Positions 1 to 64,000 of a DNA stretch of 64,000 bases are shown piece after piece (the stretch's first letter is position 1; every line of letters starts with the position of its first letter). Source of the stretch: an uncultured bacterium (GTDB lineage Bacteria; Elusimicrobiota; Elusimicrobia; Elusimicrobiales; Elusimicrobiaceae); assembly GCA_949296525.1 (NCBI GenBank), contig CASFOP010000002.1:62001-126000 (forward strand). The letters are read 5' to 3'. The translations under genes were made by a program, and so were the position numbers. The notes beneath the pieces were generated by a model. That model did no database searches. It worked only from the letters and a program-made list of their open reading frames with translations, and had not been told where the DNA came from.

Positions 1-183
1 TACCATATTTGCAAAGCCCTGGGTTTAAAAGAAGAAGCTTATTACAAAGAGAAAATACGCAAATGGGAGATCCGGAGATTTTGGCAGGAACAACGGCTGA
101 AGGAAGAACTTCGCCAGGGCTTTGCGGCTTCCGTGGCCGAGGCAGAACACCGGGGGGTACATCCGGCACGGAGGCCTTCCTGA
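1..183 (+). CDS. C-terminal end of an unknown protein (partial, 5' end outside window)
   Basis: Frame 1 is open from the first base to a TGA at 181-183 and encodes about 60 residues. The fragment is rich in Lys, Arg and Glu and looks like an amphipathic, probably helical tail (it includes EEAYYKEKIRKWEIRRFWQE). No motif identifies the family. A second open frame (9-197) overlaps it, but its Gly/Thr/Arg-rich product looks like a shadow. Being open from the edge and followed by a new promoter-like stretch and start at 244 suggests this is the real 3' end of the upstream gene. Function cannot be called. Confidence 0.5.
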   Translation, partial: YHICKALGLKEEAYYKEKIRKWEIRRFWQEQRLKEELRQGFAASVAEAEHRGVHPARRPS

Positions 184-243
184 TGGCAGGCCTTTGAAGT
201 GGATAGTAAAATTTAAAAATAGAAAGGATTTTAAGGAAATAAG

Positions 244-1218
244 ATGAAAAAATGGTTTATTTTGATGGTATTTATGCTAACGTTGTTTCCCGTTTTTGCC
301 GGGACGGCCGTAGATAACGGGCAGGATTTCTTGCAAACATTTTATTCGCCCTATAGCAAAAAGGAAATGGTTGAATACATAGATAAATTCAAACCGCTGA
401 ATTATTATCAAATCCCCGCGCCTTTTTGGTATGTGGCAAAACGCCCGGAACTGAACAATGAAGCGGATATATTGGTTTTCCGGTTGGCGGAAAAGAAATA
501 CAAGCAGCATCCGCAAAATTTTGCAGCGGTATTTAATTATGCTACATTGCTGATGAGTTTAAATGCAGATACGGATGATTTAATAGACTGTTCCTCTGCC
601 CAGATCCAAGAAGCGTACCGGCTGTTGGAAAAAGCAAAAAAACTGCGTCCGGATTATTTGCCTGTGTATGCACAGCAGGATCTGTTGCTGGAACTGCAAA
701 TTTTTGGCGCGCCCGTTTATATGGTTTATCCGCAGTATAATATTTATCAGGAAAACCCGGTGATCCCCGTATATCGGGAACAGAAAGAATTGGCCCGGAA
801 ACGCTTAGCCGTACAGGAAAAACTGTTAGCTTCCGGGCAGGGAGACGCCGTGACCGCTTATGAAATTTCCGTAGCTTTGGGCTTGGATGAGAAAGCTGCG
901 GTATATGAGAGCCAAGTACAGGAGCTGGCGGAGGCTTTGGATTCGGCAAAAGATACTTGGGAGCAGAAACGGGCGGAATTCATTCGCTTGCTGTCGCAGA
1001 CCCAGCAAAAAGTGCGTCAAGCAGCAGATGAACTGGGGCAGTTTTTGAAAGGATTGCAAGATATGACTTTTTGCCGCGACACCGTGCCGGGGAAATCCGT
1101 TTCCCGCTGCCACAGCAAGCTCCCGCCGCTGACGCCGGAAGACCGCTTTATGATGGAAGAAGAATTAAACCGGCGTATGGAGGGCCGGCCGCTGTTCCGC
1201 GGCCTCCCGTCCAAATGA
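244..1218 (+). CDS. secreted protein of unknown function with TPR-like helical repeats
   Basis: This 324-residue protein starts with a clear signal peptide (MKKWFILMVFMLTLFPVFAG, cleavage near residue 20), so it is exported. Residues about 75-160 have the spacing and residue pattern of tetratricopeptide-like helices (ALLMSLNAD, EAYRLLEKAKKLRPDYLPVY). Residues about 180-270 are strongly helical and charged, probably coiled coil. It may act as a periplasmic scaffold, but no family is recognised. The start is supported by AAGGAA at 233-238, five bases before the ATG, and a TAAAAT -10-like box at 207-212. It is monocistronic, ending in a strong terminator at 1255-1280. Confidence 0.75.
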   Translation: MKKWFILMVFMLTLFPVFAGTAVDNGQDFLQTFYSPYSKKEMVEYIDKFKPLNYYQIPAPFWYVAKRPELNNEADILVFRLAEKKYKQHPQNFAAVFNYATLLMSLNADTDDLIDCSSAQIQEAYRLLEKAKKLRPDYLPVYAQQDLLLELQIFGAPVYMVYPQYNIYQENPVIPVYREQKELARKRLAVQEKLLASGQGDAVTAYEISVALGLDEKAAVYESQVQELAEALDSAKDTWEQKRAEFIRLLSQTQQKVRQAADELGQFLKGLQDMTFCRDTVPGKSVSRCHSKLPPLTPEDRFMMEEELNRRMEGRPLFRGLPSK

Positions 1219-1254
1219 GATCTGACGCAGCAAAGAGTAAAAACCATTTTGTCC

Positions 1255-1280
1255 AAAACCCCGCTTTAGCGGGGTTTTTG
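1255..1280 (+). terminator. intrinsic terminator after the secreted helical protein
   Basis: CCCCGC-TTTA-GCGGGG stem flanked by AAAA before and TTTTTG after, 37 bases past the stop codon. Confidence 0.9.
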
Positions 1281-1482
1281 TTGGAGAAGGCAGGAAGAAT
1301 CTGTTTGTTTTTATTTTAAAAAAGCTGTTCTTTTTATACGCTTTTTGCTACAATAAGTTACTTTCGGCCCGCGCAGGCGGGCATCGTTACGGAAGTGAAA
1401 AAACGTAAATCGTATCCTCCCGTCCGACACGGCGCCGAAAGAAACACCGGCCTTTAAAGGCCGTAAATCAAGGAGAAAAAAC
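1281..1482 (+). promoter_or_regulatory. leader region with two hairpins ahead of the GIN-domain gene
   Basis: A TACAAT -10-like box lies at 1349-1354 without a clear -35. Downstream are two short perfect hairpins: GCCCGC-GCAG-GCGGGC at 1367-1382 and CGGCCTTTAAAGGCCG at 1448-1463. The sequence AAGGAG lies just before the ATG at 1483. The untranslated leader would be about 120 nt, long for this window. No known riboswitch motif was recognised. Confidence 0.4.
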
Positions 1483-2414
1483 ATGAAAAAGATGGCACTT
1501 GCGCTTTGCGCGCTGACGCTGGTTTTTGCCTGGCCCGTTCAGGCCAAACCGGTGTATGTGACCGCCAGCCAGAATTACATCACCCAGGAAGTAACTGGAT
1601 TGGCGCCGTTTACCGCTTTGTCCGTGAGCGGACAGGCGGAGGTGGACTTCCGTCAGGGGGCTGAAAAGGAACCGTTTGCCGTTATCTACGGTTCGGACAA
1701 CCTCGTCAACCTGGTTGAAGTGAAAAGCGACGGAAAAACACTGACGGTGCATTATAAAGATCCTTTAATCATCATGGGTCAGCGCCGGCTGAAAGTCACG
1801 GTCGTTGCCCCGTCTTTGGAGCGGGTGGAAGTGCGCCAAAGCGGTGAGGTGGACGTGCAGGGTCTGCTGACCACGACGGACCTGTCTTTGTCCGCAGACG
1901 GGGAAGGGGAAATTTCCTTCCGCTCCGTCAATGCGGCCAATGTGACGGCCCAGGTATCCGGCGACGCCAGCATTGATTTTGACAGCCTGGCCTGCCAGAT
2001 GCTGAACGCCGATGCGCGCGATACGGCTTCTTTTGAAAGCGAAAGAACCACCTGCGACGCGGTAACGCTCAATGCCTCTGACCGCGCGGAAGCCAGCGTG
2101 GGCGGTTTTTCCGGTCGCACGGTGACGCGGCTGCGGCGTCCAATAATGCGGAAGTGGACCTGAAAGGAACCGCTTTAACGGCGGATCTGCGCGCCTCCGG
2201 CTCGTCCGAACTGGAAGCCGATGACCTGCGCGCCGACACCGTCAACGCCACGGTGTCCGATTCCGCCCGCATGAAAGTGCAGGCCGTGCAGACGCTCAAT
2301 GCCGATGCTTCCAAACGCGCTACGATTGTATACAAGGGCTATCCCGATACGATCAACCGCCACGGCAAAGAAGGCAATATCCGCCAGCATTTTGATTACG
2401 ATTACGACGACTAA
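1483..2414 (+). pseudogene. GIN-domain (DUF2807) secreted protein, interrupted by a one-base frameshift
   Basis: The first part (1483-2163) has a signal peptide (MKKMALALCALTLVFAWPVQA) and then the repetitive beta-strand pattern of head GIN-domain proteins (FTALSVSGQAEVDFRQG, VEVRQSGEVDVQGL, VSGDASIDFDSL). At about 2118-2133 the frame breaks and ends as RLRRPIMRKWT. The next frame continues the same repeat (ASNNAEVDLKGTALTADLRA) to a stop at 2412-2414. Restoring one G in the GACGCGGCTG stretch near 2124-2133 would read TVTAAASNNAEVDL through one continuous product of about 310 residues. The gene is therefore disrupted in this assembly by a real mutation, a sequencing error or, less likely, programmed frameshifting. 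Family function is unknown; members are envelope-exposed beta-solenoids. Confidence 0.8.
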
Positions 2415-2430
2415 TCAAAACTGTTTCTGT

Positions 2431-2461
2431 CAGCCCCGCCCTTTTGCGGCGGGGCTTTTTG
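2431..2461 (+). terminator. intrinsic terminator after the GIN-domain gene
   Basis: AGCCCCGC...GCGGGGCT stem followed by TTTTTG. It directly abuts the -10 box of the next gene at 2463. Confidence 0.9.
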
Positions 2462-2462
2462 T

Positions 2463-2474
2463 TATAATAAGCAT
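2463..2474 (+). promoter_or_regulatory. -10 box of a likely leaderless lipoprotein mRNA
   Basis: TATAAT at 2463-2468 is followed by only six bases (AAGCAT) before the ATG at 2475, and no Shine-Dalgarno is present. Transcription would be expected to begin at or next to the A of the start codon. No good -35 is visible because the upstream terminator occupies that region. Confidence 0.6.
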
Positions 2475-2906
2475 ATGAAGAAACAACTACTTATCGGGAT
2501 GCTGTGTCTGTGCTGTGCGGCTTGCGCTTCTTCGGGAGGGAAAGATCCTTCTCTGGCGGGCGCGGATAAAGACGGGCACGGCTGTATTGCTTCGGCCGGC
2601 TATACCTATGTTTCCGTTTTGGGCCGCTGCGCCCGCCTGTGGGAAGAAGGGGTGCGTTTAAATCCTGTGCAGCCCCCGTCCGGCGGAGCGGTATTGAGCG
2701 CTTTTGCCGTATTGTCCGAAAGCGGTGCGGAAGCGGAGCTGTTTTTGCCGGAGGCGGAACCCGTAATTTTAACCCGTTCCTTTACGCCGGAAGGGCCGTA
2801 TTGGACGGAGGGAAACTACCGTCTGGAACGCCTGCCGCAGGGCTGGCGGCTGTATGAAAAAGGCCTCCTGTTGTATACGGCGCCCAATCCGCCTGATGCA
2901 AATTGA
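2475..2906 (+). CDS. small predicted lipoprotein of unknown function
   Basis: A 143-residue product with a lipoprotein-type signal: Lys-Lys, a short hydrophobic stretch, and CCAAC with Cys17 as the probable lipidated residue, followed by Ala-Ser-Ser-Gly-Gly. The -3 position is a Cys rather than the usual Leu, so lipidation is likely but not certain. The mature part contains several short hydrophobic strands and no recognised domain. It lies between the frameshifted GIN-domain gene and infC but has its own promoter. Confidence 0.7.
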   Translation: MKKQLLIGMLCLCCAACASSGGKDPSLAGADKDGHGCIASAGYTYVSVLGRCARLWEEGVRLNPVQPPSGGAVLSAFAVLSESGAEAELFLPEAEPVILTRSFTPEGPYWTEGNYRLERLPQGWRLYEKGLLLYTAPNPPDAN

Positions 2907-2932
2907 CACCTTTTGCGGCAAGTTTGTATAAT
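2903..2932 (+). promoter_or_regulatory. infC-rpmI-rplT promoter
   Basis: TTGACA (2903-2908), 18-base spacer, TATAAT (2927-2932). The expected transcription start is near 2939. The -35 overlaps the stop codon of the lipoprotein gene. The new transcript would begin with GTCC-TAAAAA-GGAC followed by eight T, a miniature hairpin plus U-run at the very 5' end. Confidence 0.85.
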
Positions 2933-2977
2933 AGAAGTGTCCTAAAAAGGACGATTTTTTTTGCAAAGAAAATATAA

Positions 2978-3517
2978 ATGGCCAGATTTGATAACAGAAG
3001 AGTTTACAAGAAAGATTTATATAACCGCAACGGCAATATCCGCGCGCCGGAAGTGAGGGTCATTAATTCCGACGGTACCATGGTGGGCGTACTGCCTACC
3101 GCGCAGGCCGTGGCGATGGCCAGAGAACAAGAGCTGGACCTGGTGGAAATTTCACCGACCGCCCAGCCGCCTGTTTGTAAAATACTTGATTACAACAAGT
3201 ATGTTTTTGAACAGAGCAAAAAAAGCAAAGACGCCAAGAAGAAACAAACCAAGGTGACGATGAAGGAGCTGCGCATTAAATCCCGCATCGCCCCGCATGA
3301 CTTGGACGTCAAACTCAGACAAATAGAAGGATTTCTGAAAAAGAAAGACATGGTGCGTCTGGTGGTGGTGTTTCACGGGCGTGAAAACCAGCACAAAGAC
3401 ATCGGCGAGCAAATGCTCAAAGACGCGGCCAAACGCCTGGAGCCTTTGGCCAATGTGGATGGCGGCCTGCAGCAGCAGGGCAACCGCATGTCCATGACGT
3501 TTGTGCCGAAAGCCTGA
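2978..3517 (+). CDS. infC: translation initiation factor IF-3
   Basis: IF-3 binds the 30S subunit, keeps it apart from 50S and checks start-codon and initiator-tRNA pairing. The 179 residues match the normal length. The N-domain (about 1-80) includes the family segment DLVEISPTAQPPVCKI, the linker is Lys-rich (about 83-93), and the C-domain runs to residue 179 (KELRIKSRIAPHDLDVKL, VVVFHGREN). The start is ATG, so the autoregulation through a rare AUU start known in E. coli is not expected here. No strong Shine-Dalgarno is seen before the ATG. It heads the usual infC-rpmI-rplT operon. Confidence 0.98.
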   Translation: MARFDNRRVYKKDLYNRNGNIRAPEVRVINSDGTMVGVLPTAQAVAMAREQELDLVEISPTAQPPVCKILDYNKYVFEQSKKSKDAKKKQTKVTMKELRIKSRIAPHDLDVKLRQIEGFLKKKDMVRLVVVFHGRENQHKDIGEQMLKDAAKRLEPLANVDGGLQQQGNRMSMTFVPKA

Positions 3518-3608
3518 TTTCTTTTTCTTAATAAAACACCTGCCCGCGCACGGTTTGCGTAGGGGAGGGCGCGCCTGACGGCGTGAAATTATACAAGAGG
3601 ACAAACAA

Positions 3609-3815
3609 ATGCCTAAAATGAAAAACCACAGCGGTGCCAAAAAACGCTTCCGCGTGACCGCAAAGGGTAAATATACCCACCGCAAAGCCGGCAGAAAACA
3701 TTTGCTTACGCCTGTTTCTGCTTCCCGCAAACACGACATGCGCGCTACCGGAGTGATTGAAAAGAACTCCCTTAACGGTCGCATTCTGCAGAAACAACTG
3801 CCCGTTGCCAAATAA
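3609..3815 (+). CDS. rpmI: 50S ribosomal protein L35
   Basis: A 68-residue basic protein with the L35 signature ([20 protein letters not shown] at the N-terminus, then [11 protein letters not shown]). It is a late-assembling component of the large ribosomal subunit. The start is set by AGAGGAC about six bases upstream. The 91-base gap after infC is longer than its spacing to rplT and contains a GC-rich stretch (about 3541-3595) where L20 autoregulatory structures occur in other bacteria; no specific structure could be confirmed. Confidence 0.97.
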
Positions 3816-3828
3816 GAGGTGAAGCAAA

Positions 3829-4182
3829 ATGAGAATCAAATTTAGCGTTCCCAGACACGCCAGAAAGAAAAAATTATTAAAAGCCGCCAGCGGCTATTAC
3901 GGCGACAAATCCCGCCGTTTGCGCATGGCCACCCAGCAGCTGGGCAAATCCTGGGTGCATTCGTATGTTGACCGCCGTGACAAAAAGCACACCTACCGCC
4001 AACTGTGGATTACCCGCATCAACGCCGCGGTGCGCGAAGACGGCATCAGCTACTCCAAATTCATCAACGGTTTGGCTAAAGCCGGCATTACGCTCAACCG
4101 CAAAATGCTGTCCGAAATGGCCATTAAAGACCCCGTGTCTTTTAAACAGTTGGTGGATGTGGCCAAGCAGGCCCAGGCTTAA
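3829..4182 (+). CDS. rplT: 50S ribosomal protein L20
   Basis: A 117-residue L20: basic N-terminus ([20 protein letters not shown]), [14 protein letters not shown], and [13 protein letters not shown], the rRNA-binding and early-assembly region. L20 is needed to assemble the 50S subunit and in several bacteria represses its own operon. Thirteen bases separate it from rpmI, with GAGGTG as ribosome-binding site. The operon terminator follows directly. Confidence 0.98.
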
Positions 4183-4202
4183 GTTTTTGGTCTGAAAAAT
4201 TA

Positions 4203-4230
4203 AAAGCCGCCCGAAAGGGCGGCTTTTTTG
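4203..4230 (+). terminator. terminator of the infC-rpmI-rplT operon
   Basis: A ten-base-pair stem AAAGCCGCCC-GAAA-GGGCGGCTTT running into TTTTTT. Confidence 0.95.
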
Positions 4231-4474
4231 TCTTTTTAGAGTCCGCTCCGCTTCCTGCCCGGATAAAATCAGTTTCCCTTTGCCGTGGGCAACCGGCAAT
4301 CGGTCCGGGTTTATGGCCGCCGCGGCATACTTACTGGCCGCTTTTTACAGGCGTTTATCCCCCCTCCTGCGTAGGGCAGTCTTGGGTCATACGGCGCTGG
4401 AAAGCATTTGAGACAGCATACAGAAAGCTCGGATACGCAAAAAACGGTTCTTCCCAGTGAAGGGAACGGAAACT
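4231..4474. other. intergenic stretch without a recognised gene
   Basis: About 245 bases between the ribosomal operon terminator and the amylase promoter region. No open frame with a ribosome-binding site, no tRNA, and no known RNA motif was recognised. Short GC-rich inverted segments occur (for example around 4316-4326), but none is convincing. Confidence 0.5.
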
Positions 4475-4486
4475 TACCGAGCGGTA
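4475..4486. promoter_or_regulatory. palindromic operator-like site upstream of the amylase promoter
   Basis: TACCG-AG-CGGTA lies 10 bases upstream of the -35 box. The same arms recur at 6209-6220 ahead of the ATP synthase operon. ACCGNNCGGT-type palindromes are typical of TetR-family operators; assignment to that family is inference. Confidence 0.45.
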
Positions 4487-4496
4487 GAAAAGAGGG

Positions 4497-4538
4497 TTTA
4501 CAAACGCTTTCCAAAGTGCTATAAAATACCTAGGGGAG
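4497..4538 (+). promoter_or_regulatory. promoter and ribosome-binding site of the amylase gene
   Basis: TTTACA (4497-4502), 17-base spacer, TATAAA (4520-4525). GGGGAG at 4533-4538 lies seven bases before the ATG at 4546. Confidence 0.75.
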
Positions 4539-4545
4539 TTTTGTT

Positions 4546-6006
4546 ATGAGGACCAATCCGCATATTTTAGAGATAAATACGCGTGCATGGCTTGCGCGTC
4601 TGCAGGCCGAGCACGGCAGGCGTTTTGCCCTGCAGGAGATTCCCGACCAGTATTGGCAGGAATTCAAAGCCCTCGGTTTTGACGCCGTGTGGCTGATGGG
4701 CGTTTGGCAGCAGAGCCCCAAAGCCGGACAAATCGCGCGTGAAAATGCAGACATTTTGGCGCAAATCCGCCAAGTTTATCCTAATTTTAAGACGGAAGAC
4801 GTCATTGCTTCCCCCTATGCTATTTATAAGTATGAAGCTGCTTCGGATTTGGGAGGAGAAGAAGGCCTGCGCCAGTTGCATGAAAAATTAAACGCGATGG
4901 GCATAGAGTTATTTTTGGATTTTGTGGCCAATCATACGGCCATAGACTGCCCCTATGTGGACTCTGATCCGGATTTGTATATAAATACCGGCAAAGAAGA
5001 ACCCCGCGCGCATAAGGACTGGTTCTTTCAAAACGCAAACGGCGTATGGATTGCCCACGGACGCGACCCGTATTTTGCCCCGTGGACGGACAGTGCCCAG
5101 CTGAATTATTTTAATCCCAAAACCCGGCAGTTTATGCTTAAAAACCTGCAGAAGGTGGCGTCTTTGTGCGATGGTGTGCGCTGTGATATGGCCATGCTGA
5201 CACTAAACAAAGTACACCGTGACACCTGGTGGGAATTTATCGGCGGGGATTTGCCAAAAGAAGAATTTTGGTCTGTCGCTTTGCACAAAGTGCGCGAAGA
5301 ACACCCCGATTTTAAATTTATTGCCGAAGTATACTGGGGCTTGGAATGGGAAATACAGCAAATGGGTTTTGATTACACCTATGACAAGGTGCTTTATGAC
5401 CGTCTGCGCTTTTCCAATTCCGAGGATATCAAAGCCCATTTGGGCGCGGAGCATTTGTATCAAATGCGCTCTATCCGCTTTACGGCCAACCATGATGAAG
5501 AAGAAAGTTTGAAGGCTTTTGGGCGGGAGAAATCTTTGGCCGCCAGTACAATTATTGCCACGCTTCCCGGGGCGCGCATGATTTATTTGTTCCAAATGAT
5601 GGGGCACCCCGTCCGCGTACCCATACAGTACGAGAAAGATTTTTTCAAAGAAGACGCTCCTATCCGCGCCTATTATGAAAAGCTGCTTAAGATTGCCTCC
5701 AAACCGGCTTTTCACGGAGGGCAGTGGTCTTTGACGGAAGCCAGCCCGTGCTGCGGGGACGGCTCCAACCATAATATACTGTGTTGGACATGGAAACAAA
5801 TGAATACCGCTTCCACCGTCATTATCAATTACAGCGCGGCCCCGGCCAAATGCCTGGTAAAAATAAAAGCTTCCGTCGGGGACGGGAAACAGGTAACGGA
5901 GGAATTTTCCGGCGGGAAAACGGATGCCACGCCGCAGCTTAAAGACCAGGGGCTTGAAGTGGATCTAAAGCCTTTTGAAAGTAAAATATTTACTTACGCC
6001 ATTTAA
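4546..6006 (+). CDS. alpha-amylase family (GH13) glycosidase
   Basis: A 486-residue cytoplasmic enzyme (no signal peptide) of glycoside hydrolase family 13, acting on alpha-glucans or glucosides through a covalent glucosyl intermediate. The four conserved GH13 regions are visible: DFVANHT (125-131), DGVRCDMA with nucleophile Asp214, AEVYW with acid/base Glu261, and TANHDE with His316-Asp317. The C-terminal 90 residues are a beta domain. The internal location and lack of binding modules point to use of stored or imported maltodextrin rather than secreted starch breakdown; exact specificity (hydrolase or transferase) cannot be read. It is a single-gene unit with its own promoter and terminator and a palindrome upstream. 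Confidence 0.9.
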   Translation: MRTNPHILEINTRAWLARLQAEHGRRFALQEIPDQYWQEFKALGFDAVWLMGVWQQSPKAGQIARENADILAQIRQVYPNFKTEDVIASPYAIYKYEAASDLGGEEGLRQLHEKLNAMGIELFLDFVANHTAIDCPYVDSDPDLYINTGKEEPRAHKDWFFQNANGVWIAHGRDPYFAPWTDSAQLNYFNPKTRQFMLKNLQKVASLCDGVRCDMAMLTLNKVHRDTWWEFIGGDLPKEEFWSVALHKVREEHPDFKFIAEVYWGLEWEIQQMGFDYTYDKVLYDRLRFSNSEDIKAHLGAEHLYQMRSIRFTANHDEEESLKAFGREKSLAASTIIATLPGARMIYLFQMMGHPVRVPIQYEKDFFKEDAPIRAYYEKLLKIASKPAFHGGQWSLTEASPCCGDGSNHNILCWTWKQMNTASTVIINYSAAPAKCLVKIKASVGDGKQVTEEFSGGKTDATPQLKDQGLEVDLKPFESKIFTYAI

Positions 6007-6042
6007 ACAAAGCCCCCGCCGGAAGGCGGGGGCTTTGTTTTT
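6007..6042 (+). terminator. terminator of the amylase gene
   Basis: A fourteen-base-pair perfect stem (ACAAAGCCCCCGCC / GGCGGGGGCTTTGT, loop GGAA) followed by TTTTT. Confidence 0.95.
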
Positions 6043-6166
6043 GTCCTGTGTTGCCCATATGGCCACGCGGCACGGCCTTTGCCGGCAAGGGCTTATCCAA
6101 AAAAATATTTTTCTTTTCCGTCGTATTTAATACAATATAAGAAAGAAGAAAAGCGGGCGGAAAAAA

Positions 6167-6196
6167 TTCGCTTTTTGCGGCGAATTAATCTATAAT
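6167..6196 (+). promoter_or_regulatory. promoter of the ATP synthase operon
   Basis: TTCGCT (6167-6172), 18-base spacer, TATAAT (6191-6196). Expected start of transcription is near 6203. GGGGAG at 6228-6233 is the ribosome-binding site of the first gene. Confidence 0.65.
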
Positions 6197-6207
6197 ATAT
6201 GTATAAC

Positions 6208-6221
6208 TTACCGCTCGGTAA
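6208..6221. promoter_or_regulatory. palindrome in the 5' leader of the ATP synthase operon
   Basis: TTACCG-CT-CGGTAA sits about 5-18 bases downstream of the predicted transcription start. It has the same arms as the site at 4475-4486. A protein bound here could block transcription; as RNA it could form a small hairpin just before the ribosome-binding site. Confidence 0.45.
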
Positions 6222-6236
6222 ATAAACGGGGAGTTT

Positions 6237-6491
6237 ATGCGCATCGGGCCGTTTTCGCCGCAGGATACGGTGGTGATTACCACCCTGGGTCTGGAGTTTG
6301 CCGTGGCGGTGGCCATGTGCACGGCGGGCGGTTACTGGGCCGACAGACGCTGGGGCACCGCGCCCTGGCTGATGGTGGCCGGCGTATTTTTGGGGTTTGC
6401 TTTAGGAATGTATATTGTTATAAAAGAAGCCAAGCGCATGGAGCGCGCCGAAGCCCCGCAAAAGGACGATAAAAAAGATGGAAGTATCTGA
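6237..6491 (+). CDS. AtpZ/AtpI-like small membrane protein, first gene of the ATP synthase operon
   Basis: An 84-residue protein with two predicted membrane helices (about 16-35 and 44-64) and a charged C-terminus. It occupies the place of the small AtpI/AtpZ proteins that precede atpB in many operons and assist c-ring assembly or ion transport. The glycine-rich first helix and the short turn GYWADRRWGTAPW fit AtpZ-type proteins. Identification rests mostly on position, size and topology. It overlaps atpB by 14 bases. Confidence 0.75.
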   Translation: MRIGPFSPQDTVVITTLGLEFAVAVAMCTAGGYWADRRWGTAPWLMVAGVFLGFALGMYIVIKEAKRMERAEAPQKDDKKDGSI

Positions 6492-7239
6492 AACCATAGC
6501 ACATCATATTTTGGACCACGATTTCGGCGTGATGCTGGGCACGGTGCATTTGCCCATTACCGCGCATACGCTGACGATGTTCGGCATCAGCCTGGTTTTG
6601 CTGTTTGTATGCATCCTTATGTCGCGCACGGGCAAAAGCCTGTTTATGCGCCTAATGCATACGCTGGGCGAAGAATATGTGGCGTTTATGCGCGACGGCA
6701 TTGTCGTGCCGGGCATGGGCGTAGAAGGCAAACAATTTCTGTCTTATTTCTGCACATTGTTTTTGTTTATTTTATTTTCCAACCTCGCGGGCCTTATCCC
6801 GCAAATGAAAACCATTACCTCCAATATCGCCGTTACGGGCGCGCTGGCTTTGTGTTCGGGCGCGCTGATTGTGTATTGCGGCATTAAGTTTCACGGCGGG
6901 TGGGGCTTTGTCAAAACCTTTGTGCCCGGCGGTACGCCGTGGTGGCTGGTGCCGCTTATTTTCCCGCTGGAAGTCATCAGTCTGATTATCCGCGTATGCG
7001 TGCTGGCCATTCGTTTATTTGCCAATATGCTATCGGGGCACATGGTGCTTTTAAGCCTTTTGCTGATTATTTTTATCATCGGGCAGATGAGCAAAATCGC
7101 GGGTGTGGGTTCCGCCGTGCCCGCCATGGGACTGGAAATTTTTATGACCTTGCTGGAGCTGCTGGTGGCGTTTCTGCAGGCGTATGTGTTTACGCTGCTG
7201 ACGTCTATTTACGCGGGGCTGGTCATACACTCTCATTAA
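6478..7239 (+). CDS. atpB: ATP synthase F0 subunit a
   Basis: Subunit a forms the two half-channels that carry ions to the rotating c ring. The 253-residue protein has the expected multi-helix layout. The key fourth-helix segment is VCVLAIRLFANMLSGHMVLL, containing the essential Arg of the family (R in IRLFANM), followed by the C-terminal helix LLVAFLQAYVFTLLTSIY. The gene overlaps the preceding small gene by 14 bases, implying coupled translation, and ends with His-Ser-His. Confidence 0.97.
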   Translation: MEVSETIAHHILDHDFGVMLGTVHLPITAHTLTMFGISLVLLFVCILMSRTGKSLFMRLMHTLGEEYVAFMRDGIVVPGMGVEGKQFLSYFCTLFLFILFSNLAGLIPQMKTITSNIAVTGALALCSGALIVYCGIKFHGGWGFVKTFVPGGTPWWLVPLIFPLEVISLIIRVCVLAIRLFANMLSGHMVLLSLLLIIFIIGQMSKIAGVGSAVPAMGLEIFMTLLELLVAFLQAYVFTLLTSIYAGLVIHSH

Positions 7240-7277
7240 TTTAAAAACGCGGGGCTTCCCGCAAAAGGAGAAAATAT

Positions 7278-7505
7278 ATGGAACTGGAAGTCTTGAAATA
7301 CATCGCCGCCGGTATCGGCGCGGGTCTGACCGTTATCGGAGCCGGTTTGGGTTTGGGTAAAATCGGTAATGCCGCCCTGGAAGGCACCGCCCGCCAGCCC
7401 GAAGCCGCCAACGCCGTCCGCACGACCATGATCATCATCGCCGCTCTGCTGGAAGGCGCCGCGATGTTGGGTCTGGTTATTTGTCTGTTGACCATGGTCA
7501 TGTAA
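7278..7505 (+). CDS. atpE: ATP synthase F0 subunit c
   Basis: A 75-residue hairpin of two membrane helices joined by the polar loop Arg39-Gln40-Pro41. The ion-carrying carboxylate is Glu59 in ALLEGAAMLG. The glycine-rich first helix (GIGAGL, GAGLGLGKIG) matches c-ring packing. Residues that mark Na+-binding rings (a Gln in helix 1, Ser or Thr directly after the Glu) are absent: Leu and Gly stand there. By family knowledge this points to proton coupling. AAAGGAG precedes the start. Confidence 0.97.
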   Translation: MELEVLKYIAAGIGAGLTVIGAGLGLGKIGNAALEGTARQPEAANAVRTTMIIIAALLEGAAMLGLVICLLTMVM

Positions 7506-7527
7506 GTTTTTTCCGGAAGGGGAAAGC

Positions 7528-8037
7528 ATGGATAAACTGTTAAATCCCGATTTCGGGGTGATGGCGCTGACGGTCGTCAACTTTTTGCTGTTGGTGTGGC
7601 TGCTGCATAAATTTGCGTGGAAAAGCCTCATCGGCGCGCTGGAAAAACGCGAACAGCAAATAGAAAACGACAAAGCCGCCGCCGCCAAAGCGCGGCAGGA
7701 AGCGCAGCAAATCAAGGTTGAGCTTGACGCCCAGCTGCAGCACATCACCGCCGAAGCCGCCAAAAAGATGCAGGAAGCCGTGGCGTTGGGCAATGCGCAG
7801 AAAGAACAGCTGCTGGAGCAAACCCAGCAGCAGGCGCAGCGCCTGCTGGAACAGGCCAAAGCGCAGATTGAGGCGGAAAAGAACAAAGCGCTGGCCGACG
7901 TGCGCGACCAGGTGGTCAGCACGGCTTTGCTGGCGGCCGCCAAAATTACGGGCCAGCAAATGAACCAGGCTTCCGCCGAGAAAACGGTGGACGAAGTGTT
8001 GCGCGAGGTTAAAAACGCGGGTTCGGCCCGCGCGTAA
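7528..8037 (+). CDS. atpF: ATP synthase F0 subunit b
   Basis: A 169-residue protein with one N-terminal membrane helix (about 10-29) and a long Ala/Gln/Glu/Lys-rich coiled coil, the usual form of the peripheral stalk that links F0 to the catalytic head. The N-terminus (LNPDFGVMALTVVNFLLLVW) is typical. GGAAGGGGAAAGC lies before the ATG. Only one b-type gene is present, so the stalk is probably a homodimer. Confidence 0.95.
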   Translation: MDKLLNPDFGVMALTVVNFLLLVWLLHKFAWKSLIGALEKREQQIENDKAAAAKARQEAQQIKVELDAQLQHITAEAAKKMQEAVALGNAQKEQLLEQTQQQAQRLLEQAKAQIEAEKNKALADVRDQVVSTALLAAAKITGQQMNQASAEKTVDEVLREVKNAGSARA

Positions 8038-8043
8038 GACGTT

Positions 8044-8571
8044 ATGAAAAGTGCAGACCGTATTTTAGCCGGGCGTTATGCCCGCGCGTTTGACGCTTTA
8101 AGCAAGGACGGAGCGGAGGCTTCGGCGCATTTTGCCGCACTGCGCCAGGCGGCGCAGGCGCTGCGCGGAGCCAAAGCGTATATGGACGACCCCGCCGTAC
8201 CGTCGGCCGACAAGCTGGCCTTTGCCAAACAGGCCCTGTCCGCCGACAAACGGGTGGAGGGGTTCGTGTCCGCCCTGCTGGAAGCCAAACGGTATTATTT
8301 GCTGGATGCGTGCGTGGACGAGGTGGGCGCCCTGCTGGACAGCCGCCTGGGCATTGCGCGCGCCAAAGTGCAGACGGCGTTTGAACTGACGCCGCAGCAA
8401 AAGAAAAAAGTGGAAGAAGCGCTGGGGCAGTTTGCCGGCAAGGACATACGGGCTGAATATAAGACGGACCCGTCCCTTTTGGGCGGGCTGTGCGCGCGGC
8501 TGGGGGACGTGCTGATAGACGGCACGCTGAAAGGCCGGTTTGAAAAATTACAAGAAGAATTAACCAAATAA
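8044..8571 (+). CDS. atpH: ATP synthase F1 subunit delta
   Basis: A 175-residue delta subunit, which fixes the peripheral stalk to the top of the alpha3-beta3 head. The N-terminal helical bundle begins [16 protein letters not shown], and the C-terminal part ends [32 protein letters not shown], the best conserved delta signature. It starts six bases after atpF. Confidence 0.95.
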
Positions 8572-8581
8572 CGGTGCGATT

Positions 8582-10105
<1,524 letters not shown>

Positions 10106-10111
10106 AGGAGA

Positions 10112-11047
10112 ATGTCCATGGACAGCAAGAAAAAATACCTGGTAACCGGCGGGGCCGGATTTATCGGCAGCAACATTGCCAAAACGCTGGAAGCCCAGGG
10201 CCATGAAGTGACGGTCATTGATGACTTTTCCAAAAACGGCCATTTCAAAAACTTAATCGGTTTTAAAGGCGACGTGATTGCGGCGGATTTGTTTAAATAC
10301 CTGCCGGAAAACGATTATTTTGACGCCATTTTCCACGAAGCGGCCATCACGGATACCACGGTCATGGACCAGAAACAGATGATGGAGCAGAATGTGGAAG
10401 CCTTCCGCAATTTGCTGGACTATGCGGCCGAAAACGAAATCCCGAAAGTGATTTACGCTTCTTCGGCGGCCACATACGGCAACGGCGCGGTGCCCATGAA
10501 AGAAAGCCAGCCCACGCACCCCGAAAACGTGTACGGGTTTTCCAAAGTCATTGACGACAATGTGGCCCGCCTGTTCAGCCATGACCACCAGGATATGAAA
10601 ATCATCGGCCTGCGCTATTTCAACGTATTCGGCCCGGGCGAAGATTACAAAGGCAAAATGGCCAGCATGGTCTATCAGCTTTACAACCAGATGAAGGCCG
10701 GCCAGCGCCCGCGCGTGTTTAAATACGGTGAGCAAATGCGCGATTTTGTATACGTCAAAGATGTGGTCAAAGCCAATTTGTGCGCGCTGCAGAACGGCAA
10801 GGAAACCGCCGTTTACAACTGCGCCACCGGCATTGCCCGCAGTTATAACGACGTCATTAAGTGCCTCAACCACGAACTGGGCACCAACCTGGAGCCGGAT
10901 TATATAGACAATCCGTATCCGTTCTTCCAAAACAAAACCGAGGCGGATATGAACCTGGCCTGGGAAAAAATCGGCTATAAGCCGGACTTCACGCTGGAAA
11001 CGGCCATTGCCGACTACGTGAAAATTTTGGAAGAAAGAAACAAATAA
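10112..11047 (+). CDS. hldD: NAD(P)-dependent epimerase, ADP-glyceromanno-heptose 6-epimerase-like, inside the atp operon
   Basis: A 311-residue extended short-chain dehydrogenase/reductase. It has the nucleotide-binding GGAGFIGS near the N-terminus, SSAATYG, and the catalytic Tyr-x3-Lys in VYGFSK. Overall sequence follows HldD/RfaD (FHEAA, RYFNVFGPGED, KGKMASMV, MRDFVYVKDVV), which converts ADP-D-glycero- to ADP-L-glycero-beta-D-manno-heptose for lipopolysaccharide core. It has its own ribosome-binding site (AAAGGAG) and sits six bases after atpA and nine before atpG, so it is co-transcribed with the ATP synthase. No other heptose-nucleotide gene is in the window. The exact sugar substrate is inferred. 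Confidence 0.85.
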   Translation: MSMDSKKKYLVTGGAGFIGSNIAKTLEAQGHEVTVIDDFSKNGHFKNLIGFKGDVIAADLFKYLPENDYFDAIFHEAAITDTTVMDQKQMMEQNVEAFRNLLDYAAENEIPKVIYASSAATYGNGAVPMKESQPTHPENVYGFSKVIDDNVARLFSHDHQDMKIIGLRYFNVFGPGEDYKGKMASMVYQLYNQMKAGQRPRVFKYGEQMRDFVYVKDVVKANLCALQNGKETAVYNCATGIARSYNDVIKCLNHELGTNLEPDYIDNPYPFFQNKTEADMNLAWEKIGYKPDFTLETAIADYVKILEERNK

Positions 11048-11056
11048 GGATTTGGT

Positions 11057-13400
<2,344 letters not shown>

Positions 13401-13402
13401 TT

Positions 13403-13816
13403 ATGCCCAAAACGCTGACTTTAAACCTGATTACCCCGCAGAAGCAGCTCCTGGACGCGCTGCCGGTGCAGTCCGTCGTGTTGCCCGCCGCCGCGGGGGA
13501 ATTGGGCGTGCTGCCGGGGCATATCCCCATGGTCGTGCAGCTGGATTTCGGTTCCCTGCGCTATAAAAAAGACGGCAAGGAAGAAGAATTTGCCGTGCTG
13601 GGCGGATTTGCCGAAATCCTGCGCGACAGTGTTAACATCTTTGCCGAAGGGGCGGACCTGGCCGATGAGATTGACGAAGAAGAAGAAAAGCAGAAAATCA
13701 AACGCGCTAAAGAGTCCCTTTCCCGTAAAGACGCCGATATTGACTTTGAACTGGCGGAGCTGGAAATTAAACAGGCCATCGCCCGTATGAAAGTCAAAAA
13801 GCGGCATTTGGGATAA
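13403..13816 (+). CDS. atpC: ATP synthase F1 subunit epsilon
   Basis: A 137-residue subunit that couples the central shaft to the c ring and can inhibit ATP hydrolysis. The N-terminal beta sandwich (LNLITPQKQLL, AAAGELGVLPGHIPMV) is typical, and the C-terminal Lys/Glu-rich stretch (about 80-137) forms the usual helical hairpin. Only two bases separate it from atpD. It is the last gene of the atp operon; a hairpin follows. Confidence 0.95.
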   Translation: MPKTLTLNLITPQKQLLDALPVQSVVLPAAAGELGVLPGHIPMVVQLDFGSLRYKKDGKEEEFAVLGGFAEILRDSVNIFAEGADLADEIDEEEEKQKIKRAKESLSRKDADIDFELAELEIKQAIARMKVKKRHLG

Positions 13817-13844
13817 CAGAAATTGTTATACGGAGAAATCCTTT

Positions 13845-13879
13845 AAAGCGCAAGATATTTGGTCTTGCGCTTTATTATT
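13845..13879 (+). terminator. probable terminator of the ATP synthase operon
   Basis: A perfect 11-base-pair stem AAAGCGCAAGA / TCTTGCGCTTT with a 7-base loop, followed by ATTATTG. The T-tract is short, so termination may be partial. Confidence 0.75.
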
Positions 13880-13912
13880 GTCTGTCACGGGAATATGCCG
13901 CATAAAAGTTTG

Positions 13913-13997
13913 GCCGCTGCTGGCGGCCGGGAGATGGAATAAATATTTTTCCCGCCAAAAGCCGTACCTGCTGTGCTGTCTGCAGGTGCCGTTTTTT
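13913..13997 (+). other. two hairpins in the atpC-pilin gap, the second terminator-like
   Basis: GGCCGC-TGCTG-GCGGCC at 13913-13929 and ACCTGC...GCAGGT at 13966-13987, followed after CCG by six T (13992-13997). This could be a second terminator for the atp operon or the 3' end of a small RNA. No promoter that would settle the choice was found. Confidence 0.35.
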
Positions 13998-14030
13998 GTT
14001 TGAATTTTCTGCTTTAAAACCTCCTATGCC

Positions 14031-14065
14031 TTGACCCGTTTTTTTTTTTTGATACCCTATACATG
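14031..14065 (+). promoter_or_regulatory. pilin-type promoter module with a 12-T run (pilin 1)
   Basis: TTGACC at 14031-14036, then CG, twelve consecutive T (14039-14050), GATA, and a TACCCT -10 candidate at 14053-14058. The geometry (GCCTTG, four bases, G, T12, GATA) is the same as before the pilin genes at 50291 and 55476, but the palindrome of those two is missing here. An 11-codon open frame starts at 14063 and ends before the pilin start. Confidence 0.55.
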
Positions 14066-14128
14066 GCCGGAATAAAAAGTTGTTGTCGTTTATTTTAGGC
14101 CGTTTAGACCGCCATACAGAGGTATCAA

Positions 14129-14611
14129 ATGAAAAAAGGTTTTACCCTGATAGAATTGTTAGTGGTGGTGCTTATTATTGGCATATTGGCCGCCGTTGCT
14201 TTTCCGCAATATGATGCGGCGGTGGCAAAGTCCCGCTATACGCAGCTGGTAACCGCCGGGAGGGCGCTATACCAGGCGCAGGAGCGTTATAAAATGGCCA
14301 ACGGGGAATATTCCCATTCCTTGGATGGGCTGGACATCCGGCTGCCAGGGGAAGACAGGGGCTCTTATTCAGCCGGGGAAGGGTTTATGTGCGAAATCGG
14401 GATAAGCCCGTCCAATAATGTGGTGTCCCAATTAGGCTGCAGCATGCGCAGCCGCGGCTACGGATATGCCATTTTCCCGCTGTCGGGCCGGAGTGCCTGT
14501 CTGGCCTACGATGGGAACAAAACCGGGGAAAGGCTGTGCCGCTCTTTAACGGGGCAGGCAGGAGCCTCTTCTTGTGACGGGGAATGCCTGCTTTTTTACT
14601 TTGATGAATAG
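14129..14611 (+). CDS. type IV pilin-like / pseudopilin protein 1
   Basis: A 160-residue prepilin with a very short 4-residue leader (MKKG), then the processing site and hydrophobic helix FTLIELLVVVLIIGILAA. Glu5 of the mature protein is present, as needed for pilus assembly. The globular part has several Cys (mature domain GFMCEIG, LGCSMRS, CLAYDG, LCRSL, SSCDGEC), consistent with disulphides. GAGG precedes the ATG. It stands alone after the atp operon and converges with tatD; no assembly genes (pilB, pilC, pilQ, pilD) are in the window. Confidence 0.9.
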   Translation: MKKGFTLIELLVVVLIIGILAAVAFPQYDAAVAKSRYTQLVTAGRALYQAQERYKMANGEYSHSLDGLDIRLPGEDRGSYSAGEGFMCEIGISPSNNVVSQLGCSMRSRGYGYAIFPLSGRSACLAYDGNKTGERLCRSLTGQAGASSCDGECLLFYFDE

Positions 14612-14626
14612 AATACGCGGCGGATG

Positions 14627-15430
14627 CTATTGCAGCCGGTAAAGCTCCAGCGCGTTTTGGGTGGTGATTTCGGCCAGTTTTTCCACGGGCATATTTAAGT
14701 AGTCCGCCACCCACTGTGCAATCAGCGGGATATTGGAGGGGTCGTTGCGCGTGCCGCGTTTGCCCTGCGGGGAAAGGTACGGGCAGTCCGTTTCCAGCAC
14801 CAGTTTGTCCGCGCCGGCTTTTTTGACGGCTTCGCGGATATACTCGTTTTTTTTATAGGTAAAACACCCGTTTATCCCCAGCAAAAGGCCATGATCCAGC
14901 GCCTGTTTGGCTTCTTCGTAGCGGGCGGAAAAACAGTGCAGTACGCCTGGGTAATTGCCCGGTGCGGGTTTCCAGGCGTGTTTGAGCAAAGAAAACGTTT
15001 GTTCGTACGGCTCATAATCTTCCGCTTCGCGCCGCACATGCAGCACAATGGGCTTTTGCAGCTCGCCGGCCAGCGCCAGCATTTCTTCAAAGACGCGCAG
15101 CTGCACCTCTTTGGGGCAGGCCTGCAGATAGGCATAGTCCAGGCCGATTTCCCCCACCGCCGCGGCATGCGGATTTTTAAAAAGTTCTGGCAGTTTCTCC
15201 CGCGCGGATGCGTCATACGTCTGCGCCACCTGCGGGTGCACGCCCAGCACGGCGGCGGTCTGCACGGGGTATTGGGCGCACAGGGCCAGCGCCGGCTCCC
15301 ATTCCTCTTTTTCGCAGGCTATTTCTATAAATTTATATACGCCGCTTTCAAAGACGCGCGCGATAACTTCCCGGCGGTCTGCGTCAAAGGCTTCGTCATT
15401 AATGTGTGCGTGCGAGTCAATAAATTCCAT
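14627..15430 (-). CDS. tatD: TatD family metal-dependent hydrolase (DNase)
   Basis: A 267-residue TIM-barrel hydrolase of the TatD family, which cleaves DNA 3'-5' with bound metals. Visible ligands and motifs are DSHAHIN near the N-terminus, VGEIGLDYAY (catalytic Glu), PIVLHVRREAEDYE, GVLHCFSARYEEA and VLETDCPYLSPQGKRGTRN. Length is normal for the family. The start codon follows a TAAAAT box by six bases, so this mRNA is probably leaderless. Precise cellular role in this organism is unknown. Confidence 0.93.
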   Translation of the reverse strand: MEFIDSHAHINDEAFDADRREVIARVFESGVYKFIEIACEKEEWEPALALCAQYPVQTAAVLGVHPQVAQTYDASAREKLPELFKNPHAAAVGEIGLDYAYLQACPKEVQLRVFEEMLALAGELQKPIVLHVRREAEDYEPYEQTFSLLKHAWKPAPGNYPGVLHCFSARYEEAKQALDHGLLLGINGCFTYKKNEYIREAVKKAGADKLVLETDCPYLSPQGKRGTRNDPSNIPLIAQWVADYLNMPVEKLAEITTQNALELYRLQ

Positions 15431-15442
15431 ATATATATTTTA
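15431..15442 (-). promoter_or_regulatory. -10 box of a likely leaderless tatD mRNA
   Basis: Read on the minus strand: TAAAAT (15442-15437), ATATAT, then ATG (15430). No Shine-Dalgarno is present. Confidence 0.55.
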
Positions 15443-15618
15443 TCTTTTTTGGCGGCGGACTTTGAACGGGTTTGCAGCCCGAAAAACATAAAGGCTTGTT
15501 CTAATCCAAAAACTTTCTTGTCCTTTGTTGTTCCTCTTTCTATACTGCTGTAAAGAGGGATTTTTGACGGGGGAATGCGGCGCGGCCTGCGTTCAAAATT
15601 AGCAATCTAAAAAAGGGG

Positions 15619-15647
15619 TTGACAAAAATAAAATAATTGTTTACAAT
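15619..15647 (+). promoter_or_regulatory. promoter of hrcA-grpE-dnaK
   Basis: TTGACA (15619-15624), a 17-base spacer and TACAAT (15642-15647): a near-consensus housekeeping promoter. Transcription should start inside the CIRCE element. Confidence 0.9.
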
Positions 15648-15648
15648 A

Positions 15649-15675
15649 TTAGCAGGCAAAAAGAAAGAGTGCTAA
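15649..15675. promoter_or_regulatory. CIRCE operator (HrcA binding site)
   Basis: TTAGCAGGC, nine bases, GAGTGCTAA. The right arm matches the CIRCE consensus exactly; the left arm matches at seven of nine positions. It overlaps the expected transcription start of the hrcA operon, the classic arrangement for HrcA repression that is relieved on heat shock. Confidence 0.88.
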
Positions 15676-15713
15676 AATAAAACCGGAAGTTTAGACGGAA
15701 GCGGACGGAAAAT

Positions 15714-16811
15714 ATGAGAATATTAAAACCGGAAGTGGCCAAAGAAAGAAAAGAGAAAATCCTGCGCTGGGTGGTGCAGCAGTTTGTGGAAAACCGCCGC
15801 CCCGTGGGCTCACAGCTCATTGCGTCCAGCGCGCTGAAAGATATTTCCAGCGCCACCATCCGCAATATTATGAAAGATTTGGAAGAGGAAGGATACCTCT
15901 ACCAGCCGCACACTTCCGGCGGCCGCATTCCGACCGATAAAGCTTACCGCTATTATGTGGACTATTTAACCGGCGTGCAGCGCATGGCCGCCCAGGAACG
16001 CGAGCGTATTGAAAAACAATATGACGAGCGCGTCGGCGAGCTGGATAATGTGATGCTGCAGACCTCGCGCCTGCTGGCGCGGCTGTCCGGCGCGGCGGGC
16101 TTTGTGTATGCAGGAAACACCGACGAACAGGTGGTGCGCCGGCTAGACTTTTTGCCCGTTGGGCCCGGGCTAATTTTGGCTGTGCTGGTTACCGAATCGG
16201 GCACCGTGCGGCACTGGCCCGTGCGCCTGGGGTATGATTTGGCCCCTGCCAAGCTGCGCCTTTTAAGCAATTTGATTAATCAGGAAATAGAAGGCCTGAC
16301 GCTGAAAGAAGCGCAAAAATTTTTGTGGCAGTACATAGAATCCGGCCACCGCGAAATAGCCGACGTGGCGGATTTGGCCGTGCAGGTGCTTAAAGACATG
16401 CAGAAGCCGCAGACCTCCGAGGACGAACTCTATGTGGCCGGTATCGGGCATATGTTGGAAAACACCGAAGAGGCCGATTATGAAGACCTCAAACAAATGC
16501 TGCGCGTGGTGGAAGAGCGGCAGCGGCTGTCGGGTCTGCTGGCCGAAAAAATGGAAGATTTGCGCCGCAGCGGCAAACAGGTGGCCGTCAGTATCGGCAG
16601 CGAGAACGAAATGAAAGAGCTGCAAAACGTCAGCATCGTTTCGTCGGCTTACCGCGTGGGGGACAAAACGGTGGGCATGCTGGGCATTATCGGCCCTAAA
16701 CATATGCAGTACACCAAAATAATGTCTTTGGTTAAATTTATGGGGGACTTGCTGGAAGGCAGCATCAGCGCGTGGAACGCACTGCCGGAAAAGGAAGACG
16801 ACTATGAGTAA
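15714..16811 (+). CDS. hrcA: heat-inducible transcription repressor HrcA
   Basis: A 365-residue repressor of chaperone operons, slightly longer than the common 340-350. The N-terminal winged helix (about 1-75) contains VENRRPVGSQLIASSALKDI and SSATIRNIMKDLEEEGYLYQ, the most conserved part of the family, followed by PHTSGGRIPTDKAYRYYVD. The C-terminal end has GPKHMQYTKIMSLVKFMGDL. It is preceded by its own CIRCE site, so autorepression is expected. It overlaps grpE by eight bases. Confidence 0.97.
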   Translation: MRILKPEVAKERKEKILRWVVQQFVENRRPVGSQLIASSALKDISSATIRNIMKDLEEEGYLYQPHTSGGRIPTDKAYRYYVDYLTGVQRMAAQERERIEKQYDERVGELDNVMLQTSRLLARLSGAAGFVYAGNTDEQVVRRLDFLPVGPGLILAVLVTESGTVRHWPVRLGYDLAPAKLRLLSNLINQEIEGLTLKEAQKFLWQYIESGHREIADVADLAVQVLKDMQKPQTSEDELYVAGIGHMLENTEEADYEDLKQMLRVVEERQRLSGLLAEKMEDLRRSGKQVAVSIGSENEMKELQNVSIVSSAYRVGDKTVGMLGIIGPKHMQYTKIMSLVKFMGDLLEGSISAWNALPEKEDDYE

Positions 16812-17418
16812 GAAACATCACAAACACGAAGACGGCTTGACCGAACAGGAAGAGCAGGATTTGCCGGCCGATTATGAGCCGGAAATAGAAACCGGCGCCG
16901 CTGAATCGGCCGAAGAAGAACCGGCCCCGCAGCCGCAAACGCCCGATTATTATGAAAAGTATGTGCGTTTAAGCGCGGATTTTGAAAACTTCCGTAAACG
17001 CACCGAGCGCGAAAAAGCGGCCCTGCTGGCTTACGGCAAAAAAGATTTTGTGGAAAAACTGCTGCCCGCCTATGAAGTGCTTTTGCGCCAGCAAAGCAAA
17101 ATGCAAAAAGAAACGGCGGACAAAAAACTGTCGGGGGAAATGAAAAGCCTTTTGGACGGCCTGAATATGGTGCTGGGGGAGATGGACAAAGCCTTTAAGG
17201 CCGAAGGTATACAACGCCTGGACTGTGTGGGCAAACCTTATGATGCGCAGACGGCGGAAGCCATAGCGGTGATTCCGGCCAAGCCGGAGCAGGACGGCGT
17301 GGTGCTGGAAGAAGTGCAAATGGGATTTATGATGGACGGAAAAATATTGCGTCCGGCCCGGGTAGTGGTCGGAAAAGCGGAGGAAGAAGCAAACAAAGAA
17401 GAAAAAAGCAGTAAATAG
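16804..17418 (+). CDS. grpE: nucleotide exchange factor GrpE
   Basis: A 204-residue GrpE, which releases ADP from DnaK. An acidic, low-complexity N-terminus (about 1-50) leads to a long coiled coil starting YYEKYVRLSADFENFRKRTE, and then to the C-terminal beta domain (GIQRLDCVGKPYDAQTAEAI, VLEEVQMGFMMDGKILRPARV). The gene overlaps hrcA and is 44 bases upstream of dnaK. Confidence 0.96.
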   Translation: MSKKHHKHEDGLTEQEEQDLPADYEPEIETGAAESAEEEPAPQPQTPDYYEKYVRLSADFENFRKRTEREKAALLAYGKKDFVEKLLPAYEVLLRQQSKMQKETADKKLSGEMKSLLDGLNMVLGEMDKAFKAEGIQRLDCVGKPYDAQTAEAIAVIPAKPEQDGVVLEEVQMGFMMDGKILRPARVVVGKAEEEANKEEKSSK

Positions 17419-17462
17419 CAGTATCAAATTTAATTCATTTTTACGGTAAGGAGAAATAACAT

Positions 17463-19352
17463 ATGGCTAAAATTATTGGTATTGACTTGGGTACGTCCAA
17501 CACCGCTGCAGCGGTGATGGAAGGCGGACGCGGCACGATTATCCCGTCTGCCGAAGGCAGCTCCATCGGCGGTAAAGCCTTCCCGTCTTATGTGGCTTTC
17601 ACCAAAGACGGCCAGCGCCTGGTGGGGGAACCGGCGCGCCGGCAGGCCATCGCCAACCCGGAAGGCACGGTCACCGCGTTTAAACGCAAAATGGGGGAAA
17701 ATTACAAATATAATCTGCGCGGGCAGGAATTTACGCCCCAGCAGCTGTCGGCTTTCGTTTTGCAGAAAGTGAAAAAAGACGCGGAAGCCTTCCTGGGTGA
17801 ACCGGTGGAAAAAGCCGTTATCACCGTGCCCGCTTATTTTAACGACAACCAGCGCCAGGCCACCAAAGACGCAGGGCGCATCGCGGGGCTGGAAGTGGTG
17901 CGCCTCGTGAACGAGCCGACCGCGGCCGCTTTGGCCTTCGGTATTGATAAAGCCGGCAAAGAACAGAAAATTCTGGTCTTTGACTTGGGCGGCGGTACGC
18001 TGGATGTAACCATTATGGAAATGGGCAAAGAAGGCACCTTTGACGTGCTTTCCACCTCTGGCGATACGCAGCTGGGCGGTACGGATATGGACAACGCCAT
18101 CATCGCGTGGATGGTGGACGAATTTAAAAAGAGCACGGGCATTGACCTCTCGCAGGACAAACAGGCCCAGCAGCGTCTGAAAGAAGCGGCCGAAAAAGCC
18201 AAGATTGAACTGTCCACCACCATGGAAACGGACATCAACCTGCCCTTTATCAGCGCAGACAGCACCGGCCCCAAACATCTGGAGCTTAAACTTTCCCGCG
18301 CCAAACTGGAAAGCCTGGTGGACAGCATTGTCAAACGCTGCGGCAAATCCATTGACCAGGCCATTTCCGACGCGAAACTTTCCGCCTCGCAGATTGACCG
18401 CATTATTCTGGTCGGCGGCCCGACCCGCATGCCGATTGTGCAGAAATATGTGGAAGACCATGTGGGCAAGAAAATTGAACGCGGCATTGACCCGATGGAA
18501 TGCGTGGCTATCGGCGCGTCCGTACAGGCCGGCATTTTGACCGGTGAAGTCAAAGACGTGCTGCTCTTGGACGTGACCCCGCTGTCTTTGGGTCTGGAAA
18601 CCCTGGGCGGCGTGTGCACGCGCCTGATTGAGCGCAACACCACCATTCCGGTGCGCAAAACGCAGATCTTCTCCACCGCGTCGGACAATCAGCCGGCGGT
18701 GACGATCAACGTGCTGCAGGGCGAACGCCCCATGGCCAAAGACAATGTGCCCCTGGGCAAATTTGACCTGGACGGCATCCCGCCCGCTCCGCGCGGCGTA
18801 CCGCAGATTGAAGTGACGTTTGATATTGACGCCAACGGTATTTTGAACGTGTCCGCCAAGGACCTCGGCACCAACAAAGAACAGCATATCACCATCAGCT
18901 CGCCGAACAAACTCAGCGACGCCGAAGTGGAAAAGTTCGTCAAAGACGCCGAGAAATTCGCCGAAGAAGACAAAAAGCATAAAGAGTTCGTGGAAGCCAA
19001 AAACGAAGGCGACAGCGTGCTCTATCAGACCGAAAAGGCCCTGAAAGACTACGGCGACAAAGTGTCCCAGGACGACCGCCTGGCCATTGACCGGGCTTTG
19101 AACGACCTGCGCGATGCGTTAAAGACCGACGATGCGGCCAAAATCCGCTCCGCCAAAGACGCGGCTCTGCAGGCCAGCCAGAAGCTGGGTGAAGCGATGT
19201 ACAAATCCCAGCAGCAGGCCCAGGCCGGTGCGGCGGGCGCCCAGGCGGGTGCCGCCGGAGCCCAGCCGGGCCCGGATGCGGCCCAGCAGGCGGCCGGAGC
19301 CGGTAACGGAGGCAAAGACGACGTCGTGGAAGCCGAAGTTGTGGACAAATAA
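17463..19352 (+). CDS. dnaK: molecular chaperone DnaK (Hsp70)
   Basis: A 629-residue Hsp70. ATPase motifs [19 protein letters not shown] (about 4-22), [37 protein letters not shown] and [13 protein letters not shown] are present. The substrate domain contains the hydrophobic linker [15 protein letters not shown]. The tail is Ala/Gly/Gln-rich and ends VEAEVVDK, close to the usual EEVKD-type ending. TAAGGAG precedes the start. No dnaJ follows: the operon ends here with a terminator, so the Hsp40 partner must be elsewhere. Confidence 0.98.
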
Positions 19353-19367
19353 ATCCTAAAATTGCCA

Positions 19368-19400
19368 AAAACTCCCCGGGTAAACCCCGGGGAGTTTTTA
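19368..19400 (+). terminator. terminator of the hrcA-grpE-dnaK operon
   Basis: AAAACTCCCCGGG...CCCGGGGAGTTTTT stem-loop followed by T-rich sequence. It may also serve the opposing nagZ operon. Confidence 0.92.
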
Positions 19401-19438
19401 TTTGGAAACTTTTTGATTAGAAGATATAAAGGCGTCTG

Positions 19439-20839
19439 CTAGAAGGGCCTTTTCCCGGAAGCTTTTCCTTTTCCGAGCAAAATATTTGCCGCGCATATCT
19501 GCGCTTCTTTGGCGGGGCTAAACAGCAATAGCCGCGCCGTCAGCGAAGGAATATTCTCTGCACCAAAGGGGCTGCCAAAGCTGATAAACATGCTTTGAGG
19601 GTATTGGGCGGCATAGTGTGCCAGCTGCGCCCGTTGAGTATCAGACAAATTGATATGTCCTTTAAAAGCCTTGTAATTGGAAAATGAAACCGCCGCCAGC
19701 GCGTCGGCTGTTTCTCCGGCTTTTTTAATATGTATGCCGGCTGCTTGCAGCGTGTTTAAAAAATCCCGCGCGGCGAAATTTTCTTCGTTTCCCAATTCCA
19801 TGTAAGCTACGCTTTGGCCTTTTTTTAACGCCGGCGGGCGGCCCTGCCAAACGGCGCAGGACGCGGCATAGCGCGCATTAAACTCCGCGGCGGAAAGACC
19901 TGTTTTGGGAGCCGCCGGCAGAGAGCGTTCCGCCCGGGCCAGCAGGCGTGCCGAAACAGACACCCAGTTTTCCGGCAGGGTTTGTGTTTGCAAAAAGTCG
20001 GACAGCGCGACGGAATCTTCCGCTGACAGTAAAATATGCACGCCCGCATGCAAAGCCGCCAGTGCGGCCTGTTTTTCATCGCCCAGCGCTTTCATGCACA
20101 AAGCGTCGGTAAACACCAGTTTCCCAAAACCCATTTCCCGCTTCAGCAAATCCGTAATGACCGCACGGGAAAAAGACGCGGGGTGGTCTTTGTCTACGGC
20201 TTCAAAAAGTAGGTGTCCGGCCATTACGCTGTCCGCATACGGCAGGGCCTCGTGGAAAGGGATTAATTCCTTTTGTTTCAGCTCCTGCAAGCTCTGGTGC
20301 AGGACGGGCAAAGCCAGGTGCGAATCGGTTTTTGTGCGTCCGTGCCCGGGGAAGTGTTTGATGCTGTTTAATACGCCGCCGTCATGCAGGCCGCGGCATA
20401 AAGCCGCGCCCAAACGGCCCACGGCATGCGGGTCGGCGCCGAAAGAGCGCGTATTGACGATGGGATTTTGCGGCTCGTCACACAAATCCAATACCGGGGC
20501 GAACACCCAGTCTATGCCCATGCTTTTGGCTTCGCGGGCCAGCGTCAGGCCTTTTTGGTAAGCGGCTTCTTCCGTTCCGTTGGCGCCGACGGCCAGATTG
20601 GACAGCACCCAGTCCGTCCCTTCTATCCAGCGGCCCAGGCCGTCCTCATAATCGGCGCACATAAACACATGTTTTAACGGAGAGGCCGCTTTTAAATCCG
20701 CAATCAGTTCGCCTACGCTTTCGCGCGTGCCGCCGTATATGCAGAAACCGCCCGCGCCGCGCCGCGCCATTTCCAGCGCGTCTTCTTTGCGGCTTTTGCC
20801 AAACCAAAACCCGGGAAAAATCAGTCTGTTTATATTCAT
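19439..20839 (-). CDS. nagZ: glycoside hydrolase family 3 protein, beta-N-acetylhexosaminidase (NagZ-like)
   Basis: NagZ removes GlcNAc from GlcNAc-anhydroMurNAc during cell-wall recycling. The 466-residue protein carries the NagZ signature KHFPGHGRTKTDSHLALP, with the His-Asp dyad of GH3 N-acetylglucosaminidases, and VFTDALCMKAL with the probable nucleophile Asp. It continues into a C-terminal domain (about residues 330-466) absent from the short E. coli enzyme. The start at 20839 (MNINRLIF) is chosen over a longer frame because GGGGAG precedes it and its ATGA overlaps the anmK stop. There is no signal peptide, so it is cytoplasmic, as expected with AmpG import. Confidence 0.9.
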   Translation of the reverse strand: MNINRLIFPGFWFGKSRKEDALEMARRGAGGFCIYGGTRESVGELIADLKAASPLKHVFMCADYEDGLGRWIEGTDWVLSNLAVGANGTEEAAYQKGLTLAREAKSMGIDWVFAPVLDLCDEPQNPIVNTRSFGADPHAVGRLGAALCRGLHDGGVLNSIKHFPGHGRTKTDSHLALPVLHQSLQELKQKELIPFHEALPYADSVMAGHLLFEAVDKDHPASFSRAVITDLLKREMGFGKLVFTDALCMKALGDEKQAALAALHAGVHILLSAEDSVALSDFLQTQTLPENWVSVSARLLARAERSLPAAPKTGLSAAEFNARYAASCAVWQGRPPALKKGQSVAYMELGNEENFAARDFLNTLQAAGIHIKKAGETADALAAVSFSNYKAFKGHINLSDTQRAQLAHYAAQYPQSMFISFGSPFGAENIPSLTARLLLFSPAKEAQICAANILLGKGKASGKRPF

Positions 20840-21927
20840 AAAGTAATGCTCCCCAATATGCCGTTTTTCCGTGCGCCCGTGGCCCGCGCGCAATGATTTG
20901 TTTTGCCCTGCAGAGCCCGCCAGGCCATCAGGGCAAAAGCGGCGGCCTCTTTGGCCTGCGGGTCTATGCCCGCCCGGGCGGACGTGATAACGGGCAAACC
21001 TGTTAAGCGTTTTAAATTTTCCAGCAGGGTTTTGTTATAAGCGCCGCCGCCGGAGACGATAATTTGCCGGCGCAGCGGCGCGGGCACGAAATTTTCCAAC
21101 GCGTCCGCCACGCAGGAAGCGGTCAATAAATTTAAGGTAGCCAGCAAATCCGCCGGATTTTTGATACGGGAAAAATAATGTTCCAGGTAAGCCTCCCCGA
21201 AATCGTTTTTATCCAGACTTTTGGGCGGTTTTTGGCGGAAGTATTTTTGGGCCAGTAGTTTTTTGACGAGTATTTCATCGGCACGGCCGCGCGCGGCCAG
21301 CGCGCCGTTTTTATCAAAGGGACGGCGGACAAAACGCACGCAGGCCAGGTCCATCAGCGTATTGGCCGGGCCGCAGTCAAAGCCAAAGGTTTTTACCTTT
21401 TTTCCGACAACGGAAATATTGGCGATGCCGCCTAAATTCAGCAAAATTTTTGGCGCACCCTTGCCGAATATATATTCGTCAAAAAACGGAATCAGCGGCG
21501 CGCCCTGTCCGCCCAGCGCGATGTCTTTTTCGCGGAAGCGGCTGACGACGGGCCGCCCCAGCAGGTCCGCCAGAAAAGAGGGCTCTCCGATTTGCAGGGT
21601 GTTGGGCACTTTGTCCGCCGGCCCATGATAGACGGTTTGGCCGTGGCAGCCCGCACAAAGGATATCTGCCGGATTCCAGCCGTTTTGTTTTAAAAACAGT
21701 TTTACTTTTTGGGCATACAGCCGGCCCAGTTCAAAATGCAGGGCCGACAGTTCCGGCGCGCGCAAATCTTTGGCGTGCAGCAGGCGGCTGCGCAGGACGG
21801 CGGGATAGGCGTAATTTTTAAAGGCCGCTATTTTAAACGGCTCCGGCCGTATGGCGCAGATGGTCAACCCGTCGCAGCTGGTGCCGCTCATCAGCCCCAA
21901 CACCAGGCCCGTTTTTTTATTTTTCAC
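20836..21927 (-). CDS. anmK: anhydro-N-acetylmuramic acid kinase
   Basis: AnmK opens the 1,6-anhydro ring of anhydroMurNAc and phosphorylates it to MurNAc-6-phosphate. The 363-residue protein has the N-terminal LGLMSGTSCDGLT, ILCAGCHGQTVYHGP, LLNLGGIANISVV and FDCGPANTLMD motifs of the family. It sits between murQ and nagZ with short overlaps on both sides (11 and 4 bases), so its product goes straight to MurQ. Confidence 0.95.
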   Translation of the reverse strand: MKNKKTGLVLGLMSGTSCDGLTICAIRPEPFKIAAFKNYAYPAVLRSRLLHAKDLRAPELSALHFELGRLYAQKVKLFLKQNGWNPADILCAGCHGQTVYHGPADKVPNTLQIGEPSFLADLLGRPVVSRFREKDIALGGQGAPLIPFFDEYIFGKGAPKILLNLGGIANISVVGKKVKTFGFDCGPANTLMDLACVRFVRRPFDKNGALAARGRADEILVKKLLAQKYFRQKPPKSLDKNDFGEAYLEHYFSRIKNPADLLATLNLLTASCVADALENFVPAPLRRQIIVSGGGAYNKTLLENLKRLTGLPVITSARAGIDPQAKEAAAFALMAWRALQGKTNHCARATGARKNGILGSITL

Positions 21928-22810
21928 GCAGCGCCTCCGCCAGAAAACCTTTGTGTTTTTTCAGCCGTTTCTCGGCCTGCGCCCGCGTGCAGTTTTTTAT
22001 ATGCATGACAATGGCGGTTTTGACGTTTTGGTCCGATTCCTGCAACAGTTTCTCCGCCGTTTGCTCATCGGCCCCTGATACGGCGCGTATTAAACGCAGG
22101 GCGCGGCGCACGAGTTTTTGATTGGTGGGGCGTACGTCCACCATCAGGTTTTGATATACTTTCCCCGCGCGCGCCATAGCGCCGGTGGTGATGGCGTTTA
22201 GGGCCATTTTGGTGGCGCTGCCGGCTTTCATGCGCGTGGAACCGTTTAAGGCTTCCGGCCCCGTGGGCAGGTAAATAAAAATGTCCGCGTGCGAAGCATC
22301 GGCTTTTTTGTTACAGGCCATCAGCGCGGTATGGCAGCCGGCTTTTTGGGCCGCTTTCAGTGCCCCGAGCACATACGGCGTAATGCCGCTGGCGGTCAGT
22401 CCGATGACAAAGTCTTTTTTGGACGCCAGCCGCAAAATATCTCTGCCGCCCTGTCCGGCGTCGTCTTCGGCTCCTTCTTTGGCGCGGAACATGGCTTCTT
22501 TCCCACCAGCGATCAGCCCGATGATTTGTTCCGGTTCCGTGCCGAACGTGGGTACGCATTCAGCCGCCTCCAGCACGCCCAGCCGCCCGCTGGTGCCGGC
22601 TCCTATGAAAATAATTTTATGCCCCGCCAGAAAGGTTTTGGCGGCCAAATCAACGGCTTTGGCAATGGCGGGGCCGGCTTTCTGTACGGCGCGCGCGGCA
22701 TTAAAATCTTCAGCGTTTATCATACGGACAATCTGCCGCGGGGAGGAAACGTCCAGTTTTTTTGTACGGGGATTAACGGTTTCGGTGGGAATTAAGTTTT
22801 CTTTTTTCAT
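21917..22810 (-). CDS. murQ: N-acetylmuramic acid 6-phosphate etherase
   Basis: MurQ cleaves the D-lactyl ether of MurNAc-6-phosphate, giving GlcNAc-6-phosphate and lactate. The 297-residue protein shows the SIS-domain nucleotide/sugar motif IIFIGAGTSGRLGVLEAAEC, the GLIAGGKEAMFRAKEGAEDD segment with catalytic Glu, and VVSPMTKSF-like family positions read as IGLTASGITPYVLGAL. The C-terminal part NQKLVRRALRLIRAVSG is typical. It is co-transcribed with ampG, anmK and nagZ. Confidence 0.95.
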   Translation of the reverse strand: MKKENLIPTETVNPRTKKLDVSSPRQIVRMINAEDFNAARAVQKAGPAIAKAVDLAAKTFLAGHKIIFIGAGTSGRLGVLEAAECVPTFGTEPEQIIGLIAGGKEAMFRAKEGAEDDAGQGGRDILRLASKKDFVIGLTASGITPYVLGALKAAQKAGCHTALMACNKKADASHADIFIYLPTGPEALNGSTRMKAGSATKMALNAITTGAMARAGKVYQNLMVDVRPTNQKLVRRALRLIRAVSGADEQTAEKLLQESDQNVKTAIVMHIKNCTRAQAEKRLKKHKGFLAEALREK

Positions 22811-22834
22811 TGGAGTCAGCCTCCGAAATAAATT

Positions 22835-24142
22835 CTAATACTTGCGAAAAGCCTTTTCCGTTTCTTCTATGGATTTGATTTTAAACGTCAGCGGAATGAC
22901 AGCCAGCGTACACAGGCTGACGGCCGCCGTTAAAATGAAATAATGCCGATACCCCAGCATCATTTGCCATTTGCCCGACAGCATGGACGGTACCATCATG
23001 CCCAGGGCCATAATGCCCGTGGATATTGCATAATGCGATGTTTTATATTTTCCCTGCGACACATACATAATAAATACGGAAAATGCCATCAGCGCCAGTC
23101 CGTTGCCGAAATGTTCCAGCGTAATCAGCAAAGCGGTGGCTGCCAGGCCGGGGTGTACATAGGCCATATAAATATAAAACAGGTTGGGCAGGACTAAAAT
23201 AAACGCAAAGGGCCAAATGCATTTTTTAAATCCGTACCGCCCCAGCAGCCAGCCGCCGGCCCAATTGCCCGCAATGACGGCCCCCAGCCCCAGTGTGCCT
23301 TTAATCAGCCCGTACGTTTGCACGGACAGGCCCATAGCTCCTTCTTCTGCACCGCGCAACAAAAACAAAGGCACAATTTTTTCCAAAAGGGCGTCGCCCA
23401 GGCGGTAAAACAAAATAAAAAGCAGGATGTAGAGAATATTTTTTTGGGTGAAATAGGTTTTAAAGGCATCTGCCCAGGTGTTTTGCCCTTTTGCGGCGGC
23501 GGGGCCGTCCGCGGCGGGTTTGGGCAATATAAACCGATGCCACAGCGCGCCAGCGGCAAACAGAAGCGCCAAAAACAGAAACATCAGTGACCAGTTATAC
23601 GGCCATTTTACGGCGCCCCAGTCCTTTGCCAAAGCGCCGGTAACGGCCACCAAAATCCCGCTGCCAAATATCATGGCCAACCGGTAGAAAATCGTGCGTA
23701 TGCCGACAAAATAACCCTGCTGCGGCGTGCTTAAAGCCAGCAGGTAATAGCCGTCCGTGGCGATATCCAGCGTGGCCGACACAAATGCGCCTGCCAAAAA
23801 CCCGAATAAAGATAACGAGAAAAAGGTTAAATTATTGGCGGCCTGTGCATGGGCAAAAGCGTTCCAGACGTTCAGCGCGGCCAGCAGCAGGAACACCGCC
23901 GCCATGGCGGTCTGCATGCCCAGCAGCCAGCGGCGTTTGGTGCTTTTTCCGTCCACCAGCGGGCTCCACAGCATTTTCAGCGTCCAGGGCAGGTACAGCC
24001 AGCCCGTCCAAAACGCAATTTGGTCGTTAGCAAAGCCCAGGTCGGCATACAGCACCACGGAAACGGTGTTAATGATAATATACGGCAACCCTTCCAAAAA
24101 ATACAGGGAGGGTATATAAGCCCACGGAGAAGGCGCCTTCAT
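22835..24142 (-). CDS. ampG: AmpG-like muropeptide permease (MFS)
   Basis: A 435-residue inner-membrane protein with about twelve predicted helices. It begins IPSLYFLEGLPYIIINTVSV and TGWLYLPWTLKMLWSPLVDG, matching the AmpG pattern in which YLP-W-K-W-P-D marks loop 2-3. AmpG imports GlcNAc-anhydroMurNAc peptides by proton symport. Its place at the head of the murQ-anmK-nagZ operon supports this substrate. Transcription probably comes from upstream, through or after the AI-2E family gene, which ends eight bases before it. Confidence 0.9.
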   Translation of the reverse strand: MKAPSPWAYIPSLYFLEGLPYIIINTVSVVLYADLGFANDQIAFWTGWLYLPWTLKMLWSPLVDGKSTKRRWLLGMQTAMAAVFLLLAALNVWNAFAHAQAANNLTFFSLSLFGFLAGAFVSATLDIATDGYYLLALSTPQQGYFVGIRTIFYRLAMIFGSGILVAVTGALAKDWGAVKWPYNWSLMFLFLALLFAAGALWHRFILPKPAADGPAAAKGQNTWADAFKTYFTQKNILYILLFILFYRLGDALLEKIVPLFLLRGAEEGAMGLSVQTYGLIKGTLGLGAVIAGNWAGGWLLGRYGFKKCIWPFAFILVLPNLFYIYMAYVHPGLAATALLITLEHFGNGLALMAFSVFIMYVSQGKYKTSHYAISTGIMALGMMVPSMLSGKWQMMLGYRHYFILTAAVSLCTLAVIPLTFKIKSIEETEKAFRKY

Positions 24143-24150
24143 AAATGCTC

Positions 24151-25170
24151 CTATTTAAAAGGCAAACGTCCGGCCAGCAGATCGGCAAACGGCTTGGTGG
24201 GCTCACTGCGCTCCAAAATCATTTTGATAATGGAGGTCAGCGGCACGGCCAGCAGCGCGCCTATAACGCCCCAGACCAAAGCCCAAAAGATTAACGAGGC
24301 AATCACCACGATGGGGTTTAAATCCATGCCTTTCCCCAGCCACTTGGTTTCCAAAATATTGCCCACCACAAAGTGCGTGGCAGAGAGCAGGGAAATTGCC
24401 AAAATCATGCGCCAGTCAAAGCCGTACTGCAAAAACAGCACTGGCACCGGAAGAATGGTGGCGATAAACGGCCCGATGTTTGGAATAAAATTCAGCACAA
24501 AAGTAAGGACGGCAAACATGGACGCCAGCTCCGTACCGACCAAAGACAAAATCAGCCACGTCAGCAAGGCTGCCAGGAGGGACACAAATATTTTGACGAT
24601 TAAATAATAGGAAATTTGTCTTTCTATGTTGGAGACCAGCGCGTTTTTTTCATCTCCCGTTGCGCGTCCCATAAACAGGAAAATCAAAAACAGCGAAATC
24701 AGCGTCAGGTTGGAAATGAAAGACACCACCCCGCCTCCCATCGTGCGCAGCACATTGAATACGGGCAGGCGGTTTAAGGCGTCGGCCAAAAATTCCGAAT
24801 TGGTTTTTATGCCGAACTTTTGTGCGGTTTCCAGGGCCCAGGCGACGGTGTCGTTGAGTTTTTCCGCATAAATATTGGCCCCGTTGACGAAGGAAGAAAT
24901 GGAATTGCTGATAAATACCACCGATAAGGCCGCCAACCCCAAAAACAGCAAAATCCCTACCAGAAAGCCCAGCAGATGCGGCACCTTCCAGTGTTTTTTC
25001 ATCCAGTCGGCAATCGTGTTGAGCACAATAGACAGAAACAACGCAATGACAAACGGCATCAATACGGCTTTGGCGTAGACCAAAATCCAGGTCATGGCTG
25101 TGCCGGCCAAAATCAACAGGCAGGCATTGTTAATCGGCGCATAGGCCGAAGAAGCGGTGGGTTTAAACAT
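24151..25170 (-). CDS. AI-2E family transporter (PerM/YdiK-like permease)
   Basis: A 339-residue membrane protein with seven to eight predicted helices arranged as in the AI-2E transporter family: a hydrophobic N-terminal pair, a cytoplasmic or periplasmic helical segment (about 85-150), and the conserved C-terminal region LNFIPNIGPFIATILPVPV, ILETKWLGKGMDLNPIVVI and FWALVWGVIGALLAVPLTSI. Members export diverse small molecules or ions; substrate cannot be inferred. TTAGGAG precedes the start. It may be the first gene of the transcript running into ampG-murQ-anmK-nagZ. Confidence 0.88.
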   Translation of the reverse strand: MFKPTASSAYAPINNACLLILAGTAMTWILVYAKAVLMPFVIALFLSIVLNTIADWMKKHWKVPHLLGFLVGILLFLGLAALSVVFISNSISSFVNGANIYAEKLNDTVAWALETAQKFGIKTNSEFLADALNRLPVFNVLRTMGGGVVSFISNLTLISLFLIFLFMGRATGDEKNALVSNIERQISYYLIVKIFVSLLAALLTWLILSLVGTELASMFAVLTFVLNFIPNIGPFIATILPVPVLFLQYGFDWRMILAISLLSATHFVVGNILETKWLGKGMDLNPIVVIASLIFWALVWGVIGALLAVPLTSIIKMILERSEPTKPFADLLAGRLPFK

Positions 25171-25371
25171 AAATACTCCTAACCGTGACGGATTAAATAG
25201 TGAAACAGCTTTTCTTTAATATTAGTAAAAAAAACTTCCTGCTACAATATATGCCCATAAAATACCGGGGAATGTCCGTGGCGCGAAAATCACAGTTTTA
25301 CTTTATGGAAATATGTTATACTTTTTAAGTAGGAGAATTTATCAAAAACAAAAAGGAGTGAGGAGTAATAC

Positions 25372-25896
25372 ATGAAGAAAAGCTTGGCATTGGTATTTGG
25401 TGCTCTTTTCCTGTTCAGTATGGCTCAGGCCGCGGTGACGGTTCAACGGGGAAATTCAACCACCAAATATGAAAATGGCAGCACGGTCCGCGTAAACGCA
25501 GAAGAGGACACGGTTGTCAATTACAACGGTGTAGAGATTTTTGTTCCCGCGGGGGAAGTTGTGGTTATTGCGCAAAGCAATGACGGCTCCGTCCTGATCA
25601 GCGGCAATAATATGACCGGCGTAACCGTAAACGGCAATGTGGTCAGCTCTTCGGGCCGCGCTGTGGTGGCGGTGTCCGGTTCCACGCTGTCGGTGCGCAC
25701 GGGTACTGTTACCGTCAACAACCAAACGGTAACGATGGGCTCTTCGGTTTCCGTAGAGGGGGCCACTCCTGCAGCAACAGCAGATATGTCCGTGCCGGCG
25801 GTGGTGTCTTCCGCTGAAATGGCCAATAACAGCACTGCGATGCAGCAAGTCGCTCAAAACGTGGAAGAAACGCTTAGCCCTTCTTCGCCGCGCTAA
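25372..25896 (+). CDS. secreted beta-rich protein of unknown function
   Basis: A 174-residue exported protein with signal peptide MKKSLALVFGALFLFSMAQA. Residues about 22-130 are a run of short Val/Thr/Gly/Asn-rich strands (TVRVNAEEDTVVNYNGVEIF, VVIAQSNDGSVLISGNN, VTVNGNVVSSSGRAVVAVSG) suggesting a beta-helix or FecR-like sandwich. The C-terminal 45 residues are Ala/Ser-rich and probably flexible. A TATACT -10 box lies at 25317-25322, and AAAGGAG plus GAGGAG precede the start. It lies 20 bases before the outer-membrane barrel gene and is probably co-transcribed with it. No family recognised. Confidence 0.75.
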   Translation: MKKSLALVFGALFLFSMAQAAVTVQRGNSTTKYENGSTVRVNAEEDTVVNYNGVEIFVPAGEVVVIAQSNDGSVLISGNNMTGVTVNGNVVSSSGRAVVAVSGSTLSVRTGTVTVNNQTVTMGSSVSVEGATPAATADMSVPAVVSSAEMANNSTAMQQVAQNVEETLSPSSPR

Positions 25897-25916
25897 TTAA
25901 GGAGAGATAAACACGC

Positions 25917-27044
25917 ATGAAAAAGATAGCGATTTTATTCTTGACGGTTTTAATGGCGTGGCCTGTGGCGGCGTCCGCTTCCCCGGTCACCTTCAGCGTA
26001 TCTGAAGATTTCAGCTATGATGACAACATCTACTTGACTGACGGAGATGAAACCGATTCTTTCATCAGCGCCACCAATGTGGGTGCCCAATACAAGGCCA
26101 ATATCCCGGGCAGCGGGCTGGAATTGTCCGCCAACGGGCTGGTGGGCTACAACGCCTATACCGAAGACAGCTCCACCAACAACTTCTGGAATGCGGCCGG
26201 CAGCGTGCAGCTGAAAAACAGCTGGCTCAATGTCGGGGATAATTTTATTTACACCTCCGATCCGGCCAACAGCGCGCTGACCGAACGTGCCGAACGTATC
26301 CAGAATATCGGCTATGTGTCTTTTAAGACTTCTTCCGAAAAGAAATTCGGCGTGGGCATCAGTGCAGACGATGTGTTTGACCGCTATATGAAATCCGAAT
26401 GGAGCTATTTGAACCGCAACCGTGTCAACCTGGGCGCGCAGTTGTATTACAATGTGTCTCCGAAAACGAATTTCTTTGCCGAATATACGTATTCCGATAT
26501 TAACTATCAGGACAACAAAGAAAACGAATCCACCGGTAACAGCGTAGGTTTGGGTGTGAACGGTCAGCTGGCTTCCAAGCTCAGCGGTACGGCCAAAATC
26601 ACCTACGATATGCGCGATTATGATGAGAGCATCGCCGGGGTGGATAGCTATAATGACCTGGTAGGCTACTATGTGGCGTTGGAATGGCAGCCGACCGCGC
26701 GCAATACGGTCCGCCTGTCCGGCCAGCGCAGAATGGAAGAAACCCTGTATGGCAATAACCGCTATTTTGCTGATACGCTGGTTTCGTTGTACGCTTCCCA
26801 GAAGATTTATGACAAGTGGACCGCTTCATTGACCCTGTCCTGGGAAGATATGGACTATGCCTATGAATACCAGGGTGAAAAACGCAATGACGGCGTATAT
26901 ACCATCCGCCCGGAAGTGGATTACCAGTTTAAGGACTGGCTGTCCGCCGGTGTTTGGTACCAGTGGCGCAACCGCGATTCCAATACGGAAGGCTATGATT
27001 ATGACAGCAACAAAGCCGGTGTATTTGTGAAGGCTTTGTTCTAA
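25917..27044 (+). CDS. outer-membrane beta-barrel protein (BBP2-type), polysaccharide-locus associated
   Basis: A 375-residue exported protein (signal peptide MKKIAILFLTVLMAWPVAASA). The mature part is a chain of alternating-residue amphipathic strands rich in Tyr, Asn, Asp and Ser and ends in the aromatic signature FVKALF, typical of barrels folded by BamA. The first mature strand, VTFSVSEDFSYDDNIYLTDG, resembles beta-barrel proteins often encoded in exopolysaccharide loci (Pfam putative beta-barrel porin 2 type). A role in secretion or surface attachment of the polysaccharide is inferred from position only. Confidence 0.8.
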   Translation: MKKIAILFLTVLMAWPVAASASPVTFSVSEDFSYDDNIYLTDGDETDSFISATNVGAQYKANIPGSGLELSANGLVGYNAYTEDSSTNNFWNAAGSVQLKNSWLNVGDNFIYTSDPANSALTERAERIQNIGYVSFKTSSEKKFGVGISADDVFDRYMKSEWSYLNRNRVNLGAQLYYNVSPKTNFFAEYTYSDINYQDNKENESTGNSVGLGVNGQLASKLSGTAKITYDMRDYDESIAGVDSYNDLVGYYVALEWQPTARNTVRLSGQRRMEETLYGNNRYFADTLVSLYASQKIYDKWTASLTLSWEDMDYAYEYQGEKRNDGVYTIRPEVDYQFKDWLSAGVWYQWRNRDSNTEGYDYDSNKAGVFVKALF

Positions 27045-27065
27045 TCCGTTGTTGGAAATGATTTG

Positions 27066-27096
27066 AAAACCCCGCCCGGAAGGGCGGGGTTTTGTC
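27066..27096 (+). terminator. terminator after the beta-barrel gene
   Basis: A twelve-base-pair perfect stem AAAACCCCGCCC / GGGCGGGGTTTT with GGAA loop. Confidence 0.93.
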
Positions 27097-27120
27097 GTAT
27101 ATATAGTAAAATCGCGGAAT

Positions 27121-27348
27121 ATGGACATATCTTTAATGAGCAGAATGGCAAAACTAAAAAACGCACACAAACAACACCATGACGGCAACACAAAAGGCAA
27201 TATTTCGGCAGAAAATAGGGGTGCCTTTCTGAAAGACAGGGCATTTATGCCAATGGGACAGACCGGGGGCACGGTGAAGTTTTTGGGTGCTATCTGTTTA
27301 TGTTTGGGCCGCCAACAAGAGAAAAGCCTAAAAGCCTTTGGGGTTTAG
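27121..27348 (+). CDS. possible small gene of unknown function (weak)
   Basis: A 75-codon frame in an otherwise empty 435-base gap. The only positive evidence is a TAAAAT box (27107-27112) ending eight bases before the ATG, the spacing seen at other apparently leaderless starts here. The product is basic at its N-terminus (MDISLMSRMAKLKNAHKQHH) and has one hydrophobic patch near its end. No Shine-Dalgarno and no family are seen, and an opposing frame overlaps it. It could equally be non-coding. Confidence 0.2.
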   Translation: MDISLMSRMAKLKNAHKQHHDGNTKGNISAENRGAFLKDRAFMPMGQTGGTVKFLGAICLCLGRQQEKSLKAFGV

Positions 27349-27420
27349 GCAACGACGGATTTCCGTTAAAATGTTGTTAAAAACCGGCGTCTGCTCCCAA
27401 AGACGGTATTTACAGCAATG

Positions 27421-27447
27421 AAAAACCGCCTTGTTCGGAGGCGGTTT
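27421..27447 (-). terminator. terminator of the glycosidase-like gene (minus strand)
   Basis: Read on the minus strand: AAACCGCC...GGCGGTTT followed by TT, 33 bases past the stop of the leftward gene ending at 27480. Confidence 0.8.
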
Positions 27448-27479
27448 CTAATGAAGAGGGATGATTCTTTTAGGCGTTC

Positions 27480-28499
27480 TTAATACTTAAAGACCCAAAC
27501 CTGATACGGCGGCATTTGAGCCGCTTTTTTGCGCCCGAACATCGTTTTGTACTTCTTTTCCAACAAGGCGGGCGGCAGGGGCTGTGGCGTTTCGGAAGCG
27601 TTGATCAAAACCGTGTAATGTTTGTTTTGATACTGCCAGCTGCGTCCGAAAAGCATAGGGGAGAACTCCGCCGGGTTTGGTGCCCCGGTGCCGTTTTCCA
27701 ATACGGGCTTGAACTTGTTCAGCTCTTTAGTAACGGCGGCCAGGCGTTTCCAGCAATCCGGCCGGGCCTGCGGCAGCGGTTTCCCCTGGGTGGTAAAGAT
27801 AAAGTAAAAAAGTCCGTCCGCCCCGTTTACAATGGCATGATAAGACATAAATCGCATTTCTTCTTCCGTGGGAAAGCGCCCTATGCGGTTTTCGTCAGGG
27901 CGGTATTGTTTGTATTCTTTCCAGTCAAAAGCCTGTACTACGCCCCACAGCGGGTTTTTGCCGGCATGCATGTCCACCATGCCGCGGCGGGCCAGGGCCA
28001 ATTGATCTCCAAAAGAAGTCAGCGGCAAATGCGGTACGGGATACCAATCCACCATTAAAATATCCGGCAAATCGTAAAAAGGCGTATCCGTTTTGCCTTG
28101 TCCGATGACCAATGCCGTGTCATGTGCGGGAAAGGCGGCTTTGGTTTTGTTGTATGTTTCTAAAACACGCGCGCGCGGCCAGCGGGCCACGTCCGGTTCG
28201 TCTACCAAATACCAGGCTAAAACCGGCCAGTTTTGGGCTTGTTTTTCGTAGGAAGAGCCGATGATTTTGTTGGGATAGAACACTACCTGCAGCCCCTGTT
28301 TTTGCGCTTCGGCTGCCAGCGAGGACAGCGTTTCCGGGTCGGTTTTATAAGTTTGTATGCAGGAAAACCCCGCTTTTTTAACGGTTTTTAGGTCGGCGGG
28401 ATTATCCACCCCGTATATACACAGCGGGAAAGGCGCGGCCTGCCCCACCGCCGCAGCAATAGAAAACAAAAGAGAAAAACATAGTTTATTGTGCCACAT
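27480..28499 (-). CDS. secreted TIM-barrel glycosidase-like protein
   Basis: A 339-residue protein with an N-terminal signal peptide (FSLLFSIAAAVGQA). Its pattern is that of a (beta/alpha)8 glycosidase: FPLCIYGVDNPADLKTVKKA at strand 1, VLAWYLVDEPD, DILMVDWYPVP, ADGLFYFIFTTQGKP, and a C-terminal beta region with HYTVLINAS. Acidic residues in YLVDEPD are plausible catalytic or binding groups. It overlaps the end of the priming glycosyltransferase gene by 14 bases, so it belongs to the polysaccharide operon and may trim or hydrolyse that polymer. Exact family and substrate are not identified. Confidence 0.7.
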   Translation of the reverse strand: MWHNKLCFSLLFSIAAAVGQAAPFPLCIYGVDNPADLKTVKKAGFSCIQTYKTDPETLSSLAAEAQKQGLQVVFYPNKIIGSSYEKQAQNWPVLAWYLVDEPDVARWPRARVLETYNKTKAAFPAHDTALVIGQGKTDTPFYDLPDILMVDWYPVPHLPLTSFGDQLALARRGMVDMHAGKNPLWGVVQAFDWKEYKQYRPDENRIGRFPTEEEMRFMSYHAIVNGADGLFYFIFTTQGKPLPQARPDCWKRLAAVTKELNKFKPVLENGTGAPNPAEFSPMLFGRSWQYQNKHYTVLINASETPQPLPPALLEKKYKTMFGRKKAAQMPPYQVWVFKY

Positions 28500-29823
28500 G
28501 TGAATCCTTAATAAAGGCCCGCAGGCCCGTTTTGAGCAGAATGTCCAAATCCATCAGGAAGGATCTGTTTTTAATATACCAAACATCGTAAGAAAAACGC
28601 ATAAAAGCACCGTCAAATGCGCGGGGTTCAAAGTTTTCTGGGGTGTTGTTTTTAAAGTTGACATATGTAAGTGGGGCTTTAAAATTGAGCTGTGCCCAGC
28701 CGGTAATGCCCGGCTTTACCACTGTGCGGATGGAATGGTTGGGGATGTATTTGTTTAAAAAAGTATATTCATCGTTCCAAATGGGTCTTGGCCCCACAAA
28801 AGACAAATCCCCCCGCAACACATTATAAATTTGCGGGATTTCATCCAGCCGGAAACGCCGCCAAATATGGCCCGTCCGCGTGATTTGTTCGTGGTCGGAC
28901 TCCTGACCCTTTTGGCGGATAGTGCGGAATTTATAGACGGTAATGGTTTTGCCCATGTATCCGGCTCTCTTTTGATGGTAAACAGGTTTTTCTTTATCTA
29001 CCCATTTAATCAGCAGCCAAATAACGGCCCCCGCCGGCAGCAGGAAAGGAAGCAGGCATAGGGCAAGCGCAATGTCCAAACAGCGTTTCAGCATGTCGTA
29101 CATGGCATCTCCGGGGCGGCGCCCTATGCCGCGCAGCAGCCACATGGCGTCATTGATGCTTTCGCGGGAGACGCGGCGGAAAAACTGTTCAAACACATTA
29201 AAGTCCGTATCTACGCAGACACCCTTGGAAATAAACTTTTTTGAAACAATGTCCCAGGCCTGCGGGTGTTCGGTAAACAGTTTGCTGGCTACGACCACGA
29301 TATCCAGATTATGCGTGGCATAAGAAGCAGATTCCTGCGGGATGCCTCCTTCCCTCACGGAAAACCCCTTGGACAGGCGGGCCTCCCTGCGTATTTCATC
29401 CAGCGTTTCGCTGTTACCGAACAGAAGGAGGGTTGTTTTGGCAAAATCCAGTTTAAAATAAGCCCGGCGCACCCAATATACATACAGGAAATAGATGGCC
29501 AGTACCGCCAACAAAATGGCCTTGGGTGTTACAAGCGGCAGCCGTGCCGATAGAAAATATAGAAAAGCTGCAGACAGAGTAGTACTGATGACAAAGGCCA
29601 CGCCAAGGCTTTTGTAGTTGGCATTTTGTTTGCGCAGTGCTTTGATATCGTAAAAAGAAAAAAGCCACAGGACAAAAGTGACCAAAATAAAAACAAACGC
29701 AAATACCTTGCAGTTGTTGAAATAGGTAAAGAGGCTGATTTCCCACCGGCGTACCGAGACGGCTATGAAAAGGATAATAAAAAAGGCGCAAAAATCCAAA
29801 AAGAAAAACAGTTTCTTATTCAT
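28486..29823 (-). CDS. polyprenyl-phosphate hexose-1-phosphate transferase (priming glycosyltransferase)
   Basis: A 445-residue membrane enzyme that starts polysaccharide repeat synthesis by moving a sugar-1-phosphate from a nucleotide sugar to undecaprenyl phosphate. Four N-terminal helices (about 5-125) are followed by a CoA-binding-like region. The C-terminal catalytic domain begins KRCLDIALALCLLPFLLP and contains KPVYHQKRAGYMGKTITVYKFRT, RRFRLDEIPQIYNVLRGDLSFVGPRP and VKPGITGWAQLNFKAP, all hallmarks of the WcaJ/WbaP family. The sugar is not readable from sequence; the adjacent epimerase suggests a galactose- or GalNAc-type donor. Confidence 0.93.
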   Translation of the reverse strand: MNKKLFFFLDFCAFFIILFIAVSVRRWEISLFTYFNNCKVFAFVFILVTFVLWLFSFYDIKALRKQNANYKSLGVAFVISTTLSAAFLYFLSARLPLVTPKAILLAVLAIYFLYVYWVRRAYFKLDFAKTTLLLFGNSETLDEIRREARLSKGFSVREGGIPQESASYATHNLDIVVVASKLFTEHPQAWDIVSKKFISKGVCVDTDFNVFEQFFRRVSRESINDAMWLLRGIGRRPGDAMYDMLKRCLDIALALCLLPFLLPAGAVIWLLIKWVDKEKPVYHQKRAGYMGKTITVYKFRTIRQKGQESDHEQITRTGHIWRRFRLDEIPQIYNVLRGDLSFVGPRPIWNDEYTFLNKYIPNHSIRTVVKPGITGWAQLNFKAPLTYVNFKNNTPENFEPRAFDGAFMRFSYDVWYIKNRSFLMDLDILLKTGLRAFIKDSHVAQ

Positions 29824-30748
29824 GCGCGCTCTCCTGCCATATTTCTTTTAATCCTTCTTCCAAAGATACGGAAGGGGTATAGCCCAGTGCGCGGATTTTG
29901 GAAATATCGGCGGAAGAAAGTTTTACGTCTCCGTCGCGTTTGGGGCGAAATACGCGGCCCAGTCTACGGCCGGATACTTTTTCTACCAGTTCCGCCAGTT
30001 CCAGCAGGCTGCAGGTTTGACCGCGGGCCACATTGTAGCATTCGCCGGGGGCGGCTTTCCGCGCGGCCAGCAAATTGGCCTGTACTACGTCCCGCACATG
30101 GACAAAGTCCCGGCTTTGGAGGCCGTCCCAATCTATACCCAGGGGTTTGTTATGTGCGGCCAAACTCATAAATTTGGCAATGACTGCGGCGTAAGGGGAA
30201 TCCGGATTTTGCCCGGGGCCAAATATATTGAAATAAATTAAAGAAACGGTTTCCAACCCATATACGCGGGTGTACATTTGGCACATTTCCAAGCCTTGCA
30301 GCTTGGACAGGGCATAAGGGGACTGGCAATCCCGCGCGGCCGTTTCCCGGTAAGGCAGATCCGGCCCGTTGCCGTATATGGCGCTGGAACAGGCGAATAC
30401 CACGCGTTTGACATGGCATTGACGGGCACATTCCAACACATGGGCTGTCCCCTGGGTGTTAATGGCAAAGGTATCCAGGGGCTGCATCACAGACTGCGGC
30501 ACCGATACCAACGCCGCATGGTGCAATACATAGTCCGCTCCGGCCATTGCTTCTTGTAGAGAGGAGACGTCCCGTATGTCGCCTTGTATGAGCTTGATTT
30601 GGCCTTGTATGGCGGCTAAATTTTCCCGTCGCCCGGAGGAGAAATTATCCAGTACCCGCACGTTTTGCCCGCGCCGGACCAGTTCTTTAACCAAATGGGA
30701 GCCGATAAAACCCGCCCCGCCGGTAATCATCCAGGTGTATTTTTCCAT
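29816..30748 (-). CDS. NAD-dependent sugar-nucleotide epimerase (GalE/WbpP-like)
   Basis: A 310-residue extended short-chain dehydrogenase/reductase: GGAGFIGSHLVKELVRRGQN at the N-terminus, LHHAALVSVPQSV, SSAIYGNGPDLPY, and catalytic Tyr-x3-Lys in SPYALSK. The segment LIYFNIFGPGQNPDSPYAAV is typical of UDP-GlcNAc 4-epimerases of the WbpP type, though UDP-glucose 4-epimerase activity is possible. It overlaps the priming transferase by eight bases and probably supplies its donor. A TATAAT box on the minus strand (30780-30775) and a GGGGGAAGGGG ribosome-binding site lie upstream. Confidence 0.87.
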   Translation of the reverse strand: MEKYTWMITGGAGFIGSHLVKELVRRGQNVRVLDNFSSGRRENLAAIQGQIKLIQGDIRDVSSLQEAMAGADYVLHHAALVSVPQSVMQPLDTFAINTQGTAHVLECARQCHVKRVVFACSSAIYGNGPDLPYRETAARDCQSPYALSKLQGLEMCQMYTRVYGLETVSLIYFNIFGPGQNPDSPYAAVIAKFMSLAAHNKPLGIDWDGLQSRDFVHVRDVVQANLLAARKAAPGECYNVARGQTCSLLELAELVEKVSGRRLGRVFRPKRDGDVKLSSADISKIRALGYTPSVSLEEGLKEIWQESAHE

Positions 30749-30911
30749 AAAACCCCTTCCCCCTACATAAGCAAATTATACTAATTTGATAATTTGGTTG
30801 ACAGATAAATTTCAATAAATTATGAGCCTGCAAAAATAAGGCCATAATCTTCGTTATCATAATTCTCGGTAGAAAGAAATAAAATGTTATAATTTAAACT
30901 GGTTACAGCAT
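30749..30911. promoter_or_regulatory. divergent promoter region of the polysaccharide locus
   Basis: Leftward: TATAAT on the minus strand at 30780-30775 for the epimerase operon. Rightward: TATAAT at 30888-30893, 18 bases before the glycosyltransferase ATG, and an upstream TTGACA (30798-30803), 17-base spacer, TATGAG (30821-30826). The region is very AT-rich. No operator was recognised. Confidence 0.6.
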
Positions 30912-31757
30912 ATGTTATATCCAGCTTTTACCGTTTTGATGTCTGTGTACGCCAAGGACAAACCTGATTGGATTGCCCAGGCGCTGGACAGCGTATTGAA
31001 CAATACCGTTGCCCCGGCAGAGGTGTTGGTGGCCGTGGATGGCCCGGTAGGGACGGAGATAAAAACGGTGCTGGATAGGTATTCAAAAGCACATGGGATA
31101 AAAAATATTTATTTTCCCCGCAATAGAGGTAGAGGGGCGGCTTTGCAGGATGCTGTACCGCAATGCACCCATGAAATGGTGGCTTTGATGGATGCGGATG
31201 ATATTTGCCTGCCTAATCGGTTTGAATTGTTGCTTCAATATTTTTATAACCATCCGGAAACGGACATTTGTGGCGGACAGACCGAGGAAGTAGACTCTCA
31301 AACATTGAAAGAGATTTCTTTGCGTCAGGTTCCGTTGACGGACTCCGCCATTAAACAATACGTCAAATCTCGCTCTCCCTTTAACCAGCAAACCGTTATG
31401 TTTAAAAAGACGTCTGTTTGCCGGGCCGGCGGATACAGAGCTTTTCATTTGTTTGAAGATTATGACTTGTGGGTGCGTATGGCCTGGGAGGGGGCGGTTA
31501 TGGCCAACCTGCCAGAAGTATTGGTTCGAATGCGGGTGGATAACCAAATGTTTGCCCGCCGCGGTGGCTGGAAATATTTTAAAAGCAATTTGGCTTTGCA
31601 AAATGAATTGCTCCAATACAGGATGATTTCATTCCCTAGGTATATTTTTAACACGGCTGTGCGGTTTGCCGTACAAGTATTGCTGCCGAACGGTATGAGA
31701 AGTTGGTTCTACAAGAAAGCATTGAGATGCTCAAAGAAGAAGGCAACCTTGTGTTGA
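30912..31757 (+). CDS. family 2 glycosyltransferase
   Basis: A 281-residue GT-A-fold enzyme: FTVLMSVYAKDKPDWIAQAL at the N-terminus, EVLVAVDGPVG, and the metal/nucleotide motif MDADDICLPNRFE. It ends in EDYDLWVRMAWEGAV, typical of inverting GT2 enzymes. It probably adds one sugar to the lipid-linked repeat on the cytoplasmic side. There is no good Shine-Dalgarno; TATAAT at 30888-30893 would give a leader of about ten bases. First gene of the rightward, AT-rich set. Confidence 0.88.
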   Translation: MLYPAFTVLMSVYAKDKPDWIAQALDSVLNNTVAPAEVLVAVDGPVGTEIKTVLDRYSKAHGIKNIYFPRNRGRGAALQDAVPQCTHEMVALMDADDICLPNRFELLLQYFYNHPETDICGGQTEEVDSQTLKEISLRQVPLTDSAIKQYVKSRSPFNQQTVMFKKTSVCRAGGYRAFHLFEDYDLWVRMAWEGAVMANLPEVLVRMRVDNQMFARRGGWKYFKSNLALQNELLQYRMISFPRYIFNTAVRFAVQVLLPNGMRSWFYKKALRCSKKKATLC

Positions 31758-32809
31758 GTACTGTGACAAAATATATCCTTAATTTCTTTTATCGTTTTAG
31801 AAAGAAAGAAACAAAAGAAATAAAAAAAATCCTCTTTTTATTCCCCAGCAGTGCAGTAGGTGATACTGTTGTGGAAACTTTTTTTATTCGTGAAATAAAA
31901 AAATTATTCCCACAAGCCAAACTGGATATATTTATTCTAAAACCGTCTGCGGTGCTTTTAAAAGGCAATCCGGCTATAAATCGTATCTTCACGATGCCCG
32001 TAAACAAATATAAAAAATTATGCTGTCTGGCCCGGAGGGTGTTGTCCTTCCGAAAAGAACGATATGATTTGATTTTAGATCTTCCCCACAGCGGTTATGC
32101 TCCATTTAGGCAGATTTATCTTTATTTAATTGGATCTGCCAAAGTAATGAGTTGTAATGTGGGAGGATACGATTTTATTACGCATGCAGTCCAATGGGAA
32201 GAAGGGAAAGAACACATTACCAAAGCGGTATATATAAAAGCGCTGAAGATGTTGGGTGCTGAGGGTCCATTTCAGGTATATTATGATTTGAAAATACCTC
32301 CCGCTGAACAAGAAGCCGTATCTTCTTTTTGGGAAACAAATCATCTTAACGCTAAAAAAGTCTTGCTGTTTAACACTGAAGGATCTTCTCCTTTTAGGAC
32401 ATTGTCAAATAAAAGAATTTTAGAAATCATTTATGCTTTGCAAAAGAATTGTCCTCAGTATCAGGTGTTGTTATTGGCTTATCGGAAAAATTTTAGCGAA
32501 TTTCCGCAAGAAATACCGGTTTTCTATACAAAATCCATCCTATTAAGTGCGGCCGCTGTACAAAAAGCGGATTACATTCTGACCGTAGATACAGGAGTGG
32601 TACATTTAGCGGATGCTTTTCATAAACCTATGTGTGTTTTATTTTCTGCCATCGCTAAAGAGGGGTTTTTGCGTCCCCATGTAGAACATTTTTGGGGATC
32701 CATAAATAAAGGGAACTGCTACTTAAAATCAAATGCTAGCGTTAATGATATATCAAATACTTTAATAATAAATACAACTTTACATCATCTTTGCCGTAAA
32801 GAGGGATAA
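31727..32809 (+). CDS. family 9 glycosyltransferase (heptosyltransferase-like) 1
   Basis: A GT-B-fold protein of about 360 residues. The N-terminal half has ILFLFPSSAVGDTVVETFFI, matching the heptosyltransferase start (normally R-x-S-x-x-G-D). The C-terminal half has VLLFNTEGSSPFRTLS and ILTVDTGVVHLADAFHKPMC, the GT9 donor-site signature (usually DTGxxHLAxA). It likely transfers a heptose or another sugar in the polysaccharide repeat. The start is uncertain: ATG 31727 overlaps the preceding gene by 31 bases; GTG 31751, with GAAGG upstream, is the alternative. A second member lies at 33930. Confidence 0.82.
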   Translation: MLKEEGNLVLSTVTKYILNFFYRFRKKETKEIKKILFLFPSSAVGDTVVETFFIREIKKLFPQAKLDIFILKPSAVLLKGNPAINRIFTMPVNKYKKLCCLARRVLSFRKERYDLILDLPHSGYAPFRQIYLYLIGSAKVMSCNVGGYDFITHAVQWEEGKEHITKAVYIKALKMLGAEGPFQVYYDLKIPPAEQEAVSSFWETNHLNAKKVLLFNTEGSSPFRTLSNKRILEIIYALQKNCPQYQVLLLAYRKNFSEFPQEIPVFYTKSILLSAAAVQKADYILTVDTGVVHLADAFHKPMCVLFSAIAKEGFLRPHVEHFWGSINKGNCYLKSNASVNDISNTLIINTTLHHLCRKEG

Positions 32810-32811
32810 TA

Positions 32812-33921
32812 ATGTTGCCTTTAGCCATGACCATGACCCCTGCACAAATTGCTCCGTATCTGTGGCAATATGGAGTCTTTTTGGGTATTATTATGTGCCT
32901 GTGGATTTTTTCAATAAAATCAAAAGGTTCGCACTGGGGCAGTTTGATTTTATGTGCGGTACTGGTTTTTATTGCTGGATTTCGCCATTTTTTACACACG
33001 CAGGATACCTGGGTCTATGTTCGCTCTTTTGAAGTAATTTCCACCGGCATTTTACACGGAGGAACTTATATGGAAAAAGGCTATGTATTATATAATTATA
33101 TACTGTCTTGGTTTTGCAAATCTCCACAAATTGTCCTTTTTTCAAATGCTTTCCTGACTATTGCCGGATATTATATTTGTTATAAAAAATATAGCACCAA
33201 CCCATTCTTGTCACTTGTATTATTTTGCGTCAATTCCATCAATGGGTTTGTTCCCATGATGAATCTTTCCAGGCAGTATTTGGCCGTAGGAATTATTATG
33301 TTTTCAGTGGGATTTATAGTTAAAAGGAATTTTATATTATTTTTGCTAGGTATTATAGTGGCAGGTAATTTTCATACTTCAGCATATTTGGCAATTATTT
33401 TGTATTTTCTTTACCCTATACCATTTAAGCTCAAATATGCTGCTATTGGTATGATTGCTACAGCTTTTTTAGCTTTCACCCCTTTACTGGATTTGGTAAT
33501 GTCTTTACTCCACTCCACGATTATGAGCCGACTGCTGCGCCTACATGAAGAAGGAATAAAACTGGCGGCTTTGGCCAACACGGTAATCTCTTTTGGAATA
33601 TTCTCATTTTGCCTATGGACATTTCAACGATATAAATCTTCAATCCGAATGAACATTTCTCCCTCCTTTTTATTATGGAGCTCTTTGCTCACGTTATGTA
33701 TGTTTATTATATCTCTAAACTCTCATGCATTTGATAGAATAGCCTTATTATTTTCCGGGCTTAACATATTAGCCTTAAGTAATTTTATTTGTGTACATAA
33801 GGCGACTAACAGATATATCTTTGTAATTGGATTTTTATCTGTATTTATAATATACAGCTGTATCTGTTTTGTATATCGGCCAGAATGGGGGATGCCGATT
33901 CCATTTAGATTTTGTTTCTAA
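32812..33921 (+). CDS. EpsG-type polysaccharide polymerase (Wzy-like)
   Basis: A 369-residue integral membrane protein with about ten predicted helices. The segment VFIAGFRHFLHTQDTWVYVR (GxRxxxxTQDTxxY) and MNLSRQYLAVGIIMFSVGF (with Arg-Gln) follow the pattern of EpsG proteins, which join lipid-linked repeats at the outer face of the inner membrane. It lies two bases after the first GT9 gene. A separate O-antigen ligase-type protein is encoded at 41875-43503, so the locus has two candidate polymerases or ligases. Confidence 0.83.
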   Translation: MLPLAMTMTPAQIAPYLWQYGVFLGIIMCLWIFSIKSKGSHWGSLILCAVLVFIAGFRHFLHTQDTWVYVRSFEVISTGILHGGTYMEKGYVLYNYILSWFCKSPQIVLFSNAFLTIAGYYICYKKYSTNPFLSLVLFCVNSINGFVPMMNLSRQYLAVGIIMFSVGFIVKRNFILFLLGIIVAGNFHTSAYLAIILYFLYPIPFKLKYAAIGMIATAFLAFTPLLDLVMSLLHSTIMSRLLRLHEEGIKLAALANTVISFGIFSFCLWTFQRYKSSIRMNISPSFLLWSSLLTLCMFIISLNSHAFDRIALLFSGLNILALSNFICVHKATNRYIFVIGFLSVFIIYSCICFVYRPEWGMPIPFRFCF

Positions 33922-33929
33922 TAAATACT

Positions 33930-34982
33930 ATGAAGCCATTAAAAGAAAGAGTTTTAAATATACTGTGGAGAATGATTACTTTCCTGCTGGATATCCTCCC
34001 TTCCAAGACAACCCCTTATTATGATGTTCGGCTTGCAGAAAGAGTTGCTATTTTATCCTATGGGTCAAAGGTAGGTGATAGTGTGATTATGACTCTTTTT
34101 GTGCGTAATTTTAAAAGGCATTTCCCCCACACGCACCTCACTGTTGGAATACAGAAAGAATATGAGGAAATTTTTAAAAACAATCCCAATATAGATAGCT
34201 TAATCACTTTACCGAATTCTTTCTTAGAGTTACACTCTCTTTTAAAGAAACATCGTTGGGATGTGATATTGGATATCCCGTTTTCCGATAGAAAAAATTT
34301 ATTGGCCTATTATTTTTCAGCCCCACATAAGCTCATTTCAGTACAATATCATGCGCCCTGCAAACATATTGCGTATCTTAAACCTGCTGAAAGAACTCAC
34401 TTTTCCGATATTTTTGTGCAGGCGTTACGCTTATTTGATATTCAATCCCCTGATCTCTCATATGATTTGTTTCCCTCTTTTACAGATAAAAACTATGTCC
34501 AAACTTTTCTTTCTAAACACCAATTACAAAATAAAAAATTTATATTATTTAATCCACAAGCTTCCAGCCTTTCTAGATGTTTGAATGCCACTGCCGTTCG
34601 GAGTATCATTGATAAATTAAAACAGGCAAAAATTCCAACCGTTTTATTGTGCCATCAGTTAAAATACGCAAAGGCCTTGCCATTAGATGTACCAATTTTT
34701 CATACAAATTCCATTATGCACACAGCAGCCATTGTATCAACAGCCGACCATATTCTAACTGTAGATACAGGGGTTGTACATATAGCAGACGCCTATAAAA
34801 AACCTATGACAGTATTATACAGTGATGTTTGTAATCCCGGGGAGTTTCCGCGCTCTGCCCAATATCTAAAAATATGGCAGCCGAAACATTCCCGTTTTTC
34901 TTTTCTGCGAGCACTGCACAACGTAAATGAAATATCTCCTGAAGAAATTGTAGGAACTGTCACCGGGAATTGGAATCATTGA
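33930..34982 (+). CDS. family 9 glycosyltransferase (heptosyltransferase-like) 2
   Basis: A 350-residue GT9-type protein related to the one at 31727: AILSYGSKVGDSVIMTLFVR in the N-terminal domain and ILTVDTGVVHIADAYKKPMT in the C-terminal donor-binding domain. Start at ATG 33930 is preferred to a TTG at 33912 that lies inside the preceding gene. The two GT9 genes flank the EpsG-type polymerase and have probably arisen by duplication followed by strong divergence. The acceptor and donor sugars are unknown. Confidence 0.83.
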   Translation: MKPLKERVLNILWRMITFLLDILPSKTTPYYDVRLAERVAILSYGSKVGDSVIMTLFVRNFKRHFPHTHLTVGIQKEYEEIFKNNPNIDSLITLPNSFLELHSLLKKHRWDVILDIPFSDRKNLLAYYFSAPHKLISVQYHAPCKHIAYLKPAERTHFSDIFVQALRLFDIQSPDLSYDLFPSFTDKNYVQTFLSKHQLQNKKFILFNPQASSLSRCLNATAVRSIIDKLKQAKIPTVLLCHQLKYAKALPLDVPIFHTNSIMHTAAIVSTADHILTVDTGVVHIADAYKKPMTVLYSDVCNPGEFPRSAQYLKIWQPKHSRFSFLRALHNVNEISPEEIVGTVTGNWNH

Positions 34983-34985
34983 TTT

Positions 34986-36530
34986 ATGAAACAAAATCAC
35001 AAGCGCATCTTTAAGAATACTGTTATGCTCTATATCCGTATACTATGCGCGATGTTTTTATCTTTTTATATTTCCCGCATCGTGTTGCAATTGCTGGGGG
35101 TTGAAGATTTTGGAATTTTAAGTGCTGTGTTTGGCGTCACAAACTTAATGATGTTTGTAAATGTTTCTCTGAGCGGAGCCACATCCCGTTTTCTTACATT
35201 TGAATTAGGAAAGGGGGCCGGGGGAAACCTGACCAAAGTTTTTCGTTCTGCTCTGTTTGCGCATGTAATTGCAGCGGTGATTTTTATCTTATTGGTAGAG
35301 ACAATTGGCCTTTGGTTAGTAAATCATAAATTGGTATTGGGGCCCGGCAAATTGGCCGCTGCTAATATGTTATTCCAACTAGGAATAGGCGCATGTGTCT
35401 TATCCATTCTTAAAATTCCTTATGAAGCCATAGTTATTGCTTATGAAAGAATGAATATTTTTGCTTATATTAGCATTTTGCAATATATACTCCAGCTGGC
35501 CTTATTTTCTTTGTTATTTTTATTTCCGAAAAGCAATCTATTGGTTGATTATGGTGTTATGTTCTTGTTGGTGAATGTAATTGTATTGTTTTCCTATATT
35601 TTCTATGACTGGAAAGAATTTGCAGAAACAAGAGGAGGTCCCGTCTATTACAAAGATATAACAGCTTCTATTTTTAACTTTTGTATGAAAACATTATATT
35701 CGGACGGTTCTCATGCATTGAAGATGCAGGGAATTAATATCCTAGAAAATATATTTTTTGGTCCGGTATTTAGTGCGGCCACTGCTGTTGCCAATCAAGC
35801 TTATTTAGGAATTTCTAGCTTTGCAGATAATTTTTTGACAGCGTGTCGTCCGCAAATTGTAAAAAATTATGCCGCCGAAGAATACCAAGAATTGCAATTT
35901 CTGGTTATTAACTGCACAAAACTGGCATTGGGGCTTTTATTGCTGGTGCTGGTTCCTTGTATGATAGAAACGGATTTTATTCTCCGGATTTGGCTTAAAA
36001 ATGTTCCGGATCACGCAGTTGTGTTCTGCCGTTTCCTTTTAGTGGCGAGTTATTGTTCAATACTGTTCCGGACCTTGGTATTTGCCATACAAGCGACTGG
36101 GAAAATAGGAAAAATGAGTTTGGGCTTTGGGACTATATATTTACTGGTTATCTTAGTATCTTATTGGCTGTTAAAAGCAAAGGCGATCCCCATTATTCCA
36201 TTTGTTGTAAATCTTCTAAGCCCTATTGGATTATGTATAATCACGCTTCTTTTAATTTCTAAACAGATTCCTCAAATATCGGTAACCTCGTTTCTTTCTG
36301 AAGTTATAGGCCGGGGCGGGATGATGACACTTTGTGCGTTTATCCCGGCCTTTTTGGTGCAGCAGTATTTGGCAGAGGGATGGATAAGATTCATTTTGGT
36401 AATGTTAACCAGTACTATTTGTGTAGGGGCGTCCGGGTTTGTGTGGGGTCTTTCCGCCAAACAACGGTATTTTTTGATTTCATACATAAAAAATTTCATG
36501 ATACGATTCCATGAAAAGAGAGGAGATTAA
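34986..36530 (+). CDS. wzx: polysaccharide flippase (Wzx, MOP superfamily)
   Basis: A 514-residue membrane protein with about fourteen predicted helices. The N-terminal part FYISRIVLQLLGVEDFGILS, then VSLSGATSRFLTFELGKG, is characteristic of Wzx/PST flippases that move undecaprenyl-linked repeats across the inner membrane. It is three bases downstream of the second GT9 gene and three bases upstream of the QueC-like gene, so all are one transcript. Confidence 0.92.
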   Translation: MKQNHKRIFKNTVMLYIRILCAMFLSFYISRIVLQLLGVEDFGILSAVFGVTNLMMFVNVSLSGATSRFLTFELGKGAGGNLTKVFRSALFAHVIAAVIFILLVETIGLWLVNHKLVLGPGKLAAANMLFQLGIGACVLSILKIPYEAIVIAYERMNIFAYISILQYILQLALFSLLFLFPKSNLLVDYGVMFLLVNVIVLFSYIFYDWKEFAETRGGPVYYKDITASIFNFCMKTLYSDGSHALKMQGINILENIFFGPVFSAATAVANQAYLGISSFADNFLTACRPQIVKNYAAEEYQELQFLVINCTKLALGLLLLVLVPCMIETDFILRIWLKNVPDHAVVFCRFLLVASYCSILFRTLVFAIQATGKIGKMSLGFGTIYLLVILVSYWLLKAKAIPIIPFVVNLLSPIGLCIITLLLISKQIPQISVTSFLSEVIGRGGMMTLCAFIPAFLVQQYLAEGWIRFILVMLTSTICVGASGFVWGLSAKQRYFLISYIKNFMIRFHEKRGD

Positions 36531-36532
36531 GA

Positions 36533-37669
36533 ATGCTTAACTTAAATATTTCTGCAATTCATTTTAATGATTCGGAAGTTGAGATAGACTATCATATATC
36601 CCCACAACTAAAAGAAATAGATTCTGGCGCCCCGATCAAACTCAACTATGCTTTTCTGGTAAAAAAAGATTATACATGGGCAAGTATGGTTGCTTTAGGT
36701 TCGTTTTTGCCTTATTTAGTGAGCAGAGATTCGAAGATTAAAGTAACTCTCCCCATCGCTGCGACGGAATGGCTAAAAGAATACTGGCAACAATATTTAA
36801 CAGCTATGTTTGAATCGTCATTTTCCATTGAATGGGTCTTTACGGCACAATATTCCACAGAGGAAAAAGAAGATAGTTTGTTTTCATCAAACGCATCTAA
36901 TCGCATCGGCCTTTTTTATGGGGGAGGGGTGGAGAGTACATTTGCTTTGTCTACTTTCTATCATAAAAATCCGATTCTTATATCTATTAACGGCAAAAAT
37001 TGGATGAATGCGGATAAAGATAAAAGTCCTATTAAATATAATTTGATTTCAGAGTTAACACAGAAATACGGACTTTCTTTGGAGGAAGTTTCCATGAATG
37101 TCCGAAACCTGATTAAAGATACCGATGCTATTTTTAATCGTTTTGTTACAGGGAATCTGTTTTATTTCCTGGCGGCACCTATTGCAGATAAATTTGGCAT
37201 AGGGACTCTATATTTATCGACAGAGTTGGAATATGCATTGGAAGTTGGAGAGCACGACCAATCTATTCACCCACGGTTTGTGAATAATGTTTTTGTTAAA
37301 AAGCCTTCCTGGCCACTATTTATGTCTATTTATATGGGATTCCCAAAGGTTTCCATGTTTGCAAAACTGGCAAAAACCGATTTTATTAAATATATTTATT
37401 CTTGTTTTAACAATTCCCAAAAAAGATGGTGTGGCGCCTGTTCTAAGTGTTTTAGAATCAGTGAATTTTGCGATAGGATTCATTTAGACCGCCAGATAAT
37501 CGGGATGCAGGAAGGGATTACGGGCCGGAGAGAGCATAGTCCGGTCACTCGTTATTCTTGGCAATATATGGACAAAATCTATGGGCGAAAATATATGCGT
37601 GAATTTGTTTTATTAGCAAAACATGCAATCAAGAAATTCAAAAAGAAATTCTTAAAGATAAATAGCTAA
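36533..37669 (+). CDS. QueC-like PP-loop protein with zinc-type Cys cluster, in the polysaccharide locus
   Basis: A 378-residue protein with a unique N-terminal domain of about 120 residues followed by an ATP-pyrophosphatase-like domain: LFYGGGVESTFALS (127-140) matches the PP-loop SGG-x-D-S-T with Glu in place of Asp. Near its end, Cys291, Cys300, Cys303 and Cys306 (SCF...WCGACSKC) reproduce the four-Cys zinc site of QueC, followed by FR. QueC makes the nitrile of preQ0 through ATP activation of a carboxylate. A role in activating or amidating a sugar carboxylate is plausible here but purely inferred. MurL-type or sugar amidotransferase relationships are alternatives that could not be tested. 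Last gene of the rightward AT-rich operon. Confidence 0.7.
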   Translation: MLNLNISAIHFNDSEVEIDYHISPQLKEIDSGAPIKLNYAFLVKKDYTWASMVALGSFLPYLVSRDSKIKVTLPIAATEWLKEYWQQYLTAMFESSFSIEWVFTAQYSTEEKEDSLFSSNASNRIGLFYGGGVESTFALSTFYHKNPILISINGKNWMNADKDKSPIKYNLISELTQKYGLSLEEVSMNVRNLIKDTDAIFNRFVTGNLFYFLAAPIADKFGIGTLYLSTELEYALEVGEHDQSIHPRFVNNVFVKKPSWPLFMSIYMGFPKVSMFAKLAKTDFIKYIYSCFNNSQKRWCGACSKCFRISEFCDRIHLDRQIIGMQEGITGRREHSPVTRYSWQYMDKIYGRKYMREFVLLAKHAIKKFKKKFLKINS

Positions 37670-37683
37670 TAAATATATAAACA

Positions 37684-37710
37684 GCCCCAACCTCTAATGG
37701 GGCATTTGTG
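37684..37710. terminator. weak bidirectional terminator between convergent polysaccharide operons
   Basis: GCCCCA...TGGGGC six-base-pair stem with an 8-base loop followed by ATTTGTG. It lies between the QueC-like gene and the leftward gene ending at 37732. Confidence 0.5.
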
Positions 37711-37731
37711 CGCAAAAGAGTATTTGCAAAA

Positions 37732-38820
37732 CTATTTAAGCCGATCCCGCAGGGCTTTTAAATAACTCCTGCGGGTATTTTGTTTATGTATTTGTAAGGC
37801 CGTGTTGAGCGTTTGTATTTGGCCGATGTAAAAATTTATTTTATCTAATACTTCTAACACAGGGGTTTGGGGGGTAACTAATCCGGCCAAGAAGCCTTTT
37901 GTCGTTTTCCCTCTATTATCATGTACTACTGCAAGGCCCGGAATACCCATAGAAGCGCTAATCCCAATGCCATGCACACGGTGCCCAATGACGAAATCAA
38001 AACGATGAAAGATATCCAAATAATCCTTGGAATCATAGGAATAAAGGATATTTATTCCCGGGAAATCTTTATAGGCGTGGGGGAGTTCGTCTATATAATG
38101 GCAAACCATTTCTATTTCATATTGGGAGGAAAAACGACGGATGATTTCGCCATACAATTCTTTTAAATATATGTATGTATCCTGCGAAACATTATTATTA
38201 TCGGAAGCCAGGTAAGTACCATAAATCAAGCCAATTTTCTTGACCTTTTGTATCTTTTTTTCATAAGGAACTGTTGCGCTTAACAAAGCCGGACAAGGTA
38301 GCACGAGGGGATGATATTGCTCTAAGAATTGACCCGCATTTTCATCACGGGCGGTAATTAACAGGGCTCGGCTTAAGACTGCTTGTTCCAGTGCCGAAAG
38401 TTTTTGTTTAGTAAAATTGGGCCCCGCCCCTATCCCTAAAAATAAAACCGGTATTTCCCTTTCAAAAATTACTTTGTATAAGGGTTGACAGAAAGGACCT
38501 TTCCATTCCGGTGAACCTGCAAAAACGGCCAAATCTAAAAAAGAGGGGTCCGTATCATTTTTAAAAGAATTATCCAAAAAGCCTGTGCGCAAAAATGCAC
38601 GGGCAAGGCTATTCCCAGTCGGACGCCACCGTTCCCAGCGGGAAGACTTTAAGAAATTTAAATTTGAGAATTTTCCCTGCCGTACTTCTGGATTGCGGTT
38701 AAAAATAATAGGATTAAAATCCGGATAAATTTCTTTTAACAAGTTAATACAACCCATTAAAATAAATTCATCTCCAGGATTCCACTGGCGAGTGGTAGAA
38801 AAAAGAATATTCCTATTCAT
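37732..38820 (-). CDS. polysaccharide pyruvyl transferase family protein
   Basis: A 362-residue protein: it begins with [20 protein letters not shown], has [20 protein letters not shown] and [12 protein letters not shown] in the middle, and ends with [21 protein letters not shown], the pattern of the CsaB/polysaccharide pyruvyl transferase family. Members add pyruvate ketals to sugars using phosphoenolpyruvate, though many clustered members are uncharacterised. Its ATG overlaps the TGA of the acetyltransferase gene upstream. It is the last gene of the leftward wza-wzc transcript. Confidence 0.88.
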
Positions 38821-39455
38821 ATAGAATTAGAAGTGTATTTGGCGATAAATTTTGAAATATCTGTAAAATCTTCTATTCGACTCAAAATAACATTTTGGGG
38901 CCAATCCCACCATTTAATTTTAAGCAACTTTTCTATATCTTGTTTTGGAAAACGATACTTTATTACCTTAGCCGGAACTCCAACGGCTATTGCATACGGA
39001 GGTATATCTTTACTTACAACGGCTCCCGCACCCACAACGGCACCATCTCCGATAGAAACTCCGGACAGTATGGTTACATTTTGGCCGATCCATACATCGT
39101 TTCCAATATCAATATTCCCTTTAAACCTCGGCCGCATCAATTCTTTATGTTCCGATAAAGAAAAACGATCTATAAAGGGGTAAGAGGAAACCCAGTTGGT
39201 ATCATGTTCTCCGCCACATATAATAGTAATATCTTGGGCTAAAGAACAATATTTTCCAATATTCAGATGAATCGCCGAGGCGCTTTTCCAGGAAAAGATT
39301 CGTAAAAAATTTGCATAAGTCCCATCTCCTATTGTTATGGTTGGGATATGATTTCCATAGAACCGTGCATATACCCCCCCTTTAGGGCTGATATTGCGCA
39401 AAACCTTACGTCTTTTGTACCAATCAACAACCAGACGAATTGCTTGTTTAATCAT
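38817..39455 (-). CDS. hexapeptide-repeat acetyltransferase (CatB/VatD-like)
   Basis: A 212-residue left-handed beta-helix acyltransferase: repeats such as [40 protein letters not shown] and [20 protein letters not shown], ending [14 protein letters not shown]. The catalytic His is probably in [14 protein letters not shown], the loop found in xenobiotic- and polysaccharide-acetyltransferases. It likely O-acetylates a sugar of the repeat unit. It starts two bases after wzc ends and overlaps the pyruvyltransferase-like gene by four. Confidence 0.9.
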
Positions 39456-39457
39456 TT

Positions 39458-41179
39458 TTAGAATTTTTTCTGTTTTTCTTCATTATAATAAGCGTAGGTT
39501 TTGTAATACCCGTATTTGCCGTAGGACAGGCCCTCGGGGCGGTAATGGCCGATGACCGCGCCCAGGATTTTAATCCCGGCCTTTTGCAGCTTGTCCAGCG
39601 CCACCTGCGCCAGCTTGGCGTTGGTCTGCCCGTATTTAATGACAAACACCGCGCGCGGCACATATTTGCCCCATAGCAGTGTGTCTGATACCGGCAATAT
39701 GGCCGGGCAGTCTATGACCACCTGGTCATAATTCTTTTGCGCCCATTGCAGGAAATCGGCCAGTTTGGGGGTGTTAAGCAGTTCTGCCGGGTTGGGAGGG
39801 CGCTGGCCGGATGTCATGACAAACAAATTCGGCACATCTTTGACAGGCTGCACATTGGCGGCATAATCAGCCTTTTTCGGATCCGCGTCCCAAATATTGC
39901 TCAGCCCTTTTTCGGTAGAGAGCTTAAATACGCGGTGCACGCGGGCCCGGCGCAAATCCCCGTCCACCAGCAGCACTTTTTTCCCGGCCTGTGCCATGGC
40001 TACCAGTAAATTGGAGGACAGATGGCTCTTGCCCTCTCCCTGCAGGGAGCTGGTAATCAGGAAAGGCGCGTTGTGATTGTCGGATAAGGCAAAATCCAGC
40101 ATGGTGCGTATGTTGCGCACATTTTCCGCTAACAGGAAATTGCCCGTTTTGAGCATGGTGGCGTATTCATTCTCTTTCTTTTTGGTTTTTTCATACGGCA
40201 CAAACCCCAGGAAAGGCAAATGCAGTTTTTCTTCCAAATCTTCGGAAGATTTTACGCTTTGGTCCAAAAATTCCAACACAAACACCAGCCCCAGGCCCAG
40301 AATCCCTCCGGCCAGCAGGCCGATGGCCAAATTGAGCAGCTTGCGCGGGCGGACAGGCCGTTCCGGCGTGACTGCGGGGTCAATAATGCGGATATTGTTG
40401 CCGGAGAATTGCCCGGAAAGTTCAATTTTAATGCTTTGTACCAGGCGGCGGGTTTCGGTGTTGATTTGCTCGTTTACCGCATCCAGCTGGTTTTGCACGG
40501 AAATCAATTCCGGGTGTTGGTCTGTATATTTGGCAGCCAGTTTGGCCTGTTCGGCCGCCAGCTGTGCCGCCTGCTGTTTTAATGTTTTAATAAAATCGCT
40601 GTTTACGACCTGCGGCATGGAGTTAAGCAGCTCTTGCTCCTCGGGACTGCGTTCCGTGCTTTCCAGCGCGGCGATGACGTCCTGCCCCATAAAAACGCGG
40701 TTGCTGACGTTTTCGGACACGAAGGTGTTTGTCAGCGTATTGGCTATTTCCGCCGCCAGCTTGGGGTCATAAGCCGTTACGGACACATTGACCAGGCGGC
40801 TGCGTGTAACCGGAGCTATGTCCAGGGCGTTTTGCAGCTTTTTTAAACCCTCCGGGTTTTTAAACTGCTCATACTGGCCCAAATCCATCGTTTTGTAGAT
40901 TTTTTCCAGCAGGGAGCGGCTTTCCAACAGCTGGTACTGCGTGCGGTAGTAATCCTCCTCGCTGGTAAAAGAGCCGTAGGGCGTGGCGTCTATTTCCCCG
41001 GCGTCTTCCTGGTTAATCATCATCAGCACCGTGGCTTTGTAGGCCGGGCGCATAAAAATATTTACCAGTACAGCCGCCGCCAGTCCCAGCGCCAGCATAC
41101 CGACAATCAGCCAGAAGCGCTTGAAAATGATATTGACGTAATAAGAGAAATCCATTTCTTCGTTTTGTATATTTTCCAT
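39458..41179 (-). CDS. wzc: polysaccharide co-polymerase / tyrosine autokinase (Wzc-like)
   Basis: A 573-residue fusion protein. The N-terminal Wzz domain (two membrane helices, about 22-42 and about 285-310) controls chain length, with a coiled-coil periplasmic part between. The C-terminal BY-kinase has Walker [17 protein letters not shown] (about 375-390), Walker A' [14 protein letters not shown] and Walker [12 protein letters not shown]. The tail holds eight tyrosines in its last 30 residues ([14 protein letters not shown]), the autophosphorylation cluster. Together with Wza it forms the export assembly; the phosphatase at 43541 is its likely partner. Confidence 0.95.
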
Positions 41180-41188
41180 GTTTGACCT

Positions 41189-41830
41189 CTAGAACATGCT
41201 TTGCGGCACGAAAATTACATCGCCGGGCAGCAAAGGGATATCCATGTTTTTGTTTCCCTGTTTGGTGATTTGCGTGACGTCAACATCCAGCGCTTTTTGT
41301 ATCCCGTTTTCCATGCGCAGCACGCGCACCCTGGAGGTATTGGCGATATCGGTAAAACCGCCCACGGAAGTAATGGCCTCCAGCACGGTCAGGGGTTTTT
41401 CGGGCGGGATTTCTATGGCGGCCGGTTCTTTGACCTGCCCCAGCACATAGACGGTTTTATTGCCGTATTCCTTAATCAGTATGGACACCTGCGGGTTTTT
41501 TAAATAGGTTTTCAGGGCTTCGGACAAACGTACTTCGGCTTCGGCCACCGTATATCCGGCCACCCGGATATTGCCCGCCAGCGGGAAGGTAATGGCACCG
41601 CTGCCGCTGACGCGCAGGGTGCGAGCCATGTCCTCTTCCATAAAAACCTGGATTTCCAACAGGTCTCCGGGCTGCAACACATAAGCTGCGGAGGCGCGAA
41701 CCTGCTCTATCCCCTGGCTGATTTCCCGGGATACGGCGGCGTTTTGCAAAGGTTCGGTGTTTTGCGCCGGTGCACCGGCGCAGGCGGTCAAGCAGGCCGC
41801 GGTCAAAATGCACAAAAAAGACTGTTTCAT
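41189..41830 (-). CDS. wza: polysaccharide export lipoprotein (Wza-like)
   Basis: A 213-residue lipoprotein (lipobox LTAC, lipidated Cys17) with the polysaccharide export (PES) domain YVLQPGDLLEIQVFMEEDMA, GAITFPLAGNIRVAGYTVAE, then one SLBB domain (VYVLGQVKEPAAIEIPPEKP, LEAITSVGGFTD). At 213 residues it is much shorter than E. coli Wza (about 380), lacking extra SLBB repeats and the C-terminal outer-membrane helix. The separate beta-barrel protein at 25917 could supply the outer-membrane path. Starts the wza-wzc-acetyltransferase-pyruvyltransferase transcript. Confidence 0.92.
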   Translation of the reverse strand: MKQSFLCILTAACLTACAGAPAQNTEPLQNAAVSREISQGIEQVRASAAYVLQPGDLLEIQVFMEEDMARTLRVSGSGAITFPLAGNIRVAGYTVAEAEVRLSEALKTYLKNPQVSILIKEYGNKTVYVLGQVKEPAAIEIPPEKPLTVLEAITSVGGFTDIANTSRVRVLRMENGIQKALDVDVTQITKQGNKNMDIPLLPGDVIFVPQSMF

Positions 41831-41846
41831 AACTGCTTATATTTTA
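41831..41846 (-). promoter_or_regulatory. -10 box of the wza operon
   Basis: Read on the minus strand: TAAAAT (41846-41841), ten bases, ATG (41830). No Shine-Dalgarno is present, so the leader would be only a few bases. Confidence 0.45.
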
Positions 41847-41874
41847 CTAAATATAGCCTAATATGAGTATCTGT

Positions 41875-43503
41875 TTAACGGGATAAAAAATAAAGGCGGG
41901 AAAGCTCTTTTTCTTTGGGATATTTTTGCAGGTATTCCAGCGCCAGGGCATTGGCCTTTGCGTGCCAGGCGGCTTTCTCCTGCGGGTCTTTGGCATGCAA
42001 ACCCTGGTTGTAGTAGGCATGGCCCAGGTACAATGCATAACGCGGAGCGGGATAGTGGGCCAGAGCCTTTTGGTAAGCGGCAATTTGCCCTTCCGGCTTG
42101 AGCCCGCTGCCAAAAAGGCGCAGCCGCCAGGCCATGGTTTTTTGCAGCGGGATCCAGCACGCCGCCAGACAGACGATGGCCAGCACTGCTTTCCGGCCCC
42201 CGGATAAAACATAGGAATGCACGTGCCCCTTATGGTAGGAGGGGCTGCAGGCCATGCCCAATATCAGGAAAAATAAAAATGCAGTAGCGGGGATAAAAAA
42301 ATCAAAATCCACCGCGCTTCCCACGCTCATGACCAGCAAAGCGGACAGCAGGGCGGCGAACAGGAACTGCTTGCGTCTTTCCAATTTGCGCATCCTTTGC
42401 AGGGCGCACAGGGCAAACCAGCATACGCCTATCAAAACAGGGAGAAAGCCTATATATCCCATTCCCAGCAGGATTTCCAGCCAGTCGCTGTGCAGGCGTT
42501 CCACATATTGGTTCAAACGCTGGGGCATATAGGAAGTGACAGCCACCGGCATGGCGCCGATGCCTATGCCCCACAGCGGGTAATCGCGCAGTATGTCAAA
42601 GGACGTACGGTATAACATTTTGCGTGTTTCTTCAGAGGTGCCGCCCGCACGGCGGGCAAAGGCATTGATTTCTTCCGTATGCGTCAAAACCCAGCCGGTG
42701 CAGAACAACAGCGCCGCGGCGGTAATCAAAAGCCCGCGCAGGCGCCTGCGGCGGCTTTGGGGAATAAAGCTGGTGCATAGGAACGCGTATGTAAAAAGCC
42801 CCGTGCCCAGGGCCAGCATCCCGCCGCGTGACCGCGTAAAAACCGTCCCTGCGCACAGGCCCAAAAATACCAGGCCGAAGAAAACCTGCCTGAAATAAAA
42901 CTGGCCTTTTTGCCCGTGTGCGGCAAAGCGTCCGTAGTCGGAAAACGAAACGGCTGTATATCCCAGCGTCAGGATGGCGCACATGGCCATAAACACGCCG
43001 GCATGGTTGCGGTTTAAAAACGGGCCGATCCCGCCGCGGCGCCCCGCCAGCAGATGTATATATTCCCCGTTGGGCAAACATAAAGCGCACAGGGTCACGG
43101 CCAGCCCGCATAAGGCAATCAACATAGCGAAAAAACGCAATTCGCGGGAAGTCTGCAGCAGCTGGGACATAATGAAACATACGGCCAAATAGGTAATAAA
43201 TAATGAAGCGTGTTCCAGCGTGAAAAGCCGCATCAGCGTGGACGGGTACCGGGCCGGTTCATCCAGTAAAGTTTGCGGGAACATACTTTGCAGCAGCGCG
43301 TAACACGCCAAGAAACCCAAAGTAAACAGGATGGGTTTAAAGAGGGAGGGGAGGTAAATGTGTCTGCGGGAAAACAGCATCAACAGCAGGGAAAGCAGTA
43401 CCCCGCCTTGCAATACGGAAAAGGCCCACGGCTCCGCCCCGGCAAAAGCAAACGCAATAAAAAACAACAACAGGGAAACAATGATTTTTAAAAACACATC
43501 CAT
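41875..43503 (-). CDS. O-antigen ligase/polymerase-like membrane protein (Wzy_C family) with helical C-terminus
   Basis: A 542-residue membrane protein with ten or more predicted helices. The key family segment IGPFLNRNHAGVFMAMCAIL, then FTRSRGGMLALGTGLFTYAF and YPLWGIGIGAMPVAVTSYMP, match the Wzy_C/O-antigen ligase superfamily. The last 90 residues (AYQKALAHYPAPRYALYLGH) are TPR-like, as in several exopolysaccharide polymerases. It may polymerise repeats or ligate the finished chain to a lipid. It has its own start 45 bases upstream of the wza start region's divergent neighbours and a leaderless-type -10 box. Confidence 0.85.
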   Translation of the reverse strand: MDVFLKIIVSLLLFFIAFAFAGAEPWAFSVLQGGVLLSLLLMLFSRRHIYLPSLFKPILFTLGFLACYALLQSMFPQTLLDEPARYPSTLMRLFTLEHASLFITYLAVCFIMSQLLQTSRELRFFAMLIALCGLAVTLCALCLPNGEYIHLLAGRRGGIGPFLNRNHAGVFMAMCAILTLGYTAVSFSDYGRFAAHGQKGQFYFRQVFFGLVFLGLCAGTVFTRSRGGMLALGTGLFTYAFLCTSFIPQSRRRRLRGLLITAAALLFCTGWVLTHTEEINAFARRAGGTSEETRKMLYRTSFDILRDYPLWGIGIGAMPVAVTSYMPQRLNQYVERLHSDWLEILLGMGYIGFLPVLIGVCWFALCALQRMRKLERRKQFLFAALLSALLVMSVGSAVDFDFFIPATAFLFFLILGMACSPSYHKGHVHSYVLSGGRKAVLAIVCLAACWIPLQKTMAWRLRLFGSGLKPEGQIAAYQKALAHYPAPRYALYLGHAYYNQGLHAKDPQEKAAWHAKANALALEYLQKYPKEKELSRLYFLSR

Positions 43504-43516
43504 AACGGCTATTGTA
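43504..43516 (-). promoter_or_regulatory. -10 box of a likely leaderless mRNA (O-antigen ligase-like gene)
   Basis: Read on the minus strand: TACAAT (43516-43511), seven bases (AGCCGTT), ATG (43503). No Shine-Dalgarno is present. It lies back to back with the phosphatase promoter. Confidence 0.55.
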
Positions 43517-43526
43517 TAAAATTTGA

Positions 43527-43540
43527 TATGATGAATAACG
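43527..43540 (+). promoter_or_regulatory. -10 box of a likely leaderless phosphatase mRNA
   Basis: TATGAT (43527-43532), eight bases, ATG (43541). No Shine-Dalgarno is present. Confidence 0.45.
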
Positions 43541-43981
43541 ATGAAAGTGCTTTTTGTGTGTCATGCCAACGTATGCCGCAGTTTTATGGCGCAGGAAATT
43601 TTAAAGAAAGAATTGCCGCAGGCGGAAGTGTTTTCCCGCGGCCTGTATGCCGACCCTGCCGTACGCGTGCCGGACAAAATACGCCGTTTTTTGGTGCAGA
43701 GCGGCATAGCGCCCCGCGCCCACACGCCGGTTTTGCTGTCTAAAGAGGATGCTGCATGTGCGGATTTTATTTTTTTGATGGAACGCCGGCATTTAGACGC
43801 GCTGGCGGACCGTTGGGCGGAATACAGCGATAAAATGTGGCTGCTGCGGGATTTTGTTTTCGGCGAGGATAAAGACGTGCCTGACCCCATAGGGCTGTCC
43901 GGCCGGGCTTTTGAGAGAAACGCCCGGTGTTTGTTGCAAACGGTACATGCCGCAGCCGCAAAATTACGGCAAGAGCTTTGA
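43541..43981 (+). CDS. low-molecular-weight protein tyrosine phosphatase (Wzb-like)
   Basis: A 146-residue cytoplasmic phosphatase with the active-site loop VCHANVCRS: nucleophile Cys7, five residues, Arg13. The general acid Asp lies in VPDPIGLSG. In polysaccharide loci this family removes phosphate from the tyrosine cluster of the Wzc kinase, cycling it between states during polymerisation. It is transcribed away from the rest of the locus, 38 bases from the O-antigen ligase-like gene. Confidence 0.93.
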   Translation: MKVLFVCHANVCRSFMAQEILKKELPQAEVFSRGLYADPAVRVPDKIRRFLVQSGIAPRAHTPVLLSKEDAACADFIFLMERRHLDALADRWAEYSDKMWLLRDFVFGEDKDVPDPIGLSGRAFERNARCLLQTVHAAAAKLRQEL

Positions 43982-44100
43982 GCGGGGCCGTTAGGCCCTG
44001 CCGGAAAATTTGATAAGATGAAGTTATATTTGCAGGAGAGAAACAGCAATATAGACTAAAAAGAATTTGGGTTGATGGTTTAAAGATTATTTGTTGAAGT

Positions 44101-44275
44101 GCGGAGCAAGTCCGCGCCGAGCAGAGGAAACAACATTTGTTTCCCGAGCATGTTCCAAGTCATCAAATGATCGCATATGCTTGCACCCGTTTTCCAGAAG
44201 GAAATGGGTGGGCGGCGATTATTATTTTAGGGGTCACTTGGAACAGCTCTTAATTTAATGTCGTCGCTTTTTTTA
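44101..44275 (+). ncRNA. structured leader or small RNA of unknown class
   Basis: No open frame fills this gap. Visible pairings are GCGGA/TCCGC (44101-44115), GGAAACAA/TTGTTTCC with a 3-base loop (44126-44144), CACCC/GGGTG with inner TTTCC/GGAAA (44184-44210), and a long-range perfect ten-base match TGTTCCAAGT (44151-44160) with ACTTGGAACA (44236-44245). GCGGCGA (44212-44218) can also pair with TCGTCGC (44261-44267), which is followed by seven T. The long-range pairing and this terminator-like pairing cross each other, as in switching leaders. It does not match tmRNA, RNase P, SRP RNA or the riboswitch classes recalled. It lies 29 bases upstream of a small membrane-protein gene. Confidence 0.5.
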
Positions 44276-44303
44276 TTTCAGGGCGGCGTCAAAAGGAGAG
44301 CGT

Positions 44304-44549
44304 ATGGGTATGCCGCCCCGAAAGTGTTATACCTCTTTGACGGAAGAAATAGGCCGGGAGGTTTTCTTTTTTATTTTTCTTTTCTCTCTATGGCTGGCTT
44401 GTCACGCCGCTTTTTTATTTTATTCCAGGGAAAGGTTGGCTGCGGATACTACAATGTTGTCTTTCCTGCTGATTCGGTGGTGCGCTTTGCGTAATGAACA
44501 CATCATAACCATATTGCACAGGCTTTCTCCGGAGAAGGAAAATGACTAA
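44304..44549 (+). CDS. small membrane protein of unknown function
   Basis: An 81-residue protein whose start is well supported: AAAGGAG ends five bases before the ATG. One strong membrane helix (VFFFIFLFSLWLACHAAFLF, about 20-40) and a possible second hydrophobic stretch (MLSFLLIRW) are present. It overlaps the next gene by eight bases, implying translational coupling, and follows the structured leader at 44101-44275. A longer competing frame at 44258 has no ribosome-binding site and was not chosen. Family unknown. Confidence 0.6.
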   Translation: MGMPPRKCYTSLTEEIGREVFFFIFLFSLWLACHAAFLFYSRERLAADTTMLSFLLIRWCALRNEHIITILHRLSPEKEND

Positions 44550-45183
44550 AAAACTTATTCAAACAATTATTTGCCTGGCGGGTTTTACAGGGATATTTAT
44601 GATGGCCAAACGCCTGATAATTTACAGCAAAAGCCCAGACTGTTTTACCATGCCCCACGGAATAGCGGTGTGGTATATGGAACAGGCTTTGCGGGCGGAT
44701 TGGAGCGTATTGTCGGCTGTTTTTGCCCTGCCGGTCGCGGGCCTGCTGTATTGCGGCGGAGCCACCAAAGGGGCGGTCAGGTGGTTTGTTTGTCTGGTAT
44801 GTTGCTGTGCCGCCGTGTGGGGGTTGGAACTGTACGATGGGGCGGTGTTTGTTTTGTGGGGACAGCGTATCCAAGGTTTTGCCGGCTATGCGGCGGGAAT
44901 AGGCGGAATTTGTTTGGGTTATGTCTTGGCGCGGCGCTATGTGTTTTATTTTTGGGCTTCAGAAAAAGATATTTTCCGTTCCCGACCAGCAATCATTTTA
45001 TATATAGCTTTGTGGCTAGCGGTCTGTTGGTGCGTAATTTGTGGTTTTACCCCGGCCAAAGGGCCGTTTGTGCAGAAACGTATTTATGCCGTGTGTGATA
45101 CGAAAGAGCAAGGTCTTTTTGTAACCAACGCTCCCATTCTCTGGGCGTCCGGCAAGTCCGCCGGTGTTTACTTGGCGGAATAA
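44542..45183 (+). CDS. multi-pass membrane protein of unknown function
   Basis: A 213-residue protein with about five predicted helices (residues about 5-22, 52-70, 78-95, 110-132, 150-168) and a short exported or cytoplasmic tail (RIYAVCDTKEQGLFVTNAPI). GAGAAGGAAA precedes the ATG. The protein is Cys-rich in helix 3 (CLVCCCAAVWG). It forms a two-gene unit with the small membrane protein upstream. No transporter or enzyme family is recognised. Confidence 0.7.
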   Translation: MTKKLIQTIICLAGFTGIFMMAKRLIIYSKSPDCFTMPHGIAVWYMEQALRADWSVLSAVFALPVAGLLYCGGATKGAVRWFVCLVCCCAAVWGLELYDGAVFVLWGQRIQGFAGYAAGIGGICLGYVLARRYVFYFWASEKDIFRSRPAIILYIALWLAVCWCVICGFTPAKGPFVQKRIYAVCDTKEQGLFVTNAPILWASGKSAGVYLAE

Positions 45184-45253
45184 GACGGCTTGGGATCTTC
45201 TTTCTCAAAGGATATAAAAAACAACCATGCGTAAACATGGTTGTTTTGACAAA

Positions 45254-45328
45254 TGGTGGGCAGTACAGGATTTGAACCTGTGACCTTCCGCGTGTGAGGC
45301 GGACGCGCTACCGCTGCGCCAACTGCCC
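45254..45328 (-). tRNA. tRNA-Val (anticodon CAC)
   Basis: Minus-strand cloverleaf: acceptor GGGCAGT / ACTGCCC, D-arm GGCGCAGCGGTAGCGC, anticodon stem TCCGC / GCGGA with loop CTCACAC (anticodon CAC, valine), T-arm CAGGTTCAAATCCTG, and an encoded 3' ACCA. It reads GUG codons. Confidence 0.95.
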
Positions 45329-45498
45329 GTAAATCGGACCTTTTTATTATAACAATTTTTATGCACCTACTCAAATCTTTTTCTGCGGTGCGGCGCAGCG
45401 GACACTTATGTTGGGCCCTCTCCAGTATTGACCTGTATATTTGGTATACTAAATATACGTTTATTAATTTCTGGCTTTTAGGAGAAAAACAACGGAAT

Positions 45499-46179
45499 AT
45501 GGAATGGAGTTTGCTGGTTAATGCGTTTATCGGTATTGTAGCCATCTTAAATCCTATCGGCAATGTGCCTATTTTTTTGGAACATGTGGAAAACGACCCC
45601 CCCAACGTACAGCGTGCGGTGGCCGTGCTGATGGCATTGTCCATTTTTATCATGCTGTCTCTGTTTTTTGTATTTGGGACGTATATTTTAAGCGTATTCG
45701 GCATTACGCTGCCGGCCTTTCGTTTGGCCGGGTCCGTTATTATTTTAATTGTAGGCCTGCGCATGTTACAGGGTAAAAGTAAATTTGATTCCGGCGGGAT
45801 TGAAACCGCCTCTGCGCAAGGCGGGACGTTCTCCCAGGCCCGTAACCGCTTAAGCCATATTTTAGTGCCGGTAGCCATGCCGCTTTTTATCGGGCCGGGT
45901 ACGATTACCACCGTGGTGCTCTATGCCGAAAAAGTGCACACTCTTCCCATGGGTATTATGATGATTTTGGTGCTTTTGCTGGCCACGGCCGTGGTGGGTG
46001 TGTGTCTGGTGGTATCACGCAGTATTTTTAAATTATTGGGAACCAATGGGACGCAAATTGTCATCCGGTTTATGGGTATGATTTTGTGTGCCATTGCCAT
46101 GCAGTTTATGATAGACGGGGTGGCGCAGCTGCTGCCGGGCGTGCTCAATGCCGACTTTATACACGGTGCTGTAGAATAA
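45499..46179 (+). CDS. MarC family integral membrane protein
   Basis: A 226-residue membrane protein with six predicted helices. It has the MarC/UPF0056 start LLVNAFIGIVAILNPIGNVP, then RLAGSVIILIVGLRMLQGKS, ILVPVAMPLFIGPGTITTVV and RFMGMILCAIAMQFMIDGV. Function of the family is unsettled (an early link to antibiotic resistance was not upheld). The start at 45499 is preferred over a frame from 45361, which would add a 46-residue extension without membrane or family similarity. AGGAG lies 14 bases before the ATG, a longish gap. Confidence 0.9.
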   Translation: MEWSLLVNAFIGIVAILNPIGNVPIFLEHVENDPPNVQRAVAVLMALSIFIMLSLFFVFGTYILSVFGITLPAFRLAGSVIILIVGLRMLQGKSKFDSGGIETASAQGGTFSQARNRLSHILVPVAMPLFIGPGTITTVVLYAEKVHTLPMGIMMILVLLLATAVVGVCLVVSRSIFKLLGTNGTQIVIRFMGMILCAIAMQFMIDGVAQLLPGVLNADFIHGAVE

Positions 46180-46206
46180 GATTTGTTGACAAATGAATAT
46201 TTCCAG

Positions 46207-46239
46207 GCGGGGCAAATTTTCCTTTTGCTCCGCTTTTTT
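46207..46239 (+). terminator. terminator after the MarC family gene
   Basis: GCGGGGCAAA...TTTGCTCCGC stem with one G-U pair, followed by six T. Confidence 0.88.
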
Positions 46240-46257
46240 GCCCAACCGTAAAGGGAG

Positions 46258-46269
46258 TACAATATATAC
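46258..46269 (+). promoter_or_regulatory. -10 box of a likely leaderless uvrB mRNA
   Basis: TACAAT (46258-46263), six bases, ATG (46270). A purine stretch GGGAG (46253-46257) lies upstream of the -10 itself, so it would not be in the transcript if initiation is at the usual distance. Confidence 0.5.
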
Positions 46270-48258
46270 ATGGATCATTTCAAACTCGTATCCGAATTTA
46301 AACCGTCCGGCGACCAGCCCAAAGCCATTGCCGCGCTGACGCGCGGCGTGCTGGAAGGGCAGAAGCGGCAGACCCTGCTGGGCGTGACGGGCTCGGGCAA
46401 AACCTTTACCATTGCCAATGTCATTGCCAACTTAAACCGCCCGACGCTGATTTTATCCCCCAACAAAGTGCTGGCCGCCCAGCTGTATGCCGAGTTTAAA
46501 CATTTTTTCCCCGAAAATGCGGTGGAATATTTTATTTCTTATTATGATTATTATCAGCCCGAAGCGTATATTCCGCAGACGGATACCTATATTGAAAAAG
46601 ATTCCGCTGTCAATGACCATATAGACAAGCTGCGCCTGAAAGCCACAACCTCCCTGCTGACGCGCAATGACGTGATTGTGGTAGCCTCTGTATCCTGCAT
46701 TTACAACCTGGGTTCACCGGACAGTTACAGTGAATTGTGTGTGTACCTTAAAAAAGGCGTGGAAATGACACGCGCGCAGTTGGGCGGCCTGCTGATTAAA
46801 ATCCAGTATAACCGCAATGAAATGGAATTTATTGCCGGCAATTTCCGTATGCGCGGGCCGTATGTGGACATTTTTCCCCCGTACGGGCTTAACGCCGTGC
46901 GCGTGGAGATAAAAGGAAAGACTGTTGCCGGCGTCTACGAAATACACCCCATTACGGGGGATATTGTGCGTGAACTGGATGAAGCCTGGGTGTATCCGGC
47001 CAAGCATTTCGTTGTGCAGGACGAAGACCGTGCCCGCGCACTGGACCAAATCCGCGCCGACCTGGAAAAGCGCCACGCTGAGCTGCAAGCCCAGGGCAAA
47101 GAGCTGGAGGCCTACCGCTTAAAACAGCGAACGGAATATGATTTGGAAATGCTGCAGCAGGCCGGCTTTTGCCCGGGCATAGAAAACTATTCGCGTTATA
47201 TGGACGGACGTAAGCCCGGCCAGCGGCCTTTTTGCCTGATAGATTATCTGCGCAAACATGGGGATTTTTTAATGGTGGTGGACGAATCCCACGTGGCCCT
47301 GCCGCAGGTGCGCGGTATGTTTAACGGGGACCGTTCGCGCAAGCAAATGCTGGTGGATTTTGGTTTCCGCCTGCCTTCGGCGCTGGATAACCGCCCACTG
47401 AAATTTGACGAATTTGAAAGCTTGCTTCCGTCCACAATTTTTGTCTCTGCCACACCAGGGCCCTATGAGCTGCAGGCCAGCGGCGGGGAAGTGGTGGAGC
47501 AGGTCATCCGTCCTACGGGACTGGTGGACCCGAAAGTTACCGTGCATCCCAGCGCGGGGCAGATAGACCATTTACTGCAGAAAATCCGGGAGCATATCGC
47601 CAAAAAAGAACGCACGCTGGTGCTGTCCATGACCAAAAAAACGGCGGAAGATTTAAGCGCGTTCCTGATTGAAAAGGGCGTCAAAACGCGCTATCTGCAT
47701 TCGGATATTGACGCGCTGGAGCGCGTGGAAATTTTAAAGCAGTTCCGCCAGGGCGTGTTTGACGTGCTGGTGGGCATTAACCTGCTGCGCGAAGGCATAG
47801 ATATTCCGCAGGTGGGGCTGGTGGCCATTTTGGGAGCGGACAACGAAGGTTTCCTGCGCAACGCCACCACGCTGATACAGATTTCGGGCCGCGCCGCGCG
47901 CAACGTCGGTGGAGAGGTGGTGCTGTATGCCGATAGGGAAACCGAAAGTATGAAATATGCGCTGGGCGAAATGAACCGCCGCCGCGCCATACAGGAAGCC
48001 TATAACAAAGAACACCACATCACGCCGCGCACCATTCAGAAAGCCGAAGTGGAGCTGAAAGAATTTGAAGATACGGCCAAAAACGAAGGGTTGGGCATTT
48101 TGCACTCCGCTTTGCCGGAACCGACGGCCAAAAATATCGGCAAAATTACGGCCGAGCTGGAACGGCAGATGCGCGAAGCGGCGGATAATTTGAATTTTGA
48201 ACTGGCGGCGGATTTGCGCGACAGACTCTTTGAGCTGAAACAAATGAAACTTAAATAA
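46270..48258 (+). CDS. uvrB: excinuclease ABC subunit B
   Basis: UvrB is the damage-verifying helicase of nucleotide excision repair, loaded by UvrA and then bound by the UvrC nuclease. The 662-residue protein has Walker A GVTGSGKTFTIANVI (about 38-52), the DNA-clamping beta-hairpin YYDYYQPEAYIPQTDTYIEK, the DEAD-box-like VVDESHVALPQ, and helicase motifs LREGIDIPQVGLVAILGAD and QISGRAARNVGG. The C-terminal UVR motif (about residues 620-660) that contacts UvrC is present. Length is normal. Confidence 0.98.
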   Translation: MDHFKLVSEFKPSGDQPKAIAALTRGVLEGQKRQTLLGVTGSGKTFTIANVIANLNRPTLILSPNKVLAAQLYAEFKHFFPENAVEYFISYYDYYQPEAYIPQTDTYIEKDSAVNDHIDKLRLKATTSLLTRNDVIVVASVSCIYNLGSPDSYSELCVYLKKGVEMTRAQLGGLLIKIQYNRNEMEFIAGNFRMRGPYVDIFPPYGLNAVRVEIKGKTVAGVYEIHPITGDIVRELDEAWVYPAKHFVVQDEDRARALDQIRADLEKRHAELQAQGKELEAYRLKQRTEYDLEMLQQAGFCPGIENYSRYMDGRKPGQRPFCLIDYLRKHGDFLMVVDESHVALPQVRGMFNGDRSRKQMLVDFGFRLPSALDNRPLKFDEFESLLPSTIFVSATPGPYELQASGGEVVEQVIRPTGLVDPKVTVHPSAGQIDHLLQKIREHIAKKERTLVLSMTKKTAEDLSAFLIEKGVKTRYLHSDIDALERVEILKQFRQGVFDVLVGINLLREGIDIPQVGLVAILGADNEGFLRNATTLIQISGRAARNVGGEVVLYADRETESMKYALGEMNRRRAIQEAYNKEHHITPRTIQKAEVELKEFEDTAKNEGLGILHSALPEPTAKNIGKITAELERQMREAADNLNFELAADLRDRLFELKQMKLK

Positions 48259-48368
48259 CTTCATTTTGTTTCGGTCAGGCTCAAAAGCCGGACAAAAGAA
48301 ACACGGACGATAAATCCCCGCAGAAAGCCGCCCGGACGCTTGTCAGACCGTTGGCGGATAAGGACATT

Positions 48369-48402
48369 TTGTTCCGGATAATTTAATTGGTAAAATATAT
48401 TT
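48369..48402 (+). promoter_or_regulatory. promoter of the biotin ligase-like gene, leaderless type
   Basis: TTGTTC (48369-48374), 16-base spacer, TAAAAT (48391-48396), six bases, ATG (48403). It is the best-formed example of the leaderless arrangement because the -35 is also visible. Confidence 0.6.
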
Positions 48403-48987
48403 ATGGAAGACATAACCCTTTCTTTGCCGTGTGTGGGCCGCATGGTCAGCGTAGACGTATTGGATAATACGCAAACTCTGGCCCGTGAATTGGCGGCGCA
48501 GAACTGTGAACACGGCACACTGGTGCTGGCGTATGAACAGACCGCAGCCTGGGGCCAAAACGGCCGCGGTTGGCATGCCGGGCGCGGCGGCGTATATTTT
48601 ACGCTGTTGTTGCAGCCTGAAAAAGAAGTGCGTGTCACGGACGGTTTGTGCCGTCGGGCCGCCGAAGCGGCGGCACAGGCGCTGGAAACCCTTTTTCATT
48701 TTAAAACCAAAACAAGCCGCAGCAGCGAGGTGCTGGCCCGGGACGCGAAAACAAAAAGCTGGAAAAAAATCGGCATCGTACGGACTGAAATTTTGAATCC
48801 GGAAGGACAAACGCCCTGGCTGGCTGTCAGTGCGGATTTGAATGTAAACAACAGGCCTGAAAAAACAACCGATACCAGCGTAAAAAAATTACTGGGCCGC
48901 GAAATAGACCCCGAATGGGTATTGCAGGAAACCTTGGAAGCCTTTTGGGCCGGCTATGTGCAGTGGCAGCTTTCCTGCCGGAAGTAA
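48403..48987 (+). CDS. biotin-protein ligase-like protein, short and divergent
   Basis: A 194-residue protein resembling the catalytic domain of BirA/biotin ligases: VDVLDNTQTLARELAAQNCE (usual S-T-N position), LVLAYEQTAAWGQNGRGWHA (usual Q-T-x-GRGR-GR-W) and GGVYFTLLLQP. It lacks both the N-terminal helix-turn-helix of regulatory BirA and the C-terminal SH3-like domain. The usual K-W-P-N-D segment is replaced by KTSRSSEVLARD, and the catalytic Lys region reads KKIGIVRTEI, one residue shorter than normal. It may have reduced or altered activity, or lipoate-type specificity. The start follows a TAAAAT box by six bases. Confidence 0.7.
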   Translation: MEDITLSLPCVGRMVSVDVLDNTQTLARELAAQNCEHGTLVLAYEQTAAWGQNGRGWHAGRGGVYFTLLLQPEKEVRVTDGLCRRAAEAAAQALETLFHFKTKTSRSSEVLARDAKTKSWKKIGIVRTEILNPEGQTPWLAVSADLNVNNRPEKTTDTSVKKLLGREIDPEWVLQETLEAFWAGYVQWQLSCRK

Positions 48988-49002
48988 TCCCCAATTGAAC
49001 TG

Positions 49003-49040
49003 AAAAAACCCCCGCACATTTGTGTGTGTGGGGGGGGGGT
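49003..49040 (-). terminator. terminator of the response-regulator gene (minus strand), containing a G10/C10 run
   Basis: Read on the minus strand: CCCCC-CACACACA...TGTGCGGGGG followed by six T (49007-49002). The stem includes a homopolymer of ten bases (G on the plus strand, 49030-49039) and a (TG) repeat, both prone to length change. Confidence 0.65.
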
Positions 49041-49079
49041 ATATGGAAAAACTTTGCCGGGGATTAAGTTCCGGTCTGT

Positions 49080-49448
49080 TTAAGCATCCCCCAGGCAGTG
49101 TTTGACCGTGGTTACCAGCTCTTTCAAGACAAAAGGCTTGGCGCAAAAGGCCTTTACCTGCGGGAATGGCTGGAACATATGCTCCGATTCCACCAGCGCA
49201 GATGTAATGATAACAGGGATGCCGTTCAATTCATCGTCCTGTTCCATGATGGATACCACTGCCCTTCCGTCCACGCCGGGAAGCATCACATCCAACAGCA
49301 CTAAATGCGGCCGTACCTCTTTCATGCGGGCGATAGCATCCCGTCCGGTTTGGCAGGTATGTACTTCATACCCTTCTTTGGACAAGACGATCGTCAACAA
49401 TTGCAAAATGGGCAGTTCGTCTTCTACGATTAAAATGCGTTTTTTCAT
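49080..49448 (-). CDS. single-domain response regulator (CheY-like receiver)
   Basis: A 122-residue receiver domain without output domain. It has the acidic pair Glu9-Asp10, phospho-acceptor Asp53 (LVLLDVMLPGVDG), Thr82/Ser83 in IITSA and Lys104 in AKPF, all in the right places, so it should be phosphorylated by a sensor kinase not present in this window. As with stand-alone receivers it may act on flagella or pili, or as a phosphorelay step; that is inference. TATAAT and AAAAGG lie upstream of the start on the minus strand, so this mRNA has a short conventional leader. Confidence 0.93.
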   Translation of the reverse strand: MKKRILIVEDELPILQLLTIVLSKEGYEVHTCQTGRDAIARMKEVRPHLVLLDVMLPGVDGRAVVSIMEQDDELNGIPVIITSALVESEHMFQPFPQVKAFCAKPFVLKELVTTVKHCLGDA

Positions 49449-49449
49449 T

Positions 49450-49487
49450 TTGTGTACCTTTTGGTTATTTTATTATACTTTTTTTAT
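49450..49487 (+). promoter_or_regulatory. promoter of tilS, leaderless type
   Basis: TTGTGT (49450-49455), 18-base spacer, TATACT (49474-49479), eight bases, ATG (49488). No Shine-Dalgarno is present. It overlaps the divergent response-regulator promoter. Confidence 0.5.
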
Positions 49488-50219
49488 ATGGGCAACAAAA
49501 CTTTTGGAGCAAATACCTGGAAAAACCTGCTGGCTTTTTCCTCCTCTTTTTTTAAACGCGCAGAAACGGTATTGGCCGGGCTGTCCGGCGGGCCGGATTC
49601 GGTCTGCCTGTTGCATTTTTTGCGTCATTTGTCGCAGAAAAAACATTTTGAACTTTTAGCCGTACACGTACATCACGGCCTGCGCGGCACGGACGCGGAT
49701 GCGGACGCGCGTTTCTGCCGGGCTTTGTGCCGGGAACTGGGCATACCGTTTCTGTTGTACAAAAAAAATGTGCGTGCGCTGGCTAAAAAGCTGGATTTAA
49801 GTGTGGAACACGCCGCTCGCAAAGCCCGTTATGAAGCATTTGCCGCTGCGGCCAAAAAGACGGGTGCTTCCAAAATCGCACTGGGACATCATTTGGATGA
49901 CCAGGCCGAAACCGTGCTGCTTAACCTGCTGCGCGGCACACGCGCCGAAGGCTTGTGCGGCATTCCCGTCCGGCGGCCTTTAAATAAAAAGGTGGAAATC
50001 GTGCGCCCGCTTTTGTGTATTACGCGCGCGGAAGTGGAGGAATATTTAAAAGCAAATAATTTGCCCTGCGTGACGGATCAGACTAATTTTGACGATATGT
50101 ATACCCGCAACTGGATACGCCACGAGCTTTTGCCCCTGCTGGAAACCAAACAGCCGCAAATCCGCCGGCACCTGGCCGGCATGGCCGCGCAGCTGGCGGA
50201 AAAATTCGGTTCCCGCTGA
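49488..50219 (+). CDS. tilS: tRNA(Ile)-lysidine synthetase, short form
   Basis: TilS attaches lysine to C34 of tRNA-Ile(CAU), so that it reads AUA and is charged with isoleucine. The PP-loop SGGPDS is at residues 33-38 (VLAGLSGGPDSVCLLHFLRH), followed by VHVHHGLRG, EHAARKARYEAF, LGHHLDDQAETVLLNLLRGT and TRNWIRHELLPLL. At 243 residues it holds only the N-terminal catalytic region and lacks the C-terminal tRNA-binding domains of the long E. coli type, as in several bacteria with short enzymes. Start ATG 49488 is preferred to GTG 49452, which would add a hydrophobic non-family extension overlapping the promoter. Confidence 0.92.
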   Translation: MGNKTFGANTWKNLLAFSSSFFKRAETVLAGLSGGPDSVCLLHFLRHLSQKKHFELLAVHVHHGLRGTDADADARFCRALCRELGIPFLLYKKNVRALAKKLDLSVEHAARKARYEAFAAAAKKTGASKIALGHHLDDQAETVLLNLLRGTRAEGLCGIPVRRPLNKKVEIVRPLLCITRAEVEEYLKANNLPCVTDQTNFDDMYTRNWIRHELLPLLETKQPQIRRHLAGMAAQLAEKFGSR

Positions 50220-50256
50220 TTTTATCTTTATTTTCCGGCGGACATTTTAAAAGGCC

Positions 50257-50312
50257 TTGTATTGTTTTTTTTTTTTGATAAATTTTGCGTATGCGCAAAA
50301 TTTATCAAAAAA
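50257..50312 (+). promoter_or_regulatory. pilin-type promoter module with T12 run and start-codon palindrome (pilin 2)
   Basis: TTGTAT (50257-50262), a 16-base spacer containing twelve T (50265-50276), TAAATT (50279-50284), six bases, ATG (50291). The left arm TTTTTTGATAAATTTTGCG (50271-50289) and right arm CGCAAAATTTATCAAAAAA (50294-50312) form a perfect 19-base palindrome with TATG in its loop, so the start codon lies in the centre. A near-identical module is at 55442-55497. A second imperfect stem (about 50328-50360, ending GGCGGTTTT) follows. Confidence 0.6.
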
Positions 50313-50902
50313 TGACCCCCCGCAGAAAAAACCCCGCTAAAAGCATTTTAGGCGGTTTTATCCATAAGTCCATCCCGGGTAATGGCAGCCCGGGGTTTCA
50401 TCTGCGTTTTGGCAGACAGGCCGGCTTTACGCTAATAGAACTTTTGGTGGTGGTGCTGATTATCGGCATTTTGGCGGCCATTGCCCTGCCGCAGTATACC
50501 AAAGCTGTTACGAAATCCCGTTTTTCGGAAGCCTTTATAAATTTAAAAGCAATTTATAATGCCGTCCAAATCTGTGAACTGGAAACCGGGACAAAGACGG
50601 CGGGGAACATAGATGCTCCCTGTGCCAGTTTTGCCAATTTGGCCATTTCCCTGCCCTGCGAAAGCGGGGATGAATGGAACTGTCGGATTGGGGATTTTAA
50701 ATACCGTACCACGGATGTAGACAGCAACGGAAAAGCGAATGCTTTATATATGACGGAAGATGTATGTCTTTGTATGGAAGAAGACGGTGAGCTGGTGCTC
50801 AACCAGACCTATGACGGCTGTACAGGCAGCGAGGCGTCTTTGGATTATGCCAAACTGCTCAATATTACGGAAGTTGATTCCTCTCGGTGCAGTTGTTGTT
50901 AG
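50291..50902 (+). CDS. type IV pilin-like / pseudopilin protein 2, with 45-residue leader
   Basis: A 203-residue prepilin. The segment FTLIELLVVVLIIGILAA begins at residue 46 after Gly45, and the mature N-terminus has Glu5. There is no Met close to the processing site, so translation must start far upstream; ATG 50291 gives a basic 45-residue leader (MRKIYQKMTPRRKNPAKSIL...). Pilin 3 has the same leader length and related sequence. The globular domain (KAVTKSRFSEAFINLKAIYN) carries eight or more Cys, including CLCMEEDG and SSRCSCC at the end. It stands alone after tilS. Confidence 0.88.
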   Translation: MRKIYQKMTPRRKNPAKSILGGFIHKSIPGNGSPGFHLRFGRQAGFTLIELLVVVLIIGILAAIALPQYTKAVTKSRFSEAFINLKAIYNAVQICELETGTKTAGNIDAPCASFANLAISLPCESGDEWNCRIGDFKYRTTDVDSNGKANALYMTEDVCLCMEEDGELVLNQTYDGCTGSEASLDYAKLLNITEVDSSRCSCC

Positions 50903-50910
50903 GTCTTGTC

Positions 50911-51684
50911 CTAAAGCAAAGCGCACAGCGCGCGGAAAAAGGGCTCTCGCGCGTATTTTTCCGCCCACGGCGTGTGCCCGCAGCGCGGCAAAAGAATTTC
51001 GGTAAAAGAAATATGCAGGCGCGTCAGCGGCGCGGTAACTCCCTGCGGCGGGTGCGGGTCATTTTCCCCGTGTATCACGGTAACGGGGCAGGCCAGCATT
51101 TGTGCGGCTTTGAGTAAAGTCCCCCGTGCGCGCAGCGCCGCGGCCTGCGGCCAGACGGCGGCAAAAGCCTTTTCATCGGGAGCGGGAATATCCGGGTTGT
51201 CTTCCAGCGGCTCTGTGGCATCTGCCCGGCAGGCCAGCGCGTCCAGCGTTTTCAGCGCCTGCGCTTTTTGTTCTTCCGGCCCTTTTTCCAAAATTTCCAG
51301 AGCCTTTGCAAATTGCTTGGCTTCTTGCACTGTTAAATTTTGCATGCGCCTTGCATTAATCAGCGGTGCGTAGCTTTCGTCCAGCGGCGGGCAGCCTATC
51401 CATACCAGCCGTGAAACATTTTGCGGATGCGTTGCCGCGTATAACAAAGACAGCCAGGCCCCCCACGAATGCCCGATCAGCGTTACCGGCGCGGCGGCAA
51501 AATCACGGATTTGTTCGTCCAGCTCCTCTGTCAGTTCGGCTACGGAATATTTGCTTTGCCACGGCTCCAGCACGCCGCAGGTTTTGCCCAGCTCCAAGCA
51601 GGCCCCTCCCATGGAACCGGCCGCACCCGGTCCGCCATGCAGGAAAAGCACGCGGTAAGGCGCGGGACCGTAGCGGCGTATCAT
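50911..51684 (-). CDS. alpha/beta hydrolase (prolyl aminopeptidase-like)
   Basis: A 257-residue alpha/beta-hydrolase fold enzyme: FLHGGPGAAGSMGGACLELG (oxyanion loop), catalytic Ser in LIGHSWGAWLSLLY, a probable acid in VIHGENDPHPPQG, and catalytic His in LPRCGHTPWAEKYA. The HGGPG motif is typical of prolyl aminopeptidase-related hydrolases, but substrate specificity cannot be set. Start at 51684 is chosen because its ATG overlaps the TGA of the upstream gene; the much longer open frame to 52137 has no homology-like segment. No signal peptide. Confidence 0.88.
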   Translation of the reverse strand: MIRRYGPAPYRVLFLHGGPGAAGSMGGACLELGKTCGVLEPWQSKYSVAELTEELDEQIRDFAAAPVTLIGHSWGAWLSLLYAATHPQNVSRLVWIGCPPLDESYAPLINARRMQNLTVQEAKQFAKALEILEKGPEEQKAQALKTLDALACRADATEPLEDNPDIPAPDEKAFAAVWPQAAALRARGTLLKAAQMLACPVTVIHGENDPHPPQGVTAPLTRLHISFTEILLPRCGHTPWAEKYAREPFFRALCALL

Positions 51685-52490
51685 GCTCGTCTCCGGCGGG
51701 AAGAAAATTTTTGGCCCGCATTTTTGTCCGTCAGCGTTTTTTCGTCCATATCCGGCCGTATGCCAAAACGCGTAATGCAGAAGTCGTATTTGACGGGGTC
51801 TTCCGGGCAGAATTTGGCCAGGCTGCGGGTAATGTCCAGCGCGGTTTTCATATCGGCCGCGTTCCGTTGGGTCAGCCCCAGCGCTCGGGCGCAGCGGTGC
51901 ATATGCACGTCCAGCGGCACAATGAGCAGCCGCGGCGAAACCTGCCAGCCACCCGGGTCCACTTCGTCTTGGCGCACCATCCAGCGCAGAAATAAATTTA
52001 ACCGTTTCATGGCGCTGCCTTTGTCCGGATCCGGCACCAGGGTGCCCACTTCTCCCCGTGCGCGCAGGCAGCGGGCAAAATGCGCCAGCGCGCGGCAAAC
52101 ATTCTCGTCGTTTTTGTCCAGCCCGCCGGTAAAGCACTTTTCCAAAGAGCCGTATTTTTTCAGTATGTCGCGCACGGCCAGCAAAAAGCGGCAGAGTTCG
52201 TCCTGTGTGGTAAAACGGTATTTAAACCCCGCAAAATCTTTTTTCAGCCGCTCGGGCGTACAGGCCAGCACATAGGCGTGCGGGGAAGGCATGCGGCAGA
52301 AAATTAGGTTTAAATTTTTGGTAATGGCTTTTACATTGCCGTAGGCAAAACACGCACCCAGCAGGGCGGTGATTTCACGGTCGGCGGTATTGTCCCAGCG
52401 GTGCAGAAATTCCAGCGGGTCGGGGCTGACCAGGCTGCGGCGGTTGTATTTGCGGTATAAATTTTCAAAAAAAGCTTTATTTTTGGCCAT
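51681..52490 (-). CDS. TIGR02757 family protein (DUF2400)
   Basis: A 269-residue protein matching the TIGR02757/DUF2400 pattern: RRSLVSPDPLEFLHRWDNTA, REITALLGACFAYGNVKAI, GSAMKRLNLFLRWMVRQDEV, DPGGWQVSPRLLIVPLDVHM and the end FCPEDPVKYDFCITRFGIRP. The helical fold and D-V-H segment recall helix-hairpin-helix DNA-repair glycosylases, but the family has no assigned function. Start at 52490, rather than 52523, is chosen because MAKNKAFFENLY begins the homologous region and lies six bases from a TACAAT box. Co-transcribed with the hydrolase. Confidence 0.88.
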   Translation of the reverse strand: MAKNKAFFENLYRKYNRRSLVSPDPLEFLHRWDNTADREITALLGACFAYGNVKAITKNLNLIFCRMPSPHAYVLACTPERLKKDFAGFKYRFTTQDELCRFLLAVRDILKKYGSLEKCFTGGLDKNDENVCRALAHFARCLRARGEVGTLVPDPDKGSAMKRLNLFLRWMVRQDEVDPGGWQVSPRLLIVPLDVHMHRCARALGLTQRNAADMKTALDITRSLAKFCPEDPVKYDFCITRFGIRPDMDEKTLTDKNAGQKFSSRRRRA

Positions 52491-52502
52491 ACGCCTATTG
52501 TA
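52491..52502 (-). promoter_or_regulatory. -10 box of a likely leaderless TIGR02757 mRNA
   Basis: Read on the minus strand: TACAAT (52502-52497), AGGCGT, ATG (52490). It is almost the same string as at 43516-43504 (TACAATAG-CCGTT-ATG). Confidence 0.55.
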
Positions 52503-52509
52503 GCAATTT

Positions 52510-52523
52510 GATAATATATACAT
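52510..52523 (+). promoter_or_regulatory. -10 box of a likely leaderless murE mRNA
   Basis: GATAAT (52510-52515), eight bases, ATG (52524), with no Shine-Dalgarno. It is divergent from, and overlaps the upstream region of, the TIGR02757 promoter. Confidence 0.45.
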
Positions 52524-53975
52524 ATGTTTTCGCGCGTGCTTGATTTTGCCGCGTCCCGCGGGCTAACCTTGACGGGACTGACTTATAATTCCGCCGAAAT
52601 ACGGCCGGGATACGCTTTTTTTGCGCTGAAAGGAGTGCACCATGACGGCAACGCTTTTATACCGGATGCGGTAAAAAAGGGGGCGGCGCTGATTGTGTCG
52701 GCGTGTCCTGCTCCGGCGGACTGTGGCGCGGCGTATTTCCGGTCTGACGACATGGACAAAGACATGGCAGACGCGGCGTATGCGTTTTACGGACGCCCTT
52801 CGGACAGTTTAAACATCACGGGCGTAACGGGTACAAAAGGCAAAACGAGTATTGCGTATTTAGCTGAGGCCGCCCTGGCCCACGCCGGCAAAAAAGTGTC
52901 CGTACTGGGCACGGTCAATTACCGCATTAACGGTTGCGTGGTGCAGGACGCGCCCAATACCACGCCGCTGGCCCTGCCGCTGTTTAAGCTGTTAAAACAA
53001 ATGAAGGACGCGCAAACCGACGCGCTGGTGATGGAAGTGTCTTCGCATTCGCTGGAGCAGCAGCGCGTGCGGCATATTCATTTTGACACGGCGGTGTTTA
53101 CCAATTTGCAGCGGGACCATTTGGATTTTCACCATACCTTTGAAAATTATTTTGCAGCCAAGAAAAAATTGTTTGAAGAATTGCTGTCTTCGCAGAACAC
53201 CAAGCCGCACAAAACCGCCGTTATCAATGCAGACGACCCCTACGGGCGGCAGCTGATAGACATGCTAAAAGGCAAAGTGCGCCTGCTGACGTACGGGCTG
53301 GAAACGGAGGCGGATTATACGGCCTCGGACATTGAAGAAAGCCTGCACGGCACAAAATTCACCGTAAACGGCCTGCCGGGGCAAATCCGTTTGCTCGGGC
53401 GGCACAATGTATATAATGCGCTGGCCGCGCTGTGTATTGCCAAAGCCAACGGCGTACAGGAAAAAGACGCCCTGGCGGGACTGGCGGAACTGGCGGGTGT
53501 ACCCGGGCGCATGGAGCGCATAGACGGGGGGCAGGACTTTTTTGTCTTTGTGGATTTTGCCTATACGGACGAGTCCCTGCAGCGCGCGTATCAAACCGTA
53601 AAACATTTTCAGAAAGGGCGCATTATTACGGTGTTCGGCTGCGGCGGCGACCGCGACCGCACCAAACGCCCGCTGATGGGCCGTACGGCGTGCCAAAACA
53701 GCGATTTGGTATTCCTGACCAACGACAACCCGCGCACCGAAGACCCGAAACAGATTTTTGCCGACATTCAAAAAGGCATGGACGGATTTTCTAATTATGA
53801 AGTGGAGCCGGACCGCCGCGCGGCCATTTTCAAAGCCATAAACGCCGCGCACAAAGACGATATTGTGATTATTGCGGGCAAAGGCCATGAACAAACCCAG
53901 AAAATAGGCCATGAAGTGTTGCCTTTTTCGGATCAGCAGACGGCGCGGGAAGCCATTGGGGGAAAACATGTTTAA
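52524..53975 (+). CDS. murE: UDP-N-acetylmuramoyl-L-alanyl-D-glutamate-2,6-diaminopimelate ligase
   Basis: MurE adds the third residue of the peptidoglycan stem peptide. The 483-residue protein has the P-loop VTGTKGKTS (about 101-109), TNLQRDHLDFH, the central-domain AVINADDPYG, and the C-terminal PGRMERIDGG. The specificity motif is Asp401-Asn402-Pro403-Arg404 (DNPR), the signature for meso-diaminopimelate rather than lysine. That supports a Gram-negative-type wall. It overlaps murD by eight bases. Confidence 0.97.
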   Translation: MFSRVLDFAASRGLTLTGLTYNSAEIRPGYAFFALKGVHHDGNAFIPDAVKKGAALIVSACPAPADCGAAYFRSDDMDKDMADAAYAFYGRPSDSLNITGVTGTKGKTSIAYLAEAALAHAGKKVSVLGTVNYRINGCVVQDAPNTTPLALPLFKLLKQMKDAQTDALVMEVSSHSLEQQRVRHIHFDTAVFTNLQRDHLDFHHTFENYFAAKKKLFEELLSSQNTKPHKTAVINADDPYGRQLIDMLKGKVRLLTYGLETEADYTASDIEESLHGTKFTVNGLPGQIRLLGRHNVYNALAALCIAKANGVQEKDALAGLAELAGVPGRMERIDGGQDFFVFVDFAYTDESLQRAYQTVKHFQKGRIITVFGCGGDRDRTKRPLMGRTACQNSDLVFLTNDNPRTEDPKQIFADIQKGMDGFSNYEVEPDRRAAIFKAINAAHKDDIVIIAGKGHEQTQKIGHEVLPFSDQQTAREAIGGKHV

Positions 53976-55356
53976 ACCGGAAAAATTTACGGGCAAAAAA
54001 GCCTGCGTATTGGGTCTGGGGCGCAGCGGCCGGCAGGCCGCGGCTTTGCTGGCGCGGCACGGATTTGGTGTGCTGATCAGCGAGGAACACCTCATGCCAG
54101 ACGTATCCGCTTTGGGGCTGCCGCCGCAGGCGGAAGTGGAAACCGGCGGCCATAGCGAAAAAGTGTTTGGCTGCGGGTTTATCGTCAAAAGCCCGGGCAT
54201 CTTGCCCAACAGCCCCGTGCTTAAAGAAGCGCGCCGGCGCAAAATTCCCGTGTTTTCGGAGCTGGAAGTGGCGCTTGCTTTTGCGCCTAAAGGCGTTACT
54301 GTGCTGGCCGTTAGCGGTACCAATGGTAAAACGACCACCACGGCCCTGTTGGGGGAGATTTTGAAAGAATACTGCGCACGCCTGGCCCCGCGCAAACAGG
54401 TTTTTGTGGCGGGCAACATCGGCGCGCCGGTGTCCGCCTGCGCCGATGAACTGAAAAAAGGCGATTTTTTGGTGCTGGAAGTATCCAGCTACCAGCTGGA
54501 GGACAGCACTTTCTTCCGCCCCAAAGTGGCGTGTTTGCTCAATATCACGCCCGACCATTTGGAACACCACGGCGGCATGGAAGGCTATATAAAAGCCAAG
54601 GCCCGCCTGTTTAAGAACCAGCGCAGCAATGATTTTGCCGTTTTAAACGGCGGCGATAATTATTGTGCCGCTCTGTCCGGCGGTCTGAAAGCATCTTTAA
54701 GTGCCTTTTCCGCCAAGCCCAGCCATGCGCTGAAAACGGATGTGTTTTTTGACGGGGACGAAATTATTTTCAGCCGGGGGCACCGGTTGCGTCCCCCAAA
54801 GTTAAAAGGCATACATAATATAGAAAATGCCATGGCTGCCGCCCTGTGCGCGCTGGTGGTGAATGTGCCCGCCTGTATTATCCAAACAGTGTTTAACCGT
54901 TTTGAGGCTATGGAACACCGCATAGAGCCCTTTGCCTATCACCGCGGGGTGGTGTACGTCAATGATTCCAAGGCTACGAATTTGGATTCCACGGTTATTG
55001 CACTGAAATCTTTTGACAAAACGCCGCATATTTGGCTGATTTTGGGCGGCCGGGACAAAGGCGCATCTTATGAGATTTTACTCCCGTACCTGAAAGCCTA
55101 TTGCAAAGAAGTGTTTAGCGTCGGCGAATGTATGGATAAAATAGAGCGCGAGCTGAAAGGGGAGTTCCCCGTTACGCGCTGCGGCACTTTGCAGCGCGCA
55201 GTGGATGAGGCTTTTGCCAAGGCCCAAAAAGGCGATGTGGTTTTGCTGTCCCCGGCGTGCGCGTCTTTTGACCAGTTCAAAGATTTTGAAGAGCGCGGGC
55301 GTGCATTTAAAAAACTGGTCACTGACCGGGTGCGCAGCGAACGAACCGGGAAATAA
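53968..55356 (+). CDS. murD: UDP-N-acetylmuramoylalanine-D-glutamate ligase
   Basis: MurD adds D-glutamate to UDP-MurNAc-L-Ala. The 462-residue enzyme has an N-terminal Rossmann-like domain (KKACVLGLGRSGRQAAALLA), ATP site VLAVSGTNGKTTTTALLGEI, SSYQLEDSTFF, NITPDHLEHHGG and the C-terminal NDSKATNLDSTVIAL and ILGGRDKGASY. Start ATG 53968 (MFKPEKF) is preferred to 53911, which lies deep within murE; GGGGGAAAAC precedes it. The order murE-murD without murF or mraY is a fragment of the usual dcw cluster. Confidence 0.96.
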   Translation: MFKPEKFTGKKACVLGLGRSGRQAAALLARHGFGVLISEEHLMPDVSALGLPPQAEVETGGHSEKVFGCGFIVKSPGILPNSPVLKEARRRKIPVFSELEVALAFAPKGVTVLAVSGTNGKTTTTALLGEILKEYCARLAPRKQVFVAGNIGAPVSACADELKKGDFLVLEVSSYQLEDSTFFRPKVACLLNITPDHLEHHGGMEGYIKAKARLFKNQRSNDFAVLNGGDNYCAALSGGLKASLSAFSAKPSHALKTDVFFDGDEIIFSRGHRLRPPKLKGIHNIENAMAAALCALVVNVPACIIQTVFNRFEAMEHRIEPFAYHRGVVYVNDSKATNLDSTVIALKSFDKTPHIWLILGGRDKGASYEILLPYLKAYCKEVFSVGECMDKIERELKGEFPVTRCGTLQRAVDEAFAKAQKGDVVLLSPACASFDQFKDFEERGRAFKKLVTDRVRSERTGK

Positions 55357-55441
55357 CGGACGCGGCTTTGTCTGCCATACCCTGCGGCAGGGGCCCCGGG
55401 CCCGCCTGTTTGTAGGTGTTGGGCACGCGCGCTGGAAGGCC

Positions 55442-55497
55442 TTGCATTGTTTTTTTTTTTTGATAAATTTTGCATATGGGCAAAATTTATCAAAAAA
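55442..55497 (+). promoter_or_regulatory. pilin-type promoter module with T12 run and start-codon palindrome (pilin 3)
   Basis: TTGCAT (55442-55447), twelve T (55450-55461), TAAATT (55464-55469), six bases, ATG (55476). The left arm TTTTTTGATAAATTTTGC (55456-55473) and right arm GCAAAATTTATCAAAAAA (55480-55497) form a perfect 18-base palindrome with ATATGG in the loop. A second stem AAAACCGC...GCGGTTTT (about 55514-55543) follows, as in pilin 2. Confidence 0.6.
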
Positions 55498-56105
55498 TGT
55501 ATTCGACAAATAAAAACCGCTCTAAATGTAATTTAGGCGGTTTTATCGGCAAAACTGTTTTGGGCTGTTTGTATGCAAAACTCCGTCGGCCGGCGGCAAA
55601 GCAAGCCGCTTTTACGCTGATAGAACTTTTGGTAGTGGTTTTGATTATCGGCATCTTGGCGGCTATTGCCGTACCGCAATACCAGGTGGCGGTGATGAAA
55701 TCCCGCGCTGCCGAGCTTTTTGTGAATGTCAAAGCGGCCCGCCAGGCCTCTGATGTATATTATATGGCCAACGGCACCCGTCCCACCAGCTGGCTGGATT
55801 TGGATATATCCATCCCTTATGAAAAATTATCTGATGACGGCGGGCTAAATACCCGGGAAAACGGGGTGCTGACTACACCCCGGGGGAATGTATACAGCCT
55901 GGATATGGACGGATATATTGAAGGGCGCCTGCCGGATTTTGAGCTGCGCATATCTTCCCATTATACGCCGGGCGGTCTTTTCCGGGGGCGGTTTGTCTGC
56001 CGGGCCCGGGTAAGCAATAAAGCGGCCAACCAGGCCTGCCTTTCTTTGGGCGGGGTCTATACCGGGCAGCAGGGAACGGATTCAAACATATATGCCATTG
56101 AGTAG
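55476..56105 (+). CDS. type IV pilin-like / pseudopilin protein 3, with 45-residue leader
   Basis: A 209-residue prepilin. The hydrophobic segment FTLIELLVVVLIIGILAA begins at residue 46, preceded by Ala45 instead of the usual Gly, which prepilin peptidases tolerate less well. The basic 45-residue leader (MGKIYQKMYSTNKNRSKCNL, then GGFIGK) shares positions KIYQKM, KN and LGGFI with pilin 2. The mature domain (VAVMKSRAAELFVNVKAARQ) has two Cys near the end (FVCRARV, QACLSLGG). It is a single gene after murD. Confidence 0.87.
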   Translation: MGKIYQKMYSTNKNRSKCNLGGFIGKTVLGCLYAKLRRPAAKQAAFTLIELLVVVLIIGILAAIAVPQYQVAVMKSRAAELFVNVKAARQASDVYYMANGTRPTSWLDLDISIPYEKLSDDGGLNTRENGVLTTPRGNVYSLDMDGYIEGRLPDFELRISSHYTPGGLFRGRFVCRARVSNKAANQACLSLGGVYTGQQGTDSNIYAIE

Positions 56106-56115
56106 CGGGCCCCTC

Positions 56116-56144
56116 TTGACTGCCGCGGAAATAAATAGCACAAT
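56116..56144 (+). promoter_or_regulatory. promoter of the secreted coiled-coil protein
   Basis: TTGACT (56116-56121), 17-base spacer, CACAAT (56139-56144). GGGAGGGG precedes the ATG at 56175. Confidence 0.65.
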
Positions 56145-56174
56145 GAAAGTATCTTATTTTATGGGAGGGGTGCG

Positions 56175-56894
56175 ATGAAGAAAAGTTTGCTGTTTTTAGC
56201 CGCGCTGGCTGTTTCTTCGGCTCTATGCGCACAGGAAAACCAAAATTTTGGCCGCGAAGACGTACTGGCCGCTTTTAAAGAATATAATCCCGCCGCTTTG
56301 GAGAAAGCGGCCCAGAACCCGGCATATAATGATTTGTTAAACAAGGTGGCCAATGCCTATTCTTCCCCGCGCACCGACGCCAATCAGAATGAAATGATTG
56401 CCATGGTGAAGAATTTTGACAATTCCATCCGCCTGCAAGCCGCCCGGGAAGAATATTTCAACGGCCGCACGCTTCAGGTGATGTCCGGAGAGGAAATAAA
56501 TGCGCTGGATCAGCGTGTTACCTCTCAGCTGGTGGATGTGGTGCAAAGCGTGTTTGACAATACGCTGGAAGTAAAAGATATTCAGATTGACCGCTACAAA
56601 GAGCAGATAAAAGCGGTTAAAAAAGACGTTTCCCTGTCCAAAGAGCAGAAAAAATCCGCCGAGGCGGACTTAAAAGCCCGCATCAAAACGGTTAAAGCGG
56701 AAATCAAAGCCTTGAAGAAAAACTCCAAACAGAAAATACAGGATACGGCTTTGGTGTATTTTTCCGAAATCCGCTCTGATTATTCCGACTGGCAGCAAGC
56801 CCAGTTGCAGCAGGCCCAGGCCAAGGAATTACAGGCCCTCCAGACGGCCGCGCATGATGTAAAAGCCGGTAACAAAAAACCCGTTGCCAAATAG
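56175..56894 (+). CDS. secreted coiled-coil protein of unknown function
   Basis: A 239-residue exported protein (signal peptide MKKSLLFLAALAVSSALCA). The N-terminal half is helical (REDVLAAFKEYNPAALEKAA). Residues about 130-190 are a Lys/Glu-rich coiled coil (YKEQIKAVKKDVSLSKEQKK), and the end is Gln/Ala-rich (QQAQLQQAQAKELQALQ). It may be periplasmic and elongated. It stands alone with its own promoter and a terminator-like hairpin after it. No family is recognised. Confidence 0.75.
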   Translation: MKKSLLFLAALAVSSALCAQENQNFGREDVLAAFKEYNPAALEKAAQNPAYNDLLNKVANAYSSPRTDANQNEMIAMVKNFDNSIRLQAAREEYFNGRTLQVMSGEEINALDQRVTSQLVDVVQSVFDNTLEVKDIQIDRYKEQIKAVKKDVSLSKEQKKSAEADLKARIKTVKAEIKALKKNSKQKIQDTALVYFSEIRSDYSDWQQAQLQQAQAKELQALQTAAHDVKAGNKKPVAK

Positions 56895-56905
56895 TTTTTC
56901 TTTTC

Positions 56906-56952
56906 AAACTGCGTCCTGCGGCGGCTTGGACCGCGCGGGGCGCAGTTTCTTT
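56906..56952 (+). terminator. probable terminator after the coiled-coil protein gene
   Basis: AAACTGCG...CGCAGTTT outer stem with a GC-rich inner hairpin, followed by CTTT. Confidence 0.7.
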
Positions 56953-57046
56953 ATGTCCAAAAGTTGCAGTCTCGTTGCATAAATTGATTTAATGTAACCA
57001 AAGGCTTCCCGGCCTCCTATTTTTCAAAGATACAGGATGTATATTT

Positions 57047-59665
57047 ATGATTAGAATGGTAATAGACAAAGTTTTCGGCACCAAAAGTGAACGCGACCTG
57101 AAAAAAATACAGCATTATGTGGATGAGGCCAATGCCCTTGCCCCTCAAATAGAATCCCTTTCCGATGAGCAGTTAAAAGCCAAAACGCAGGAGTTTAAAG
57201 ACCGCCTTGCCAAGGGGGAAACCCTGGATGATTTGCTTCCGGAAGCTTTTGCCGTCGTGCGGGAAGCGGCCAAACGCGTCATCGGCCTGCGGCCCTACGA
57301 CGTACAGCTGTTGGGCGGCATTGTGTTGCATCAGGGCAAAATCGCCGAAATGGGCACCGGTGAAGGTAAAACGCTGGTGGCTGTATTGCCTTCTTATTTA
57401 AACGCCCTGACAGGCAAAGGCGTGCATGTGGTAACGGTCAACGACTATCTGGCCCGCCGCGACCGCCAGTGGATGGGGCCTATTCATGAATTTTTGGGTT
57501 TAACCGTGGGATATATTAATCATGATATGGCCAATGACGAGCGCCGCGAAATGTACGCCAAAGACATTACCTATGTTACCAACAACGAACTGGGATTTGA
57601 TTACTTGCGTGACAACATGGTCATTACCCGCCAGGACCGCGTCCTTCGCCCGCTGAATTACTGCATCGTGGACGAGGTGGACTCCATTTTAATTGACGAG
57701 GCCCGTACCCCGCTGATTATTTCCGGCCCTTCGGAGCAAAGCACGGATAAATATTATATCGTCAATCGTCTGATCCCGTCGCTCAAAGTGCGCATGATTA
57801 CGGAGAATGACGAAGTCAAAGCCAAGTACGAACATATTGACCTGGCCCAGGGATATGACGCCATTGTGGATGAAAAAAACCACACCGCCACGCTGACGGA
57901 AACGGGCATTGCCAAGGCGGAGAAGTTTTTAAACGTGCCCAATCTGTATAATGACGTGGAATCGGAATGGGTACACCATATCAACCAGGCTTTGCGTGCG
58001 CACCATTTGTATGAAAGAGATGTGGACTATGTGGTCAAAAACGGCGAAGTGATTATCGTGGACGAATTTACGGGCCGTTTGATGCCCGGCCGCCGCTGGA
58101 GCGACGGGCTGCACCAGGCCGTGGAAGCCAAAGAAGGCCTGCAAATTAAAGAAGAAAACCAGACTCTGGCCACCATTACGTTTCAGAATTTCTTTAAACT
58201 GTACAAAAAACTTTCCGGCATGACCGGTACGGCCATGACGGAAGCCAATGAATTCTGGCAGATTTATAAGCTGGACGTGGTGGAAATCCGCCCCAACAAG
58301 CCTTCGCGCCGCATAGACTATCCGGATTTGGTGTTTTTAACGGAAAAAGATAAATTTAATGCTATTGTGGAAGAAATAGAAGCCTTATGGAAAAAAGGCG
58401 CTCCGGTGTTGGTGGGTACGCGCTCCATTGAAAAATCCGAAAAACTGGGCAATATGCTGCGCGCCAAAGGTATTCCGCATAAAGTATTAAACGCCAAATA
58501 CCATGAGATGGAAGCCCAGATCATCAGCCAGGCGGGCCGCAAAGGTGCGGTAACCATTGCTACCAATATGGCCGGCCGCGGCACCGACATCGTGCTGGGA
58601 GGAAACCCGGCGGATAAAGCGGAGCAGGAATATGTGATTGGACAAGGCGGTTTGCACGTGTTGGGTACTGAGCGGCATGAAAGCCGCCGTATTGACAACC
58701 AGCTGCGCGGCCGCTGCGCCCGACAGGGGGACCCGGGCAGTTCCCGATTTTATATCTCTTTGGAAGACGAACTGATGCGTTTGTTTGCCAATACAGCCAA
58801 AATCAGCTCCATTTTAAGCACGCTGGGGATGAAGCCCGGAGAGGCTATTGAATCCCGCCTGATGAGCCGCCAGATTGAAAGCGCCCAGCGCATGGTGGAA
58901 GGGCATAACTTTGATATCCGCAAACATTTGCTGGATTACGACAAAGTTATGAACCAGCAGCGCACCGCCGTATACGGCCTGCGCAACGCCATTTTGGACG
59001 GCGAGGACATGACCAGCACCGTGCTGAAAATGATTGACGAAGTGGTGGAAGAGATTGTGCATACGCATTATGTGCCGCGCGACCCCGCCAAAAGCAACTT
59101 TGAAACACTTAACATTACCTTGCGCTCCCTTTTCCCGTATGCTTTTGATTACAATACGGAAAATACGGAAGGCAAAACACGCGAGGTGCTGTCGGAAGAA
59201 ATCCTTAAACTGGTGGAAAAACTGTACCATGAACGGGCGGACTTTTTTGCCAGCCAGGGAGTGAACTTCCCCGAGCTGGAACGTATGTTGCTGCTACAAA
59301 TTATTGACAGCGCCTGGAAGCAAAATCTGTATGAGCTGGACCAGCTGCAAAACAGCGTCAGCCTGCGCGGTTACGCTCAGAAGGACCCGCTGATTGAGTA
59401 TCAGAAAGAAGCCTACAAACTCTATAGCGCCATGATGAACAAAGTGCGCGATTTGATGGTGGGTTATATTTTCCGCCTGCAACTGCCGCCGGTGCGTCAG
59501 GCCGTTTCGCCCAGACGCCAGGCTGCCGCACAAACGGAAAACCGCGGCCAGAAAGCTGACGAAAAACAACAGGCGGTGCCGGCCAACCATAAAATCGGGC
59601 GCAATGACCCCTGCCCCTGTGGCAGCGGAAAAAAATATAAAAAATGTTGCGGAGCCAAATTATGA
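57047..59665 (+). CDS. secA: preprotein translocase ATPase SecA
   Basis: SecA drives unfolded preproteins through SecYEG. The 872-residue protein has Walker A MGTGEGKT (102-109), the DEAD-like [20 protein letters not shown], the preprotein-binding and long-helix regions, and motif [22 protein letters not shown]. The tail is a complete zinc-binding SEC-C motif ([17 protein letters not shown]) used for SecB or ribosome contact. Its TGA overlaps the ATG of the next gene (ATGA), so it heads the operon secA-(Cys-rich)-lnt-prfB-hemW. Confidence 0.98.
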
Positions 59666-60117
59666 TCCAAAAAATTAAAGGATTGTTTTTGTTGGTATGT
59701 GCGGCAGGGGTGTTAATTCTTGCTTTGTCTTTTTTCTCCCGCAGTACGCCGATAGAAGTACAAATGCCGTTAGTTACTACCCAAATGGTAAAAGAAAACC
59801 AGGCCCAGCTGAAGAGTGAAGAAGAACAGCGGCAGAATGCCGCTGCCGCTCGCAAACGTGCCGAAACGGAAGTGCGTGTGCGTCAGTGTACGGCCGATGA
59901 TCAGTGCATTATTGTAGACCGGGATCCCTGCGGTTGTTTGAAAGGCCCGGAGGGAGTGACGGCGATTAACTCGGCTATGTCGTTGGAATTTTCACAGTTA
60001 ATTCAATCGGAGACGTCCGGCTCAACGGTGTGTCCTGCAGTGGGATCTGCGGAAAGGGAATGTTCCGCCACGGCCCGTGCGGTTTGCCGCCAAAATGCCT
60101 GCACGATTATATACTGA
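59662..60117 (+). CDS. membrane-anchored Cys-rich protein of unknown function
   Basis: A 151-residue protein starting at the ATGA overlap with secA. One N-terminal membrane helix (about 7-25, [20 protein letters not shown]) is followed by a charged helical stalk (about 45-75, [18 protein letters not shown]) and then a compact domain with seven Cys: [43 protein letters not shown]. The pattern of paired Cys suggests an extracytoplasmic disulphide-bonded module. Position between secA and lnt hints at an envelope role. No family recognised; a longer TTG start at 59644 lies inside secA. Confidence 0.75.
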
Positions 60118-60119
60118 TT

Positions 60120-61742
60120 ATGAGCCCTTTCTTCCGTCCCTATTTACGGGAAGCCCCCGCCGAAAAAACCCCGCGCATGTGGGGGGCTTTGGTGCGGCTG
60201 GGAACAGGGACGGTAAAGTTTCTTTTTTTGGCCGTTTGCGCCTGTGCAACGGCCTTTTTGTTTAAAGCCGCTTATCCCAAACCTTCTTATAGTCTGCTGA
60301 TGTGGCTGGCGTTGGCCCCTTTTACGCTGGCGGTGGTGCGCCTGCGTGGTTTCTGGAGCAGTTTTTTGTATTCTTGGCTGACGGGAGTATTGGTTTTTGC
60401 GGGGCTGTATTACTGGGTATATATTACGTGCCTCTATGGCGGAGGTATGACGCCTGCGCTTTCGGCGGCGGCGTGGCTGGGGCTGTCGGCGGTAATGGCC
60501 TTGCAGTTTGCTGTTTTCGGAGGGAGTTGTTTTTATCTTAAACGTTTACAATGGGCTTTCCCGGTATTGGCCGCCTTGGGTTGGACGGCGCTGGAGTGGG
60601 GCCATGAAATGCTGGCCTCCTACGCCCTGGGCTTTCCGTGGTTTACGCTGGGCTATTCCCAGTGGAATTTGCCGCAGATTATTCAGGTCGCTTCTTTGGC
60701 AGGCACGGCTGGGGTCAGTTGTTTGGTGGCTTTCTGCGGCGTCAGCGTGGGGTATGCGTTTGCCACGCCCTATTTAAAGCGCGGTATCGGGCAGATGCTT
60801 TTGGCCGCAGCGGTATTTTTGGGGGCGTACGGATACGGGGCGTTTGCCCTCTCCCACAAACCGGCGCATTCGCTGCTTTCTCTGCATACGGCGGTGTTGC
60901 AACCTAATATTGACCAGTATAAAAAATGGTCGCCGGAGTTTGAGCAGGAGATATTAAATACAGTTTCCGAAATGGGTGCCCAGCTGGCCGGAAAAAATAT
61001 AATGCTGGCAGTGTGGCCGGAAAGCGTAACGCCCGGCCCGGTGCAGGAAGAGCCGTATTTGTCCCTTATGCAGGGCATAGCTCAAAACAGCGGGGCCTGG
61101 CAGCTGGCCGGTTCCAACCGCGCCGGGAACGGCAAACAATATGTCAGCGCATTTTTGTTTTCTCCTTCCGGGGCGGAACTTTCCTGGTATGATAAAACGC
61201 ATTTGGTGCCTTTTGGCGAATATATCCCTTTTGAACAGACCGTGCGAAGCCTGTTGCCAAATGTGGAAGTGTTGGGGGAGCTGGGCTCTTTTTCCGCCGG
61301 AGAGTGGAAGCAGCCGCTGTTGCAAATAGGGCAAATCCCTTTTGGGCAAACTATTTGCTATGAATCCGTTTTTTCACGCCTGTGGAAGGCGCAGGCCAAG
61401 GCCGGTGCGCGCTTTTTTGTAAATATTACCAATGACGCGTGGTTTTTTGATACGGACGCGCCGTACCAGCATTTGGCCGTAGCCGTGCTGCGCGCGGCGG
61501 AAACGCGCCGCCCCGTACTGCGCGCGGCCAATACGGGTATATCGGCCATAATTTCCGCCTCCGGCGAAATTTTGGCCCGCGCCGAACTTAACACCCGCGC
61601 CACCCTGACAGCCGATGTGCCGTTGCCGCTGGACGCACATGAAAGCTTTTTTGTGCGCTGGGGGGATTGGTTTGCCTGGGTCTGTGCGGCGATTTATTTT
61701 ACCATTCTTATTTCCGTGATGGTGTTTGCTTATGAATATTGA
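60120..61742 (+). CDS. lnt: apolipoprotein N-acyltransferase
   Basis: Lnt adds the third acyl chain to lipoproteins, a diderm trait. The 540-residue protein has an N-terminal membrane region of about seven helices (residues about 20-260) and a C-terminal nitrilase-like domain. The catalytic triad is visible in order: Glu in [12 protein letters not shown], Lys in [17 protein letters not shown], and Cys in [13 protein letters not shown]. Start ATG 60120 lies three bases after the preceding stop; a frame extending back to 60030 overlaps the Cys-rich gene and was not chosen. It overlaps prfB by 11 bases. Confidence 0.95.
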
Positions 61743-62847
61743 ATTTAAAGACATAGAAAATGTGCTGGGAACATTGACTGCACGTATACAGAAGATCGGG
61801 CAGATGGAAAATATCCCGGCCAAGCAAAAGGAACTCTCCGAGCAGGAAGCCTTGGCCGCCGCACCGGATTTTTGGAACGATAACCAAAAAGCCAAAGCCG
61901 TTACGCAAAAAATAGACAGTTTAAAAAGCTCCATAGAAACATTCCATTCTTTAAGCAAACAGCTGGAGGACGCGCAGACTTTGTATGAGCTGGCGCGCGA
62001 AATGCAGGACGAAAACGAACTGCCCGCGCTGGACGCTGCGCTCAAAGAGCTGGAAAAACAGGTGGAGAAAAAAGAATTTGAAATCACGCTTTCGGACCCG
62101 CATGACAAACTGCGCGCCATTCTGACCGTGCATGCGGGAGCGGGCGGCACCGAATCGTGCGACTGGGCGCAAATGCTGCTGCGCATGTACACGCGCTGGG
62201 CCGAACAGCACGGCATGAAAGTGTCCATTACCGATACCCTGCCCGGGGAAGAAGCCGGCATTAAAAACGCGTCCATGATTATAGAAGGCCCGTACGCTTA
62301 CGGCTATTTAAAAGGCGAAAACGGAGTGCACCGCCTGGTGCGCGTATCCCCTTTTGACGCCAATGCGCGGCGGCATACTTCTTTTGCGTCCGTGGACGTG
62401 TTGCCGGATATTGAAGAAGACATCAACATAGAAATTCCGGAAAGCGATATTGAACTGGAAACTTCCCGCGCTGGCGGGCACGGCGGGCAAAACGTAAACA
62501 AGGTGGAAAGTGCGGTGCGCCTGCTGCACAAACCTACGGGCATCGTGGTGTCCTGCCGCATAGAGCGCAGCCAGCTGCAAAACCGACAGACAGCCATGAA
62601 AATGTTAAAAGCGCGTTTGTATGAAATGGAAATGGACAAAAAACGTGCCGAGGCTGAAAAACGCTACGGCCAAAAGGGCGAAATCGCCTGGGGACACCAA
62701 ATCCGCTCTTATGTGTTTATGCCCTACCAGCTGGTCAAAGACTTGCGCACGGATTACGAAACTTCCAACATTACCGGCGTGATGGACGGGGATTTGGATC
62801 CGTTTATTTTTGCTTATCTGCGCCATGAAGCCGAGCGCAAGGCATGA
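61732..62847 (+). CDS. prfB: peptide chain release factor 2
   Basis: RF2 ends translation at UGA and UAA. The 371-residue protein has the stop-codon recognition tripeptide Ser206-Pro207-Phe208 ([15 protein letters not shown]) and the catalytic Gly251-Gly252-Gln253 ([18 protein letters not shown]). The reading frame is continuous from the ATG, so the programmed +1 frameshift at an early in-frame UGA, used by E. coli and most bacteria for autoregulation, is absent. It overlaps both lnt (11 bases) and hemW (4 bases). Confidence 0.97.
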
Positions 62848-63950
62848 GCGGGCTGTATATTCATATTCCGTTTTGCCGGCAGAAATGCCGCTATTGTGAT
62901 TTTGCCTCTTTTGCGGGTGCGGAAGACCTGATAAACGGGTATCTGTCCGCGCTGGAGAAAGAGGCTTCTTTTTATCTTTCTTTTTCTGCCGATACTCTGT
63001 ATATCGGCGGCGGCACGCCGAGTTTGCTTTCCTCGTTGCAACTGGAAAAACTCTGCGGCCTGGTTACGCAGCGTTTTGCACCGCTGGGCACATTTCAGGA
63101 AAGTACCCTGGAAGCCAACCCCGAAAGCCTGACAAAAGAAAAACTGCGTTTGCTTAAAGATGCGGGATTGAACCGGTTAAGTTTGGGCCTGCAAAGTTTT
63201 GATGACGGCGTTTTAAAACGCATCGGCCGCGTGCACGATGTAAAGACTTTTTTATCCGCTTACGGGGCCGCGCGGGAGGAGGGGTTTGACAATATCAGTG
63301 TGGACTTGATAGCTGGCCTGCCTGGGCAGACGAAAGAGATGTTTTTGCAGGGGCTTAAAAAGCTGACGGATTTGAAACCGGAACATATTTCCGTATATGG
63401 CCTGCAGGTGGAAGAAGGCACACCGTTTTATAAAGAGGGTGTGCAGGCGGACGAAGATTTGCTGCGTGCGGAGCTGGAAGAAACACATCGGCTTTTGCAG
63501 GCGGCCGGATATGTACATTATGAGATTTCCAATTTTGCCCTGCCCGGCCGCGAAAGCCGGCATAATCTAAACTACTGGCAAAACGGCGAATACCTGGGCC
63601 TGGGCAGCGCCGCCGCGTCTTACCTAAACGGTGTGCGGCGCAGCAATGTGCCTGACGTGAGGGAATATTTGCGCCGTATCGTCGCGGGAGAAAATCCGGC
63701 GGAATTTGCCGAAAAGCTTACGGGCAAGGCCAAAGAAGGGGAAGCGGTTATGCTGGGGCTGCGTATGCTGGGCGGCGTACGGCTTTCCGACGTACAGAAG
63801 CGGTTTTTTGCAGGGGAAATACAGGACTTGGTCCGGCGCGGGCTTGTGGAGCAAAACGGGGATTTCATAAAATTAACTTTTGAAGGGATGTTTTTGGCCA
63901 ACCAGGCCTTTATGGCTTTTGTCGGCCCGTTTGAGGAAGCATGCAGTTAA
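62844..63950 (+). CDS. hemW: radical SAM heme chaperone HemW (HemN-like)
   Basis: A 368-residue radical-SAM protein with the [4Fe-4S] motif Cys11-x3-Cys15-x2-Cys18 in [13 protein letters not shown], then [12 protein letters not shown] and [13 protein letters not shown]. The C-terminal HemN domain ([18 protein letters not shown]) is present. Lack of the extra Cys of oxygen-independent coproporphyrinogen III oxidase, in this length class, points to HemW, which binds heme and delivers it to haem proteins. The ATG overlaps the prfB stop (ATGA). Confidence 0.93.
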
Positions 63951-64000
63951 CCGCTTACCGTACCGCCGTTTTTAAAGAAGCAGAAGATTTGCCGTCTTTT
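63941..64000 (+). CDS. start of a further gene in the secA operon (partial, 3' end outside window)
   Basis: ATG at 63941 overlaps the hemW stop by ten bases and follows GAGGAAG. Twenty codons remain before the edge ([20 protein letters not shown]). The short N-terminus resembles the start of coenzyme F420-0:glutamyl ligase-type proteins, but this is too short to call. Confidence 0.55.
   Translation, partial: MQLTAYRTAVFKEAEDLPSF

Follow-up and report, generated by a model that had tools for sequence, protein, structure and literature searches.

The window, a 64,000-nucleotide stretch of DNA from an uncultured bacterium of the Elusimicrobiaceae (host genome 1.54 Mb, 94% complete), contains a polysaccharide locus. 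On the + strand, a GT2 glycosyltransferase gene is followed by genes for a GT9 enzyme, an EpsG polymerase, a second GT9 enzyme, a Wzx flippase and the PP-loop protein under study. Beyond it, on the - strand, lie a PF04230 gene, a hexapeptide acyltransferase gene and then Wzc-like and Wza-like genes; the other end of the locus is formed by a PF02397 initiating transferase and an epimerase. The features, in window coordinates, are:

28486-29823, - strand: initiating sugar-phosphate transferase (PF02397)
29816-30748, - strand: NAD-dependent nucleotide-sugar epimerase
30912-31757, + strand: GT2 glycosyltransferase
31703-32809, + strand: GT9 glycosyltransferase
32812-33921, + strand: EpsG/Wzy polymerase, only 28% identical in sister loci
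33912-34982, + strand: GT9 glycosyltransferase
34986-36530, + strand: Wzx-type flippase, with close orthologues (75-76% identity) only in the same four genomes as the PP-loop gene
36520-36525, + strand: ribosome-binding site GAGGAG, within the end of wzx (from the sequence)
36533-37669, + strand: PP-loop/zinc (QueC/QatC-like) protein, 378 aa (from the ORF, model, Foldseek and motifs)
36533-36898, + strand: N-terminal domain spanning roughly residues 1-122, rich in beta strands and with two helices (model and profile alignment)
36920-36937, + strand: PP-loop GGGVES, residues 130-135, a Rossmann-type strand-loop-helix in the model
37262-37273, + strand: SIHP, residues 244-247, counterpart of the WGSHP of relatives (alignment)
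37403-37450, + strand: zinc site C-x8-C-x2-C-x2-C, residues 291-306 (C291, C300, C303, C306)
37732-38820, - strand: polysaccharide pyruvyl transferase family protein (PF04230, E 2e-30)
38817-39455, - strand: hexapeptide-repeat acyltransferase
39458-41179, - strand: Wzc-like chain-length/tyrosine kinase (translation, by eye)
41189-41830, - strand: Wza-like export protein (translation, by eye)

The PP-loop reading frame is intact and starts with ATG. The wzx stop codon ends at 36530, leaving two bases between the genes, and the PP-loop gene is the final one on the + strand, the next gene (PF04230) being convergent. A preliminary description had placed the gene close behind wzx, last in its operon and within a polysaccharide locus, all of which is borne out by the flanking glycosyltransferase, EpsG/Wzy, Wzx and PF04230 genes. 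Its statement that queuosine and defence genes are absent nearby also holds. There are no queD or queE neighbours at the locus, only polysaccharide genes, and the genome's own QueC is encoded on another contig; no qatA, qatB or qatD neighbours were recognised, and PADLOC gave no hit for the protein.

Motifs and predicted fold agree with the earlier proposal of a QueC-like PP-loop protein extended by an N-terminal domain of about 120 residues. The PP-loop was correctly read as having Glu in place of Asp; compared with SGGxDS, GGGVES differs at two positions of the same loop, Gly also replacing the first Ser. From the model, GGGVES would be expected to form the predicted ATP pyrophosphate site. 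The replacement of both the first Ser and the Asp means that activity has possibly been lost or changed. The four cysteines recognised at first reading as a QueC zinc pattern (C291-x8-C300-x2-C303-x2-C306) have the C(x)8CxxCxxC spacing of QueC (PMC13329287), a pattern with no occurrence in 20,000 shuffles of the window protein. The Arg of the R-x-x-K stretch of relatives has no evident equivalent in the window protein. Orthologues with 75-79% identity retain both the PP-loop and the cysteines, and dN of 0.14-0.15 against dS of 1.8-2.0 among them, the latter near saturation, indicates purifying selection on the gene.

The GC content from the first GT9 gene to the acyltransferase gene (window 31703-39455) is 35-40%, whereas the window as a whole has 50% and wzc 52%, and the PP-loop gene therefore sits in an apparently exchanged cassette. 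Low GC combined with divergence of the polymerase among sister loci is typical of serotype-like exchange.

Two other observations were made in the window. Three scattered genes (14129-14608, 50291-50899 and 55476-56102) have a near-identical type IV pilin-like start (FTLIELLVVVLIIGILAA). By eye, an NAD-dependent epimerase-like gene (10112-11044) lies between the ATP synthase alpha (8582-10102) and gamma (11057-11959) genes, with beta following at 11982-13397, an odd insertion in the operon.

Family relationships and predicted fold

No Pfam, NCBIfam, PADLOC or PHROG family scored above cut-off for the window protein, and a PDB sequence search returned no significant match; weak matches to zf-UBR, Cas1 and antibodies were attributed to chance. 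Searches of phages and plasmids by tblastn at E 0.01 gave no matches. The plasmid search was then relaxed to E up to 10, and its matches were checked by profile comparison with shuffles. Ten of the 11 matches, in Priestia and haloarchaea, span the same PP-loop-to-zinc stretch; the eleventh (Klebsiella, H15), by eye similar to a DNA polymerase III delta-prime protein, is unrelated. The Priestia and haloarchaeal relatives have no Pfam or NCBIfam family of their own.

A profile comparison with ten relatives gave a score of 96.6 over residues 4-310, against a maximum of 28.2 in 60 column shuffles and 26.5 for the reversed profile. The DUF6395 (PF19932) profile scored 56.3 (E 9e-7) and the QueC profile 31.2, the latter restricted to 27 columns at the PP-loop; the Pfam model of DUF6395 reached 10.6 bits against a gathering cut-off of 25. 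Both the unnamed PP-loop family and DUF6395 have N-domains to which that of the window protein aligns. Viral contigs and a rhamnose locus yielded further family members, as did Elusimicrobiota (genomes G062, G186 and G314, and a fragment in G040). In the G040 copy (L108:1-1461, G040:C25), the PP-loop/zinc C-terminal half follows repeat-protein sequence in the same reading frame at the start of a contig, through fusion or an assembly error, and this copy was left out of the analysis.

In a tree of 28 rows, the branch that carries the window trio measures 2.0 changes per site, and the trio falls outside the 17-row unnamed family (branch 98/97), outside DUF6395 and outside QueC. Its exact position is unsure because the branches are very long. 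Judged from these sequence comparisons, the window protein forms a separate lineage.

With the three orthologues as input, AlphaFold produced no usable core (pLDDT 44), whereas twelve rows sufficed for one. The twelve-row model, of moderate quality (mean pLDDT 65, pTM 0.65), has a Rossmann-type core behind the N-domain, which has pLDDT of roughly 55-85 in both models. Against solved structures, QatC came out on top in Foldseek (E 2e-6 and 6e-6, over about 319 columns), ahead of two QueC structures (225 and 217 columns); both families had been named for comparison in the preliminary description. The roughly one hundred extra columns with QatC would fit an alignment of the N-domain. QatC 9y01_B and the moderate window model superpose with a TM-score of 0.45. 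Among viral structure models, 7-cyano-7-deazaguanine synthases rank first.

Distribution and genomic neighbourhoods

Within the genus, the PP-loop gene occurs in four of 66 genomes, and this wzx and this PF04230 gene (close orthologues 79-83% identical) are confined to exactly the same four. Among 341 genomes of the phylum, no orthologue was found beyond the three other carriers, and a scan of genome contigs with the orthologues alone recovered the same three loci only. Most genes of the four loci are 55-88% identical, compared with 28% for the polymerase, which indicates that the PP-loop gene tracks the flippase and PF04230 and not the polymerase. A single linked cassette underlies all four cases, which therefore amount to one event. 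After these, the closest wzx genes, at 33-35% identity, belong to G062 and G040, both of which carry a more distant PP-loop member; in G062 it adjoins wzx, and in G040 it is on another contig, wzx being at a contig end. PF04230 as a family is present in 32 of the 66 genomes, and to our knowledge its members need not all transfer pyruvate, so that its proximity here is at most suggestive.

The suggestion that homologues would be linked to polysaccharide loci was followed by a survey of neighbourhoods, in which relatives recur in surface-glycan loci across bacteria and archaea. On two Priestia plasmids, tandem copies lie beside PF04230, GT-D glycosyltransferase, galU and UDP-sugar dehydrogenase genes, with a DUF6395 gene near the copies on one of them. 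On plasmids of Gloeothece verrucosa and Gloeothece citriformis, PF04230 is directly upstream, accompanied by glycosyltransferases and then peptide synthetases. A Pseudobutyrivibrio plasmid has glycosyltransferases, PF04230 two genes off and an O-antigen ligase, and the elusimicrobial G062 has the order PF04230, wzx, PP-loop, PF04432. A contig from a viral collection (L120) combines tandem copies with PF04230 (E 2e-6) and rhamnose genes. Haloarchaeal loci contain flippases, glycosyltransferases, a polysaccharide deacetylase, Gfo/Idh oxidoreductases and acyl- or amine-ligase genes, with no PF04230 seen nearby. There are exceptions: the G314 copy is at a contig end among genes not recognisably glycan-related, and tail genes surround several of the viral-contig copies.

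Further features of these loci were recorded. The tandem copies are diverged (L082:10224-12837 in Priestia; L120:496-2779), which hints at two-subunit or two-step action. In two haloarchaeal loci (L084:11057-12265 and L094:11995-13200), an ATP-grasp or 'carboxylate-amine ligase' gene lies next to the PP-loop gene or close to it, which suggests that the pathway includes amide chemistry. Members on viral contigs (L104:3703-4989, IMGVR_UViG_3300025735_000053; L112:5526-6707; L114:9621-10895; L115:8587-9765; L116:1291-2424) include several that adjoin tail, baseplate or endolysin genes, and perhaps alter a host surface glycan.

Predicted function and its alternatives

With ATP, QueC converts a carboxylate first to an amide and from there to a nitrile; Cap9 links a carboxylate to an amine of a protein, and QatC probably acts like Cap9, joining carboxylate to amine (PMC13329287, PMC11996544, PMC13279940). 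MurL consumes one ATP with formation of AMP, and adenylation of an alpha-carboxylate has been hypothesised (PMC8788868). Carboxylate activation is the step common to QueC-type enzymes and MurL, and a glycan-linked carboxylate is therefore the likeliest target. We put at about 40% the probability that the window protein acts as a soluble enzyme tailoring the repeat unit: with conversion of ATP to AMP, it would activate an acidic substituent (perhaps a pyruvate ketal) and probably make an amide of it ahead of Wzx. The PP-loop would split ATP into AMP and pyrophosphate and adenylate a carboxylate on a lipid-linked or nucleotide-linked sugar, and ammonia or a small amine would then attack the adenylate as nitrogen nucleophile to give the amide. 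The likeliest carboxylate would be a pyruvate ketal placed by the neighbouring PF04230 protein, and the tailored repeat unit would then be flipped by the adjacent Wzx. What the sequence analysis itself shows is the intact gene, its zinc-site pattern, its relationships by family and by predicted fold, its linkage and co-inheritance with wzx and PF04230, and the lack of a detected uronate route in three of the four carriers; we infer the ATP-to-AMP chemistry, the amide product, the pyruvate-ketal substrate and the timing before Wzx alike.

Amidation of a uronic-acid carboxylate had been proposed initially. Uronic acids need a UDP-sugar dehydrogenase, and PF00984 was not found in the window genome, G012 or G050, G057 alone of the four carriers having one. 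Uronate amidation is thus unlikely, and the pyruvate ketal becomes the best candidate after a search that covered the uronate route; other acids, those of nonulosonic and Kdo routes among them, may also serve. We know of no earlier description of amidation or conjugation of a pyruvate-ketal carboxylate as a glycan modification.

Alternatively, the glycan could be the nucleophile: a free amino, hydroxy or other organic acid would be adenylated and joined to a sugar amino group, the glycan gaining an acyl or aminoacyl group. The PP-loop chemistry would be identical, haloarchaeal loci hold GNAT, ATP-grasp and 'carboxylate-amine ligase' genes, and peptide synthetase genes lie near the Gloeothece copies. 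Against this, inspection by eye of the window locus revealed no amino-acid gene, and acylation there is already served by the hexapeptide acyltransferase; we consider such a transfer rather unlikely. It is improbable that the protein is a degenerate, non-catalytic PP-loop protein retained in a structural or regulatory role within the export machinery; the two departures of GGGVES from SGGxDS would be in keeping with this, but the gene is under purifying selection and the PP-loop and cysteines are fully conserved in orthologues. An epimerase that adenylates the carboxylate of a sugar-bound amino acid and inverts the alpha carbon, as MurL does, would share the AMP-forming chemistry and, presumably, the order of N-domain, PP-loop and Cys motif; a MurD2-like ligase was not recognised in the locus, and we give this reading only a slim chance.

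A protein that handles 7-deazaguanine, as QueC and Cap9 do, or modifies a defence partner, as QatC does, is very improbable. QatC is the best structural match and several relatives are on viral contigs, but the QueC motifs YxQxHxxE, VPxRN and YPDC, defined with mutants (PMC13329287), are all missing in the window protein and present in the genome's own QueC. PADLOC gave no hit, eight relatives yielded one weak QueC match (E 0.0096), and most loci have glycan neighbours. Least credible of all is a WbpG/PseA-type N-acetyl sugar amidotransferase (NASAT) converting acetamido to acetamidino groups: that family also combines a PP-loop with a four-Cys zinc site in O-antigen loci (PMC10607449), but its Cys pairs precede the PP-loop and those of the window protein follow it, no NCBIfam match was obtained and no HisH/HisF-like gene was seen in the locus.

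Amidation of a glycan-linked carboxylate leads to a wider proposal, which we regard as doubtful: a widespread, unnamed QueC-like branch would have been taken up into surface-glycan pathways of bacteria and archaea, where it amidates or conjugates sugar-bound carboxylates (here the pyruvate ketal), the window protein being a separate deep lineage of it. Recent work has extended the roles of QueC-like enzymes beyond the making of tRNA bases to the modification of proteins in phage defence. A surface-polysaccharide branch that spans Elusimicrobiota, Bacillota, Cyanobacteriota and Halobacteria and is covered by no dedicated Pfam or NCBIfam family would extend the QueC fold to glycan tailoring. In the literature, no report was found joining QueC with polysaccharide or with PF04230, nor any on DUF6395. 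Copies on Priestia and haloarchaeal plasmids make the function testable in culturable organisms.

Comparison with known systems

QueC (PF06508) shares with the window protein the PP-loop, the C(x)8CxxCxxC zinc site and the fold; it differs in its length, about 222 aa against 378, and in its SGGxDS loop. With its three motifs missing, no Pfam or NCBIfam QueC match and a canonical QueC elsewhere in the genome, the window protein was rejected as a QueC. QatC of qatABCD (PDB 9Y01, 9Y02), the best solved-structure match, likewise has an N-terminal extension and a QueC core, whereas the window protein has an altered PP-loop and a glycan locus in place of qatA/B/D neighbours and a PADLOC hit.

The unnamed family with the motifs WGSHP and NCGxCEKCxRT (Priestia WP_221785232.1, haloarchaeal WP_226777365.1, Gloeothece WP_013334578.1) shares the N-domain, PP-loop, SNxRSFL-like stretch, SHP, zinc site and glycan loci, and in its bacterial members the PF04230 neighbours; it has SGGVDS and WGSHP, in contrast to the GGGVES and SIHP of the window protein. 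DUF6395 (PF19932) shares the N-domain, PP-loop and CxxCxKCF zinc site but forms a separate clade in the tree. MurL, likened by description, resembles the window protein in turning ATP to AMP on a carboxylate (PMC8788868). NASAT (WbpG; LpNASAT, PDB 8WEX) has a PP-loop, four-Cys zinc site and polysaccharide locus, but its Cys pairs (Cys44-Cys82) precede SGGKDS at 122-127; the sugar amidotransferase comparison raised in the preliminary description is disfavoured by this motif order and by the profile searches. On the tests made, the window protein is not QueC, QatC, DUF6395 or NASAT but represents a new lineage among the QueC/QatC-like PP-loop zinc proteins, with links to surface glycans and a predicted function.
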